From: Branchiostoma floridae
Taxonomy: Eukaryota; Chordata; Leptocardii; Amphioxiformes; Branchiostomatidae
DNA: 64,000 nt
Direction of reading: 5' to 3'
NCBI RefSeq assembly: GCF_000003815.2
Contig: NC_049980.1
Span: forward strand, 33,388,946 to 33,452,945
Part shown: piece after piece, positions 1-64,000 of the stretch
Numbering within the stretch: the first letter of the stretch is position 1
Layout: each line of letters starts with the position of its first letter
Position numbers and translations under genes: made by a program
Notes under the pieces: generated by a model
The model's database searches: none
Seen by the model: the letters and a program-made list of their open reading frames with translations, nothing else
Told to the model about the DNA's origin: nothing

Positions 1-230
1 GCACTAATGATTTGTGTTCTATCTACCTAAGCAAATAGAACTAATGATTTGCGTTCTACCTACCTAAGCAAATAGCATCAATGATTTGAGTTCTACCTAC
101 CTAAGCAAATTTTACTACCGGTAATGATTCGCGTTCTATCTATATATCTAGTAAATAGCACTAATGATTTGTGTTCTATCTACCTAAACAAATAGCATCA
201 ATGATTTGTGTTCTATCTACCTGAACTTGT
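1..230. repeat. Tandem minisatellite, about 37-bp unit
   Basis: About six imperfect copies of a unit of roughly 37 bp are visible, each carrying the core CTAATGATTTG followed by TTCTATCTACCTAAGCAAAT. The array runs off the left edge of the window. It has no coding capacity and no spacer-like variation, so it is an ordinary minisatellite, probably inside an intron of the endophilin gene. Confidence 0.85.
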
Positions 231-2880
231 TTGGAATATTAAGTACTGTAATCTCATATTCCCGTGGCTTGATGAATTGCATATAGAATATATTGCTGCC
301 AGTCGGCTCATTCATAATTTTCCGCTAGCTTGATCACATGAATTACATCAATCACGTTTAAACGCTGGCTGTCGTAGGCTGACGTCACAGTCAGCATAAA
401 AGAAAGACCTTGTCCTGAACAACCTCTTCCCCAGAGTACTGTAAAATTTCATGTATTCACTTTGGCAGCAGTTTAATTTTGCAGTAAGAGGAGGATCTGA
501 TAGAGAAAAGGGGGTTTCGTGCGTGTTTTGAATTCGAATTTTGTAGTACAGTAAAAATATGGGGTGGAGCAAATCTGAAACGAAAGATTCAAAAAAATTT
601 CAAGAGTGATGAAAGCTTAGAAATTCTTGCAATTTTTATGCTCTGTTAATTGTCGAAACTCTGCGAAGACAATTCGGCTGAACAGGTCAAGCTGTTTATC
701 ATCCCATTGCTTCGTCAATGTCAAATCTCCTTTGAAGTTGTAACAATTTTCATACCTGCCTACATGTACATAACGTGCAGCATGTATGTGGCAGACTTGT
801 CTACAACTGTTACAGTTCTCACCCTCTGTGGCAGTTTTCTGTTTGATCTGCGCAACTTGTCTCCAAGCCAGTGACAACTAGTGGAAATCACATGTAGCAA
901 CTTTGCATTGCAATTATCTGGGCAAGCTAGAATGGATATAAGACGGAACCTTTTTCACTTGGACTTCAAAACAGACAGAAGCAAACCTGTAAAAAAAAAC
1001 AATTAAGTAATCTATACTACATTATAGGAATAACTTTTTTTATCTTACTCTTACTGAGGCATTCCCATGTTTCCAAATGGAGATGCGATTGCACTGCTAT
1101 GTAGGTGAACATTCACAGGGTATATTTGAGTCTCTAGGCTTAATTTAGAGAGGAGGGTTAGCTGTGCACACTGACACACAGGTGTAGTATGGGGCATGTA
1201 GGACATGATACCAGCACTGAGGCATCATCGGCCTAAAATTCTGTCCTGAAAATTGGTTTCCACGGGGCAACTGACAAAAGAGATGGCTATAAATGATATT
1301 TTGAAGTAAATTTCTTCTAGAATCATCAACAATCATGAACTTGAAGAGACACGGGTACATTCAATTTCAATGTTATTCCTTTACATTAATGAAATGTACA
1401 ATAAATTAATCAGTAATGCCTGTTGTTGCCATTCTCTTTCCGACTAAATGTATCACCAGAAGAATGTGTACAGAAAGATGCTTAATCTCCAAGCAGATCC
1501 TAAGATGGCATTCGATGTACCAAACTGGCCAAGGAGTGTAGTCAGCCAAAAGGTGTCCATTTACCGGTAGCGAAACTTTATTTTGGAAATAATCTGGTGC
1601 ACCTGACCTAAAAATATAGGTACACGTAAAAAAAAAATATGGTTGGACAAAACGAATATCCCAATGTATTTCTATCCCTCCTCCTCTATACAGTTCCACA
1701 TTCCACATGATTGCACGTAAGTAATAAGTATACCCCATGACAAAGGGCTTTATTCCGATACATCAAACCACATTGACGTCAGAGACAAGAATTTATCAAT
1801 CGAACATTGGACGAGATCCAAGAAACGAAACGTACCCGATTCCTAGTTCCCAATATCAGTCAGGTTTTGTGAACGTACTCTGTGCTTGAATTTTTGAGAG
1901 GTTTTGCCCAGTTTGTCCAAAGCATATTGAAAATGAATTCACTTTGTCATGGAATGCTTACAATTTTGAAGAGATTCAATGCAAAGAACAGTTTTGAATA
2001 TATCATGTATATTCGTTGGATCTGATATCCCTCACAATGCAAAAATATGCAAAAGATTGCTTTGTTATTAGATGCGAGCTTGAAACCATTAAAAAAAATC
2101 CCCACCCGATTGTACATTTATGCTAGCCTTTATTGTTTTGTAAGTAGGATTTCAAGCTTTGTTTTGTATTTTTTTTCATTATCTGCAGTTTGTTCCATCA
2201 ATGAAGCTTCATCTTCACAAAAACCACAAGTCCACAGTCTTAATCTGACTCCATTTTTGAGGTACATGCAGTAACGGTTAGGCTACAAAATGCTCTTGGA
2301 TAAAAACCTATTATTATTCAATAAGGCACCAGTAAACAGCATACAACAGTAATGCAATTCCTAGTCCTCTATATTAAACAGTTGATGCAAACATGATACA
2401 AATGAAAACCTCAGTCCACCATCTTACAATCCATCACCATTCCTGAGTGAAATCACTGACCATCTATTTTCATGCAGCAATGTCAACAACATAATTCAAT
2501 TCCTGGTCCTCAATATGAGTCTGCTTATGTCAAGTTAACGTAATCCACATTGCAGGGTTCTAGCTAGTGCATTTTAATGTAACGGCGCTATAATTTGTGA
2601 CCACCATGCTGAAATGAGGACCACTACACTAATTTTCAACATTTATTTGTTGAACAATGTCAATCAAATACGAAATACAATGATATAACACTCCAAACTG
2701 ACAAAAAAACTTCAAATTACATCATGGTTACCCTTACAATGCCAACTTTTTACTCCACATTTTCAAAAATCTGCAGAAGGGCCAAGAGCCCCCTTCCACA
2801 CCACCCCCCAAATTGGTCGCTTTGCCCTTATCATTACGCTAAATGTACAGGGGCAAGGGCCCCTTGACACACACGAGCGC
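231..2880. other. Non-coding stretch, no gene seen
   Basis: No exon with convincing splice sites or recognisable protein was found on either strand. Around 1482-1570 lies half of a dispersed MITE (CTCCAAGCAGATCCTA terminus) also found near 33764, 53875, 54995 and 57117. The stretch probably belongs to the long first intron of the endophilin-A gene, whose first exon is at 11514-11558. Confidence 0.5.
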
Positions 2881-3782
2881 NNNNNNNNNNNNNNNNNNNN
2901 NNNNNNNNNNNNNNNNNNNNNNNNNNNNNNNNNNNNNNNNNNNNNNNNNNNNNNNNNNNNNNNNNNNNNNNNNNNNNNNNNNNNNNNNNNNNNNNNNNNN
3001 NNNNNNNNNNNNNNNNNNNNNNNNNNNNNNNNNNNNNNNNNNNNNNNNNNNNNNNNNNNNNNNNNNNNNNNNNNNNNNNNNNNNNNNNNNNNNNNNNNNN
3101 NNNNNNNNNNNNNNNNNNNNNNNNNNNNNNNNNNNNNNNNNNNNNNNNNNNNNNNNNNNNNNNNNNNNNNNNNNNNNNNNNNNNNNNNNNNNNNNNNNNN
3201 NNNNNNNNNNNNNNNNNNNNNNNNNNNNNNNNNNNNNNNNNNNNNNNNNNNNNNNNNNNNNNNNNNNNNNNNNNNNNNNNNNNNNNNNNNNNNNNNNNNN
3301 NNNNNNNNNNNNNNNNNNNNNNNNNNNNNNNNNNNNNNNNNNNNNNNNNNNNNNNNNNNNNNNNNNNNNNNNNNNNNNNNNNNNNNNNNNNNNNNNNNNN
3401 NNNNNNNNNNNNNNNNNNNNNNNNNNNNNNNNNNNNNNNNNNNNNNNNNNNNNNNNNNNNNNNNNNNNNNNNNNNNNNNNNNNNNNNNNNNNNNNNNNNN
3501 NNNNNNNNNNNNNNNNNNNNNNNNNNNNNNNNNNNNNNNNNNNNNNNNNNNNNNNNNNNNNNNNNNNNNNNNNNNNNNNNNNNNNNNNNNNNNNNNNNNN
3601 NNNNNNNNNNNNNNNNNNNNNNNNNNNNNNNNNNNNNNNNNNNNNNNNNNNNNNNNNNNNNNNNNNNNNNNNNNNNNNNNNNNNNNNNNNNNNNNNNNNN
3701 NNNNNNNNNNNNNNNNNNNNNNNNNNNNNNNNNNNNNNNNNNNNNNNNNNNNNNNNNNNNNNNNNNNNNNNNNNNNNNNNNN
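2881..3782. other. Assembly gap (902 N)
   Basis: Run of N. Long open frames that cross it are artefacts. Confidence 1.
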
Positions 3783-4383
3783 TGGCATTGTCGTGGTTAG
3801 GAAAGATGAAATATGTTTGGACGTATATACACTATAATTTAGTATATAGGTAGGTTTATATCATATATATGTATCAACATGACTGAGGCTTTTCTATCAA
3901 TAACAAAAACATTGTGCATGAAACATTTATCTGTACATGCACAAGGTAAATGGGTACATGAAAATATGCTTCATACTTGAGCAATTCAAAATGAACGTTT
4001 GAATTTCTTATTACACAGACAGAAGTCTATCCGCAGGTATGAACATTTTGCACATTGAGGAATGCAAATATATATGTCATGCTCAGGTGACTAGTACATG
4101 TCTACCATGTCTATGTCAAACTTAGGGTACAAATCTATGGTAGGGTACCAATTCTAGTTTTTTTTATAAAAGATGTTTATAAAGATGAAAAGTATAAACA
4201 ATTTAAAATCAATATCTATACCTCAGCATTACAGTACAAGAATGTACAAAACTACACTACTAAGGATACCAGAGAAGGAGATGCCAAGAATGACAATGGA
4301 ATGGGACATAACTTTAACATTGCATCATTTAGAAAATAATTTAATAAAGCAACATTGCCTAGCAGAAAGGAACAGGGAGAATT
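3783..4383. other. Non-coding stretch, no gene seen
   Basis: AT-rich sequence without a recognisable exon or element on either strand. Confidence 0.5.
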
Positions 4384-4621
4384 TTCTTTAAAACTGTTTC
4401 TAGTTCTACATCTACGTATTGTTACAAGGATGTTTCTTCCTGTTCCTATTTCTATTTAGAGAATATTACTTCAAGTTCAAAATGATGAGATAAAGAGTTA
4501 AAATGTTGACATGTCTTTAAACTGTTTCTACATACTGTTAAAGAAAGTTTCTATCTGTTCCTATTTCTATTTAGATTCAAGTTCAAACTGATAAGCTACT
4601 GTAGAGTGTTAAAAGGTTACA
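4384..4621. repeat. Tandem duplication, two copies of about 105-130 bp
   Basis: The segment starting TCTTTAAAACTGTTTCTA at 4384 is repeated at 4517, both copies containing CTGTTCCTATTTCTATTTAG and then a CAAGTTCAAA core. The second copy is shorter by an internal deletion. No coding content. Confidence 0.75.
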
Positions 4622-5065
4622 CATGCAATCTTAGCGCATCAACAACACTGTTAGATCAAAGAAAATGTTGTGAACTATTAATACGAATTCTTTTCATCTT
4701 TCTCCTTGCTAAATAACATAACATAACATCCAAACTAATATGGATTTAGTATCAAAGTTAATACTACCAAAACAGCTACTTTAGCAGGCTAAGGTTGACA
4801 TCCTTGGTTCCAAATTAAAAGTCCGAGATCGAAGTACAGCGCACATGTACCAATGTCTGAGTCCTGCAGAGTATTGATTCTGCAGTAAACCCTGAAGCAC
4901 AGCTGTCTGTAGTCTGGTTGTGCACAAAGGTTTGGGACAATGGCAATGGCAGAAATATAGAATTTGGGTCACAACACATCTACCTTTCGTCAGTCGTTTA
5001 CGTCCATATTCCCATTAGTGATAGACCTTAGATGAGACAAGTATTGTACGAACTGATTTATGGAT

Positions 5066-5110
5066 GTTACATTGTACCATGTACAAATTTCATGCAATAA
5101 AGTTCATTAA
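5066..5110 (+). mobile_element. 3' end of a non-LTR retroposon
   Basis: The segment TTGTACCATGTACAAAT followed by TGCAATAAAGTTCATT closely matches 46767-46825, where it ends in repeated CATT. A shared 3' end with an AATAAA-like signal and a short tandem tail is typical of truncated LINE or SINE insertions. Confidence 0.5.
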
Positions 5111-5147
5111 TAGTAATACATTCATTCTAACAACTTACTAACATACT

Positions 5148-5355
5148 GTAAATGCAGAAACTTTCGCGGTGGTTTAATGTTCGCGGTTGTCGCGGCGGCC
5201 ACTGCACCGCGAATTTAAAACCACCGCCAAGATTTTTACATAACAGTAAGAGACTACAGTGCATGGTGCTACCGCGAAATTAAAACCATCGCGAAAAGTC
5301 CATTTTCCCGTTACCACGAAATTAAATCTCCACGAACTTAAATGCATGTACAGTA
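5148..5355. repeat. Dispersed 'TTTCGCGGTGGTTT' element
   Basis: The stretch begins ACTGTAAATGCAGAAACTTTC and contains several short inverted copies of CGCGGTGGTTT and AAACCACCGC. Related sequence occurs at about 20850-20960 and 52435-52655, and weaker versions near 10280-10520 and 14530-14620. The internal inverted symmetry and dispersion suggest a MITE-like or foldback element. Confidence 0.65.
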
Positions 5356-6874
5356 TATATCGGTTAGTGTACAAATACTTGTGTAAGTTGTGTTAGAAAT
5401 CACAGTACAGGTAAACCTAAGGTCTATGGTCTCATGTGATGACTCTTTTACAATAAAATGCCTTTCGCAGTTTCAGTGATTAATCAACAACTTTTTTATT
5501 AGATTTTATAAGTAAATTTTATTGAGCTAACCTGTGTCAATACATAGCAACAAAAGTCAGACTGAAATGTCTGCCTGTTATAATATGAATAAAGATTCAA
5601 TTCAATTTTAAATTCAAAAGGCAAGGTGTCAGATCATTTAAGCATGTTTTCTTTCACATACAGCTATCTGTAACTTTGTACAAACTACAACATATACAAC
5701 GTATACAACAGCAAATATAAATATAAAACAGATCCACCACACCAGCACCTGGCTTGGGCCTGCTGCACTGTGTCCACACCTGATAAGAGATGGTTGGCAA
5801 AGTTCAGCACTGCTGTTTACTGGACACCCTATCCATTACTAAATACTTTGCCCTTTGTACAGAGCATCATACTCCACTTACTCTAACAAAGGTGGTAATA
5901 GTACACAAACTTAAACCCAGATCAGCACAAGGACAGTTACCCAGTTGTAAATAAAGACAGCTTAAGGCTTCTTAATTTTGGTGCAAAATCTTATTTGACA
6001 TGAAAGTCTTGCTGAATGCTTTACTCTGTCTGTGAATATAAACTTATTTTTTGGCAGACAAAGTTAGTATACACTACATACGTAGGACAGTTATAAGGAC
6101 AGCTCTTGAATGAGGTGCTTCCTTATGCAGGTATGAAATTACGATCTTTAAGATTAAGATTTCTTCAATCTTTCTTCTAAAGGAAAAAAAACAAAATTAG
6201 CGGGACCATAAAAAATAGATATCATGCAAATTCATGATGGATTTCCTAATTTTTGTGGTATTTCCAAGTACATGTGCTGACTCCAGATTGGCCCATCAAT
6301 AGTTTGCACATGTCGTGTCTATCTTTCTTTCACTGTGCCAAAGAACCAGCCACCGATCAATCTGGAAGCATTCAAATTAGCGACCTTGAATCAGCTAGAT
6401 GGCCTTTGCCCTCGTTGGTATCGGTACAACAGCTGTGATCTCCATTCTTTACATTCAATCTTTGCTAAAAGGTCAAAACTTTAGATGTAAAAGACTGTTA
6501 AGGGTTCTAACAAGCACACATGACAACCACACGCAACTTTAGACTAGACATAACGCATGTCTAATGTTAACGGCATGTCTAAAACTTATTGTCATTTTAT
6601 ATGTTTACATATGGCTGAAATATGTGCAAAACAAATAAATCAAATGAAATTGAACCCTGTGTGTGGCTGTCAATGATTCATCTCCAAGCAGATATTAGGA
6701 TCTGGCCCAATCTCAGGTTTTAAGCCTATTTTTGCACACATTTAAGTACTCAGGAGGTATAAAAAATACAACACTGCAAAAGAGGACTGTATCTTCTGAA
6801 AAAAATGTTATCAGGTTGGTACTACTAAATGTTTAAAAAAACAGGTGTATAACACTGACAATGAGCCAATCTTT

Positions 6875-7175
6875 ACATCTGCTTGGAGATTTGTCAACGA
6901 TATCCCAACCACAAATTCATCAACAAAGCTTAGGCCATGACATAAGCTTCTGATTGACGTGGATCCACGAGTTCCAAACGGCACATGTGCTTTAACACCT
7001 GAGAAAGTGCAGAGAATGAGCTGGCACTTAACATCTGCTTGGAGATTTGTCAACGATGCCCCCAGCACAAATTCATCGACAAAGCTTAGGCCATAGCATA
7101 AGCTTCTGATCGACGTTGATCCATGAGTTCCAAACGGCACATGTGCTTTAACTACACCCTGAGAAAGTGCAGACC
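6875..7175. repeat. Tandem duplication, two copies of about 155 bp
   Basis: Two adjacent copies start with ATCTGCTTGGAGATTTGTCA at about 6880 and 7030 and continue through CATAAGCTTCTGAT and CAAACGGCACATGTGCTTTA. The second copy ends near 7172. The CTGCTTGGAGAT terminus resembles one end of the CTCCAAGCAGATCC MITE family seen elsewhere. Confidence 0.85.
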
Positions 7176-7281
7176 CAACAAATTTTTGACCTTCAGCGAT
7201 GCAGTCTAACATGATTAATGCTTTTTATATTGCATGACTCAGGCTCTGTGGAGGCCGGCTAATAACTCTCCATGACACACT

Positions 7282-7590
7282 GCAAGGGACTGTAAATCTG
7301 TTATGGTTATTACATACAGATATACCCAAATGGGTTTAACATTATCCAGCAAGGATAGAGATTTCCACTGTTGGTATCTTTCTAAATGCAGTCAATTTTG
7401 GCCCATACCTTATCTTAGAGTCCATTCCAAGTCACTACAAGGGACTGTAAATCTGTTACAGTTATTACAGTCAGATATGCACTGATGGGTTTAACATTAT
7501 CCATCAGGGATAGAGAGTTCCACTGTTGGTATCTTTCTTTCCAGTAAATTTTGGCCCATGCGTAGAGTCCATTTCAAGTCACAACAACAG
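7282..7590. repeat. Tandem duplication, two copies of about 155 bp
   Basis: Copies start with CAAGGGACTGTAAATCTGTT at 7282 and 7438 and both contain GGGTTTAACATTATCCA and CACTGTTGGTATCTTTCT. It lies directly beside another two-copy duplication (6875-7175) but is unrelated to it. Confidence 0.85.
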
Positions 7591-8379
7591 TTTTAGTAGC
7601 ATAGGGTACCATCCATATTCTACCATAGAATACAGATGGTAACCTGCTAGGGTTTTAGGACAATATTTGTAGGAATTTTGAATTGCTTTGAATAAAAGAA
7701 TATCTAAGTCACAAAACTGTAAGTATCATTTTTTTTTCAAAAATTGCATATGGAATTTGAATTCCTTTGAAAACTTTAGAAACAATTTGTAGGTTTACTG
7801 GTGATTTATGTCAATGTATCTAAGACAACTATCATTTCTTAAGGCTAAAATGTATGTAGTAGAAACTATAACTTATAAACGTATCAAATCTTTATTGGCT
7901 GAAAAACTTTGGTGATAACGGATGAATGATATTTCTAAAAGAACCTGCTGTATATTCCCAGCAAGTACTGTATGACTTGGTCATCAATCTTGAGTGAATG
8001 CAGCAATTATTTTAGGGACGACACAATAACATGCAAAATTTACAACTTAGTTGCAGCAGTTATAAGTCTGAGATAAGTTTTGGGGGTCATACGAATCCTA
8101 ACAATAACATTATCATATGATTGATGGTATTCATCAATAAAATAAGCAGTCATTTTTTACATAAATAGATAAATCTTCTTTCTCCTTCTTTTACTAGGTA
8201 AGTATAATACTAGAGCATCATGCTGTCATATACAAATGTATTATAAATTCATTTACTTTTGATGCAGTTTTATTTTATGGTAGGAGGACAAAGTAGGTTT
8301 TAGCTGACTTTTAAATTTGTGTTAAATCAATTTACAAGGGAGACACTTTCACAATGTTCTAAATTTGCCGCGCAGAGGG

Positions 8380-8900
8380 CATCATCACAAAAATCGTGAA
8401 AATAAAACCACTCAAAAGCTTCTAGATCTACAGTACTACATTAAAATTAAGAAATGACTACATGCCTGCTGATAATTTTATTTTCCATGCATGTACGTAG
8501 GAATGCTCTGTGCAACTGATGATTTTATTTCCCGTGCATGTACGTTCGTAGGAATTGCTCGGTGCAATTGCGCAGAGCCACTGAGAGGTTATCACAAAAA
8601 CTGTGATAATATTAATAAAACCACCCAAAAGTTTTAATATCTACAGTACTGCATTAAGAAATGACTAGATGCCTGCTGATAATTCTATTTTCCGTACATG
8701 TACGAAGGAATGCTCTGTACAACTGATGATCTTATTTTCAGTGCATGTGTGTAGGAATGCTCTGTGTAACTGATGATTTTATTTCCCCGTTCATGTAACG
8801 TTACGTACGTAGGAATGCCCTGTACAACTGACGATATTATTTCCCGTGCATGTACATTTGTACGTACTGAGGAATGCTCTGTGCAATTGCGCAGAGGAAA
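8380..8900. repeat. Nested tandem repeats with ACGTACGTAGGAATGCTCTG core
   Basis: A longer unit (ATCACAAAAA, then AATAAAACCAC, CTACAGTACT and ATGCCTGCTGATAAT) occurs at about 8390 and 8585. After each, a 55-60 bp unit of the form GATTTTATTTCCCGTGCATG, TACGTA, GGAATGCTCTGTGCAA is repeated, five to six times in all. The reading frames across it are by-products of the repeat. Confidence 0.8.
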
Positions 8901-9169
8901 TTCGCGGGTCCCCCGGGACTCCACGAAGAATACCAAGCACCTGTGGCCATATTGATTTTCTGTTCCGCACAATTCAATGTCACCGCGTCACCTCCTTTTC
9001 ATCAACATCACGTTTCTATGGTCTACCGTTCCCAACGGGACAATCACACACCCTGCATGAGTTTAGCACCCAAGTTCAACCAAAAATATGCCAAGACACT
9101 CACGCCAAAAAGAATTTCTTGCACAATTATTTTTACGAATACATCTTAGAATCCCACAATGCCAGGTAA

Positions 9170-11513
9170 AATCATATCAATCATACTCCAACTTTCATCT
9201 AAATTTTCATATTTTCTCATAATACGATTTACTAGGAGTAAAATAAAGACCCTTATACAACTTCTCTCATGACCTTAATGAAAAGCAGCCTGCAGGCCAA
9301 TTTGTTTTTGTTTTTTGATAAATAAATAAAAGCTCAAACAGACAATATAACAAATGCAGAATAAACTACCCACACTTACTAATTCTTCTTGTAAAATTGT
9401 AGAGATTGTATGTAGGATGCACTCCCATTTTATCCCTGCATACAGACTCAGCCTTTCCTGATCATCTAATTCTTAACACTTAAATTGTATAACAGATAAT
9501 TCCACTTTGCACAAACATGACAACCTGCCACTGTAAAATGCCTGAGGGGTAAACATACATACAGTACATAATCATTATTACATGTCATATGTTACAAGAT
9601 TTATAAGATTAACTCTAAAATGCCCCTGATACATTTGTCATCCCCAACTAATCCTTTGCCTGTGCTCTCCCCTGGGTGACCAGAATTGTACAAATCATTG
9701 TACACTTGCCTGTAGACATACATACATTTTGTAGATGATTATGAACAAATATTTATTAGGTATATACAAGGAGGTTAAAAAACCTCCTTGGTATATATGT
9801 CTAATGAAAATTAACTTTAACATGCCCCAGCTATGTACTTAGGCACTAGGCAGGATACCTCTGTCATGCTGAACTAATCCTCTGCCTCTACTATCCCCAT
9901 GTGGGCCCAGAAGGGTGTATGTCATCAGTTAGAAATTTGTCCCCATCTGTACAAGCCTACAAGGCTATATCAGATTCCAGGGAAAATTAAACATATGTAA
10001 GTTACTAAGTGACAAGGCATGCAAGTAAACATAACATCACAGACACAGTGGGAGGGGCATTCATCCTCATCTTTCATACTGTGAATCTTGAAACTTTTGC
10101 AGTCTTTTTTTTGTGTTGACCTCTCCACTGTGAATTTATGACACTGCAAATATGTATTTCCAATATTGAGTTTACTGAGCATATTAAGATGCCCTTTAGA
10201 CCCAAATGGAGCTTATCTTCCAGGGCTCACAATGACACAAACACAAATACACAAATACTAAAACAGATACAATATCTTACTAACTGTATAACTGAATTCT
10301 TTCAACTGTAAATTTCAAAGACCACAAAGATCTGCTTTTACCTTCTACTGCAAAATAAAACCACAGCGAAGTAAATGAATTTAAATCACCGATGAGCACC
10401 CTTAATTTGGGATCACTAGTATTTTGATGAACTTTGAAACCACAGAGGTAGATAAAAAATTTGCCTGTACAGCGATAACAAAGTACATGCATGGTCTTTT
10501 ATTAATTATACCTTATACTTTATGGTCTTACATTACACACTTGAATGCTGCAATATACTGTAATGCTAATATGTATATATTGTAATACTTTCATTTTTAA
10601 TGTTCATGGTGGTTTTGATTTTCATGTTTTTTTCAAAGCTCTTGAAGTTGAACACAAATTCATGACCCAGCAATATCTGTTTCCAATTATTGTTTCTAAT
10701 TCAGTAATTAGCCTCGACCATGAACTTGAAATACCAGGAAAACGTCATTTCCCCCCCCTTTACCACAAAATTTGCTCCCCACAAAAATTAGATTTAATAA
10801 TTCATAGTTAATAAGTAATGATATAAGTATGCAAGACTCTATTAATAATATCATTACAACAACATCCTGACTCATACTGTGTTTTTTTTGGTGATATCTC
10901 TGAACCCCAGATGGTGGATTGTGGTATCATATGTATCCACATCTGGGCTCTTTTTCCTGCCAGATCATAAATGCGAAGCCTCCAAATTGTAAATAAGATT
11001 ATGTGGAACAGCCCTGCATAATGTCCAATTATCACACGATTGGCAACATCTAATGGCTTGCTGAATACACAGCTAAACATACACATAAACAGCTATACAT
11101 ACTTTAGTATACACTTGATTTAACAATAGTTACGTGTATGTTGCTAAGGTGAAACCCTGAAATAAAGGACAGTGAACCCGGTCAAATTATACTGCCAACA
11201 AAAAATGACGCATCGTCATCCAAGTCAACTCAAAACAATCCAACGGTGCTGAAGGAATCCGATATTGTATTGGTTCGTCCCCCGTTTCGCCCTTCAGCGA
11301 AAATATAACGGTACAAGTAAATGAGGGCACGGGATGTTGGAAAAAAGAGAGAGAGAAAGGCCGGAAACACCCAGCCACAAGAAAGGAAATTCCCGTACAG
11401 AGAGCGGCGCTGAGTCCAAAGTCGGGAAGGGAGAAGAAACGGGCTGCATATCAACAGAATTCCCTCGACACAACAACTGAACTGGTCAAGCAACTGCCCA
11501 CATTTCCACCTAC
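9170..11513. other. Non-coding stretch, probable endophilin-A intron 1
   Basis: I looked for the next endophilin exon (the conserved GGAEGTKLD region) on the minus strand here and did not find it. A short perfect hairpin lies at about 9769-9801. No other exon is supported. Confidence 0.5.
9769..9801. repeat. Short inverted repeat (hairpin)
   Basis: Arms CAAGGAGGTT and AACCTCCTTG flank a few A residues, forming a near-perfect hairpin of about 30 bp. Function unknown; possibly the remains of a foldback element. Confidence 0.6.
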
Positions 11514-11558
11514 CTGGTTGGCTTTATTCAGCTGTTTCTTTAACCCCGCCAGCGACAT
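11514..11558 (-). CDS. SH3GL: Endophilin-A (SH3GL family), first coding exon
   Basis: On the minus strand an ATG at 11558 opens a 15-codon exon encoding MSLAGLKKQLNKANQ, followed exactly by the donor GTAGGT at 11513. This is the characteristic amphipathic H0 helix that starts the N-BAR domain of endophilin-A proteins; members begin M-x-x-AGLKKQ-x-x-KA-x-Q and normally have a first exon of this size. Endophilins bend membranes and recruit dynamin and synaptojanin in endocytosis. The remaining exons (BAR and SH3 domains) were not found within the 11.5 kb to the left, so the gene must continue beyond the window edge. It is divergent from CHAF1A, with 838 bp between the two start codons. Recognition rests on 15 residues plus a perfect splice site, supported by the human SH3GL1-CHAF1A neighbourhood. 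Which SH3GL paralogue it corresponds to cannot be told. Confidence 0.82.
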
Positions 11559-12396
11559 GGTGTCGGCTGTACTCTAGACTACTGCCACGTGTTGTAAGGA
11601 GAGCGACTCTGTGTCGTGGTTTGTTGTGGATCCTTGGCAATGACAGGAGGTTCCTTCGGCACAGCTCCGTTCTTCCCTTCACCCGATCAGACCTGGAGGT
11701 CGCACGGAAGTAGGAAGTGCCTACGACGTCACCAAACCGGATATGCACACAACATCAACCGGTAAATTCCCGATGTTAGAATATTGTGCAGAACATTTAA
11801 GATAATTTTCGAGGTCAAAGATTCATAAGTTCAATCTATACTATATTTATACGATATTGTATCTTAACAATTTAATCAGAACTAACTTTTCGACGAAGAA
11901 AATATATTTTCTTCCAGTACAGCAGAATTTTGATCTGTTAGCGTTTTTGTGCGCGCTCACCAATTTGTCAGGCAAGTCTATTCATAAACTTCGGGAGTAT
12001 ATTTTGATATTATAAAACATATCGTATATTTTTTCACATCTAACGATAAATTAGATTAGTCGCAAGGGAGAAAAACATTTTTTAGAATATTTAATTTGTA
12101 CATGTATTTATACATCATGTTCACTGTTCTTTCTATAAAAGACTGTCTGAAAGTATTATACCCATATAATAATGTATTCTTCTAGAGACGCTGGCATATT
12201 TTGATCACATGACCAAATTTGACCAATCCCAGCTGAGGACAGTTCGCCCCAGTACTCCTTCCCGCCAATTTCGAAGTAGTAGGAAGGTAGTCAGCAATAC
12301 TAAACATTCTGTCTCGTTTTCTGGTCAAATTGATGAAATTTTTCCACTTTCTTTCCCTCTTATTATTTGGAACGAATCTCCAAGGTCCTCGTGAAG
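11559..12396. promoter_or_regulatory. Shared intergenic region between divergent SH3GL and CHAF1A
   Basis: This 838-bp segment separates the two start codons and must hold both 5' UTRs and both promoters. The part next to endophilin (11559-11760) is GC-richer; the middle (about 11760-12180) is AT-rich. No TATA box at a convincing distance from either start was identified. Whether one bidirectional promoter or two separate ones is used cannot be seen. Confidence 0.6.
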
Positions 12397-15300
12397 ATGC
12401 TTGGGGAGTGTATGCCGCAGAATCCGCCAAGGATGGGCGAGAGCAACGCCGAGAAAGGTTCCGATGGTGAGTCTCCGAGATTTTCCGCCATTTTCTACAA
12501 ATTTACATCTGCCAAAAAATTCTATACAAACTCAAAGCTGTCTAAAACATTCAAAAGTCGCACAATCTGGAAATACTACATGATTCATAATTGACCTACA
12601 AGTTATACGTTGGAAATTTTTTTGTCTTTTATGATGATCCTTCCTATTTTAGCCGAACGTAGGCCCTTTTTAAATGTTTATCCACAGCTGAGATTCGACG
12701 TTCTATTCTATGGTTTCTTGTTTTTTCGTTGAAGTTTGGCGCGCATAATGTTTTGAAGCGTACATAGATATGATCGGTGCCCATAACACGCAACCGTTTT
12801 GTCAAAAGCGTTAGCTGTCTGGTAGATTGCAGAGCTGATCACGGTGTTGTACAGTTTTCATTCCTTTTGTCATTTAAAGTTAGTAGCTTGGACTTTATGA
12901 ATATTTGTTGTTTTCAGGCCGAAGCCCAAACATCCTCACCAGCCCACCCAGTAGCAAAAAGCTGAAACAAGGTAACATGGTTTCCCCAAAGTTTGATACC
13001 ATTTATTGTTTTGGAGAGAGTTAGGAAATTGCTCTCCTCAAAAATAAAAGTATTGTAAAAGAAGAGCGGTTTAAACTGGAGTGAACTCCTACCTAACGGG
13101 TACCTACTGGCTGTCTCTCAAGGTGAATACTCAAGGTGAATACTAACTGAAGAATCTACTCTACTCTACTCTACTCTACTCTGTTAATATTGGAACTTTG
13201 TGTTGAGGAGATACTAGTTTTAAAATTTGTAACACATGGTACAAGTGTTAAGACAAATTTCGTAAGCCTTCATCACATAGTCCTTTTGGCTAGCATCCAT
13301 TCCGGACAATTCTGCGCTACACAGATATCAAGTTTTGCTCAGAACGATCTCCCATTTCGTGATTTATAATTGTTGAGTTACAAGTTGATCTAAAGCATAA
13401 GTTGATTTACATATTTTCCCTGTACCTCTACCTCCAGCGCGTCTTCCGTTCAAGGTGGTGTCCCCACTCAACGGACCAATGTCTCCCAACACCCCAAACA
13501 CAAAGAAGAGGAAGCACAGCAATGAAGAAGTGGCTTCCCCAAAAACTCCCAAGTTGTCCACCCACTCCCCCTGCAAGTCTGCAGAAAAACTCGGCAACCA
13601 ACAGCTGAAGGAAAAGCCCAAGACTTTGGCTACAGAGAACGCTGCCAAGTCTGCCGAGGAAGGAGAAAACGAAGTCAGCTCCAGTTCGGAGATGTTTCCG
13701 GCTACAAAGTCGCCGGCAGTCAAGCTCGCCTCTAAGAACGAGAAGGCGAAGACTATCGACAGTTTTCTGCAGACGACTCAGCAGCCGCTGGTGTCCACGT
13801 CAAACGAGGACGAAGTCATGTCGATCGATCTGACCATGACGGACAGTGATGGTGAGGAAGAGACCACAGGTAAACAAGCTTCTCCCACAGGCAAACCTCA
13901 GGTGCAAGCCGCTGTTGCAGAGAGTTGTATCAAAGGCCCCTCAAGTTTGCAGAAGAGTGAGGGAGGGTCAGACATTCAAGAGTCAGACACCATCAGCATG
14001 GCCATCGAGTCATGCATACAGAGCTCAACAGTAAGTTCTGTTGAGGTGACGAAGACTTTGGCTGAGGAGGAAGTTGTTGTGGTCAGCAAGACTGACCGCT
14101 CTCCGGACAGCTCCAACAACAAGGCAGTATCCAGTACAGCTTCTCCTGTACTGAAGGAAAGTAGTCCAGCATCAAGGTCCATTCTAGACATGTTCAAATA
14201 CACAGATGACAAAAAAGCTGAGACAAACAAGGACTCACCAGAGGATAAAGAAACACCATCACAGCACATGGCAACGCAGCCTGCTAGAGAGGATGAAGTA
14301 GAAGTTATCAGTGTTGTTTCTGGCAAACCTGAAGGATGTACCAGTAAGAACAGCCCCAACAAGAGTACGACAGGAGAAGAAGCTTCCGAGAACAAGATAA
14401 CATCGCCTCCAACACCGTCCTTCACATCGCCAAAGGGACCATCCACCAAGCCAAGGGTCAAGGTGATTACTGTAAATCCATTTATTTTTCCTGGAACTTC
14501 ATTTCATGGTTTAAGGGAAACAATTCTGTAGTGTAGTGGAAAAACAAAACACATATTTGCGGTGTTGCCATAGAGATCACCATGGAAACTGCAAAAATAA
14601 AACCACAGCAAGCATTTCAATATTTATCATTTTCATTGTTATGAAAGCCTAGTTCGTCATTTTACTTTTCAGGAACCAGATGACCCGTTGCTGTTATTCT
14701 GTTGCTGGTCTAACATGTAGATTGCATACAATCTTTCCTTCAGACTCCCAAACAGCTGGCTAAGGAGGCAGAGCTGCAGAGGAAAAGGGAAGAAAAGGTA
14801 AGTAATGGATACAGTTTTACTGTGTTTTTTAACTTTAATGCTTTCTTCATGTTAACTCTTCTTTTGTCAATACAATCTTTTGGTTATCTGCACCATGTTA
14901 GATTTCAACACACAAAGATACTATTGCTTGATCCAATTACCCGCCAACATTGTTTTTGAGGGATTCATATTATAATCATGATGCCAGTGAAAGCCTGTAA
15001 GGTTTGAATCCAGATATTTGTCTCATCTGTAGTTCAAATTATGCCTGTTGTTGTCATATCTTTAAAAAAGATATCATTTTTCTTTCTTTCTTTATTGACA
15101 ATGACACAGCTCATTGTACATACACAGTATGCTCACAGTATCATTCATTCATTGTACATACATGTTCTAACAAATCAATGTATTGTGGATAAATCATGTT
15201 ATCATGTGAATAATTTCCATCATCCATGGCAACAGGAGAAAGAGAAGCAGGAGAAGCTGAGGCTTAAGGAGGAGGAGCGGGCGGAGAAGGAGCGACTCCG

Positions 15301-18300
15301 CTCGGAGGCCAGGAGACAGAAGGAACTGGAGAAGGAAGAGCTCAGGAAGAAGAAAGAAGAAGAGAAGCGACAGAAGGAAGCAGAGAAGCAGAAACTGAAG
15401 GAGGCAGAGGAGAAGGAACGGCAGGAGAAACTCAGGATAAAGGAGGAGGAAAGGAAGAAAAAACAGGAAGCCATTGAGTAAGTAAACTTTGTGTTTCAAA
15501 ATATGAAATGTAGAATATAGAAATAACGTTTCTCTTCCAAAACCAGGGAGATACATTTTGACCTTTGTAATATAGTGTATTTACGGCTTTACATAGTACA
15601 TGGAGGTAGACACTGATCAGTCCTTATTTTGATTCCAGGGCCAAGTTAGAGGAGAAGAAGAAAAAAGAAGAGGAAAAACAGAAACAGGAGGAAGAAAAGA
15701 AGAAGGTGGAAGAAGAAAAGGTGAAAAATTTGTTTGCTTTTATGAATAATTATTACAGTTGGAACATATATGGGCTAGGCTCCATGACTACAAGTACGAA
15801 ACAGGGCTAGAAATCCTGGGTGTTCACCCAAAATGGGAGCTGTCGGTTGGTTGGGTGTATATGTAACTATCTGTCGTGCCTTCTCACATCCCAACTGCTT
15901 TCCATCACAGGCACGCAAGCAACAGAAAGTCAAAGCTGCCTTCCAGAGCTTCTTTGTCAAGCCCAAGTTTGACCCAGCTGAACCAAAGGTAGGTTTGAAC
16001 ATTCTCATGCATTAAGTAAACGTTCGTGTAGACATGCATAGCACATAGGGAATGCTTTCATATTCAGTATAGTGTAGAGGTTTGGCAGACTTTGGCAGAG
16101 GAGGAAAAGGGTTGACCTGGTGTGCTTGGTTGAAAATGCAGTGAAGGTACATTGCATTAGCTGCATCAAAAACAACTGGTTTGCCTCACTTTACTTCTAA
16201 TTTTGTTCGTCTCTACAGGAGGAGCAGCAACCTGTGGGGGCCTTCATGCCGTTTGAGGTGAAGAAGGACATGAAGCTGGCTCCACTCGTCCGAGTGGAGA
16301 ACCTTGATCTCACCAGGGTGAACGAAGGGCTACAGAAACAGGTTTGTTTCTTTGAGCTTTTGTTTATACATGCAAAAAACTCAAAGCAGCCACTCTCATA
16401 GAGGTCCATGTGTGTTAAAAACCTACGTATTACCTCTTTAATAACAGCAATTACTCAAGCAACTGTCATGCAAGTGACAAAAGGTAGAGGTTTCTGCCTG
16501 AAACATCTGACGTTTCTAAAATCCTATCCAGTTTCTTGAGTAATTGCTACTAGTATTTGGTGTATCTTATTACCTGGATGTCTAAACTTCATCAATGACT
16601 CTTTGATGTATTATCATGAGAGAGAGAGACAAACAGAAAGAAAAAGTTAGTGTTTGAAAATCACACACTTGGTCCCGACACTTACAGCTGGAAATGTTAT
16701 ACTTTGTCATTGTGTTAAAATTGTTCTTTCCTCTCCTTTCTCAGAGCTGTACTGAGCTGTATCTGGATGAGTTAAAGAATCAGTACATCCCAAAGACTGG
16801 TGGACGAACCTTCCCTAGACCCAATCCTGACAGGTGAACACTGGTGTAATGTGTAGATGTGTTTGGAAAGTCTGTAATCTCAAAACGGATATATACTGTG
16901 TGTATACTATAGGTAGCTAGTCACTCAAAAAACACTTTTCCACATTGATATCAGTTGTTCTTGAATTATAGAACATTTGAAATGTTATTTGAGGTGAAAT
17001 ACTGTAAATATGTTGAGATGTGAAACTGTACACATAGACTCAAACATTACATTATTGAAAGAAGAAACAGTGTGATGTTGCATGACTAACATACAGCTAT
17101 GTTGATGCTCCAAACTAACTTGATATTGTGCCCTTCCTGCCCAGTGAGGAGGCTGATGATGTGATGGTTGTGGAGCCCACGCCAAAGACACGACACGTTC
17201 ACATGAAGCTGCTACAGTTCCATGAGAACTACCGCCCCGCGTACTACGGCACCTGGAACAAGACATCCAAACAACTCAACCCAAGGAACCCCTTCAAGAA
17301 AGATGAGGTACAACTCACAAGGTCACCTCAATAGAACAACAACAATGATGATTGAAGACCTTTATTGCACATTTTTGCCACACCAGGCTAAGTACAGGTC
17401 ACAAGAAGACTTGCTGAAAAGATTCATTTAACAGATACATGAATTCAACTTCTTCTCGCTTTTCTGTTATAGTGGAGATAAAAGAACAATACCTCCCCAT
17501 ATATAGTAGGCTCTGTCACTGGCCCCATGACCTGGAATGTCTGTCAGTTGTTGAACTCTTCTTTGAAGTTCACATGAAATAAATACATCTGTTTGCATTA
17601 TTGTCATCCTCACTCAACCATGGTTTTTGATAGCATGCTTACAAGTAGGTATTTTTGTACTTTTTACGTGCAGTTCTCTGATTGCATGCCAGTTTTCGGT
17701 GTGCACAGTTTCTCAAGAGCCAGCAAAAAAGAAACAATAAAATGAGAAAACTGCATATGATAATAACAAGAAAGCTCAACTTGTAAGCCTGCTACAGAGT
17801 CTAGGTTTTGGAGAGGCGTCGCGAGCAGACTACCACAAGATCATTTCTGCTTTTCTCATGCTAAAGGTCTTGAGTGGTGCCTGACTATTTACCTGTTTAT
17901 TTATTTATTTGTTTGTTTGTTTGTTTGTTTTGCAGGACCTGTTTGACTATGAGTTTGACAGTGATGATGAATGGGAGGAAGAGGAGCCGGGAGAAAGCAT
18001 CTCCCACTCCGAGGTGAGGGGCCATTCTGGCTTACAAATTTTTTACAAAATTTACCGTTTTTCATAAAAGATGCACATTGTTTTCTAAAAGAAGTTCTTT
18101 ACACACAACAAGTGAAGAAATTGGTCCAAAATCCTGATGAGGGGGGATTCAAACTGTCACGTTTGAGGCTACATTCTTCACACTGCAGCAGCGACACCTA
18201 GCTGCAGTGTGGAGTACTGCAGCAGAACCAGTCAGCATTGCACTGATGAAGGTGACACACAGTCACCAAAATGTGGACAATTGATTATGTACTTGCTGTG

Positions 18301-21300
18301 TGCTGAACCTTAAAATGTGTAGCAAATACCACTCAACATGTTTAATGAAGCTAGAAGTAACAGAAATGTTTTGTTGTGACTACTGCACAGAGAGAAGAAT
18401 GACAGTGATGAAGACGCAGATTCAGATGGTCACTGAAATTTTAGCAGTTGATAATGTACTGGTTGTGTGCTGAGTCTTGTATAGCAAAGATCACCTCCTA
18501 ACATTTTTGATGAAGCAACAGGGGTGAGCCCACTGGACAGAGCCGCATGGAAGCGCGGTGTGAAGACTAGCTGACTGCTGCCTACCCCTGGGTGGGGATA
18601 GCAGCAGTATAATCAACAATGGATAGTGAGTGAAGAAATAACAGAATAAGAGAAATGTTTTGCTGTAATTCCTGCAGGGTGAGAAGGATGACAGCGATTC
18701 TGACGCAGACTCCGACCTGGAGGACTTCTTCGTGCCCCACGGCCATCTGTCAGAGGATGAGGGCTGTGAGGATGAGGTACGTTCCTGTCAAAAATGAAAA
18801 TGTGGAGGGGCTTAGTTGAAAGTTGAAGTCCTTCCTGCAACAGATGGTGCACAGAGCAGCACCCATGCAAGGATGACACTCGGCCAGTTGGGGAGGGGTA
18901 GGATGCAATTAAAAGTGGTAACAGGAACAGGTCAAAGTTTAAGATGGAAGACAGATTGATACAGTGTGTTTTCATGCTTTTAGTCATGGAGATTTTTGCT
19001 GATCCTTAACCTATAAGGTGTAGGCAACTTGTTTTTTTTTATATTTCCTGTGATTTGTAGGGAAAGCTGTCTTATTCATGTATTTTCTTTGATGATTTAG
19101 CATAATATGTAGGAGGTTCTTTCAATTTCAGCATAAATATTCTAATGTGCCTCTACTATGTTTGGAAGCAGATGTTTTCAATTTAAAAAAACAACTTTTC
19201 CCTGCAGCCCTCCAGCCCCAGTGCCCGTAAGGCTAAAGAGCTGGCCAGGCAGAGAGCGTTCGAGGCAGACAGGAAGAAACAGATGAAGTACATGAGGGCT
19301 GTTGTGATTGGCTGTCTGTGGTCATGTGATAGTGCCAAGGACAACCAATCAGACATGAGGAGGATGCTAGAGGAATACAAGGTACTGTAAATCTTAAGAT
19401 TTTTTCAGTGGTTTCATTTTGTCATTGTCAATGATCTCTCATACCTGACAACATGTTTCCAGTAAGGTTTTGATTCTGCAGTTCCAACAAGTTCCAAAAG
19501 AGGGCACTGCAAGCACTTTGTACATGACAGGAAAAGTTTGAAAAGAAATCTTATTACTTATTCAAGCATTATGTTTGTTGGAACTTTGATATTTGTATGG
19601 TTGTTATATTGCAATGCCGTTAATTTTTATGGTGGCCTGGAAGTTTTAATGGCAATAGGCATGTAGTCCAAATTCGTCACAGTGTACTTTTCGTTTGATT
19701 TCATTTCCAGAGTTTTGATATTTACCTTCCCTAGAAGGTTATGTTTTCATTAGTGTTTGTCTGTATGCGTCTGTGTGGAGGGGGAAGGGGCGGTTGACCA
19801 ACATAACTCCAGAAAACCTGGATGGATTGTCTTGATATTTAGTACTTGGGTAGGTCTTGATGAGACCTTGATTCGATTAGATTTTGGGCTCCATAGTTGT
19901 ATGATGAATAAATTAATTCCATTGCCTTTCCCTGCCCCCAGGTGTGTGCCTTTGCCTCCATGCCCATCCACGTGGCAGGCCCAGAGGAGAGCGTAGCGGC
20001 CGTGGACAGAACCCCCAAACAGAAAGTGAAGCGCCAGGCACAGCCTGTTCCTGAAGAAGGTATGAATTTGTTTATTGATACTAGTCTTCTTCTTTCTCCT
20101 TCCACTACTGATGTTAGACGAGTAGTGGCTCTGGCATTCACCCTGGCCCTCTTCCCACAAACATATTCATACTCTTTGAATGGGTGGTTCAAAACCTACA
20201 GTCCTTTGGCCGTACAGTGGGCAATTGAGGTCAACTGAGTTAGCACTGAATGCAGCTCCAGACACTTGGGACAGTCGTATTAAGGTCACCGGAGTTAGTG
20301 CCGAATGGCAGCCGTTCTAGACCCTTGCGATTTAGCCTTGTCTATTCTAAGCTCCTCATACAGTTCATCCCCTGGCTGCGAAGAGAGAGTAGTCGGCCCA
20401 CAAGAACAGCAATAAGCTAGAGTTGCCCATACATCAGAATAAGGGGGTCAACCTCCCTGATCAGAAGATGCACCAGGCCCGGCGCCCATCTCCCCTTCTA
20501 AGCCCTGGGCCACACATAGGTGCAAGCACTACAGCAGGGGGCTAGTCCACTGGTAGTGTAGTGTGTTTAGCTTATGTACCATTTTTTAAGAGTCTTTGGT
20601 AATAACAATAATGACAATAACAAAATGTATTCCTGTCCGCAGCCTTCCCCGACCTGATCCGCCTGATGCACGGGAATGCGAAGGGCATCAAGTCTCTGGT
20701 GCGGGAGTTCCGAGAGTTCTGGTACCTCAAGCAGAGGGGGGAGAAGAGCGAAGGGTCGGGAAACAAGACGGAGGACAAGGGAGAGAGCAGTGCAGAGGTT
20801 GCCATGGAAACAACAGAAACTGTGCCAGCAGGTATGAACATCAACCACAGTAGATGCTGTAAATGCAAAAGTGTTTGTTGTGGTTTTGTTTTCGTGAGGA
20901 AGTTTTACTACCAACTCAAAACCACTGCAAACTCTCCATTTTCCTGCAACCCCAAAATTGAATGATCTATCGTTAAGCCTGCAGTGAGTTACACTTACTT
21001 GTAAAGTTGACAAAATTATTTACCCCACATAACTTTCCACAGATTTCGTTTGATGAAAAGTGGTTTTGTTCTTCTTTAAACCTCTGGTGTCAGAGACATT
21101 GATAGATATCGTCTCATTACACAACATACAACAAGCTCATCTGTGTTGGTATATTCCGTAGTAAAAAAGTTTAAACTTTTTCACTATTACTTTCTTTGTG
21201 TTTTTACAAAAGTCTCTTGTTCAAGTGCACAAAGGACTAGGGTTAATTGTAGGTACCTTTTTATTAACGTTTTTATGTGATGACCAGGAACTGATGTGGA

Positions 21301-22700
21301 GATGAAGGAGTCTGACAGCGCGAGCAACCAGAGTGGGAGCAACGAAACATCAGGGCTCCAAACTGGTTCATCTGTCCCAGAAGCGGTTGTACCTTCCCCC
21401 ACCACTGTTCCAGATCGCCCAGAAGCCGCCGTGCCGTCCCCAGCGGCAGTCCCGGATCCCGCCTTCTCCCAGAACAAGTACAGCATCTCCAAACGGCAGC
21501 TGGAGATGACCATGATGGCCATCGCAGTCAGGGAGAAGCGCCAAGACTACCACAAGACCTGCTGGTACGTTGGACATCTCATGTTTGTACCTAATCCATT
21601 AGACTGACTCCCTAGAATTACCCTGGATTCTGACATTAAGATATCAAATAACACAAATGATAACAATACAGAATGACAGAGGTTTACAACTGTAACAAAC
21701 GACTGTGTACATGACTAGTACGTGCTTTTCAAGCTGGCAATTCTGAGGATGAACTTCAAAGACTACTAACTAACTTGTCAATGCCCTCGATTCGTCGGAA
21801 AGTTCATAGAAATCGATCCACAGAAAGTCAGATTAAGAAGCACTAGTCATACTGGATGGGAAATTTAGATCGCTGATGCCACTGAATTCAAACATCAGCT
21901 CGCTGTCAGCAAATGCAAATTTCAAACAGTGAGACAGCTCTAAACTATGACAGACATGTAAAATAAGTGAGAACTTTACTTTGGGGTATATTTACCGTAG
22001 GCTTTTCCATTTTCAATGTAGTTTTCTTTTTATTTATTAACCAGTGCTGTAATGTTTGGTTTGTATCTGTTGTAGGTACGTCCACCAGGAGGTCCAGACC
22101 AAGTACAGCATCACCGACCTCCCCTTCCCCAACAAGTGGACATATGTCACCAAGCAGAAGTCAGACAGCCCCAAGTCTCAGGGAGCGACGCCCGGTTCCT
22201 CCGGTGGAGCCAAGAGGGACACCCCCGCGAAAGACGAGCGTCCGGTCACGCCTTCGGTCCCCGTCTCGGCTGCCAACATCCGGCAGTTTGTCCAGCCGAT
22301 GTCCCCCGCCGCGCTCTTCAAAAGTCCTCAGCAGAAGGAACCAGAGAAGGTGCCGATAAATCCCACTACCTCGCCCGGGCCGGCAGGCATCCTCAACTTC
22401 TTCAAGAAGGCGGGCAAGGTCAAGGAGTCAGGGAAGGAGGACGCAGGGTACCACGCTGATTCGGAAGACGATGACTGCATGATTATTGAGGAGACAAGCA
22501 CACAGGAGAAGTCGGTACCCAGTCAGTCTTCAGGCGCTGTGTCCGGCTCAGGAAACAATTCCTGTCTCCTCAAGGAAGGTTCTGAGAAGGATGTAGATTC
22601 AAAGGACCTACAAGAAAAGGAAGGGGCTCCACAAGACGTCATCCTTGTCCAATCTCAGACCTCTGTAGAGGAGGAGGCGATGGAAGTCACTCCTCAGTAG
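12397..22700 (+). CDS. CHAF1A: Chromatin assembly factor 1 subunit A (CAF-1 p150)
   Basis: Seventeen exons with matching phases give 1179 aa: 12397-12466, 12918-12971, 13438-14462, 14744-14797, 15236-15477, 15639-15720, 15911-15988, 16219-16341, 16745-16833, 17145-17307, 17936-18013, 18678-18776, 19208-19381, 19942-20059, 20643-20831, 21288-21564, 22076-22700. CAF-1 deposits H3-H4 on newly replicated DNA by binding PCNA. Visible parts in order: ARLPFK (aa 42-47), found near the vertebrate N-terminus; a SUMO-interacting-type SIDLTMTDSD (170-179); the Lys/Glu/Arg-rich KER coiled coil (about 384-515); a PCNA-binding-type FQSFFVKPK (about 520); the conserved RPAYYGTWNK in exon 10; the acidic ED stretch with EFDSDDEWEEEEPGES (660-720); the C-terminal winged-helix region (about 815-1010); GILNFFKK (1076) and a second acidic DDDCMIIEE (about 1103). 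The start ATG at 12397 gives the shortest N-terminus; in-frame ATGs at 12412 and 12433 are alternatives. Exons 1-2 are the least certain. Nuclear protein. Confidence 0.97.
18165..18260. repeat. Dispersed repeat in CHAF1A intron 11
   Basis: The segment ATTCTTCACACTGCAGCAGC with ACACCTAGCTGCAGTGTG and GATGAAGGTGACA closely resembles 24253-24360. Each copy holds a short inverted pair around CACTGCAG. It is a dispersed repeat of unknown class. Confidence 0.6.
20440..20560. repeat. Dispersed 'GGGGGCTAGTCC' repeat in CHAF1A intron 14
   Basis: CGGCGCCCATCTCC followed by CCTGGGCCACACA and AGCAGGGGGCTAGTCC is shared with 56430-56545 and, inverted, with about 49980-50125. The copies diverge moderately. 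This is a short interspersed repeat; no tRNA-type promoter boxes were convincingly seen. Confidence 0.6.
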
Positions 22701-23830
22701 CACATCCCTTCCAGAACCCTGGATTACCGGCAATCTTGGAAACCTATCTGTCATATGTATCTTCAAAATATGTTATTTGTGCATTTGATGCTGACGCTTA
22801 GTTACAAAGCATGCACCGGATATGTGTGAAGAAGAGAAACTTAGATAGGTATGGGTACAGCTATTGATAAAAGAAAATAGGGTGTGTAGTAGTGATTGTG
22901 ATGTGCTAGATACTTATAATGATGCCTTCAAGAAGCAAAATCTGCATTAATATGTTTTTTGTAGAAACAATGCAATATACATGTATTGGTGCTGTCTTCT
23001 TTTGTATAGTATATACTAGTCCAACAAACAATATGACAGAAAATATAATGGAAATGTTGATTGAAGTCCATCTAATGCAGTACATACCCTAAAAGCTGTT
23101 CATGTATGCTTCTAAGTGTGCATGACAAGTACTGAGAAGTGTTGCTGTTTTGACGTTGTACATACATGTTTGTAGATGATACTGAGAATTAACTGAAATA
23201 GTCAGATTCCTATTAACCAGCAAATATATTAGATAGAACCTGTACATTATTCAGAAAGATGTCGTCTACATGGAAAATGATCATATTTACATCTATTACT
23301 ATTAGCTTCTCAGGATTTTGAGTACTGGTCAGTGATAACTACAAGAAGATATCTTTATGTCAAATTAGTTATGTGATGTGTTTGCAAATGTGCTAGATAA
23401 GGGCAAGAAACATAGACAATTACTTTAACATCACAACCTGGCATTTTGAAGAAGAAAAAATATTTCTACAAGAAAGCTTATTCTGATTAAGATGTGAATA
23501 ACTCATGAAGAAGACTCTCTTCTGGTTGCTTCAAGGGAAGAAGTGATGCTCAAGTTCATTGTATGATACATTTTGTAACAGACTACTAGATTAATGTCAG
23601 TCCATAGTGCACCTTATACTTACAGACTATTTTGTACTGGGCAGTTAAGGGAATGGAAGCATTTTTAACGCTCAGGTTACATGGCAAACTTTGAGTTTCT
23701 TCTAACATATATGACATACCCAAAGATATGAGACCAGTTCCTTGTCCATAAAGGAATGTCTGTAATAGATAGGCACTTGAAATGTGGTAAAATGGCTTTT
23801 AGAATAAAGGTTTGATCTTCAACATGACTT
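22701..23830 (+). other. CHAF1A 3' UTR with polyadenylation signal
   Basis: No further exon follows the CHAF1A stop codon (TAG, 22698-22700). An AATAAA lies at 23803-23808, about 1.1 kb downstream, and is the first good polyadenylation signal noticed. The transcript end is inferred from this alone. Confidence 0.5.
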
Positions 23831-24252
23831 CTGATCTTTGAACAGTGAACAAAAGGCCTTTTTTTAATGGAACACATGACATAAGTACAAAATATGATAG
23901 TGACACACTCAAGCCTTTTCGTGTCGTCATCAGGAACAAACTGAGTAAAATGCCTAATGAGCATGGCGATACCCTCTTGTATTAAACTATTGTAACTACG
24001 TAGTAATCCAGTCTGACCATAGACGAGCTAGATTTGTATTGACGTCTTTCAACAATGTTCAATCTCAGAGCATTGCCTTGTTAAGTTGGTTGGTAAATTT
24101 AGATAAGGTTTTGTGATTCATTGAACGGTTATGAATGCTGTGTTCCTGATAGTGACCTGTGAAAAAAGAGCAGACAGAACTTGGAGGGGTGAATTATATG
24201 TAGTTTTTATATTTGTACAGAAGTTAATGACATACAGTATACACAGTTTGGT

Positions 24253-24360
24253 ACCGCATTCTTCACATTGCAGCAGCGCCACCTAACTGCAGTGTGAAAT
24301 AGTAGAAGTCAGTATTGCCCTGAGGAAGGTGACAGACGGCCACCGAACGTCGGCATAGGT
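24253..24360. repeat. Second copy of the 'CACTGCAG' dispersed repeat
   Basis: Contains CATTCTTCACATTGCAGCAG, ACCTAACTGCAGTGTGAAAT and GAGGAAGGTGACAGAC, matching the copy at 18165-18260. Confidence 0.6.
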
Positions 24361-24723
24361 ATCAACTCTAGTTGTGTACAAAAAACTAAAATTGCAATCC
24401 ATGTACATTTTCGGAGACATTTTATCTGGAGACTGTTATACCACGCGATATTATGAAAGTTGTCTAGTTCTAAATCTTGGGAAATATCAAAGTCGATCGC
24501 TCCGGAACTGGATTTCGCCGTCTACATCCATGAATACCGCTGGTGCCGCCATCGCGGTGAGAACCCAACTTTCCTCCGGGATGGCTGGACTCGGCTTCAA
24601 TATCTCTGCTGGGGACTTGGTGTCGGCAGTCTTTAATGAGGAGGTTCCAAGACCTCTGGAAGACATTAGTTACATACTAGTAGATAGATACGTCGATGTA
24701 GGTTAGACATCCAGGTAATAAGA

Positions 24724-24812
24724 TACACCAAAAAAATAGTTACTCAAGCAACTGGATATGGTTTTGGAACCAAAACCATATCCAGTTGCTTGAGTAACTA
24801 TTTTTTGGTGTA
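24724..24812. repeat. Near-perfect 89-bp inverted repeat
   Basis: Arms of about 42 bp, starting TACACCAAAAAAATAGTTAC and ending GTAACTATTTTTTGGTGTA, differ only by one A in an A-run and meet with almost no loop. Half-copies of the same sequence (ACATCCAGGTAATAAGATAC, TTACTCAAG-AACTGGATATG) occur at about 16440-16610, 41815-42300 and 48470-48530, so the hairpin is probably a head-to-head junction of a dispersed element. Confidence 0.9.
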
Positions 24813-25119
24813 GTAGATAGATAGAGATATTGAGAGATTTGTTGACTGATTGGTACATAGATACACTAAAAGAACATTGAGGTCAAATCATACAAAATTT
24901 AATTGGCTGAACTACGTAGTTGTAGACAATTTTGAAAATTAGATATGTGAAATCCATAAGTAATTGTATCTCTGACAATAAAATCATTATACACAATGAT
25001 ACCGTTGCCGAATTAACATACCAAAACGAAAGACATTACAATATTCAAAATTATCAATAAAGTAAGATGTTTAAAATTGTGTTTTTATCAAAAAGTATTC
25101 AGTAGTTTCGGAAAGTAGG

Positions 25120-25325
25120 TAACGCCAGTTCACCTTTATCCGCGGGGTAACCTATATCCGTTGTAATTCTTTAAACAGGGCATTGCATATTGCGAAATAT
25201 CAAGTCGACGGACGGTGGTCTCAAATTGCAACATTTGAAACCACCGGCGCCGTGGTATCCCTAACTACCCTGTAATAAATACAACGGATATAGGTTACCC
25301 CGCGAATAAAGGTGAACTAGCGTTA
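25120..25325. mobile_element. MITE with about 45-bp terminal inverted repeats
   Basis: The left end TAACGCCAGTTCACCTTTAT and the right end ATAAAGGTGAACTAGCGTTA are inverted copies that continue inward through GGGGTAACCTATATCCGTTGT. The 206-bp element has no coding capacity. A second shorter inversion (GGTGGTCTCAAATTG / CATTTGAAACCACC) lies inside. The class of parent transposase is unknown. Confidence 0.85.
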
Positions 25326-25407
25326 TATTTTTGTGTATGTACCTGTCGGATGCAGCCAAAGCTATGCTATTGACAGTACTCCCATCAGATGTTTCTCCCG
25401 TCTGTGC

Positions 25408-25850
25408 GCCAGGGTTCGTGCTGAAGTTTTTACCATACGGACACGGAGGGCGTCTCCGCTGGAAGGTGTTCATGAACCGCCGGGTGTAGAAGTGGAACAG
25501 GTCGCCTCCAGACAACCTGGTTAGGGTGGAGGAGTTCAAATCTTAATACATGTTACAAAAGTATTCAGTCGTCTCGCTGAAAGTTCAGGATTTTACCGTA
25601 CGGACACGGAGGGCGTCCCCACTGGAAAGTGTTCATGAACCGCCGGGTGTAGAAGTGGAACAGGTCGCCTCCAGACAACCTCAGTGGTTAGGGTGGAGGA
25701 GTTCAAATCTTAATACATGCTACAAAAGTATTCAGAAGTCTCAGGCGCAGAAAGTTGAAGATTTTACGGCGCGGACACGGAGGGCGTGCCCGCTGGAAGG
25801 TGTTCATGAACCGCCGCGTGTAGAAGTGGAACAACCTGGCGGCGAGGTGG
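25408..25850. repeat. Three tandem copies of about 165 bp with exon-like core
   Basis: The core ACGGACACGGAGGGCGT, then CTGGAA(A/G)GTGTTCATGAACC and GTGTAGAAGTGGAACA, occurs three times. In one frame the first copy reads as a short basic peptide (VLKFLPYGHGG ... FMNRRV) followed by a stop. No donor, acceptor or neighbouring exon convinces me it is expressed. It may be an amplified fossil exon. Confidence 0.7.
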
Positions 25851-26469
25851 TCTGGTGGATATTATTCATTTAGGCCACAGCAAGTAAATTTTATGGATGA
25901 CATCCACGCGCTCATTAATTTTCGCCTGATTTCAGAACAAAACAAGATTTTTTTTTCTTCTTCAGAGATGGTCAACATGACGAGAAAGTACCAAAATGGG
26001 AAAGTATGTTGTGCTGTAGCCTAATGATTCGTAGAGATGAGTCAGGTGACACTAGCCAGGTAGCCATGACTGAAGTTATAGATGTGAAACCAGCTGGATA
26101 GTTGTAAAAGTGGCACCACTATGAAAGTCATGACTGTAGTGGTCATGTTGGTAAGTGATACCAGTCTACTACACTAGCGTCACTTTTGCTACACTAGTTC
26201 ACATCTTGAATACAGGAATGAATGGTTTGTTGTCAGTGCTACCTTGTTTTGTCACTTCAACTCTTGTTTTAACATTTATGGTGTCCATTTTGGAAATCTC
26301 GCCATCTTGTTTTTTTTTACCCATCTTGTTTTTTTTCGCCCTATCTCATTATTTTTGCAGTCTGCAGAGGATGTCATCCATAAAATTTACTTGCTGTGGC
26401 CTTACATATATTTAGTTTGTTTCACCACATTTGTGGAGGGATTGACATTACATGAGACTGTTAACCCGG

Positions 26470-26930
26470 AGACTAGAGTAGACTGTAAGGTTTGATCCAC
26501 TTACATCAGAAAGGACCCCAACTCATCAAGAAGCTCGACCCTTCATTGCTCACGCCAAGGGCTAGCGAGAACCACGGTAGATCCACGAGAAACTCGGACT
26601 TGTTCAAAACAGTAAGATGCAGAACCAACCGTTACAGAAACTCCCTCCTTCCATACTTCGTAAGACTGTTAAACGAGCATAGCTAAACACTAGTAGACTT
26701 GGAATGTTCTAATCACAATGTATGTTTCCGTCTCTTGCCTATATATGATGTGTTTATATAAAGTTTTAAAAGATACATAGTTTTAGTGTGTATGAGTCAG
26801 ATAGTCTTTAACTCGATGTATTAAGGAATTGATGGGGAAAAAACCGTGCAATTCAGCCAATTGGCTGCCAAATGTTTTTACTGAAGTTGTGTTGTGCAAC
26901 AAATAAACCATTCATTCATTCAACTCTTTG
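26470..26930 (+). mobile_element. 3' remnant of a LINE (reverse transcriptase C-terminus)
   Basis: A frame ending at 26686 encodes RTNRYRNSLLPYFVRLLN just before its stop. This resembles the conserved end of many LINE ORF2 proteins, where a TNRY-x-NS-x-x-P-x-x-x-x-LLN pattern precedes the terminus. About 210 bp of 3' UTR follow, ending in AATAAACCATTCATTCATTC. A 5'-truncated dead copy. Confidence 0.7.
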
Positions 26931-26934
26931 ATAA

Positions 26935-27125
26935 GTGTGGTGGGTTCTTTTACATGCGTGGGGTGTGGCTCTCCCCGAACAAGGGACCTCCATTTTTAAA
27001 ACGTCCTATCCGAGGGACGGCCATAGCCGAAGCCTGGTACTCATTTTTCAAGTCGTGTAAAGTGTCTTTCCCAAGGGCACAAGACCGGGGACATTGTAGG
27101 TTTAGAACCCGGGACCTTCAGGCAG
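26935..27125. repeat. Dispersed 'CGAGGGACGGCC' repeat
   Basis: CGAACAAGGGACCTCC, then CCTATCCGAGGGACGGCC and TTTCCCAAGGGCACA match 55195-55360. It lies directly after a LINE tail. Class unknown. Confidence 0.65.
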
Positions 27126-27652
27126 ATAGTAAGTACTGTAAGTTTGTGCCCTCTGGCGGCTTTTGTGGAAGTGGAGACGCCGATTTTGGTTCAACCTTTC
27201 GACGAGAATGGATCGTCATGATTTTGGTACGCAGATAGCCAAAGTGATGACTAACATCATTAAATACAAATCATGTAAATCAACAGCTAATTTGCATGAT
27301 TAATGAGAAGTTTATGAAAGATTGGATCGGTGTTGATTACACAATTAACTATTCATCACAAATTGTACTGGATTAAGTTCGACGTCCAATCAAGACATCG
27401 TCAGCGGCGTGTTTTGTCTGTGTGATCAGACAGTGTTAAACTCAATCAAAAATTCTGTCTGATTGGACTATTGATTACATTGTGTGTAAATGATCAATCC
27501 TATTACGATGTGTTTGTTTTTTCTTCATATGCTAGACAAAGCGGATAGTACAATTACTGTCCGCCATTGTCTTCTGTCCGCGCAAAGACAACATTTGTAA
27601 TCAACGTGCTTCTGCTCTGTGATTATAGACGGTTGGCTAATCCTTCCCGATC

Positions 27653-27658
27653 TATAAA
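27653..27658 (+). promoter_or_regulatory. TATA box upstream of the 27726 gene
   Basis: TATAAA lies 73 bp before the ATG at 27726, a spacing that would put the transcription start about 40 nt ahead of the start codon. A GGTTGGCTAAT (inverted CCAAT-like) lies about 20 bp upstream of it. The start codon has a good context (GCCATGGC). Confidence 0.6.
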
Positions 27659-27725
27659 GATGCGACACACTCCTTGAAAATCCACAGCTTCTTCGACGAA
27701 CACCCTGAGTCACGACTCACAAGCC

Positions 27726-30700
27726 ATGGCGATGTTCAGCAACGAGGATTTCCACCAACAATTCCAAGACTTCTTTAACCGACTTCCTGAGCCGAAGAAC
27801 TTGCGGAGCACTTGGTCCGGTACGGTGCTGTTGGAAGTGCGGCCCGACTTTACTGACAGCGTCATCGCCAAGCTGAAGTTCGAGTTGGAGAAGTCAGGTA
27901 CCCAAGAGTTTTTCTTTTATTATAACTTTTCCGTGTCCGCAACGGCACTTTATTCTATATAGTTTATTGCGAATTCTTGCAGTGTACATACAGTGCAAGC
28001 AAGAGTCCACATACTAGTAACTCTAAAAGCTGACTCTAGATTCTGGTTTGTTGGGTTCGACTACAAAGAACAAAAGAATTGTCGTACACATCGCCTTTTA
28101 GCAGTTTTCTTGGATTGTCTTTCTATCTTAACCAAGACACGTAGATGGAATACTTGGCGAGCAAGGTAAAGCAAAATTTGTTCTTCCCCAGGAGTTTCTT
28201 AATCTAGTACATTCTAGAAACATCTGTATATAGTTTTCAAGTTAATTGCAAATTTCACATAATGTGCAAATTTCACATAGGTGCCCAGGACTTCACTTTC
28301 CCGGGCTACACCATTCCGATGTGCGGTACGGACTACACACCGCTGGAGCTGAACAACCGCGAGGATCTCCGGAACGTCACCCTGCTGCTGAAGACGCACT
28401 TCCCGGACTTCAAGACCCTCGTCATGGCTCCAGGCAGTTCATTCTCGTACTCGAACGACCAAGCGACCAACTGACCAAACGACCACCAACCGAACGACCA
28501 ACCAAACCCCAGCCCTTTTCAGGGCTACCCAAATATCTCAGAAAGACCTGTAACGTTATCATTTTCACTCTCTCTCTATATATATATATATAGTTATATA
28601 TAACTTTATGTATACATCCAACCGAACGACCAACCGAGCGAACAACCGAACCCCAGCCCCTTTCAGGGCTACCCGAATATCACAGAAAGAATTTTCACTC
28701 TCTCCGTCTCTCTCCATATAACGTTATACATACAGCCAACTGAACGACCAACCAAACCCCAGCCCTTTTCAGGGCTACCCGAATATCACAGAAAGAACTG
28801 TATCATTTTCACACTCTCTATATACATTGTATACTAGTATAACGTTATACATACAGCCAACAGAACGACCACCAGCCAACCGAACGACCAACCAAATCCC
28901 AGCCCTTTTCAGGGCGACCCAAATATCACAGAAAGAACTGTATCATTTTCACTTTCTTCATAGACATTACATTATACATATATCCAACCGAACCACCAAC
29001 CAAACCCCAGCCCTTTTCAGGGCTAGCCAAATATCACAGGAAGAATATTTTCTGTTATGTGTCTCTGTCTGTGTAGATGATTACTCAAGAACGGCTGGAT
29101 GGATTGGTTTCATACTTGTTGTGTTGGTGGGGTGTGATGAAAGCTCGAATCGATGAGATTTTGGGAGCAGTATCTGTCATTATAATCGATGTAATAATAT
29201 CAGAAATCACCCCTATATTTGAGATATATTGGTACAGACATCGTGCTTTATGTGTTTGTTAATGGGCTTAGCTCCAAGCAGATGGTGAGGTGACAGCTGT
29301 TTGGGGAACCCCGAGTTTTTTAATATAATGATAATTAGTTTTATTTTTGTCTGCTTAGGATATCATGGAGATGTGAAGCGTAAGTATAATTGTAAGAAGT
29401 TGAGGTACATTTAACGATAATGCTTACCAGGTATGGATGTCTCACATACTGTACTGCTGATTTGAGTGACATGGTGATTAAAATGCCATTAGGTCCTCTC
29501 ATCTGGGTTGGGTGTCAGAAGTTTTATGGGCGATACAGATGTTCTGATTTTGTTACGATAAGGGACAGTTGTTAGTTGTCTCTTTCGTAGCCAATGGTAC
29601 TTGTTTTTTTAGCAGACGGGGTTGGCGCCAAGTATTCATCTTACAGTTGGTGTAGGGCTGTCAGAGGAAAGTGTGCATCTCGTTTTTGTACCGTGTGAAC
29701 AGCTGATGTTATGACATATTGGTGGAAAATCAAATCACCATCTGACTAAAGTTGGCCACATCCCTTCTTCTTTCTGAGTTTCCCAACTTCCTCCCACCAC
29801 ACAGCTCTGAGGCATATGGTCGAACCTCAATAATGCTGACAACCTTAGACATTTTAAATGCCAAACATCAAGCTTAAGGAACACCATGCTACCATATGCC
29901 GTGTCGACCTCTTAAACGCACATTACACAATTAAGTGTCACATTTTGATAATTACTAATCAGATGGACATCCTCTGTGTCATTAAATAAATACACCACTA
30001 CTTTCCCATAACATTTATATTATATAACCATTACTCTCAAATACAACCGACTATAAACATACATACCATCCACAAAAAAGCAATAAATATTTCATGGAGG
30101 TATGAGGTCCCCGAACTCTAGTTTTCACTCTCTTTACATACATCCATCCATCCAAACGACCAACCGAACGACCAACCGAATCCCAGCCCTTTTCAGAAAG
30201 AACTGTATCATTTTCACTCTCTCTCCAGTACCTCCTCTGATCTCTCTCTCTTTCTTTCTCTCTCTCTCTCTCTCTCTCTATGTATAGGGTTATATCTACA
30301 TCGAAAAAGGATAAAACCGGTGTGCTAGGCATTTTACACTTATTTCCTTGCTCCTAAGAATACAGACACCATAAACGTCGTACAAGATTTGAATTGACAA
30401 AATGTGGCATCACAACTNNNNNNNNNNNNNNNNNNNNNNNNNNNNNNNNNNNNNNNNNNNNNNNNNNNNNNNNNNNNNNNNNNNNNNNNNNNNNNNNNNN
30501 NNNNNNNNNNNNNNNNNCAACAAACAAACAAACAAACAAACCTGTTGAGCCTCCTGCGGACACACCTAGCCTTCAGCACGGCGGGACCCAGCTTGGTACC
30601 GGCGGCTTGTGACGACGCGAAACAAACAAACAAACTGTGTGACGACGCGAAACAAACAAACAAACAAACAAACCTGTTGATTCTCCGGCGGACACACCTG

Positions 30701-33700
30701 GCCTTCAGCACGGCAGGACCCAGCTTGGTGCCGGAGGCTTGTGACACCGCGTAACAAACAAACAAACAAACAAACAAACAAACAAACCTGTTGATCCTCC
30801 TGCGGACACACCTGGCCCTCAGCACGGCGGGACTCGGCTTGGTACCGGAGGGCTGTGACGACGCTAAACAAACAAACAAACAAACAAACAAACCTGTTGA
30901 TTCTCCGGCGGACACACCTGGCCTTCAGCACGGCAGGACCCAGCTTGGTGCCGGAGGCTTGTGACACCGCGTAACAAACAAACAAACAAACAAACAAACA
31001 AACAAACAAACCTGTTGATCCTCCTGCGGACACACCTGGCCCTCAGCACGGCGGGACTCAGCTTGGTACCGGAGGGCCGTGACGACGCGAAACAAACAAA
31101 CGAACCTGTTGAGCCTCCTGCGGACACACCTAGCCTTCAGCACGGCGGGACTCGGCTTGGTACCGGAGGTCTGTGACGACGCGCGGCGGACTCGCACGGA
31201 AAACTGGTGGTCACAGGAGCTCACGTCGGTCAAACTTTTGGCGGTCTTGGGTTCGTCTTGGTCTTTCCTTTCTTCTGGATCCGTCGCAGTGACATCGTTT
31301 GCAATGTCGCTGGTGTCCACAACAAGATCAACGTCTCTTGTCTTCAGCGAGGGTGAAGAAGATCGCAGCAGCGAAGACACAATGTCTTCATTATCAATAT
31401 CAAACGGACCTGATTGGGATGTGACGTCATCTGTGGTGTAGGAAAGATCCAGAGTTGACGGCGGCTTTGCTGTTACTTTGAACTTCTTCGAACTGGCGAC
31501 GAACGTCACTGTTTTCTTCTTGGCGCCGTTTGGCTTGACGGGACTCCTTCCAGAAATGTCCACCTTTACTTCGGCCATCCTAGCTGTATAGTTTACTACA
31601 CATTGGCTTGGCAACGAACTTGGACGTGAACGTTAGCAGCCCATGAGGCGCATAGTGTACATGTGGCGTTTCCTTGGAGACGGTTGACATAATCTGTTCG
31701 AGAACACCGATCTGTGACGTGAAGTCCTGATCTCCGTCTAGCGTTATGATAAATTTGACTTTAAAATCTCATAACAAAAGGAGCAGACCAGACGTTTTCT
31801 GTTTATTCGTTTGGGGCTCCAGAGCTCTTAGTTATCACTATAGCTATGGGTCTTTTTTTATATTTCAGCCATTGTTTTCGAACTAACGGTTGAAAGTAAG
31901 GCAAGAATGACTATGATGGTTGGAGGAACTTCGAACTGGTTAGGAACGTCACCGTTTTATTCTTGGTGCCTTCCAGAAATGTCCACCTTTACTCTTGCCA
32001 TCCTATTTACATACTATACTATCCATTCGTTGGACTTGCAGCGCAGTAGACTTGGAAGTTAGCAGGTCAATGTAGTGATACAGAAAGTGTATTGGTAGCG
32101 TTGCTTTGGAGAAGATCATTATGACGTAATCTGTTCGAGAACATCTTTGACGCGAGGTTCTGATCCTGGTCTAGCGTTACAATAAATTTATCCGTATAAT
32201 CCCCCAAATAAGGAGTAAATGACACGTTTTTAGTTTTGGGCTCCAGATGTTTGAGCTATCGCTAAAGGTATGCATGATGAATATCTTATTCTATTTTAGC
32301 CATTGCTGTAGAACAGTTGCAAATATAGGCAATCCGATACCGTCATGGTCGGAGGAACTTCGAACTGACTAGGAACGTCATCGTTTTATTCTTGGCACTG
32401 GTTGGCTTGGTGGGACTCGCCCCAGAAATGTTCACCTTCACTTCGGCCATCCTATTTGCATAGTACAGTTTCCATTCATTACGATTAAACTTGGACGTGA
32501 ACAGTTAGCGGCCAGATAGGCGCTTGGTGTCACGTTACATGTGGCGTTGCCTTGCAGATGAGTCATCATAGCGTTAACGTTAAGTTTTAGTTCCGATTTG
32601 GAATCAAATTTGACCTAATAATCCCCCAAAATAAGGAGGAAATCAGCAGTTTTCTCCTCAGTTAGGGCACAAAACTTTTCAGCTATTGCTATAAAAAAAA
32701 GGTATAATCCACGGAAAGATTGTAATTGGTCATGGTGGCCGTTGCCATGGAAGCGTGCGGATACTGTGTGCTGGTATACAGAGATTAGGCAGCGGGTGTT
32801 ATCTGCAAGTACCAAGTTTGCAAAGAGGAAGTATACAAGGCCAGGCCGGGACTGTTTCCAGTTTCCAGTGGCCGAAACAGAGGCGGTGGCGTGGTTCGGC
32901 TACTCACTTTGAGTTGCTGTTCTTACATACACTGATACAGGTTAGTGAGCTTCTAACTTTGTCGTTACACGACTTTGTTATTAGGTGGATATGTTTATGA
33001 AGGTTAGACATCCAGATAAACTATGCGTTGAGACAATCGCTGCAACTGGATAAAATTGGACGTCTACTTCTTGACGTTTCGAGTGACATCCATCACTCTT
33101 CTTCAGCGTCACTAGGACGAACTGGCAGAAGTCGGAGAACAATTCATACACCTAACTGGGGAAAAACACGGTTGTGCTTGTCAAAGTCAGCAACTCGCAT
33201 GTTTCATGTGCAAATGAAGCAGTTTTCACTAATCTACTTCAACCAGTACCAGCTAAAATGAATCATGTAACAGCAACTTCCCGGAAGTAACTACCGGTCA
33301 ACCTCCCTCCCTCCCTCTCGGGTCTGCATTAGCATGTACCAGGCTCTATATGTCGCTGGAAAAATTATAAATATTAGAAATTGGCCAAATAGGCGGCCAG
33401 AGGAGTAAGCCTCCCCAAAAGTACAGTTAGCGACATAGTTTTGGGCCGGCTAACTCCTCTGTTGTGTTAACTGTCTTTTTGGCCTGAACTTTCTGTAATT
33501 TTTTCTAGCGACCTGAGGCGAAGTGTGTAGGCTTTTTTTCAGTGAGGCATATTGAGCAAGAAAATGATCTACAAATCTTGACTATCACACTTCGAATCTG
33601 ATTCTCACAGGCATAACAACCACCGAGGGAAGAGCCATATTTTACATACCCGGCAAGGAAGCAACACAGGAGCTTTGGTCTGACTGTATCAAGGAAAGTG

Positions 33701-33705
33701 GCAAC
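27726..33705 (+). CDS. Unrecognised gene, at least four candidate exons
   Basis: I do not recognise this protein. Exon 1 (27726-27897, ATG in good context, donor GTACCC, phase 1) joins in frame to exon 2 starting 28281 (acceptor CACATAG), reading through KSGAQDFTFPGY and on to MAPG near 28437. A 21-nt candidate exon at 29360-29380 (acceptor CTGCTTAG, donor GTAAGT) and one at 33611-33705 (acceptor TCTCACAG, donor GTGAGT) keep phase 1, the latter reading GRAIFYIPGKEATQELW. The weak point is the end of exon 2: the only phase-1 exit seen is a GC donor after CTCCAG at 28437. Otherwise the frame runs to a stop at 28474 and the gene has two exons. A minisatellite fills the following intron. No signal peptide or membrane segment seen. 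The gene end was not found. Confidence 0.45.
28455..29055. repeat. Minisatellite of 110-150 bp unit after exon 2
   Basis: Five copies carry CGAACGACCAACCAAACCCC, AGCCCTTTTCAGGGCTACCC, AATATCACAGAAAGAA and a TCACTCTCTCTATATA tract. A related copy occurs at 30120-30290. It begins immediately behind the coding part of the 27726 gene's second exon. Confidence 0.85.
29057..29345. other. Non-coding stretch between minisatellite and micro-exon
   Basis: Contains a segment related to 19740-19900 and 62225-62280 (a CTCAAGAACGGCTGGATGG-type core followed by GATATT or TTTCAT and then a TTGGT-type core). It is a dispersed repeat commonly seen next to CA or GT tracts here. No exon supported. Confidence 0.45.
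30418..30517. other. Assembly gap (100 N)
   Basis: Run of N inside the CAAA-rich minisatellite. The array was probably too repetitive to assemble, so its true length is unknown. Confidence 1.
30518..31190 (-). repeat. Exon-border minisatellite with (GTTT)n
   Basis: Six units of 100-125 bp. Read on the minus strand, each carries an exon-like block (GTCACAG, CCTCCGGTACCAAGC, CCGCCGTGCTGA, GTGTGTCCGC, AACAG) directly followed by GTTTGTTTG repeats, which begin like a splice donor. The unit nearest 31190 is continuous with the open frame starting at 31578. The array therefore looks like serial duplication of that exon's 3' border together with the first bases of its intron. Confidence 0.85.
31106..31578 (-). 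CDS. Unrecognised first exon with RVxF-like PP1-docking motif
   Basis: From the ATG at 31578 an open frame of 157 codons runs to a candidate donor (AACAG/GTTCGT) at 31106. The protein is hydrophilic, rich in Ser, Thr, Asp and Lys, with no signal peptide. Near the N-terminus KKKTVTFVASSKK contains KTVTF, which fits the [K/R]-x-V-x-[F/W] consensus for docking to protein phosphatase 1; this is a short motif and could be chance. The last 25 codons lie in the first unit of the downstream minisatellite. No later exon was found; a 100-N gap begins 600 bp downstream, and the gene may continue past it. Two degenerate copies of the 5' half lie upstream at about 31920 and 32345. An upstream in-frame non-ATG extension is ignored. 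Confidence 0.45.
31483..32650 (-). repeat. Tandem triplication of about 430 bp (promoter plus first exon start)
   Basis: Three segments starting at about 31483, 31923 and 32345 share, in plus orientation, CTTCGAACTGG-type, AACGTCACTGTTTT-type, CCAGAAATGTCCACCTTTAC and CGGCCATCC cores, then GTGGCGTT, TGACGTAATCTGTTCGAGAA and a TCTAGCGTTA core. On the minus strand the first is the start of the 31578 exon. The other two keep an ATG-containing GCCAT context but the frame behind it is eroded, so they are pseudo-copies. Confidence 0.75.
33040..33135. repeat. Dispersed 'ACATCCATCACTCTTCTTCAGCGTCACT' repeat
   Basis: GAGTGACATCCATCACTCTT followed by CTTCAGCGTCACTAG and GAACTGGCAG is almost identical to 43196-43255. 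The nearby GGTTAGACATCCAG (33003) links it to the family behind the 24724 hairpin. Confidence 0.7.
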
Positions 33706-33763
33706 GTGAGTCTTTTGTTTCTTTTTGGCATATATTAAGAAATTCCTGTAAACTTGATATGTA

Positions 33764-33926
33764 TAATCTCCAAGAAGATTCCCGGTGCCATATCAGATAG
33801 TACCAAAGCCGACCAAGGAGCATAGCCGACAAGAGGAGGTTTATGCCCGTTTGACTCCCTTGGCCGGCTATACTCCTTGGCCAGCTTTATGCTATCTTAT
33901 GGCACCGTTGGATCTGCTTGGAGACT
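33764..33926. mobile_element. MITE, CTCCAAGCAGATCC family
   Basis: Ends AATCTCCAAG and CTGCTTGGAGA are inverted copies; inside are CATATCAGATAGTACCAAAG and TATGCTATCTTATGGCACCG. Related copies: 53875-54048, 54995-55175, 57117-57315. No coding content. Confidence 0.8.
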
Positions 33927-34034
33927 ATTTTGTAGATATGTATGTATGCACCGTGAAATTGCGTCCTGTGAACACTTCCTTTTCGTTTTTGCCCATTATT
34001 TCTGTGCACCAGGGCAGCCTGAGAGTACGGCGAC

Positions 34035-35558
34035 ATGGCCACGGCGCTACAGCTCGTGCTGATCTCTGCGCTGATGACCGTTCTGAGGGTTTCCGGAATA
34101 GCTGGAGAATCCTGCAGGTGTTCCTCTTCCCTCTGTAACTGTAACAACAGAAGCCTCACCGTCGTTCCACAGGACCTGCCAACATACATCACCACCTTCA
34201 TGTTAGATGATAATTTAGTCACAACCTTAGGCAAGTCTAACTTCTCACGGTACCGGGAATTGACATCGCTATTTATGCAAAACAATCACATTGCCAATAT
34301 CCACGACCATGCATTTCATCACCTGCCAAGTTTAGGTAAATTGTATCTCGCGGGTAACCGCCTAACACGCCTCAGGTCTGACATGTTCACGGGGCTGGGC
34401 AGTCTGTTCTACCTTTCGTTGCATCATAACGAGATCAGCGACATCGAGGCCGGAACGTTCATTCCAACACCACAGCTGTCGGACTTAGACATGTATGGGA
34501 ACAAATTGACGAGCCTCGGAGCTGGGATGTTTGCGGGGCTGGGGAACTTGAGGAGCCTTTTTTTGCACGAGAATGGGATCAGCGACATTCAGGCTGGAAC
34601 TTTCAATCCAACACCACGGCTGGCACGCTTGTACCTACAGCAGAACAGACTCACAATCCTCCCAGGAGAAGTATTTGCCAATTTATCACGTCTAATAGAC
34701 CTCCGTCTCCATGGCAACAGCATAGACACTTTTCCTACTGACGTTTTATCAACAATTCCATCACTGTACTTCCTCGAGCTTCAGGGTAACAAAATGCTGA
34801 CTCTTCCCTTGACAGCCTTTAACATGCTCTCATCAATGTCCCATGTAAACATTTCAGACAACCCCTGGTCCTGTGACTGTAGGATGGTTCCCTTCAGGTT
34901 AAAGATGGAAGGAACTCGTTCATTTGAGTACCAAATAACTTGTTCCCAACCCGACAGCTTAAACGGAAGCAAGCTTAGAGATATCAGTCCCGAGGACCTG
35001 ATGTCAGATTGTGAGGAACCAACCATACTGAGGTTTGAAAGTGGTGACAATAACACAGTAGTAGAGGGGGAGACACTCCTTTTGGTCTGTGAAGCTTCAG
35101 GAATCCCCACACCAGACATCACAGTCATTCTTCCATCTGGACTGAATGTAACTGTTGAGTCAGGTGGGAGGGTGACTGTGGATGTGGATGGTACAATCAC
35201 CATAACTGATGTTACTGCTGCAGATGCTGGTCTGTACGTCTGTATTGCAGCAAGTCCTGTTGGCTCTACATCTGCCACGCTGTCTGTAGATGTAAAGCAG
35301 AAAGAGCCTCCGACTGTAACGATGGCACCAGCGAGTTCCCCTCCTCAGATTGTGAGCTTTGACAGAAGCAAAGACAACACACTGGTGCACGGAGAGCCTC
35401 TCCATTTGGTCTGTAAAGCTTCGGGGATCATCACAGTGATTTTCCCATCAGGACTGAACGCGACTGTTGAGTCAGGTGGGAGGGTGACTGTGACGGTGAA
35501 CGGTACTGCAGGGCTGGAAATACGGGGTGCATCTGCACTTCTGTGCACACAAAACTGA
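34035..35558 (+). CDS. Secreted LRR-Ig protein with incomplete second Ig domain
   Basis: A single-exon frame of 507 aa starts with a signal peptide (MATALQLVLISALMTVLRV, aa 1-23). Then come a cysteine-rich LRR N-terminal cap (CRCSSSLCNC, about 27-48), nine 24-residue leucine-rich repeats (about 50-265, consensus LxxLxLxxNxLxxLxxxxF), an LRR C-terminal cap (NPWSCDC at about 277), one complete Ig domain (about 328-420, with CEASG and DAGLYVC) and the start of a second Ig domain (from about 435, CKASG). The second Ig matches the first up to GGRVTVTVNGT and then turns into unrelated sequence and a stop, losing its second cysteine. No transmembrane or GPI segment follows, so the product would be soluble. 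LRR-Ig proteins of this kind serve in adhesion or recognition at cell surfaces. An acceptor-like site (CACCAGGG) at 34010 suggests a 5' UTR exon upstream. Possibly a truncated paralogue. Confidence 0.85.
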   Translation: MATALQLVLISALMTVLRVSGIAGESCRCSSSLCNCNNRSLTVVPQDLPTYITTFMLDDNLVTTLGKSNFSRYRELTSLFMQNNHIANIHDHAFHHLPSLGKLYLAGNRLTRLRSDMFTGLGSLFYLSLHHNEISDIEAGTFIPTPQLSDLDMYGNKLTSLGAGMFAGLGNLRSLFLHENGISDIQAGTFNPTPRLARLYLQQNRLTILPGEVFANLSRLIDLRLHGNSIDTFPTDVLSTIPSLYFLELQGNKMLTLPLTAFNMLSSMSHVNISDNPWSCDCRMVPFRLKMEGTRSFEYQITCSQPDSLNGSKLRDISPEDLMSDCEEPTILRFESGDNNTVVEGETLLLVCEASGIPTPDITVILPSGLNVTVESGGRVTVDVDGTITITDVTAADAGLYVCIAASPVGSTSATLSVDVKQKEPPTVTMAPASSPPQIVSFDRSKDNTLVHGEPLHLVCKASGIITVIFPSGLNATVESGGRVTVTVNGTAGLEIRGASALLCTQN

Positions 35559-37327
35559 AGCTTATAACAAACCATTTTAAACAAAGTACAAGTATAGATT
35601 TCGTAGCGTTCGAGACGCCCTCTGTCTCTTCATCAACCTGGTAGAACTCGTCTAGGACTTCTTTTGTCACTTGACGACTGATAGACGCTGTCACGTGACA
35701 AGACAAAGTCATAAACAGGTCTGAGCTGTCTGCCTCATTTTTGACATTTTTGCAAGGATTCAGCTATTTCCCGAAATGATCCGAAATGACTTTGGAAAGC
35801 GTACTATACTGATAGAACCTGATCTACGTAGCACACTTATACTATCTTAAGGATAAACGGAATGCTTATCATGTCTGATAGCGAGCATACGTGTTGCGCG
35901 TGCACGGCAAAGCTAGTGCCTTTCGACAGGACGGCGCCTAACCGCAAACTATTGCAGTTCCACCAAAATTGCTAGAAGGCGCTTTTGATCAAAATTCGTA
36001 AATGTTCCGTAAAACGTGTATCGACTTCCGTAAAATTCGTATGAATGCTTTGGCACCGCCATATACATGAATTTGTCTACTCCCGGAGTTTTTGAAAAAT
36101 CTATTCAATAAAATTCAATAAAATTCCGTCAAGTTCGTGTGTTTTTTAGTAGTGGTCTACTAGTGGATTGCATGAAAAGATAACCCCTACAGTGTACAAA
36201 TAGGTAATTTTAAATATATCAAAGAATGTTTAGAACATTTACAATATTGTTGTGTCAACCAATAATGTAAATGATAGACTCAACTTGTTGATATATTGAT
36301 ACTTATTCGTAGACATTCATGTAGGTACACTTCTTTGTTCACATATAACGTGATATTTGTCGCTGTACTTTTGTGTGTCAATAAAGATCCATATGAATAC
36401 CGTGATTTTCGTATGTATTTCATAAAATTCGTATAGATTTTGTGAAATCCCCATAACTATAAGGTACTCGGTCCTCACAAGTGGATCGCTTGATTTCCAT
36501 AGAACGTTTATGAATTCTGTAAAATTTGTGTCCTCCATGCACCCCTATACACGAATTGGTCTACAACCGGAAGGGTTGGGGCGGCATGCTTCCATTCAAA
36601 CCAAGGCTAAGCACACACGTGTAGTATTACCCACCGTGCCCAAGTAGTATTACGCACACGCCGCACCCGTGTAGTATTCCTGACTGCATGTGATACTGCA
36701 CCATACAACCACCGCCGTATCACGACCATAGCATGAAGGAACGGACAATATCTGCCTGCAAAATTTACATATGAAGGCCTCCCGCCGTTCGGAAAGGTAT
36801 TGTGTTTCTACTTTGCTTTATGGTGATACGGGAGGGTCTGTATGGGGGGACCTGGCAACGGTAAATCCAGGAGGACGACAACTTGTTTTGGTAGCGGTCT
36901 CATTGGATTATTCCATGTAGGTGTCTCAGACAATTAAGGCTTTGAGCATCGATATAACAAAAACTGGCGTTTTATTTCGCGATACGAATGATTTTTTATT
37001 AGCGTGTGACGATGAATTCAGGATAACAATTAAAGTGCTAATAGCGACGACCAAATACGTTTTAACGAATAATTTGCCGGCCAGAGAGTCATAGGGTGAG
37101 TCTAGCTACGATCACAATTTTGTCGTTGTATATTCACATCATGTTATCACTTGCATGTGGATTTTATGTGCATGCTTATTCTGTACAATAAGTGCCTGTA
37201 GTTTTGTGCAGTTATGTATCTTGATATGGGCTAATTAATTGTACATCGGAATAAACTAGTACTCAACGGTGAATTCCTTATCACCACGGTCTGTACTTGT
37301 ATTGTTAGAGCATAAATGTACAATGAA
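35559..37327. other. Non-coding stretch, repeats with ATTCGTAT-type motifs
   Basis: Between about 35990 and 36540 short phrases such as AAAATTCGTA, CCGTAAA and TTCGTATG recur irregularly, probably a decayed dispersed repeat also seen near 43590-43660. AATAAA signals lie near 36108 and could end the LRR-Ig transcript. No exon supported. Confidence 0.45.
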
Positions 37328-37553
37328 GTACTCTCAAAGCAGAGGCTGGTGAGGAGGATTGTGACATTTTCGGAACATTTCCCGTTTTCTGTCTTCACTT
37401 TGCTGCGCCGCGTGCCTGCGAAGCTGGTATGTTATGATATACGCGTATGCGCCGCGAAGGGCAGTTATACCGGCACCGAACGGATAGAAGACGAGACATA
37501 CGATAAATTGGTCTGAGACAATTTTCCCCACCAAACCTCTGCTTGGACAGTAC
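37328..37553. mobile_element. MITE, CAAGCAGAGG family
   Basis: Left end GTACTCTCAAAGCAGAGG and right end CCTCTGCTTGGACAGTAC are inverted copies, 226 bp apart. The terminus is shared with 61863-62005 and with single ends near 57615, 58060, 59590, 60390 and 60615. The interior GCGCCGCGTGCCTGCGAAGC recurs at about 48685 and 53045. Confidence 0.8.
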
Positions 37554-37846
37554 AATAAAGGTCTTTCATTCATTCATACCCGGCTCCATGCATCCCCGCA
37601 GGACGGGCACGTGCAAGGCGCACTGTACCGGCGTGATAGACATTGTAGACAGCATGGGCCGGATAGTGTGCACCGATAAAAACCTAACCGCTCTTCTCCC
37701 TTACACCACATCTTTCTCGTCCTGGAGTCACGTAGGGCAGAAAACTCGCAAAAATTCCCCTCTTGGTAGCTAGCCAGCGACCGTGGGTAAAAAAAAATCG
37801 TTCCTTTCTTATCATTCCAAGATCGGCAAACAATCAGATCTTTACG

Positions 37847-40800
37847 ATGGAATTCTTGAGACCACAGTGCCACGGAGCTGAGAGAAAAAGTACAACGCGA
37901 CCGACCGCCACCTTGAACTCTCTACTAGCATTGATTTGCGCGGTAACGTTAACACTAGCGCCTTGTCAGATCGCAGGTAACCCGCTACCGACAGTGCTGA
38001 GCACCGAGACGACAGCCACAACCGGCGGGCCACCAAGCGATGAGTCCCCGACGGAGAACACCACAGCCCCCGCTGCTGGCCCTCTACGGGACTTTGAGGT
38101 GGAGGGAAAGTGGGAGATCCCCGACGTCTCCACCTACGACGCCCTGGTGGAACGCTTCGCCAACGGCAGCGAGTTTCTGAACTACACCGCGGTCGTCAGG
38201 TGGGGAAATACCTGTCGCAAGTACGTGGACTACTACTACGACACGGCGTCCCTGGAGCTGACTGAGAAAATGAACTCTCTAAGGCACAGGACCCGGTACC
38301 AGGCCTCGCCACCGGCCGCCAGTAACGCCTGGCTCGACGTGAAACTCGCCAGCTGGGTCACTGATTGGGACCTCATTCAGTACAAAGTAGGTGAAATCTT
38401 GTTATGGATCTAACTATTAAGGTTTTCCAACAGAGTGGAAGGTATGGCGGAACAGGTGCTTCTTGTTATGTTACGCATTTTCAAGGCCGCCATACCGATA
38501 TTTATGTGTAGATACGATTTGATATCTCTGTCAAACGATTGTTCACTCTGTTTTCTGTTTTCAAATATCTGAAATTGTTAGTTTGTACCTCTGTTCTCTA
38601 CCGATGTGTAACTTTATCGTGTACTTTCTTTGCGTGTATTGTAATGACACATCAATAAAAATTCCTTCTTTCCTTTTGTCCCTCCCCCTTCGTTCTTCCT
38701 TCCTCCCTCCTCTATACCTTTCTTCCTGGCTTCCTTCCATCTTCCCGGCTTCCTTCCACCTTCCTCCCCTCCCATAAGTTTCCTTCCTTCGTCCTCTACC
38801 CTCTTTCTTTCCTTCCTTCCATCCTCCCTGGCTTCCTTCCTGACTTCCTACGTTCGTTCGCGCGTTTTTTCTCCCTCTCTTCACACATTCACTCGTCAAT
38901 TACGATTTACTTTCGTCGAGAAGGCTATATTTTGGGCGTGTCTGTCTATGTGTGTATGTGTGTGGGGGAACTAAAAACTCGAGAAGCCTTGTATGGATCC
39001 TGATGAATTTAGTAAGTGGGCATGGTTTAGGAAAACTAAGGTCTGGTTCGATGATAGGGCTCCTAGCGGATTTTCAACGTACTGCCGCGGAACTACCATT
39101 TTTCAAATCCCTTTTTATGTATTGACAAGGGAAGCCCCAGCCGTGTAGGAGCGATCTGGGGTAGAGAGGAGGTGGGCAGCCGTGAGAGCGAGCCGGACCA
39201 GCCCACCTCCCATGCCGTCATCTCCTCCTGTGTTCCTTCCTTCCTTCCTTCATTCCTTCATCTATCTATTTATCTATCTATTCCCAAGGGAAGGCCCAGC
39301 CGTATGGAAGCGATCTGGGGCAGAGAAGGTGGGAACCCATAAGAGCGAACCCGACCTGCCCATTCATTCGTTTCTTCTTTCCTTCCGTCAATCCTTCACT
39401 CCCTCACTCATTCATTCATTCTCCAGGGAAGCCCCAGTCGTGTTGGAGCGATCTGGGGCCGAGAGGAGGTGGGGAGCCGTGAGAGCGAGCCGGACCAGCC
39501 CACCTCCCATGCCGTCATCTCCTCCTGCGTTCATTCATTCCTTCATTCCTTCCCTATCTATCTATCTATTCCCAGGGACGCCCCAGTCGTCATCTCCTCC
39601 TGCGTTCGTTCATTCCTTCATTCCTTCATTCCTTCATTCATCTATCTATCTATTTATTCCCCAGGGAAGCCCCAGCCGTGTAGGAGCGATCTGGGGCCGA
39701 GAGGAGGTGGGAAGCCGTGAGAGCGAGCCCGACCTGCCCATTCATTCGTTTGTTTCTTGCTTCCTTCCTTCCGTCAGTCATTCACTCATTCATTCCTTCA
39801 TTCATTCATCTATCTATCTATTTATTCCCCAGGGGAGCCCCAGCCGTGTAGGAGCGATCTGGGGTAGAGAAGAAGTGGGAAGCCGTGAGAGCGAACCCGA
39901 TCAGCCCACCTCCCATGCCGTCATCTCCTCCTGTGTTCCTTCCTTCCTTCCTTCATTCCTTCATCTATCTATTTATCTATCTATTCCCAAGGGAAGGCCC
40001 AGCCGTATGGGAGCGATCTGGGGCAGAGAAGGTGGGAACCCATGAGAGCGAACCCGACCTGCCCATTCATTCGTTTCTTCTTTCCTTCCGTCAATCCTTC
40101 ACTAACTCATTCATCCATTCCCCAGGGAAGCCCCAGCCGTGTTGGTGCGATCTGGGGCCGAGCGGAAGTGGGCAGCCGTGAGAGTGAACCCGATCAGCCC
40201 ACCTCCCATGCCATCATCTCCTCATGTGACCGTTCATTCATTCATTCATTCATTCATTCATTCATTCATTCATTCATCTATCTATCTATCTATTCCCCAG
40301 GGAAGCCCCAGTCGTGTAGGAGCGATCTGGGGTAGAGAAGAAGTGGGAAGCCGTGAGAGCGAGCCCGACCTGCCCACCTCCCACGCCGTCATCTCCTCCT
40401 GCGTTCATTCATTCATTCCTTCATCTATCTATCTATCTATTCCCCAGGGGAGCCCCAGCCGTGTAGGAGCGATCTGGGGTAGAGAAGAAGTGGGAAGCCG
40501 TGAGAGCGAGCCCGACCTGCCCACCTCCCACGCCGTCATCTCCTCCTGCGTTCATTCATTCATTCCTTCATCTATCTATCTATCTATTCCCCAGGGGAGC
40601 CCCAGTCGTGTAGGAGCCATCTGGGGCAGAGAAGAGGTGGGAAGCCGTGAGAGCGAGCCGGACCAGCCCACCTCCCATGCCGTCATTTCCGCATGTGACC
40701 TGTCGTACGACGCCATACGCGTCATGAAGAGGGAACATCCCCAGCTGGACTGCGCAGACTTGAGACCCTCGCTCAAGGTAAGATCTCTTCTTGTATTTCG

Positions 40801-42616
40801 TCTCTTTTCTCAACGTCAATGCCACTGTGGACACCACGAACCAAGACCCGAAGGCCACTTAAATGTTACATGAGTAGGGAAGGGACAGCGTTTCGTCCTC
40901 CTATGAATAATGTCAGAAATATCATGATTGAGGCAAGTTCGACTCACTGATTATAAGAGTGAGAAGGACCATCTGATCTGACACAATAGTCGAAGTGGGG
41001 GCAATACACAAGCACAAACACACACATACAGACACACACACACACATATACGTGCACATTCACTAGCACACACACGCGCACATACACACACACACACACA
41101 CACATACACACAAACTCTCTCACGTGACACACATCTAAAGATATTGATTGTCATCATTATCGCAATATTCATAAATGCATACTTTTCTGCAGTTTCCTGA
41201 TCTTTCCTATATTTATTTTTCATGTCTAGGTGGACGACTATCGACTCCGCATCGGGCTGGAAGACGAGAACAGCGTTCGTCTGTTCGAGGTGTCGCTGGA
41301 CCGCTATCTCCTCACCGACTACCTCTTCAACTCCTGGCCCTTTGGCGCGATGGAAGTGGAGGTACAGTTATTCAGGTGTCTTCTATGTAACGTCATGTGT
41401 TATCTATTATAGTCCCGTTTCACAAGGTGCTACGATCTCGCGGGGATCGCCGAGCGAGCAAAGATTTGATCGCTAAACGAATTTTGTAGATAAAATGATT
41501 TTGTGTCTCAAGCAACGGGATAGACTTTGGGAATGGCCCCTGCAACAATATGTAAATGTGTTATAGTATATAGTACTGCATATGTCTAGATGATGGAGTA
41601 AATAGTAAGACACTAGTGTGTAAAATATGGTAAGGGAATGCTCGTGTAAATATTCTATAATGATTGTGTTTAGTTTTAAGTGATTATCTTTGAATGTTTT
41701 GTAATTTATAACTTGTGAATAAAATGTGAGAAAAAAAAAAAACAAAAAAAAAAAACGGGATAGACTTTGAAAAATAGCCACGGTCTTCATCAATTTTTTA
41801 CCGTTCCAAATCTACCAGTTACTTGAGTGACTGTTATCTGTGTATTTTATGACCTGGATGTCAATCCTTCATCGACATACTTTGCTAGTTGCGTATTTTT
41901 TTAAACTTATCAAGTTGCTTTGTAACTGCTATCTAGCACCTGTAACTTAATACCTAGATATCAGTTACCTTCACAATCTATAATAGTAATAGATAGCTAC
42001 ATGTATCTATTTGAGTAATTGTGATCTTGTGTATCTCATTACCTGGATGTCTATTCTTTAAAACCTATCAAGTGGCTTTGTAATACCCTGGATACCAGAC
42101 CCCAGGCCGATCTCAAAATATCTATCATGTGGGATAGATATTAGTGAGACCGGGCTGTGGTCTGGTATCCAGGCTAGCTTTGTAACAGCTATCTAGTGTA
42201 TCTTATTACCAGGATATTTAACCTTCGTGATCACAATTTATCTGTTTCAGTAACTGTGATCTTGCATATCTTATTACTAGTACTTGGATCAAGTTGGATG
42301 TCTAATTTTATGGACGTTCCATCCACACGTACAGATAGAGATCGCGGGAAACATCACCGAGGAGTCGGTGCGAAGTCTCGGGGCCGTCGCGGCCGCCCTG
42401 GAGGAAGAATTTCCCGGTCTGCGCCGCTCCACCTACAGCAAGGGCGGGCTGTTCCTTCCCGAGGCCGAGGGCACCGTGGCGGGGCTGATGTGCGGCGGGG
42501 AGGGGTGGCCCTGCTCCGGGGACTACACGTGCGTGCCGCGGGGACAGAGGTGCGACGGGGTCGCCGACTGTGGCGACGGAAGTGACGAAAGACAATGTCC
42601 TTCTGACCGGAAGTGA
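37847..42616 (+). CDS. Secreted protein with C-terminal LDL-receptor class A domain
   Basis: Four exons in phase 0 (37847-38386, 40595-40777, 41230-41361, 42335-42616) give 378 aa. An N-terminal hydrophobic stretch (NSLLALICAVTLTLAPCQIA, about aa 28-48) is a signal peptide or anchor. A Thr/Pro-rich spacer follows, then an unrecognised domain of about 250 residues with N-glycosylation sites (NGSE, NYTA) and motifs YVDYYYDTASLEL, CDLSYDAIRVMKREHP and RLRIGLEDENSVRLFEVSLD. It ends with one LDLa module (about 338-373) with six cysteines and the calcium-binding pattern CDGVADCGDGSDERQC. No transmembrane segment follows, so it is probably secreted. LDLa modules bind ligands in a calcium-dependent way; the role here is unknown. 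Intron 1 holds a minisatellite made from exon 2's own 5' half. An AATAAA at 42989 is a likely polyadenylation signal. Confidence 0.78.
38655..38880. repeat. CTTC-rich low-complexity tract in intron 1
   Basis: Irregular runs of TTCC, CCTT and TCCC over about 225 bp. Open frames across it are artefacts of the pyrimidine bias. Confidence 0.85.
39127..40594 (+). repeat. Exon-border minisatellite: ten copies of acceptor plus exon 5' half
   Basis: Copies begin near 39127, 39287, 39424, 39573, 39662, 39830, 39988, 40124, 40298 and 40446, and the real exon starts at 40595. Each has a (TTCA)n/(TCTA)n tract, TTCCCCAG, then about 100 bp nearly identical to the start of the real exon (GGAAGCCCCAGCCGTGTAGG, AGCGATCTGGGG, CCGTGAGAGCGA, GCCGTCATCTCC) before dropping back into TTCATTC. 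Copies 1-3 and 6-8 are almost the same, giving a higher-order repeat of about 700 bp. Copy 4 has an internal deletion. The exon's unique second half is absent from all copies. Confidence 0.93.
41000..41115. repeat. (CA)n microsatellite
   Basis: Interrupted CACACA/CATACA tract within the intron between the second and third exons of the LDLa gene. Confidence 0.95.
41530..41755 (+). mobile_element. Retroposed sequence with poly-A tail and target-site duplication
   Basis: An insert of about 225 bp ends with AATAAA (41718-41723) and, 7 nt later, a tract of A residues (one C). It is flanked on both sides by CGGGATAGACTTTG (41516-41529 and 41756-41769), a 14-16 bp target-site duplication. This is the signature of LINE-machinery retroposition. 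The body carries no recognisable coding sequence; it looks like the 3' UTR end of an mRNA or an unknown SINE. It sits in the last intron of the LDLa gene, in the same orientation. Confidence 0.9.
42087..42175. mobile_element. Short MITE or hairpin
   Basis: CCTGGATACCAGACC at the left and GGTCTGGTATCCAGG at the right are inverted copies continuing with mismatches to a short loop. It sits inside the last intron of the LDLa gene. Confidence 0.75.
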
Positions 42617-43195
42617 CGACAGACATCGTCCTTCCTAATACTTCGTATTATTATACTTTGTATATATATATTTTTTGTATTATCACAGGCAGCTATTGCT
42701 GGTGTCTGCTGCGAGATTAGTTCTTATTTCGTCCTCTTCACGAGTCAAGCAAGTGTCTGATGTCTGAAACATTCGTACTTTAATATGAAATACCAATTCC
42801 ATTGCCAATGCAACGAACGATGCACTTATTTATATACGTTGGTGTAAGGTAAACAGAAAGGGTAGAGCTACCTGAAGATAAAAGTTAAACTTTTATTTTA
42901 CGCTTTGGTGGTTTTGGCCAACTTACGCAGGTATATTACCTGTTTATTTTGTTTTTGTTCTGTGAAAGTTGATGGTTTTCTACAAGAAAATAAAATGATG
43001 TTTGAGAACTCTTCCGTCTGTTGAGTTGATTTAGCCGCGAGATCCACTTCGAGTCGCATCTACTTTGTTTGTTTCGCACTTTCGCACACGCTTAAGCTGA
43101 TGAACTATATAATGGGCCCGGGTTTAAATATCCAAAACTTGTTCTTAGATACAATTCCATCTCTACTGGAGAAAAAAAACGGAGATTTACTTCCG
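42617..43195 (+). other. 3' UTR and downstream region of the LDLa gene
   Basis: No coding content. AATAAA at 42989-42994 would end the transcript about 400 nt after the stop codon. Confidence 0.5.
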
Positions 43196-43320
43196 GACGT
43201 TTTGAGTGACATCCATCACTCTTCTTCAGCGTCACTAGAATGAACTGGCAGGAACAATTCAATACAATCATATACAGCTAACTAGAAAAACTGATTGTTT
43301 ACCTGGATGTCTAACCTTCA
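43196..43320. repeat. Dispersed repeat, second copy
   Basis: GAGTGACATCCATCACTCTT with CTTCAGCGTCACTAGAATGA matches 33075-33135, followed by CTGGATGTCTAACCTTCATA, the phrase that also borders the 24724 hairpin family. Confidence 0.7.
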
Positions 43321-43799
43321 TAAACATCAGAAACTTCATTTAGTTTCCATCCATTTTGCTCAGCTTCTAGGAAAACTAGCCTCGGTGAACAACGTTCTGC
43401 AAGGTGCAAAAGTCTTCTTCGTCATTCACCACATCTTAAAACTACCCCCATGGAATGGACAACAATATCTTGTTTTCAGCATTATAAGTGTTTTATTCCC
43501 ATCAAATGGAATGTAACATTTACAGTCGAACATGTTGACTATCTACAGTACCTCTATGAATGCAACAAACACTCTTGTTATCAAACTTCGTACAACCGTC
43601 GTAAGATTTAAAAACTGGGGACATTCGTGGGGATATTCGTGTCGTATAAGATATGGCTTACAGAGTCTTGTTACAAAAAAGGCTGTCTTAGATCCATGTC
43701 GGCAGGTATTAGTTCGGTCACAGCCTGCTTGAAGATTCGACGGCTTGAAAATGGTATGACGAACTAAGACGAGTCGAGAAGACAGCTCCAAAAAGGGTA

Positions 43800-44205
43800 T
43801 TGTCCTTCAACATCGAATCAACAGAAACACTAAAAAACAAACATCTTCTGGCCACCATTAAAAAAAGGACAAACCGATACAAGAACAGTCGTATTCTCAA
43901 CATGGTCAACCTTCTGAATGCACTCTGTCCGTACATTGAACATGTTAAACTGTTGCAAACTACATGTGACCACTTATACTTATTGTACATGCATAAACTA
44001 GTTGAACCTAGTATCTATATTGGATTTTCTAAAATAATACAATTACAGTCATTAGTTAGTATAAATGTTAGGCTGTATTATAAATCTGCCTAACTCAATG
44101 ATTTTGAGTATCTGTAAAAGAGTGTGCAATCCAACCTATGGCTGCGATGTGCTTTTTTATATCTGATCACAATGATTAAATAAACCATTCACTCGTTCAT
44201 TCAAA
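43800..44205 (+). mobile_element. 3' remnant of a LINE
   Basis: A short frame reads KKRTNRYKNSRILNMVNLLN, resembling the end of LINE reverse-transcriptase proteins and the copy at 26470-26930. About 290 bp later the element ends in AATAAACCATTCACTCGTTC. It is 5'-truncated and decayed. Confidence 0.55.
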
Positions 44206-45491
44206 ATAAAACTAGTTACGTTCACGTGACGTAAACATGGTTTCCATGGGAACGGATAAATAGAATAACGTTACAGTCATTTCCGCAATATTTACAATCC
44301 ATGAAGTGGACAGCGATACACACATTGCAACAAACTCCTTAACTTTCTTATACGAATGTTATGATACTATCACCAATGTAGTGCTAGCATGCTGTGCATT
44401 TATAAGTAGATAGTCCTATTATTGTCTCAAGCACCTGGCCTCCTGGGCTTCTTCAGATCATGGTGGGGTTTTAAGTCCCTGTCACACACAGCCGACCACG
44501 GCCTCCCAAACTTCTCCAGACCATGAGCCATCGTAAGCAGGGACATATGCGGTTGATGGCCGGTCAGCGAAGTTACCAGGCGACTATAATCTTTTAGAAA
44601 TCAACGACAGGAAAGTCACATTCTGATTGGATGCGATCGGGAGCGAAGGGGAGCTAGAATATGGTGGATGCAAGACTGTATCTGTATCTATATAGCCGGT
44701 ATATAGATACATGTGCAAGGCTTCTCCGACCTTGGTTGGGAGTCGTGGGAAGATCAAGGATGTGTGACAGGTACTTAATTCACATAGACTATAGATTTAT
44801 GTACATGGTCATGTTAGCTCGGTAACACAGGTGTGCTAGTCAATATCGAACGAGTATGTAAACACATCGTTTTGTTTTAAACAGCTCCGTTTTGCATAGC
44901 AAAAAAATACTGCGGTACATAATGTTTCATTGGTCATCTGGTACTTCGACTCAACTTACAGGGGAGTATTCTTCCGTTCGTTCAGACCTTTGTAAGTTTC
45001 ATGCGTCCTTTCCAAATTACGGGTGCACCTCCAACCGAGGTGCCCCACCCAGGTTTAGGACCGGGGCCTAACAGTTACCGACTGCGTGTAACTGTGAAAC
45101 TGCTACCAGGTAGGAGGGGGGGGGGGTAATTTATATAAAAAAACTCTCGTGGCAGAATTGCGCCTTTACGTGTATCCTCCCCCTAGAGTTACTTCAGTGA
45201 AATTGCGCCACATTTACGCATGGACATCCTAAAACACGAGGAGGGCGACCACTGAGCGACTCTTCAGCGACCAAAGTGGGTTTTGTTTGGGTTTTATCAA
45301 GATTTGTATTCGGAATGTGACGCACGATGTAAAGCAATGGTGCAAACAAAATTTTTTTTTTTTCCTGTGAAATTCGTTGTCCGATTTATAAATTTTTTGG
45401 TCACTCAGTGGTTCTCTACTGGAAAGGGGCTATATAAGCAGCAAACTTTGCGTTCTGCTACAGCTTACTGTTACTGTACAACATGGGTCCG
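44206..45491. other. Non-coding stretch downstream of the phosphatase gene
   Basis: Lies past the stop codon of the minus-strand phosphatase gene and probably includes its 3' UTR. A G-run (about 45114) and a T-run (about 45353) are present. No clear AATAAA was identified on the minus strand close to the stop. Confidence 0.4.
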
Positions 45492-46416
45492 TTATAGGAC
45501 GCCGGTGGTAAAGTGGATGTCGATGTACTTGGCCAGCCGTCTCCGCCCGCAGCGGTCTAAACCGGTCACCAGGTTGATGATCGTCGCGTCGTCGCTGTTT
45601 ATCTGCTGCCACAAGCTGAGAATCTGCAGAAAGGAAAACACAATTTAGTCACACTACTGCATTTGTTACGGTGAGGTGGTTACGTTACGTTACGTTACGT
45701 TACATGTTTACGTTACGTTACATACGTTACATGAGGTAAATCTTTTGAACCATTCCAGTTAATACCCCATGTTACGCACATCATTGGACATACTATGGTC
45801 TTGCCCTTGTTGGGAAGGCAGATTTTGATGTCGGAAAAAGTGTTGAAGGTTCGGACACCTTCACCTTCGTGGCTTTTATGTTTCGGTTTTCTGTGCACTT
45901 TCAGGTAAACGGTCTTAAGGCTCTTACAAAGAATGAATAAACCATTCCTACACGTTTGTAATGTATTGTCATGGATAACATCCGCGTTCGCATAAATTTG
46001 TGGCAATTTCCAAAAATTAAATAAAAAGTTTTCAACCATACTGTAAATCATACAATGCAGCAGCAAAATGAGAAATACATGCCGTATATTGCAATATGAT
46101 ATCAGAAACGTATACCAATGTCAATGTCAAAGAAGAAAAAAAATGAAAGACCAAAAATGAAAAATCTGTTGTTCGGTATACCATATTCTGTGTGTTGATT
46201 CATTTGTTCAACCATCCTGACCACAAAAGTAAATATTTCTCACCTTCTTCGTGCGCTCCTTGCTCCCTCTGTAGGACTTCTGCACCACCTGCACCATGTG
46301 TTTGGTCAGCTGCGTCCCCGGCAGACACCGCACCAGTTTCTTCCACCCCCCTCCCACGCGCTCAGAGATCAGGTCGAACACCGCCTCCCGTCGGGCGTCC
46401 TCGTCACTAGGAGGGA
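45492..46416 (-). other. Death-domain exons (11 and 12) of the phosphatase gene
   Basis: Exon 11 (46244-46416, acceptor CTCACAG, donor GTGAGA) and exon 12 (45492-45623, acceptor TCTGCAG, stop TAA) encode a six-helix death-domain pattern: [15 protein letters not shown], then [20 protein letters not shown], then [18 protein letters not shown]. The Trp in the second helix, the LxLW of helix 4-5 and the AL/GL-x-x-x-x-RR-x-LA end are typical; the closest familiar layout is FADD-like. Death domains normally form intracellular complexes with other death domains in apoptosis and NF-kB signalling. Confidence 0.88.
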
Positions 46417-49400
46417 CTGTGAGAAAAAAGAGAGAGAAAAATTATTCGTTGATCTTCAACATGCTGGTAGAGCATGGGATATAAAAATTAATGGATATGA
46501 TCACAAATCTAGCACACCTTTACCAAAGACAAACACATGTACTTTCAATCTACTTATGTCATGTCCAGACTACATATCTTCGTATTTAGGCCAATACATA
46601 TGTAATGCTCTAAAAAAGAGAGAATCTATTGTACAGTAACAGACCGACTTGTTTAACTTGTATATTATACTATGTTAATACACTATTTATGTTCACATTC
46701 CTGTACTATACATGTATGTAGTTATAGAACTTAGACGAGTCATTGTATTGATTGACTTATCACCGTTGCCTTACAATTGTACCATGTACAAATGCCGTGC
46801 AATAAAGTTCATTCATTCATTCATATCCATGAGGCTCAACTGTTTGGCCTCACTGTTGAGCCCTTGGTTCCAATTAGTTGGTGACTGCAACTGCAAGACC
46901 CCGGTTCTAGTCCTGGGTAGGGCATCTCAGTTAGGGCTGCGGCATCTTTCGGAAGGGACGGAAAATGGGGGTCCCGTTTTCTAGACGGTGGTTCGAGCAC
47001 TTTAAGGTTAAGGGCTCCGGGGCTTCATGTAAAGACCCCATGTAAAATATATACTGCTACAGAAACAGCAAGGAAACTTGCTGTCCTGTGTGTCACTAGG
47101 CACGGTACAAGGGTCTGAACAAATTTTCCTACAGGAAACGTCAATACAAGAGACTTACTGAAGATGTAGGGGGTAGTCTTGTGCACGGCAGGGGTTGTGG
47201 GGGGCGGTGTTGTACTCGGGGTGGGTTTTTCAGTGGCTGGCCGACCGGTGCTGTGTGAGACGTCATGTGTGACTTCATGTGTGACGTCATGTTCTGACGC
47301 AGCGACGTCCGGCACGTTCTTGGCGTCATGATTTTCGTCGATTTCGGATTCTTCCTTCTCCTCCGCTTGCGGTCGTTCAGCTTGTTCTTCCGCCTTTTTC
47401 TTGCTGGCTTCCTTCTGGAGACAGTGCTCCTTCGAGTCGCCGAGACACGAGGCGTACTGAGGAAAAGGAGAATGCTTTTTTTGTTAATTTGTTACAAGTT
47501 TACTAATTCTGATAAACTTAGAACCCTAAATTATAAAACCTTTGTCGCATTGAAGTTTAAAACGGATTTTATTTTGAGGACAGGTGGTCACTATACCAAG
47601 AATTCTTCATACTTACATCAATGATAAAATTTATCTAGGGGTCCACCAAAAATTGGTCACACTGGCCAGGTGTCCCTTATGTAGAGGTAGTCACTTGAAC
47701 GACACTGACTGTTGCTTGCTAAGAGTAAGAGTAAGACTAACTATACCAGGGTTGAAATCAACGCGAGCTATTGCCTCCTTCGCAGACTTCAGGCGGGGAT
47801 GGCTTTTATTTTATGGGGGGGTCGCGATTTTCAACGTTGGCGGGGCGAAACTGCTTCCACGGCATAAGAGAACCTGGCCAACGTTGAAAATCACGAACCA
47901 ACCCCCCTCCACCAATAAAATAAAAGCCAGCCCACTCGATGTCTGCGAAAGAGGCAACTTAATGTAAGAAGAGCGGAGAAACCGCCTGTACCGTACCTTG
48001 ATGGCGTGCGCGATGTAGCTCTGATCCTGCACGCCGTGGAACAGGTGCGACATGGGCCCACGTGCGTAGATCGACACGTCCTCACCTGCGTGCGACTCGT
48101 CCGGGAACGGCAGCGTCGCCTGCTGACGGTAGTTTTTGTCCGCTAGACGAGAAAGAAACAGATGCAAAAAGTGATATGCCTGTCTTAGGCTTAGGTCACA
48201 TTTCCAAACCGGGCAAGTCTAGAAGAGATTATAGAAAGGTCTCGGGTGGTCTTACCGACATCTACGCGGCGGATGTCGTGCCTCCTGCCGTTGCCGTGCA
48301 CGGCGAAGCCCGGTCCGTTCGCGTAGATCAGCGTGGTGAAGGGCAGCCCGTCCTGCGCCCAGTCCTCGCCGTCGTACGCCTGGCCAAGACCTGAGTTGTC
48401 AAACAAAAAAGGGACAAACTGTGAGGAAAATCACTTCATGTAGAAGAAGGGAAATACGTCGATGAAGGTTAGACATCCAGGTAATAAGATACGCCAAATA
48501 GCAATTACTCAAGAAACTGGATATGATTCTGGAAACTAATGCAAGCTCAGACAAGATGTGTTAGAATATTCGGACTTTCCCAGAACTATCGTAGGGTGAA
48601 ACCCGTTATCATCAAGTTCAGTCGGAGCATCCTGACAAGATAACTTCTAACAATATTTGCAATCAGATGTGCAAAAGCTAGGTGCCGCGCCGCGTGCCTG
48701 CGAAGCTGATGTGTTAAGTCCAAGGGCGGTTATACCAGCTATATAGATACAGAATGATGATGATGATAGATACAGATACACGAATTCTTTTCAAAAATAA
48801 TTTCTTCTGAAACGTACCGATAATGGGCCGACCCCGCATGGGGTACCCCCCGATGGTGAGGGTGTGTGAGTGGTCCGCCGTGACGATGATGAGCGTGTCC
48901 TCGGAGGAGGTCAGCTCCTTGGCCCGCTGGACGGCCCGCTCCATCTCGATGGTCTCCGTCAGGGCGCGAGTCGCTCGGCCCTTGTGGTGACCGTGGTCGA
49001 TACGGCCGCCTGAAGGAACGGATAGAAAGCGGTTACGAAAAAAAATACATCATAAAATGTAGCAACTGGAAAGGATACAAAGTACTAGTAAGCTGCAATA
49101 TTTACATAATTTCACAGAGCAAGTTGTGACGTTTACACCTCGGTCACACATTCAGATACTTCCCACAACTTTGCTCCCAACCAAGACCGGTACAGACGAA
49201 TTTTTAAGACAAGTAAGTAGCTTTGGCTACCAACAGCATCTCTTGTGCATATTTATTGGTATGTTTTTAGCAAAGTTGGATAGTTGCGGGGGTTACGTAT
49301 ACGTGTCGTGGTAATAACTTGGCAAACTATATGGTAAAACAGAGCCTGGACATCCTCACACTCATTCCACAGATCAAGTTGTGACATTTACCCTCTACGA

Positions 49401-52400
49401 AGAGGAAGTATCCGTTGTCGTCCTTCTGCAGCATGCGGATGGCCTTGAATATGAATTTCCTGAATTTTAATTTGTCAATGACTTTCAAAGATTCTCGACA
49501 AACTCCCAACCATGTTCTGGAGAAGGTTGGGAGGCCAAGGTCGGCTACGTGTGACACAAGAGGCCATGGTTAGCTATGTGTGAAGACTGTGGCTTTACCT
49601 TCGACGAAGAGGAAGTAGCCGTTGTCGTCCTTCTGTAGCATGCGGATGGCCTTGTCCGTCATCTCCGTCAGGGTGGGCTCCCCGGCCCGGTCCGTGTCCG
49701 TCACGTACTGCATGTGGCTCGGCTCGAACAGACCTGGGAACGACATGGACTCAGGATCAAACAGCCTTGGGAACGAGAGGACAGCACATTCTGTCATTCC
49801 AAATCGCATTTTTGAAGTGAAAATTTCGTATTGAAAAGGCGAGACGCATAATACAACATCTGTGACAGATAGCTCAACGAATTTCACAAAGAATGAGTTC
49901 TTTTTTTTACGTTTTGTGTGTTTTGCTGTCTTGCAAATCTGCTTGCAAACTATACTTTTGCATCCTTCATCACATTCCAGTTATCGTGTGAATCAAGTGT
50001 CACATAAATGCACTACCAGTGGACTAGCCCCCTACTGTTCGTAGTGACTTCACAAATTCGTGTGGCCCAATAACTCGTGAAAAAGAGATTGGCGCCGCCC
50101 TGGCGCCATCTGGTTTGGGAAGGACTATCTGTCACTATGTACCAAGGAGGTAGTCCGTCTTCATTGGGTCTATATTGTCGAACTGCTCCTTGTTCTAGAC
50201 GTAAGACGTTGCTGTCACTACTTACCGAGGAGGTAGTCCGTCTTGAGTGGGTCTATCTTGTCGAACTGCTCCTTGTTCCAGACGTAAGACGTGTTGAAGT
50301 CCTCCTTGCCCCAGCCCCACTCCACCACCAGGTTCCTGCCGTCGCGCCGCCGGCCGCGCGTGTGCGACTCGTGAGGGTACTCGGGGTCGATCGCGTTGTC
50401 GAAGAAATTGCGGCGGCCTCCTCCGAGAAGCACCTGCGGAAATGAGACCATGAAAATGTAGTTGAAGTGGATTAAAGGGAGAAGGAGGCATGGGGAAAAC
50501 ACAGGGAGAAAGGATGAGAAGGGTACGGGTACCCGGGGTCGATGGCGTTGTCGAAGAAGTTACGGCGGCCTCCGCCGAGAAGCACCTGCGGAAATCAGGC
50601 TTTTTCAATGAAAATGCAGTTGAAGTTGAATGAAGGAAGAAGATTGAAGTTACACTGAATTCGTAGGGGAACTTGGGGTCAGTCACCTCGTCAAATAAAT
50701 TGTGGCGTCATCCTCCAAGATCTTCGCGGAGTTCCATTGGAAATGTGGGAACATATAGATCTTTCAATCAAGGGTTTAGATAGCCACTCTTCCAGTAAAA
50801 TGGGGCTATCCTAGACCTCTATCTCAGAATGTTTAGATTCTTACACCATGTTCCCTACTAACACAGGTCAATTTTCCTACTAAGTCTACCTTATAGTTCC
50901 TGCCGTTCTCGATGAGCTGCGAGGCGATGTCCTTGCAGCCGTCGCGCTTGGCCTGGTCGGGCATGTCCGAGTCGTTCTCCCAGCCGCGCTCGGGCGAGTT
51001 GGCGTAGGTCCCCGCCGGGCTGGCGTGCGTGAGCCGGGTCGTCGTCACGACACCCACGGACTTGCCTGAAATGATGCTTTTGTTTAGCTTGGGTGCCATC
51101 CGATTACTACCTGGCCCGCCCTAAAAATATTTTCAGGTAGTAATCGGGTGTCACCCAGGCTAAATTTTGTTTGTTTGAACTTTTATTTGATCATGAAAAA
51201 CTGTTGGATTTTCGTATACGTCCACAGTCAACAGGGACACTTCGCAAAGACGAGACGGAAACTGATTTGCTACGGAGGCCCTTACCGACAAAAGCACCTA
51301 GAACGCAATACCTCGATCACATAGCCCGCTCACCTTCGTTAAAATGTAGTAATGCAAAATGAAAACATGAAAATGCAGCTATTTGACGGACATGCAGCCA
51401 CTCTCTTATTGGTAGAACCGTAAGTTTGACTTGTTAGGTTATTTTGATTTTCTGTAATTTTGCAGGAAGAATAGATTTTGCGGAGATTGCAATCTAATGG
51501 AGATTGCAATAAACAAAACAAACAAACTGCGATGGACGGGTTAACTTACCGTCTTTGTCCGCGAGCCTGGCGACGGAGTCCACCTTGTGCTTGTCCCCGC
51601 CCATGGCCCGGCAGTCTCCCCTTCGGACCGACGCGTCCACGCCGACCGTGCCGAAGTTGGCCTTGGCGCCGCACAGGTACGCCGTGGCCGAGCCCGCAGA
51701 GTCAGCCACCTGACGGTCCACGTTGTACGTCTGCAGGGAGGGGGGTGGGGTGGATTTTATTTCTTTATTTTATCTATATCCTTAACTGTCCACTATCTGA
51801 CTATGAATATAATCATATCAGAATGGGGCAAATTCATGGGTGCAAATATTTAAAAAATGACACATGTCTTTGTACTCTTACTAGTGAAATAATGTGACAG
51901 AGGAGTGCTATCACATTTGCTCACGAATAGACACAATCTTTGAACTCTTACTAGTGAAATAATGTGGCAGAGGGGTGCTATCACATTTTCACCAATACTT
52001 CAAGAGTCTCTTGAAGCAGGTCAGATTTGGAGCCGTACGTGTGTCTGGCGTTAGGTTGTTCCATTGGGTATACGGTATACTTAGGCTATCGATCTTCTGA
52101 AGGTCTCTCGTTAAGTTTATCTCATCAATACTCGTGCAATAGAAAAGTTTCCACCAGACCGACCTTTGACATCGCCACGTGCGGAAAGTCCTCCCAGGAC
52201 AGTGCGGACTCCTCTCCCGCCAGACCCTCCAGTTGGCCCTTGAGAATCCTGGCAGCCGTGACGGTGGAAACCCCCATACCGTCCCCCAGAAACATGATGA
52301 CGTTTTTGGCCACGTTGGTGTTGAGTTGGTTGGAGACGAAGTTCTTTATGGCCGCCTGGGCGCTTTCCTTCCAGTAACTCGCGTCTGAAAAATTTGTGTA

Positions 52401-55400
52401 TTAGCATTACAGTTTATCTAAACATCTGCGTTTAAGTTTACGGGGATTGAGTTTTGCGGTAGCGGGGAAAACTTGGGAGCGTTCGCGGTGGTTTCGAGTT
52501 CCTGGTAGTGCCATTTACCATTAACGTTAACGTTACTTACTATTACTGTAGTCACGTACTGTAATGAAAAATGTTTGCGGTGGTTTTTGAATTCGTATTG
52601 AAGCGGCCTCGTGAAAACCGCGAACATAAATCCACCGCCAACATTTCTGTATTTATTTCTTCTTCAGGGTAATACTGACTGTTTTTACTTTGAACTGCAG
52701 CTAGGTGTCGCTTTTGCAATGTGAAACATGCGGACCACACCAGCACGTGACTGTGTTAGTACCCCCCTCATCATGGTTTATAACTAAGATAGATGTTCTG
52801 ATCCATTTAGACCGTCAATATCGACCATCACTCTTCTCATAAACACTTGGTCGATGGACATAACGTTACATATACCAAAATACAACAGGCTGCATGTGCA
52901 AATGTGCATTATTAAGATCAAGAACACCACAAATAGAGGCATATTCGCAGGGCCAGGGGCATCTTCTCTGGATAGTTTCAAAGAATGCAGACATATGTGC
53001 AAAAGTTATGTGTGACGGGTCCTTCGGTGTAGCATAACAAGCTGCTGCCGCGCTGTGAAGCTGATGTGTTACGCCAAAGGGCGGCTACATAGATACCGAT
53101 ACAGAAGCTTGTGTGTTATGTTATGCCGAAGGGCGGTTATACCGGCTACATAGATACCATGATAGATGGGAGAACCATGATAGATACAGAATACAGATAC
53201 AGAAATAGTCTAGGCCCCTGAGTCACAGTCTTCACATCCACCCTCGTGTTTGGACAGTAAACATGACGGAAGCCTTGAGCGCTGAGTAGAGGCAATTCGA
53301 GACGTGCAGGGACGTGAACATGACGCGATGAACATGACATCACATTATCACGTGCGGTGCACGTGCGGTGCACGTGGTAGCTATCCTATCCCACCGGGAC
53401 GCCGTGTTCCCCAACTGCGTGTCTCGCTCACGTACGCGTCAGACATCACTCGACTTGACACATGCATGTCTGACCTCTCCGTCTAATCCCCTAGCAAATG
53501 TCGAAAGGCAAAATCCCACAACGATTCAATGCGGAACGATCCCCATTCATCCTCGGTGGTAAAGTATTAAAACAGGCGCAGAGGTTGTGTGACAATCGAA
53601 ACCAGGTTTCAGTAGACCTCCCAATCATAGTCCCTCCCGGACATACGAACCCTAGTCTCCAGGCAGATGTGTCAGCTGGATGACAAAAGGGGAAGAATTT
53701 GGCCAAATAAGTCGCCATGGGATTTCAGTCAGTCTTTTGTCACTCTATCCAGCTATCACTCGGTCAGTTCACTCCTAGGCCAATTAACTCCCACTAGATT
53801 TTTATTCCTAACTACGTATTTTAAATCCAAAGTCCCCTATTACTATTCGGCCAGGAGGGAGTCTGGGAAGAACCTAATCTCCAAGCAGATCCTACGGTAT
53901 CATAAGATAGTATCAAAAGCTGCCAGAGGAGTGAAGCCGGCTTATGAGTGTGTTTTGCTACCGGGGCAAATGGACACCTCTTGGCTGACTACACTCCTTG
54001 GCCAGTTTGGTACTATCTTATGCCGTTGTAGGATCTGATTGGATATTAGGAAGAACCCTCTGGCCGAAAAACGTGGTCTAACACCAGTTAGAGACAAACC
54101 TCTGTCTCCAAAAAGCCCGTGTTACACTAGACTAGATTTCTCTTGCATCAAGAATGTCACAAGGAACTGCACCGGTTAGTCTCTACCAGACTCCCGCCTG
54201 GCCGAATCCTGGTCCGGACTTTGGCCAATTTAGGAATAAGGGCCGATTTACACGAGGCAAAAAGAATAACTTCAAACTTGTCCTACGACGTTCGACGCGT
54301 GGCGCGGCAAAAAAAGTGTCCTAGGACACGCGCCGCGCGTCGAACGTCGTAGGACAAGTTATTTTTTTTTGCCTCGTATAAATTGGTCCAAAAAGCCTAG
54401 TACAATGTAGTTGCTTAGGAGTGAAGTGACCGACGGGATAGGCTGCAAAAGACTGACTGAGATCCCATGGCAACTTGTTTGTCCCTATTTGGTCAAATTC
54501 GTCTCTGTTGGCACCCAGCTCGCACGTCTGCTTGAAGACTATGCATCGGTAACCTCCTAGATCACCCGTATGTTGTTTTTCCTGATCCTTACATGCTGAC
54601 CCGCGATTTAACATACCTCGAAAATACTTCAGTCTGGGAACAAAGAATTTAAGTAAACAGGCGTATAGGTTGCGTGTCACGCGAGCTTTTGTCAGATGTA
54701 TGTATGAGTCAGTGAAAAAAAGGAAAATCCTGGAAAAATAACTTCGATTCTTGGAGGAATTTCAAAGAGAGTTTGGCGAGATTTTCCCAACTTAGCGTAA
54801 TGCCGTGGCAGGCCTCCCTGCGTAGCGTATAGTGTTGTCGGGACGCACACCTGAGTGTGAGCAGGGAAAAATTCTATGCAAATCCTGGAACAATGATGTC
54901 AATTTTAGAGGACTTTTTGAATTAGTGTGATACGATGTAATACGTAGCTGGCTTTTCCAATTTAGCGTAGGGCATTGTCGTACTGAGAAGGAACTAATCT
55001 CCAAGCAGATCCTACCATGGCATAAGATACATTTGTAGTACCAAACTGGCCAAAGACTGTAGTCAGCCAAAAGGTGTCCATTTGCCTAGTAGCGAAACAC
55101 ACTCCTCGGCCGGCTTCACTCCTCTGCCAGCTTTTGATACTATCTTATGCTACCTTAGGATCTGCTTGGAGATTAGGAAGGAACCCTACTATTCTCGATA
55201 AGTGTGGGCTCTCCTCAAACACGGGACCTCCGAATTACGTACGTCCCATCCGAGGGACGGCCCTAACCGAAGCTCATTTTCACCTGAGTGACGCGAGGAA
55301 AGTCGCGTTAGGCACCTTTCCCAAGGGCACAGCATGTCAGGGATTTCAACCCAGAAATACGCCACCCCTTACGCCACACGATGCCACCACGCACAGGACG

Positions 55401-58400
55401 TTGGCCTACTTTATCTCTAGTCAAGCACGTTATATGACGTTATATAACGTCCTTGCTCTAGTAGATCACACACCTGCGCAAATAGGCAGATAGTTACATA
55501 AGTAGAAATGCGGTCATGTAAATAGGCAATAGTACTTATACATGTATAGTATGCGAATAGATTGGTAGTTGGGTAAATGATGAAATAGGTGTACTTCGTG
55601 AAGATATAAACGTAGTTTGGGTGGACACGAGTTGGCATGACATAGCCAAGGACAAGCGAGTGTTAGACTACCTTGCAGTCTTCGAACGGGGCTGTTTTTT
55701 ATGGGGGGGGGGGGCGTTGGTTCGCGATTTTCAACGTTGACTGGGTTCGCTATCACGGCAAACTCCCTTTCACACCAAACTCCCTTCCTCGGCAAACTCC
55801 CTTTCCCTGCACAAGAGAACCCAGGCAGCGTTGAAAACCGCNNNNNNNNNNNNNNNNNNNNNNNNNNNNNNNNNNNNNNNNNNNNNNNNNNNNNNNNNNN
55901 NNNNNNNNNNNNNNNNNNNNNNNNNNNNNNNNNNNNNNNNNNNNNNNNNNNNNNNNNNNNNNNNNNNNNNNNNNNNNNNNNNNNNGCATTTATGTGACAC
56001 TTGATTTCACACGATAACTGGAATTTGATGAAGGATGCAAAAGTATAGTTTGCAAGCAGATTTGCAGGACAGCAAATCACACAAAACGTAAAAAAATGCG
56101 CTCTTTCTTTGTGCCTTTCGCTGAGCTATCCTCCCAGCATGTTATACTTTGGATCTCCGGACACCCCCCCCCCCCCCCCAATAAAAACCAGCCCCGTTCG
56201 AAGACTGCAAGGGAGTCTAAGCGAGTGTAAAGAGCCCCGGTAGAAATCGGATTGTACCCAGGCTAGACATGACAGAGGGCTTTTAGGAACCTTAAATTTG
56301 TTACCTCACGAGCAGCTGAAATCAGCCTGCAGGCCGCTTTTCGTTAATTGAAGTCTGATGTTGATGAGGCTCAGGGAAGATGTAAGGGTCAGACAATATT
56401 TCAGAAAGATACACGAAATATTAGTTAAAGTCCTTCCCACACCAAATGGTGCATAGGGTGGCGCCCATCTCCATTTCATTAGCCCTGAGCCACACAACGT
56501 TTGTGCAATCATTACAGTAGGGGGCTAGTCCGCTTGTAGTGGTCTGCAGTGTAACTACCATGCCCTTTCTCAAATAAACAGAGAAAGCAACATGTGCCAT
56601 TTAAAAAACGTTGGTATATATAACTAGGCAGTAGATTGGAACTATACCGAATGCATCAGTACAGATCAGGTCAGATTAGTAATGTCTTAATTTTGAAACT
56701 TGACCGTGATTTAAGAGAAGTCGTTTCTCGCCACGGGGCTTTGCTAACCTTGAGAGGTTTGACCAAGATTCCGTGAAGGACGACAAAAGCGGGCCGTGTT
56801 GACCCACTAACGATGACGTGACCTGTCCTGTCTAGTCACTTGACATGTCCTGTCTAGTCACCGAAGGTCGAAGTGCCCTTAGGTAAGTATCAAGTATCTC
56901 AGACTGGATGATGGCGTAGTTCTGTAACTGCATTTAAGTGCGCGTGGATTTAATTCCGCGGTATGTCCGAAAGTCCGAAGCACCTAGTATATAGTATTCA
57001 TTGATGAAGTGTCATAAAACTAAGGGCTGGCCTGGGTTTTAGAATGTCCTTCATCTTGTACCACATAAAAATGACTTAAACCCCCGTTCCAAAGGGCCAG
57101 AGCAGTGTCCTGGAAAATCTCCAAGCAGATCCTACGGTAGCATAAGATAGCATCAAAAGCTGCCAGAGAAGTGAAGCCGGCCTAAGAGTGCGTTCTGCTA
57201 CCGAAGGCATCACCGATGGCAGCTTTTGATAGCTTAACACACCCCTATGTCGGCTTCAGTCCTCTGGTAGCTTTTGATACTATCTTATGCTACCGTAGGA
57301 TCTGCCTGGAGATTATATCCTGGACACTATTTTGGCCCCTTGAACCCTTGGATACTGTTAAGATACCGATAATTCTGCCTGGAGATTACGATTTGATACA
57401 GCGTCATTGTTGAAGTCGACTTAATTCTTTCGGACTCCTAGGTGCACATGTGAAGAATTTGGACTAATCAGAAATCTCCGTGCGAAGATTGAAAGGGGAA
57501 CGCCCTAAGCTTTTCGGACTGACCCACTTTGAGGCCGCCTCTCTCTGCAAAGTCTGCTTGAAGGATTACTACAAGGTACATCAGAATTAAAGTTCATTGA
57601 CCCTCCTATCTAGGGCAAGTACTCTCCGAGCAGAGGTTGGTTGGTTGACTGAGGTTCTTCTCAAATTCCCAGGACATGTCCTTGATTGCACACGCCGTCA
57701 GACAAAAGATAAAGATAGAGTATATATTGAAATGAAAAAGAGGCTCACAATCTTCCCTGCCTTCCCTCCTGCTTGTCACAGGACGGCCGAATGAACAATG
57801 CACCATTTTTCGTCTGTATTAACCGATTCATTGTATTTCTATGTGGCTGGCAAAGACATTTTTTTGTGTGTCAGAAATTGATTTCCATACACTTATTATC
57901 ACTCAATCGATGACTGTAATAACCCAACATCTCTGCTCCTAGAGTATCCTGAATTTCCAGTCAAGCTTTTAGGCGGGTTCCTGCGAACCGCTTTTCCATT
58001 TTAATTGTCTTGCAGTTTAGCGTTCTTCCTTGTGTGTTTGCCGGGGATAGATAATAGTACTCTCCAAGCAGAGGTTAGGCTCCGGCTGTTTTTTAAACGT
58101 TTTTTAGTCGTTTTCATCGGGCTTTCTATTTTGTATTTTTTTCGCGTGTGTCCNNNNNNNNNNNNNNNNNNNNNNNNNNNNNNNNNNNNNNNNNNNNNNN
58201 NNNNNNNNNNNNNNNNNNNNNNNNNNNNNNNNNNNNNNNNNNNNNNNNNNNNNNNNNNNNNNNNNNNNNNNNNNNNNNNNNNNNNNNNNNNNNNNNNNNN
58301 NNNNNNNNNNNNNNNNNNNNNNNNNNNNNNNNNNNNNNNNNNNNNNNNNNNNNNNNNNNNNNNNNNNNNNNNNNNNNNNNNNNNNNNNNNNNNNNNNNNN

Positions 58401-61400
58401 NNNNNNNNNNNNNNNNNNNNNNNNNNNNNNNNNNNNNNNNNNNNNNNNNNNNNNNNNNNNNNNNNNNNNNNNNNNNNNNNNNNNNNNNNNNNNNNNNNNN
58501 NNNNNNNNNNNNNNNNNNNNNNNNNNNNNNNNNNNNNNNNNNNNNNNNNNNNNNNNNNNNNNNNNNNNNNNNNNNNNNNNNNNNNNNNNNNNNNNNNNNN
58601 NNNNNNNNNNNNNNNNNNNNNNNNNNNNNNNNNNNNNNNNNNNNNNNNNNNNNNNNNNNNNNNNNNNNNNNNNNNNNNNNNNNNNNNNNNNNNNNNNNNN
58701 NNNNNNNNNNNNNNNNNNNNNNNNNNNNNNNNNNNNNNNNNNNNNNNNNNNNNNNNNNNNNNNNNNNNNNNNNNNNNNNNNNNNNNNNNNNNNNNNNNNN
58801 NNNNNNNNNNNNNNNNNNNNNNNNNNNNNNNNNNTGGGTTCCTGCGAACCGTTTTCCCAACTTAATTGTCCTTTTTCAGTTTGCCGAAGATCGATGGCAG
58901 TAATAGCCCAATATTTTGGCTCCTAGAGTATCCCTAACTTCCATTCAAGCTTTTAGGTGGGATCCTGGGAACCGATGTGAAAGTTAATTGTCTTTTTTAG
59001 CGCTCTTTTCTGTGTTTTTGCTGGAGATCGATGAGTGTAATAACCCAATATCTCTGCTAGAGTATCCTGAATTCCCAGTCAAGCTTTTAGCGCGGTATTT
59101 AGGCGGGTTCATGCGCTTCACGGTGTATTTTTCGAAGATCGATGACTGTAATAACCCAATATTTCGGCTCCTGTAGTATCTCTAACTCTCAGTCAAGCTT
59201 TTAGGTGGGATCCTGCGAACCACTGTGCAGGTTAATTGTCTTTTTTAGCGGTCTGTTTGTGATATTTTGTGTGCTTCCCCAAGGAGCTTATATCATGAGC
59301 ATCCTTGGTTTGCCAGAGATCGATGACTGGAAGAACCCAACATTTCGGCTCCTAGAGTTTCCTGAATTCTCACTCAATCTTTTAGGCGGGTTCTGTGCAG
59401 GTCAATTGCCTGTTTTTCCAGCACTCTTTGTGTATTTGCCGGGCACATGACACAGAGATCGATGGCTGAACACGGAGGTGACCACGCCGACCGCACGCCT
59501 TTCCCGCGCCGCGGGCACGAAGCGTATCGGGTTACCAGACATGGGTGGGCGGCAGGACACGCCGTGACCACAAGCACACACACTGCTCTTCAAGCAGAGG
59601 TTCGGTTCTGGCTGTGTTTGGCAGTTAACCTTAACGGTTAGCGTTTTGTCGGGCTTTGTATTTTGTACAAATTTCTTCATATCTACTGTCCACACATGAA
59701 GCGGTACAAAATAGCAAGTTCGAAAAAAACGCCTAATTTCATGACAATCCATCCATAGCTTCTTGAGCTATGCTGCTATGAAACCACAAAAACATACATG
59801 TATTCATAAATACAAGCATACAAAAGCTACCGAATACATAACCTTCTTGGCGAAGATATTCATCGGCCATGAGATTTCCCCCTTCGAAATACGCCGGACG
59901 GCGAATGAAACCCTGTTGTCACCTCTCAGAGGATGAACTAGGTTGAACTTGAAACTGATTACTGAAATGAAGCCCTGTAATGACCATTTCACTGAAAACT
60001 CTGGCGAAATTACTCTCCCCATGCCCATAGCCAGCGTAATAGTCTGGTTCAGACTAGAAGATTGTGACCATTTCTAAGGACTTCAAGCTCAATCAGCCGA
60101 GACATTCAATAAAGAAAACGGGACATGCGATATGTGAGGAATGCTACAATCTTACCCCCCAACCTTCCCCAATTTTGTCTGACTCTATTAAACCTCTTCC
60201 CTCATGACCTCAATGAAAAGTGACCTGCAGGACGATTTCAGCTTCTCGTGAACAAACCTGGTTCAAACAACACCTCTCAGACTTGGAGAGTTCTGTAACG
60301 TAACACAGTAGCTGTGATCTTTCGGTCACGGAGTGCCAAGCTGTTCGCGCTAAATACCCAGCGCTACTGTATTACGTTTCTTTACAGTACACTCCAAGCA
60401 GAGGTTTGTGGGTAAGATTGTGGCAAGCTTGCCATATCATATGCCCGTTTTCTCGATCGAATAAAACGGGGCATTGGAGAATAATCTTATCTTCCCAATC
60501 AATTTCAAACTCAATGCAGTAGAGCTGCTAGCTAGTGCGAAAAACTTGGCGCTCGGTTATCGAAATGCCCACACAATCTCACTCACAGCTAAGACAGCTA
60601 ATGTACTAGTATTGTCCAAGCAGAGGTGTATTAAGATAGCGTTACACACAGTACATAACGATTTCACATTATCATATCGAAATTGTCCACAAAAGTCACT
60701 CTGCGTTAAGTTATATGAATTCCGATGATACTTCCGAGTGTCATGTATCATAAATATCTACCATTTTCACGTCATTAAAACATTATTTGATTCAGGAACA
60801 TCATGCTGAAAGGTCACCAAAATAAGGCAACGTTACGTGATGTTCGTAAACTGAGGAATGTTTGCGTCATACATAACGAGACAGTTATCATTTCTGTGTC
60901 TTGTATATAGTGTGTAATGTAAACAATTATGACTTGATTCAAAAACATCATGTAACATTACCTCATTTGGTGACCTTCGAAAACAAAGGATCGTCGCAAG
61001 CTTTAAATTTTAAACTATAGTCGACATCAATGCCGACTGGAAATCATATTGTCAAGAATTGTCAACGTGGAATTGTCCTGTTTGATTTTACCTTCGTCAA
61101 GCGCAAGAAAGTTATGTTTTTGGCTTAGTTTGTATGTTGTCCGTCTGGTCCGTATTGGCTTGTCCGTCTGTCGACAGCATAAGTCGAGTGACTGTGGATG
61201 GATCATTGGTAGGTGGGTAAGGTTAGGAGTCCGGAAAACGAAGGTCAAGTTCGATAATGAGTCACTAATTCAATGATTTTTGTTTGTTTTATTTAGTTCT
61301 CCGTTAGTATTGCACTATTTGGTTTGACACTCTGCCCAGAGCCCGTGTTAAGTGTGGGAATCTTTATGCACAAATGACCATACAGTGAGCTTAAGTCCCA

Positions 61401-62503
61401 CGGTAAAAGAAGCCGGTGAAAAGGCCGGCTTAACATGCCCCTGGGGCCACCAACAACATGCACAATACAAGAAACTACCGACCCCAGTCAAAGTATGGCA
61501 GGATTTCCCTACAGGACAGTCGGTGGAACACCAACCCTATTGTACCAATGTTGACGTTGTCAGTGGGAATCTGTCGTCTCAGCTGAAAGCAACGTTATTA
61601 GTAATCATTAGTCTACCAAATCTTGCTGCTCCGCGTGCGAGCTGGCCGACTTGCCTGTGGCTGAAGTGCCTTGGCAGATTGCCATAACGATAAAACATAC
61701 GGTTCTGAAGTGCATTAGAAGCATATTAGCCTGGTGAGCACACCATCGTGAGCTCGACGGGATCTCTACGGTGATAGGAGCGTTGCCCGCCCGCCCAGTT
61801 CATGAGCGCAGGCCGGGGAATTTTTACGGGGTTGGTCTGGTACGGTGATAACTCGGAAGGTCTATTCTCCAAGCAGAGGTTGGGTCGCGGAGATATTAGT
61901 GGCCGGGATTTTTACCCACCTTTTTTTCGCTCGTGAGAAGAGCGAGCCGATAAAAATCCCGACGACCACTTCTATCTCCGCGACCAAACCTCTGCTTGGA
62001 GAATAGGAAGACCGGCTAAAAAAAAGACAAGCTGACAGAAACATGACATATAACCGTTGTACTGCATGACACACATGCATATCAAATTCCCAAGAAACAC
62101 GTCACGCGAACTCTAGACGCCCTCTTCCTGTCCTTTGAAAGACCAATGTTTAAACGAGTGGTAACATTATAGAATGAACAAGCCACTACGGAACCCAAAA
62201 TCTAACCATTTTCAGTTTTTTGTCACCTACACACCAAATATAAAACCAATCCTTCCAGTCGTTCTTGAGTTATCTTGGTGACCAACAGACACACTGACAC
62301 ACAGACACGCACACATAAACACATGAAACACACACGCACGCACACACATACGCACACCGCCAAAAATATAACCTTTTCGACGAAGGAAAGAAAGCAGACT
62401 CAAACTTACCATTCTCGAAGTCCCGATCTTGAGCAAAAGTCGCCCACGGCCCAGCTCCCACGAATACAGCCGCCACCAGCAGAATCATACAAGTATTCCT
62501 CAT
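45492..62503 (-). CDS. Alkaline phosphatase fused to a C-terminal death domain
   Basis: Twelve minus-strand exons with matching phases give 696 aa: 62410-62503, 52164-52384, 51550-51730, 50890-51065, 50226-50433, 49599-49733, 48818-49009, 48256-48390, 47997-48142, 47159-47456, 46244-46416, 45492-45623. Residues 1-26 are a signal peptide ([19 protein letters not shown]). Residues about 33-505 are a full animal alkaline phosphatase, a metal-dependent phosphomonoesterase. Visible catalytic elements: FLGDGMG (Mg/Zn Asp), DSAGSATAY (nucleophile Ser), HASPAGTYA (Mg-site Ser), the ER-x-W Arg that binds phosphate, [12 protein letters not shown] (Glu, Asp, His ligands), TADHSH and the last His in DESHAGEDV. 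After YASCLGD the usual GPI-attachment tail is replaced by a Lys/Glu-rich then Pro/Thr-rich linker (about 505-595) and a death domain (about 604-692). No transmembrane segment is seen between them. The phosphatase exons are certain; the splice from linker to death domain rests on good sites and phase. Confidence 0.87.
45676..45735. repeat. (ACGTT)n microsatellite
   Basis: CGTTA units repeated about eight times with interruptions, in the last intron of the phosphatase gene. Confidence 0.9.
46767..46825 (+). mobile_element. 3' end of a non-LTR retroposon
   Basis: TTGTACCATGTACAAATGCC, GTGCAATAAAGTTCATT and a CATT tail match 5066-5110. Sequence upstream to about 46440 may belong to the same insertion but has no recognised protein. 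Lies in intron 10 of the phosphatase gene. Confidence 0.55.
47771..47958. mobile_element. MITE in phosphatase intron 9
   Basis: Left end TTGCCTCCTTCGCAGACTTC and right end GTCTGCGAAAGAGGCAAC are inverted, and inner arms ATTTTCAACGTTGGC / GCCAACGTTGAAAAT also pair. A larger relative lies at 55666-56218. The class is unknown. Confidence 0.85.
48467..48535. repeat. Half-copy of the 24724 hairpin family
   Basis: GAAGGTTAGACATCCAGGTA, ATAAGATACGCCAAATAG and ACTCAAGAAACTGGATATG match the arm at 24700-24765. It sits in intron 7 of the phosphatase gene. Confidence 0.75.
49385..49460 (-). pseudogene. Partial duplicate of phosphatase exon 6 with its donor
   Basis: On the minus strand the segment repeats the last part of exon 6 ([19 protein letters not shown]) and runs into a donor-like GTAAA, about 205 bp beyond the real exon end at 49599. 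It has no acceptor of its own. It is a tandem duplicate of the exon-intron border. Confidence 0.85.
49980..50125. repeat. Dispersed 'GGGGGCTAGTCC' repeat, inverted copy
   Basis: CAGTGGACTAGCCCCCTACT and GGCGCCATCTGG are the reverse complement of phrases in 20440-20560 and 56430-56545. It lies in intron 5 of the phosphatase gene. Just left of it, 49800-49975 shares several phrases with 55986-56120 (for example TCACACGATAACTGGAA inverted). Confidence 0.55.
50133..50222 (-). pseudogene. Partial duplicate of the 3' end of phosphatase exon 5
   Basis: GGAGGTAGTCCGTCTT, TCGAACTGCTCCTTGTT and GACGTAAGACG repeat the plus-strand sequence at 50228-50295 with an 83-bp period. On the minus strand it holds the codons for WNKEQFD ... 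TDYLL with an internal stop from C-to-T change, and a weak donor GTACAT. Confidence 0.88.
50521..50740 (-). pseudogene. Two partial duplicates of the 5' end of phosphatase exon 5
   Basis: The segment 50521-50592 repeats the acceptor and first 50-60 bp of exon 5 (minus strand CCGCAG, then [17 protein letters not shown]). A second, more decayed copy lies at 50656-50740. The period is about 145 bp and includes intron sequence. Neither copy has the rest of the exon. Confidence 0.88.
51085..51162. mobile_element. Short MITE or hairpin in phosphatase intron 3
   Basis: TAGCTTGGGTGCCATCCGAT at the left and ATCGGGTGTCACCCAGGCTA at the right are inverted copies with CGATTACTACCTG / CAGGTAGTAATCG nearest the loop. 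Confidence 0.8.
52435..52655. repeat. Dispersed 'TTTCGCGGTGGTTT' element, second copy
   Basis: CGTTCGCGGTGGTTTCGAG, TGTTTGCGGTGGTTTTTGAA and ATAAATCCACCGCCAACATT resemble 5148-5355. It lies at the 3' end of the 10-kb first intron of the phosphatase gene. Confidence 0.6.
53040..53160. repeat. Two tandem copies of a GAAGGGCGGTTATACC-type repeat
   Basis: AAGCTGATGTGTTACGCCAA / TGTGTTATGTTATGCCGAAG each lead into GGGCGG, TACATAGATACC. Related phrases occur at about 48685-48760 and 37410-37480. Confidence 0.65.
53875..54048. mobile_element. MITE, CTCCAAGCAGATCC family
   Basis: Begins TAATCTCCAAGCAGATCCTA and ends TAGGATCTGATTGGATATTA in inverted orientation; contains AAAGCTGCCAGAGGAGTGAA and ACACTCCTTGGCCAG. 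About 174 bp. Confidence 0.85.
54241..54389. mobile_element. MITE with long GC-rich inverted repeat
   Basis: The inner arms ACTTGTCCTACGACGTTCGA and TCGAACGTCGTAGGACAAGT pair over about 32 bp, around a small palindrome TGTCCTAGGACA. Outer ends CGAGGCAAAA / TTTTGCCTCG extend the symmetry. Confidence 0.88.
54995..55175. mobile_element. MITE, CTCCAAGCAGATCC family
   Basis: Begins TAATCTCCAAGCAGATCCTA and ends TAGGATCTGCTTGGAGATTA, a near-perfect terminal inverted repeat about 180 bp apart. This is one of the best preserved copies in the window. Confidence 0.9.
55195..55365. repeat. Dispersed 'CGAGGGACGGCC' repeat, second copy
   Basis: CACGGGACCTCCGAATT, CCCATCCGAGGGACGGCC and TTTCCCAAGGGCACAG match 26935-27125. 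Confidence 0.65.
55666..56218. mobile_element. Larger foldback element interrupted by a gap
   Basis: Ends GACTACCTTGCAGTCTTCGA and TCGAAGACTGCAAGGGAGTC are inverted; G-runs and C-runs follow inside each end. The 144-N gap (55842-55985) hides its centre. It is related to 47771-47958 through the GATTTTCAACGTTGA / GCGTTGAAAACCGC phrases and carries short repeats of CAAACTCCCTT. Confidence 0.8.
55842..55985. other. Assembly gap (144 N)
   Basis: Run of N in the middle of a foldback element, consistent with a hairpin that was hard to sequence or assemble. Confidence 1.
56430..56545. repeat. Dispersed 'GGGGGCTAGTCC' repeat
   Basis: AAATGGTGCATAGGGTGGCG, CCCATCTCCATTTCATTAGC, CCTGAGCCACACA and AGTAGGGGGCTAGTCCGC match 20440-20560. 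Confidence 0.65.
57117..57315. mobile_element. MITE, CTCCAAGCAGATCC family
   Basis: Begins AATCTCCAAGCAGATCCTAC and ends GTAGGATCTGCCTGGAGATT. The inner arms GGTAGCATAAGATAG / CTATCTTATGCTACC also pair. A partial internal duplication around CTTTTGATA is visible. Confidence 0.88.
57908..59460. repeat. Tandem array, unit about 130-160 bp, split by a gap
   Basis: Units carry GATCGATGACTGTAATAACC, CAATATTTCGGCTCCTAGAG, TCAAGCTTTTAGG(C/T)GGG, TCCTGCGAACC and TTAATTGTCTTTTT. About six copies are visible, on both sides of the N-run 58154-58834, so the true number is unknown. The array lies inside the first intron of the phosphatase gene. Frames across it are artefacts. Confidence 0.88.
58154..58834. 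other. Assembly gap (681 N)
   Basis: Run of N within the tandem array. Confidence 1.
59461..61862. other. Intron 1 of the phosphatase gene, no exon seen
   Basis: Single MITE ends of the CAAGCAGAGG family lie near 59590, 60390 and 60615. A GC-rich patch at 59480-59580 stands out but shows no splice-bounded frame. Nothing else is supported. Confidence 0.45.
61863..62005. mobile_element. Complete MITE, CAAGCAGAGG family
   Basis: Ends TATTCTCCAAGCAGAGGTT and AACCTCTGCTTGGAGAATA are perfect inverted copies, 143 bp in all; inner arms GGTCGCGGAGATA / TATCTCCGCGACC and CGGGATTTTTA / TAAAAATCCCG also pair, with CGCTCGTGAGAAGAGCG near the loop. The whole element can fold into one hairpin. Confidence 0.92.
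62280..62360. repeat. (CA)n microsatellite in phosphatase intron 1
   Basis: Interrupted CACACA, CACGCA and CATACG units just downstream (minus strand) of phosphatase exon 1. Confidence 0.9.
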
Positions 62504-63745
62504 GGTAACCAAGGATGGTATTAAAATATAACTCTGAAAAACAACTCGCTACCTTCCGTGTCACAGACCTTGTTTAATACTAGAGTAGTTGATAAATAAC
62601 CGGTCTTTGGACGCTACCGTTGTGTGCAAGGGCTGATGTACAAGTGAGCGGGTGTTCTTGGGGTATTCAGAGTTCATTCATCGATCCCGTGGCCCCCTTT
62701 GTGCGACTCACCTGATGGCCACGTGGTCCCCTTGCGTAGGCACAGCCCGGACGGGCGCATGTTTGCACTGTGGGGGGTGGCAGGGTGGAGTCACGCACTC
62801 CGCATGGCTCTACTGCATGCACAAATGACGGATGCATGCTTTCTTCACACAGCCTACCACCCCTTCCCGCCAAGATTGAACAATGCGGAAACTGGCAGCT
62901 ATAGATCAAATGTTATCTAAACAGCGAGTATCAAAAGACAGAGAGAGACCGACACCGAAACCCTTCGAGCTTCCTATAATATAACTTTCAGATGAAGCTA
63001 GCGATTGATGAAAGTTAATTGATCTTTATTGCAAATTCTTGTCCGTGGGCTAATTGCAGGTAACACGAAAGGCTACAAACGGTCTATGAGTATGACAATA
63101 TAGCAAGAGTCTACTCTCGTCTAAAAGCTAACTTTAGATTCTGGGTTATTTAGGTTACAAGGACCTTGGTTACATTAACAACAGGATGAGAGGAACACTA
63201 ATACACGTGGGAAGGCCGGGCCACTGTGTGGAATAGCAACTATAGATGAGAAATATATGTAACGTTACTTTTGTAAGAAAACCATTTGAATGTTGGGAAT
63301 ATGCTTGTTATGGACGCTACATTCGACCTACATGACGTTTCTGCATGGTTGGATATGACCCATGTAAGTAACGTTAACGTTACATGACATAGAAAAAGAT
63401 CTTGTCCATGATGTATGTTCATATATAAACACGCTTGTTTTGGTTACTTTTGTCTCATATTTCGATATTGACGTAAACAATGTTTATGCAACGGCATAAG
63501 GGCCATAGTTGAGCATTATTTTTGCCCTGTGATATGTGCTGTGTGGCATGCTTGCCTCTATATTTACGAACGTTCGTGTTCACGTCCTTCCGTTCACGTG
63601 TATCGAGCGTGGGCACTTGATGTCCGCTAGCCTCGTTCACAGACTGTCTCCAGGGGGTGTCACAGTCCAACTCCTCGGCTCCAAGGCCAACATGTCCCGA
63701 GGAACTTTTGTTACCCCGAGTCAGGATGAAATTGAGGGGGTGTTT
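62504..63745. other. Upstream region of the phosphatase gene, no gene seen
   Basis: This must contain the 5' UTR and promoter of the minus-strand phosphatase gene. No TATA box at a convincing distance was identified, and no exon of another gene is supported. Confidence 0.45.
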
Positions 63746-63950
63746 TAGCCTCCATAGCAGGCTCTCTGTGTCCTTTTCGTGGTCTTCTTGGGCTCGTCAT
63801 ACACTTTTTCTAGCCGTTTCTTTTTGTACTAGCTTGTGCTACGGGCCTGCAGTACTGCAAGCGACCCAGTACAAGAGGAAACGGCCAGCAAAAATGTATT
63901 ACGAGCCCCAAAATACGAAAAAAGGTCCCGAGAGCCTGCTATGGAGACTA
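63746..63950. mobile_element. MITE with terminal inverted repeats
   Basis: Left end TAGCCTCCATAGCAGGCTCT and right end AGAGCCTGCTATGGAGACTA are inverted copies 205 bp apart. Inner arms GGCTCGTCATACA / TGTATTACGAGCC and TAGCCGTTTC / GAAACGGCCA also pair. Confidence 0.88.
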
Positions 63951-64000
63951 GCGGTGTTTATCAATCTTTATGTTAAGATCTTCTTGGGGCATGTTGGCCC

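Follow-up and report, generated by a model that had tools for sequence, protein, structure and literature searches.

Animal alkaline phosphatases are normally enzymes tethered outside the cell, and death domains are normally signalling and assembly parts inside cells. How, then, could one gene carry both, and on which side of the membrane would its death domain lie? The question is raised by a gene on the minus strand of Branchiostoma floridae, at 62503-45492 of the 64,000-nucleotide stretch of DNA analysed here (the window). Rebuilt from the DNA, its 12 exons give one 696-codon frame with the stop codon at 45494-45492; all 11 introns are GT-AG and the exon phases match. The 696-residue product carries, in this order, a signal peptide, an alkaline phosphatase and, after a linker of 92 residues, a death domain:

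Exon 1, 62410..62503, minus strand: start codon and signal peptide, with a hydrophobic stretch
Exon 2, 52164..52384, minus strand: alkaline phosphatase, metal ligand D66
Exon 3, 51550..51730, minus strand: nucleophile S116 (DSAGSATAY), C145
Exon 4, 50890..51065, minus strand: H179, R192, C209
Exon 5, 50226..50433, minus strand: E242 (calcium site)
Exon 6, 49599..49733, minus strand: F296, E297, E312, E338
Exon 7, 48818..49009, minus strand: D343, H347, D384, H385
Exon 8, 48256..48390, minus strand: alkaline phosphatase
Exon 9, 47997..48142, minus strand: H465 (ESHAGED)
Exon 10, 47159..47456, minus strand: end of the enzyme (C500, C508), then the linker, acidic and further on Thr/Pro-rich
Exon 11, 46244..46416, minus strand: first part of the death domain
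Exon 12, 45492..45623, minus strand: remaining death-domain part, stop codon

The fusion of alkaline phosphatase and death domain, first reported from the sequence in a preliminary description, is hence confirmed and is a new architecture built from known parts. The splicing of exon 10 to exon 11 in B. floridae is predicted. Among the 11 acceptors of the gene, those of exon 11 (the top one) and exon 12 score best. The GC3 values of these two exons are 0.83 and 0.82, and the GC contents of introns 10 and 11 are 0.40 and 0.36.

The same domain order, which the preliminary description had named as a test, is found, at the protein level, in other Branchiostoma. Two database protein sequences, from which the congener fusion is known here, P0001 of B. 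belcheri (693 aa, labelled PREDICTED) and P0002 of B. lanceolatum (698 aa), contain both domains and have identical residues across the exon 10/11 join. In the three species pairs, identity is 97.1, 94.2 and 95.2% in the death-domain region, 93.9, 93.7 and 91.2% in the enzyme, and 65.1, 62.8 and 70.5% in the linker. The death domain differs from the linker in conservation (P 2.7e-9, 9.3e-8 and 3.0e-6), with P values of 0.24, 1.0 and 0.23 against the enzyme. A fusion shared by three species, with a death domain far more conserved than the linker, indicates that it is inherited and constrained. An annotation artefact that borrowed exons 11-12 from another gene would agree with a B. floridae database protein, P0003, that is devoid of these exons. 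Such an artefact is nevertheless very improbable, as the same join occurs in the two congener proteins, the exon phases fit, and on reading back in frame from exon 11 a stop codon is reached before any methionine.

The preliminary description had also considered the pair to be rare, and the database matches support this view. Among the best 120 of 7922 full-length matches, only P0001 and P0002 carry PF00531. Death-domain relatives within proteins of similar length amounted to 2 matches among 69 candidates, and of the 37 candidates compared with a shorter death-domain query none matched at E up to 1. Further fusions may exist whose death domain has diverged or whose rank is lower.

The claim of a complete alkaline phosphatase with its catalytic set is borne out by the Pfam score and the aligned residues. 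Residues 57-501 match PF00245 over profile positions 1-423 of 423 (520.8 bits, E 3.7e-156), and the nearest solved structure by sequence is human tissue-nonspecific alkaline phosphatase (TNAP; E 1.7e-159). In an alignment to a vertebrate TNAP, D66, S116, E338, D343, H347, D384, H385 and H465 are kept, while T173 is replaced by S and the calcium ligand D306 by E. We take the aligned positions to have their TNAP roles (nucleophile serine, zinc/magnesium ligands, calcium site). Cysteines 145, 209, 500 and 508 are also kept, presumably as disulphide pairs.

The profile test suggested in the preliminary description is likewise in favour: the death domain scores above the Pfam cut-off for PF00531 (33.3 bits against 22.6; residues 609-686, E 5.4e-8, whole protein), and the last 101 residues scanned alone reach 38.2 bits. 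Their best solved-structure match is the death domain of FADD (E 6.3e-7), with which the G-W-L, L-W and LV-L-C positions align. Unlike in FADD, the death domain of the fusion follows a signal peptide and an ectoenzyme, and the window protein has no Pfam match to a death effector domain. The 150 sites listed by the genome-wide PF00531 search do not include the death domain of the window, whose coding sequence is divided between two exons. Death domains fold as six-helix bundles; the AlphaFold model of P0002 has five helices at 602-697, with block pLDDT values of about 33-61, mostly under 50, in the death-domain part, so that fold and surface are not confidently modelled there. A fold search with this model is uninformative on the death domain, the best 50 of 706 rows being all alkaline phosphatases.

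Does B. floridae itself make the fusion? One database protein of this species was found, P0003 (597 residues), which is identical to the window protein over residues 1-595 (595/595) and ends in TTPYIF-TC after exon 10, without the death domain. In a search down to 30000, this ending is reproduced by exon starts at 46463 (CTCTACCAG/CATGTTGA), 44391 or 34826, the first of which defines one further feature:

Candidate upstream extension of exon 11, 46417..46463, minus strand: exon start 46463, acceptor 47 nt upstream; would give the TC-stop of P0003

Splicing at this acceptor would likely yield a soluble product devoid of the death domain. In addition, reading exon 10 through its donor would extend the protein to 639 residues and end it in a hydrophobic tail, whose best 12 residues score 2.35. 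The main B. floridae product could therefore be one without the death domain, either the 597-residue protein or a form anchored via the exon 10 read-through, with the death-domain form as a minor or regulated isoform. We consider this unlikely. The acceptor of exon 11 (10.7, top 0.08% of 3706 AGs) far outscores those at 46463 (2.1, 6.6%) and 44391 (-0.2, 14.9%), although low scores are compatible with use, since the exon 4 acceptor, part of the gene model, scores -3.95. If an exon starting at 46463 were joined to exon 12, the final junction would follow the stop codon at a distance of about 212 nt, an arrangement that usually triggers RNA decay. By chance, such a hydrophobic tail also occurs in 45 of the 210 open frames that served as controls across the gene. 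Moreover, the death domain is present in both congener proteins and conserved as much as the enzyme. The fusion form may nonetheless alternate in B. floridae with forms lacking the death domain.

As to location, the preliminary description had proposed either a death domain outside the cell or in the secretory lumen, or a cytosolic isoform without the signal peptide. The former is better supported, by the hydrophobic signal stretch, the kept cysteines and the lack of a convincing membrane exon; the leaderless isoform found no support. In each of the three species the signal stretch is hydrophobic, with a 12-residue hydropathy of 2.65-3.37, although its identity between species is only 37.5-58.3%. 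Beyond M1 and M6, methionine does not recur until residues 62 and 68, and on reading back in frame from exon 2 a stop codon is reached before any methionine. Hence no suitable in-frame start adjoins exon 2 or occurs early in the coding part; intron 1 (10 kb) may hold other first exons. A leaderless or retro-translocated form, in which both enzyme and death domain would be cytosolic and the latter would recruit FADD-like partners, would suit a module known from the cytosol whose nearest solved structure is FADD. The signal stretch in all three species, the positions of the methionines and the kept enzyme cysteines make it improbable. N-glycosylation sequons, absent from the death domain in all three proteins, are neutral for location.

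A type I receptor, with the phosphatase outside, the death domain inside and an overlooked membrane exon between them, would put each domain on its customary side. No membrane span of the kind that precedes the death domain in TNFR-type death receptors was found in the protein from residue 496 on, where the 19-residue hydropathy never exceeds 0.59, and no convincing exon for one in introns 10 and 11. In a scan of introns 9, 10 and 11 for AG/GT cassettes of 30-300 nt, the 34 possible cassettes of intron 10 reach at most 0.54 and the 20 of intron 11, inside the death domain, at most 1.39. Intron 9 offers a phase-0 hydrophobic candidate exon (47957 or 47942 to 47874, 19-residue hydropathy 1.77). 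We rejected this candidate: neither congener protein has an insert at that junction, and look-alike translations were seen by eye elsewhere in the window. We therefore give the receptor topology little credence. With a signal peptide at the start, and no convincing transmembrane exon found after the linker, we predict that the death domain is extracellular.

What, then, would hold the enzyme in place? The fusion resembles animal alkaline phosphatases such as TNAP in sequence (about 45-56% identity to most listed animal relatives), in the checked catalytic residues, in the four cysteines and in the signal peptide, but has a linker and a death domain in place of their hydrophobic tail. Of the 87 non-amphioxus relatives with at most 640 residues, 83 have such a C-terminal tail (30 longer ones were left out of the count); the window protein, P0001, P0002 and P0003 all lack it. 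The last 40 residues of the fusion have a best 12-residue hydropathy of 0.86, which does not correspond to a GPI-type hydrophobic anchor signal. The hemichordate phosphatases P0037 (Saccoglossus) and P0051 (Ptychodera) lie on the same side of a split as the amphioxus fusion clade (support 95/93, 30-row tree) and share a Thr-rich stalk after the enzyme. Unlike the fusion, their stalk ends in a hydrophobic tail, and a death domain is absent from their Pfam labels.

We propose, with moderate confidence, a secreted phosphatase whose reading frame is spliced through the linker into a death domain that replaces the anchor and serves, on the extracellular side, for docking or oligomerisation. The whole fusion chain would enter the secretory path; the basic death domain on its acidic linker would bind itself, a partner or a matrix polysaccharide; and this binding would hold the phosphatase where phosphorylated extracellular substrates occur. 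The death-domain region has a net charge of +7, +7 and +8 in the three species (pI 9.8-9.9). A basic motif, GRRRLAKY, is found at 679, following a pattern that we take to denote heparin binding. The idea of a heparin-binding motif is weak, because one match lies in the death domain and one look-alike, GRRRDGRN at 251, inside the enzyme, and a motif of this type turns up in 3.5% of death domains after shuffling.

Osteoprotegerin (TNFRSF11B) is a precedent for an extracellular death domain: PMC4202272 and PMC9076607 describe it as secreted, with two regions homologous to death domains and an end that binds heparin. The fusion, predicted to be secreted, likewise carries a death-domain region, and has a weak match to PF23630 (24.9 bits, below the cut-off of 27). 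It differs in having a single death domain, an enzyme where osteoprotegerin has a decoy receptor, and no TNF-receptor cysteine-rich repeats (no Pfam match at E up to 1 in the window protein).

No description of the alkaline phosphatase/death domain pair was found in the literature searched, supplementary tables lying outside it. The pair is not described in the consulted portions of PMC2575513, PMC6526094, PMC3469785, PMC11677397, PMC4202272, PMC9076607 and PMC4979521. Alkaline phosphatase, death domain and amphioxus are co-mentioned in one of the papers listed, on a clam transcriptome. The amphioxus lineage is already known for shuffling death domains (PMC2575513). Tentatively, and with more doubt than for the docking role itself, lancelets may have moved a death domain outside the cell, where it would take over from a lipid anchor and cluster or dock a phosphatase that is secreted, the choice of the acceptor 47 nt upstream deciding which molecules carry it.

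If true, a strongly constrained death domain on an ectoenzyme in three lancelets would mean that this module is usable in another compartment. Nucleotides and lipopolysaccharide are given as substrates of vertebrate intestinal alkaline phosphatase in the abstract of PMC7033233, and the removal of phosphate from such extracellular substrates would be tied to assembly or retention. The fusion would then illustrate clearly how an anchor signal can give way to a domain that binds proteins.

The fusion gene was rebuilt from the window DNA on the minus strand (62503 to 45492) as 12 exons with GT-AG introns and consistent phases encoding 696 residues, which reproduces the model of the preliminary description. 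Pfam matches identify an alkaline phosphatase (PF00245, residues 57-501, E 3.7e-156) and a death domain (PF00531, residues 609-686, E 5.4e-8); with 33.3 bits for a cut-off of 22.6, the latter bears out the death domain assigned earlier. Among solved structures, the closest to the enzyme part is human tissue-nonspecific alkaline phosphatase (TNAP), and the closest to the death domain is FADD. Introns 4, 5 and 6 carry partial copies of exon 5/6 edges (50527-50623, 50129-50209 and 49387-49447; 82-93% identical), which look like local duplications of exon ends, and the copy in intron 5 has a stop codon within its frame. A 52-nt direct repeat (94%) lies in intron 2, at 51867-51988.

Outside the fusion gene, the window contains the following open frames and repeats:
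15008-22700, plus strand, open frames with matches to chromatin assembly factor 1 p150 (PF11600 at 15008-15481, PF15539 at 22053-22700)
30340-31632, minus strand, repeated units translated as RRINRFVCLFVC or similar, adjoining an N gap
34023-35558, plus strand, 511-residue open frame with leucine-rich repeats and an immunoglobulin domain
39149-40873, plus strand, expanded local repeat with many units translated as IYLSIPQGSPSRVGAIWGREEVGSRESEPD
42281-42616, plus strand, low-density lipoprotein receptor class A repeat open frame (PF00057)

In an alignment to one vertebrate TNAP, the window protein retains the nucleophile S116 and the acidic and histidine ligands of zinc and magnesium (D66, E338, D343, H347, D384, H385 and H465). 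It also has H179, R192 and four cysteines in place. The enzyme, earlier called catalytically complete, indeed keeps these residues. Two other positions differ: T173 is a serine, and the calcium ligand D306 is a glutamate, the latter as in the sea urchin relative P0035. Because the nucleophile, metal residues, H179, R192 and cysteines are retained, the fusion enzyme is predicted to be active.

The joining of exons 10 and 11 is supported by three lines of evidence. Firstly, the B. belcheri (P0001, 693 residues) and B. lanceolatum (P0002, 698 residues) proteins contain both domains, with identical residues across the join. Secondly, the death-domain region is as conserved as the enzyme in the three species pairs (97.1, 94.2 and 95.2% as compared to 93.9, 93.7 and 91.2%; P 0.24, 1.0 and 0.23), whereas it differs from the linker (65.1, 62.8 and 70.5%; P 2.7e-9, 9.3e-8 and 3.0e-6). 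Thirdly, among the gene's 11 acceptors, those leading into exons 11 and 12 take the top two scores (10.7 and 9.7) on a simple position table, and GC3 reaches 0.83 and 0.82 in these exons, for a GC of 0.40 and 0.36 in the neighbouring introns. These observations argue that the join is real. On the other hand, the B. floridae alkaline phosphatase-like protein P0003, identical to the window protein over residues 1-595 (595/595), ends in TC just after exon 10 without a death domain, which counts against the join in this species. Down to position 30000, three exon starts could supply the TC ending (46463, 44391 and 34826). The acceptors at 46463 and 44391 score 2.1 and -0.2, below that of exon 11, but a low score rules out nothing, given the value of -3.95 for the acceptor of exon 4 in the same gene. 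The candidate alternative endings within the gene are:
46417-46463, minus strand, extension of exon 11 through another acceptor, located 47 nt before its start, which would yield the TC end of P0003
47025-47158, unspliced continuation of exon 10 within intron 10, a third possible ending that would make a protein of 639 residues whose tail is hydrophobic and resembles an anchor
Such a tail arose by chance in 45 of 210 control frames.

Judging from its sequence, the full-length fusion protein should be secreted with the death domain outside, because a signal peptide is followed by ectoenzyme cysteines directly before the linker, with no clear membrane span. The N-terminal 24 residues are only 37.5-58.3% identical across species yet strongly hydrophobic in each of them, a pattern typical of signal peptides. 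From residue 496 onward, no membrane-like hydropathy was found (19-residue maximum 0.59), and among the 34 possible cassettes of intron 10 (maximum 0.54) and the 20 of intron 11 (maximum 1.39), none would provide an evident span. A membrane cassette in intron 9 (hydropathy 1.77) is possible on paper and is missing from the congener proteins. Hence, of the two options previously put forward, an outside or lumenal death domain or a cytosolic isoform lacking the signal peptide, the signal stretch and the missing span favour the first. The death domain is basic in lancelets (pI 9.8-9.9, net charge +7 to +8), the linker and the enzyme acidic. Much of the enzyme is confidently placed in the P0002 structure model; residues 391-470 are weak, and block pLDDT values over the death domain are about 33-61.

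A hydrophobic C-tail is present in 83 of the 87 non-amphioxus relatives of at most 640 residues (30 longer ones were left out), and absent from the window protein, P0001, P0002 and P0003. In the hemichordate enzymes P0037 (Saccoglossus) and P0051 (Ptychodera), a Thr-rich stalk ends in such a tail. A midpoint-rooted tree of 30 chosen rows (the window protein and 29 of 120 listed relatives, the best 120 of 7922) contains a split (support 95/93) with the fusion clade of amphioxus and 16 enzymes from hemichordates and echinoderms on one side; vertebrate rows and another B. floridae enzyme, P0024, on a long branch, lie on the other side. As the root is a midpoint, this split shows sides rather than a sister group. 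In the simplest history, a stalked, anchored enzyme would have had its tail replaced by a death domain prior to the divergence of the three lancelets. The 513-Mb B. floridae genome, where the window occupies positions 33388946-33452945 of its contig, holds no fewer than 150 PF00531 sites; among eight fetched loci, the best match to the fused domain is a single-exon death domain (L005:1447-1746; 33% identity, E 1.1e-9).

Published work documents novel death-domain pairings in amphioxus (PMC2575513) and mentions multiple alkaline phosphatase genes of this animal (PMC3469785). Literature searches on the pair found no paper describing it, in line with the initial claim of novelty, and among the best 120 of 7922 database matches only P0001 and P0002 carry both Pfam labels. 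The fusion combines two known families in a new architecture that is conserved across the three lancelets; its topology is surprising, and its mechanism is a proposal. Osteoprotegerin is secreted as a dimer with two death-domain regions and a heparin-binding end (PMC4202272, PMC9076607), a precedent for the secretion predicted for the lancelet fusion. Since secreted death-domain proteins exist, and the death domain is basic while the linker and enzyme are acidic, the death domain may serve for docking or oligomerisation in place of the former anchor, and would thereby keep the phosphatase close to its substrates.
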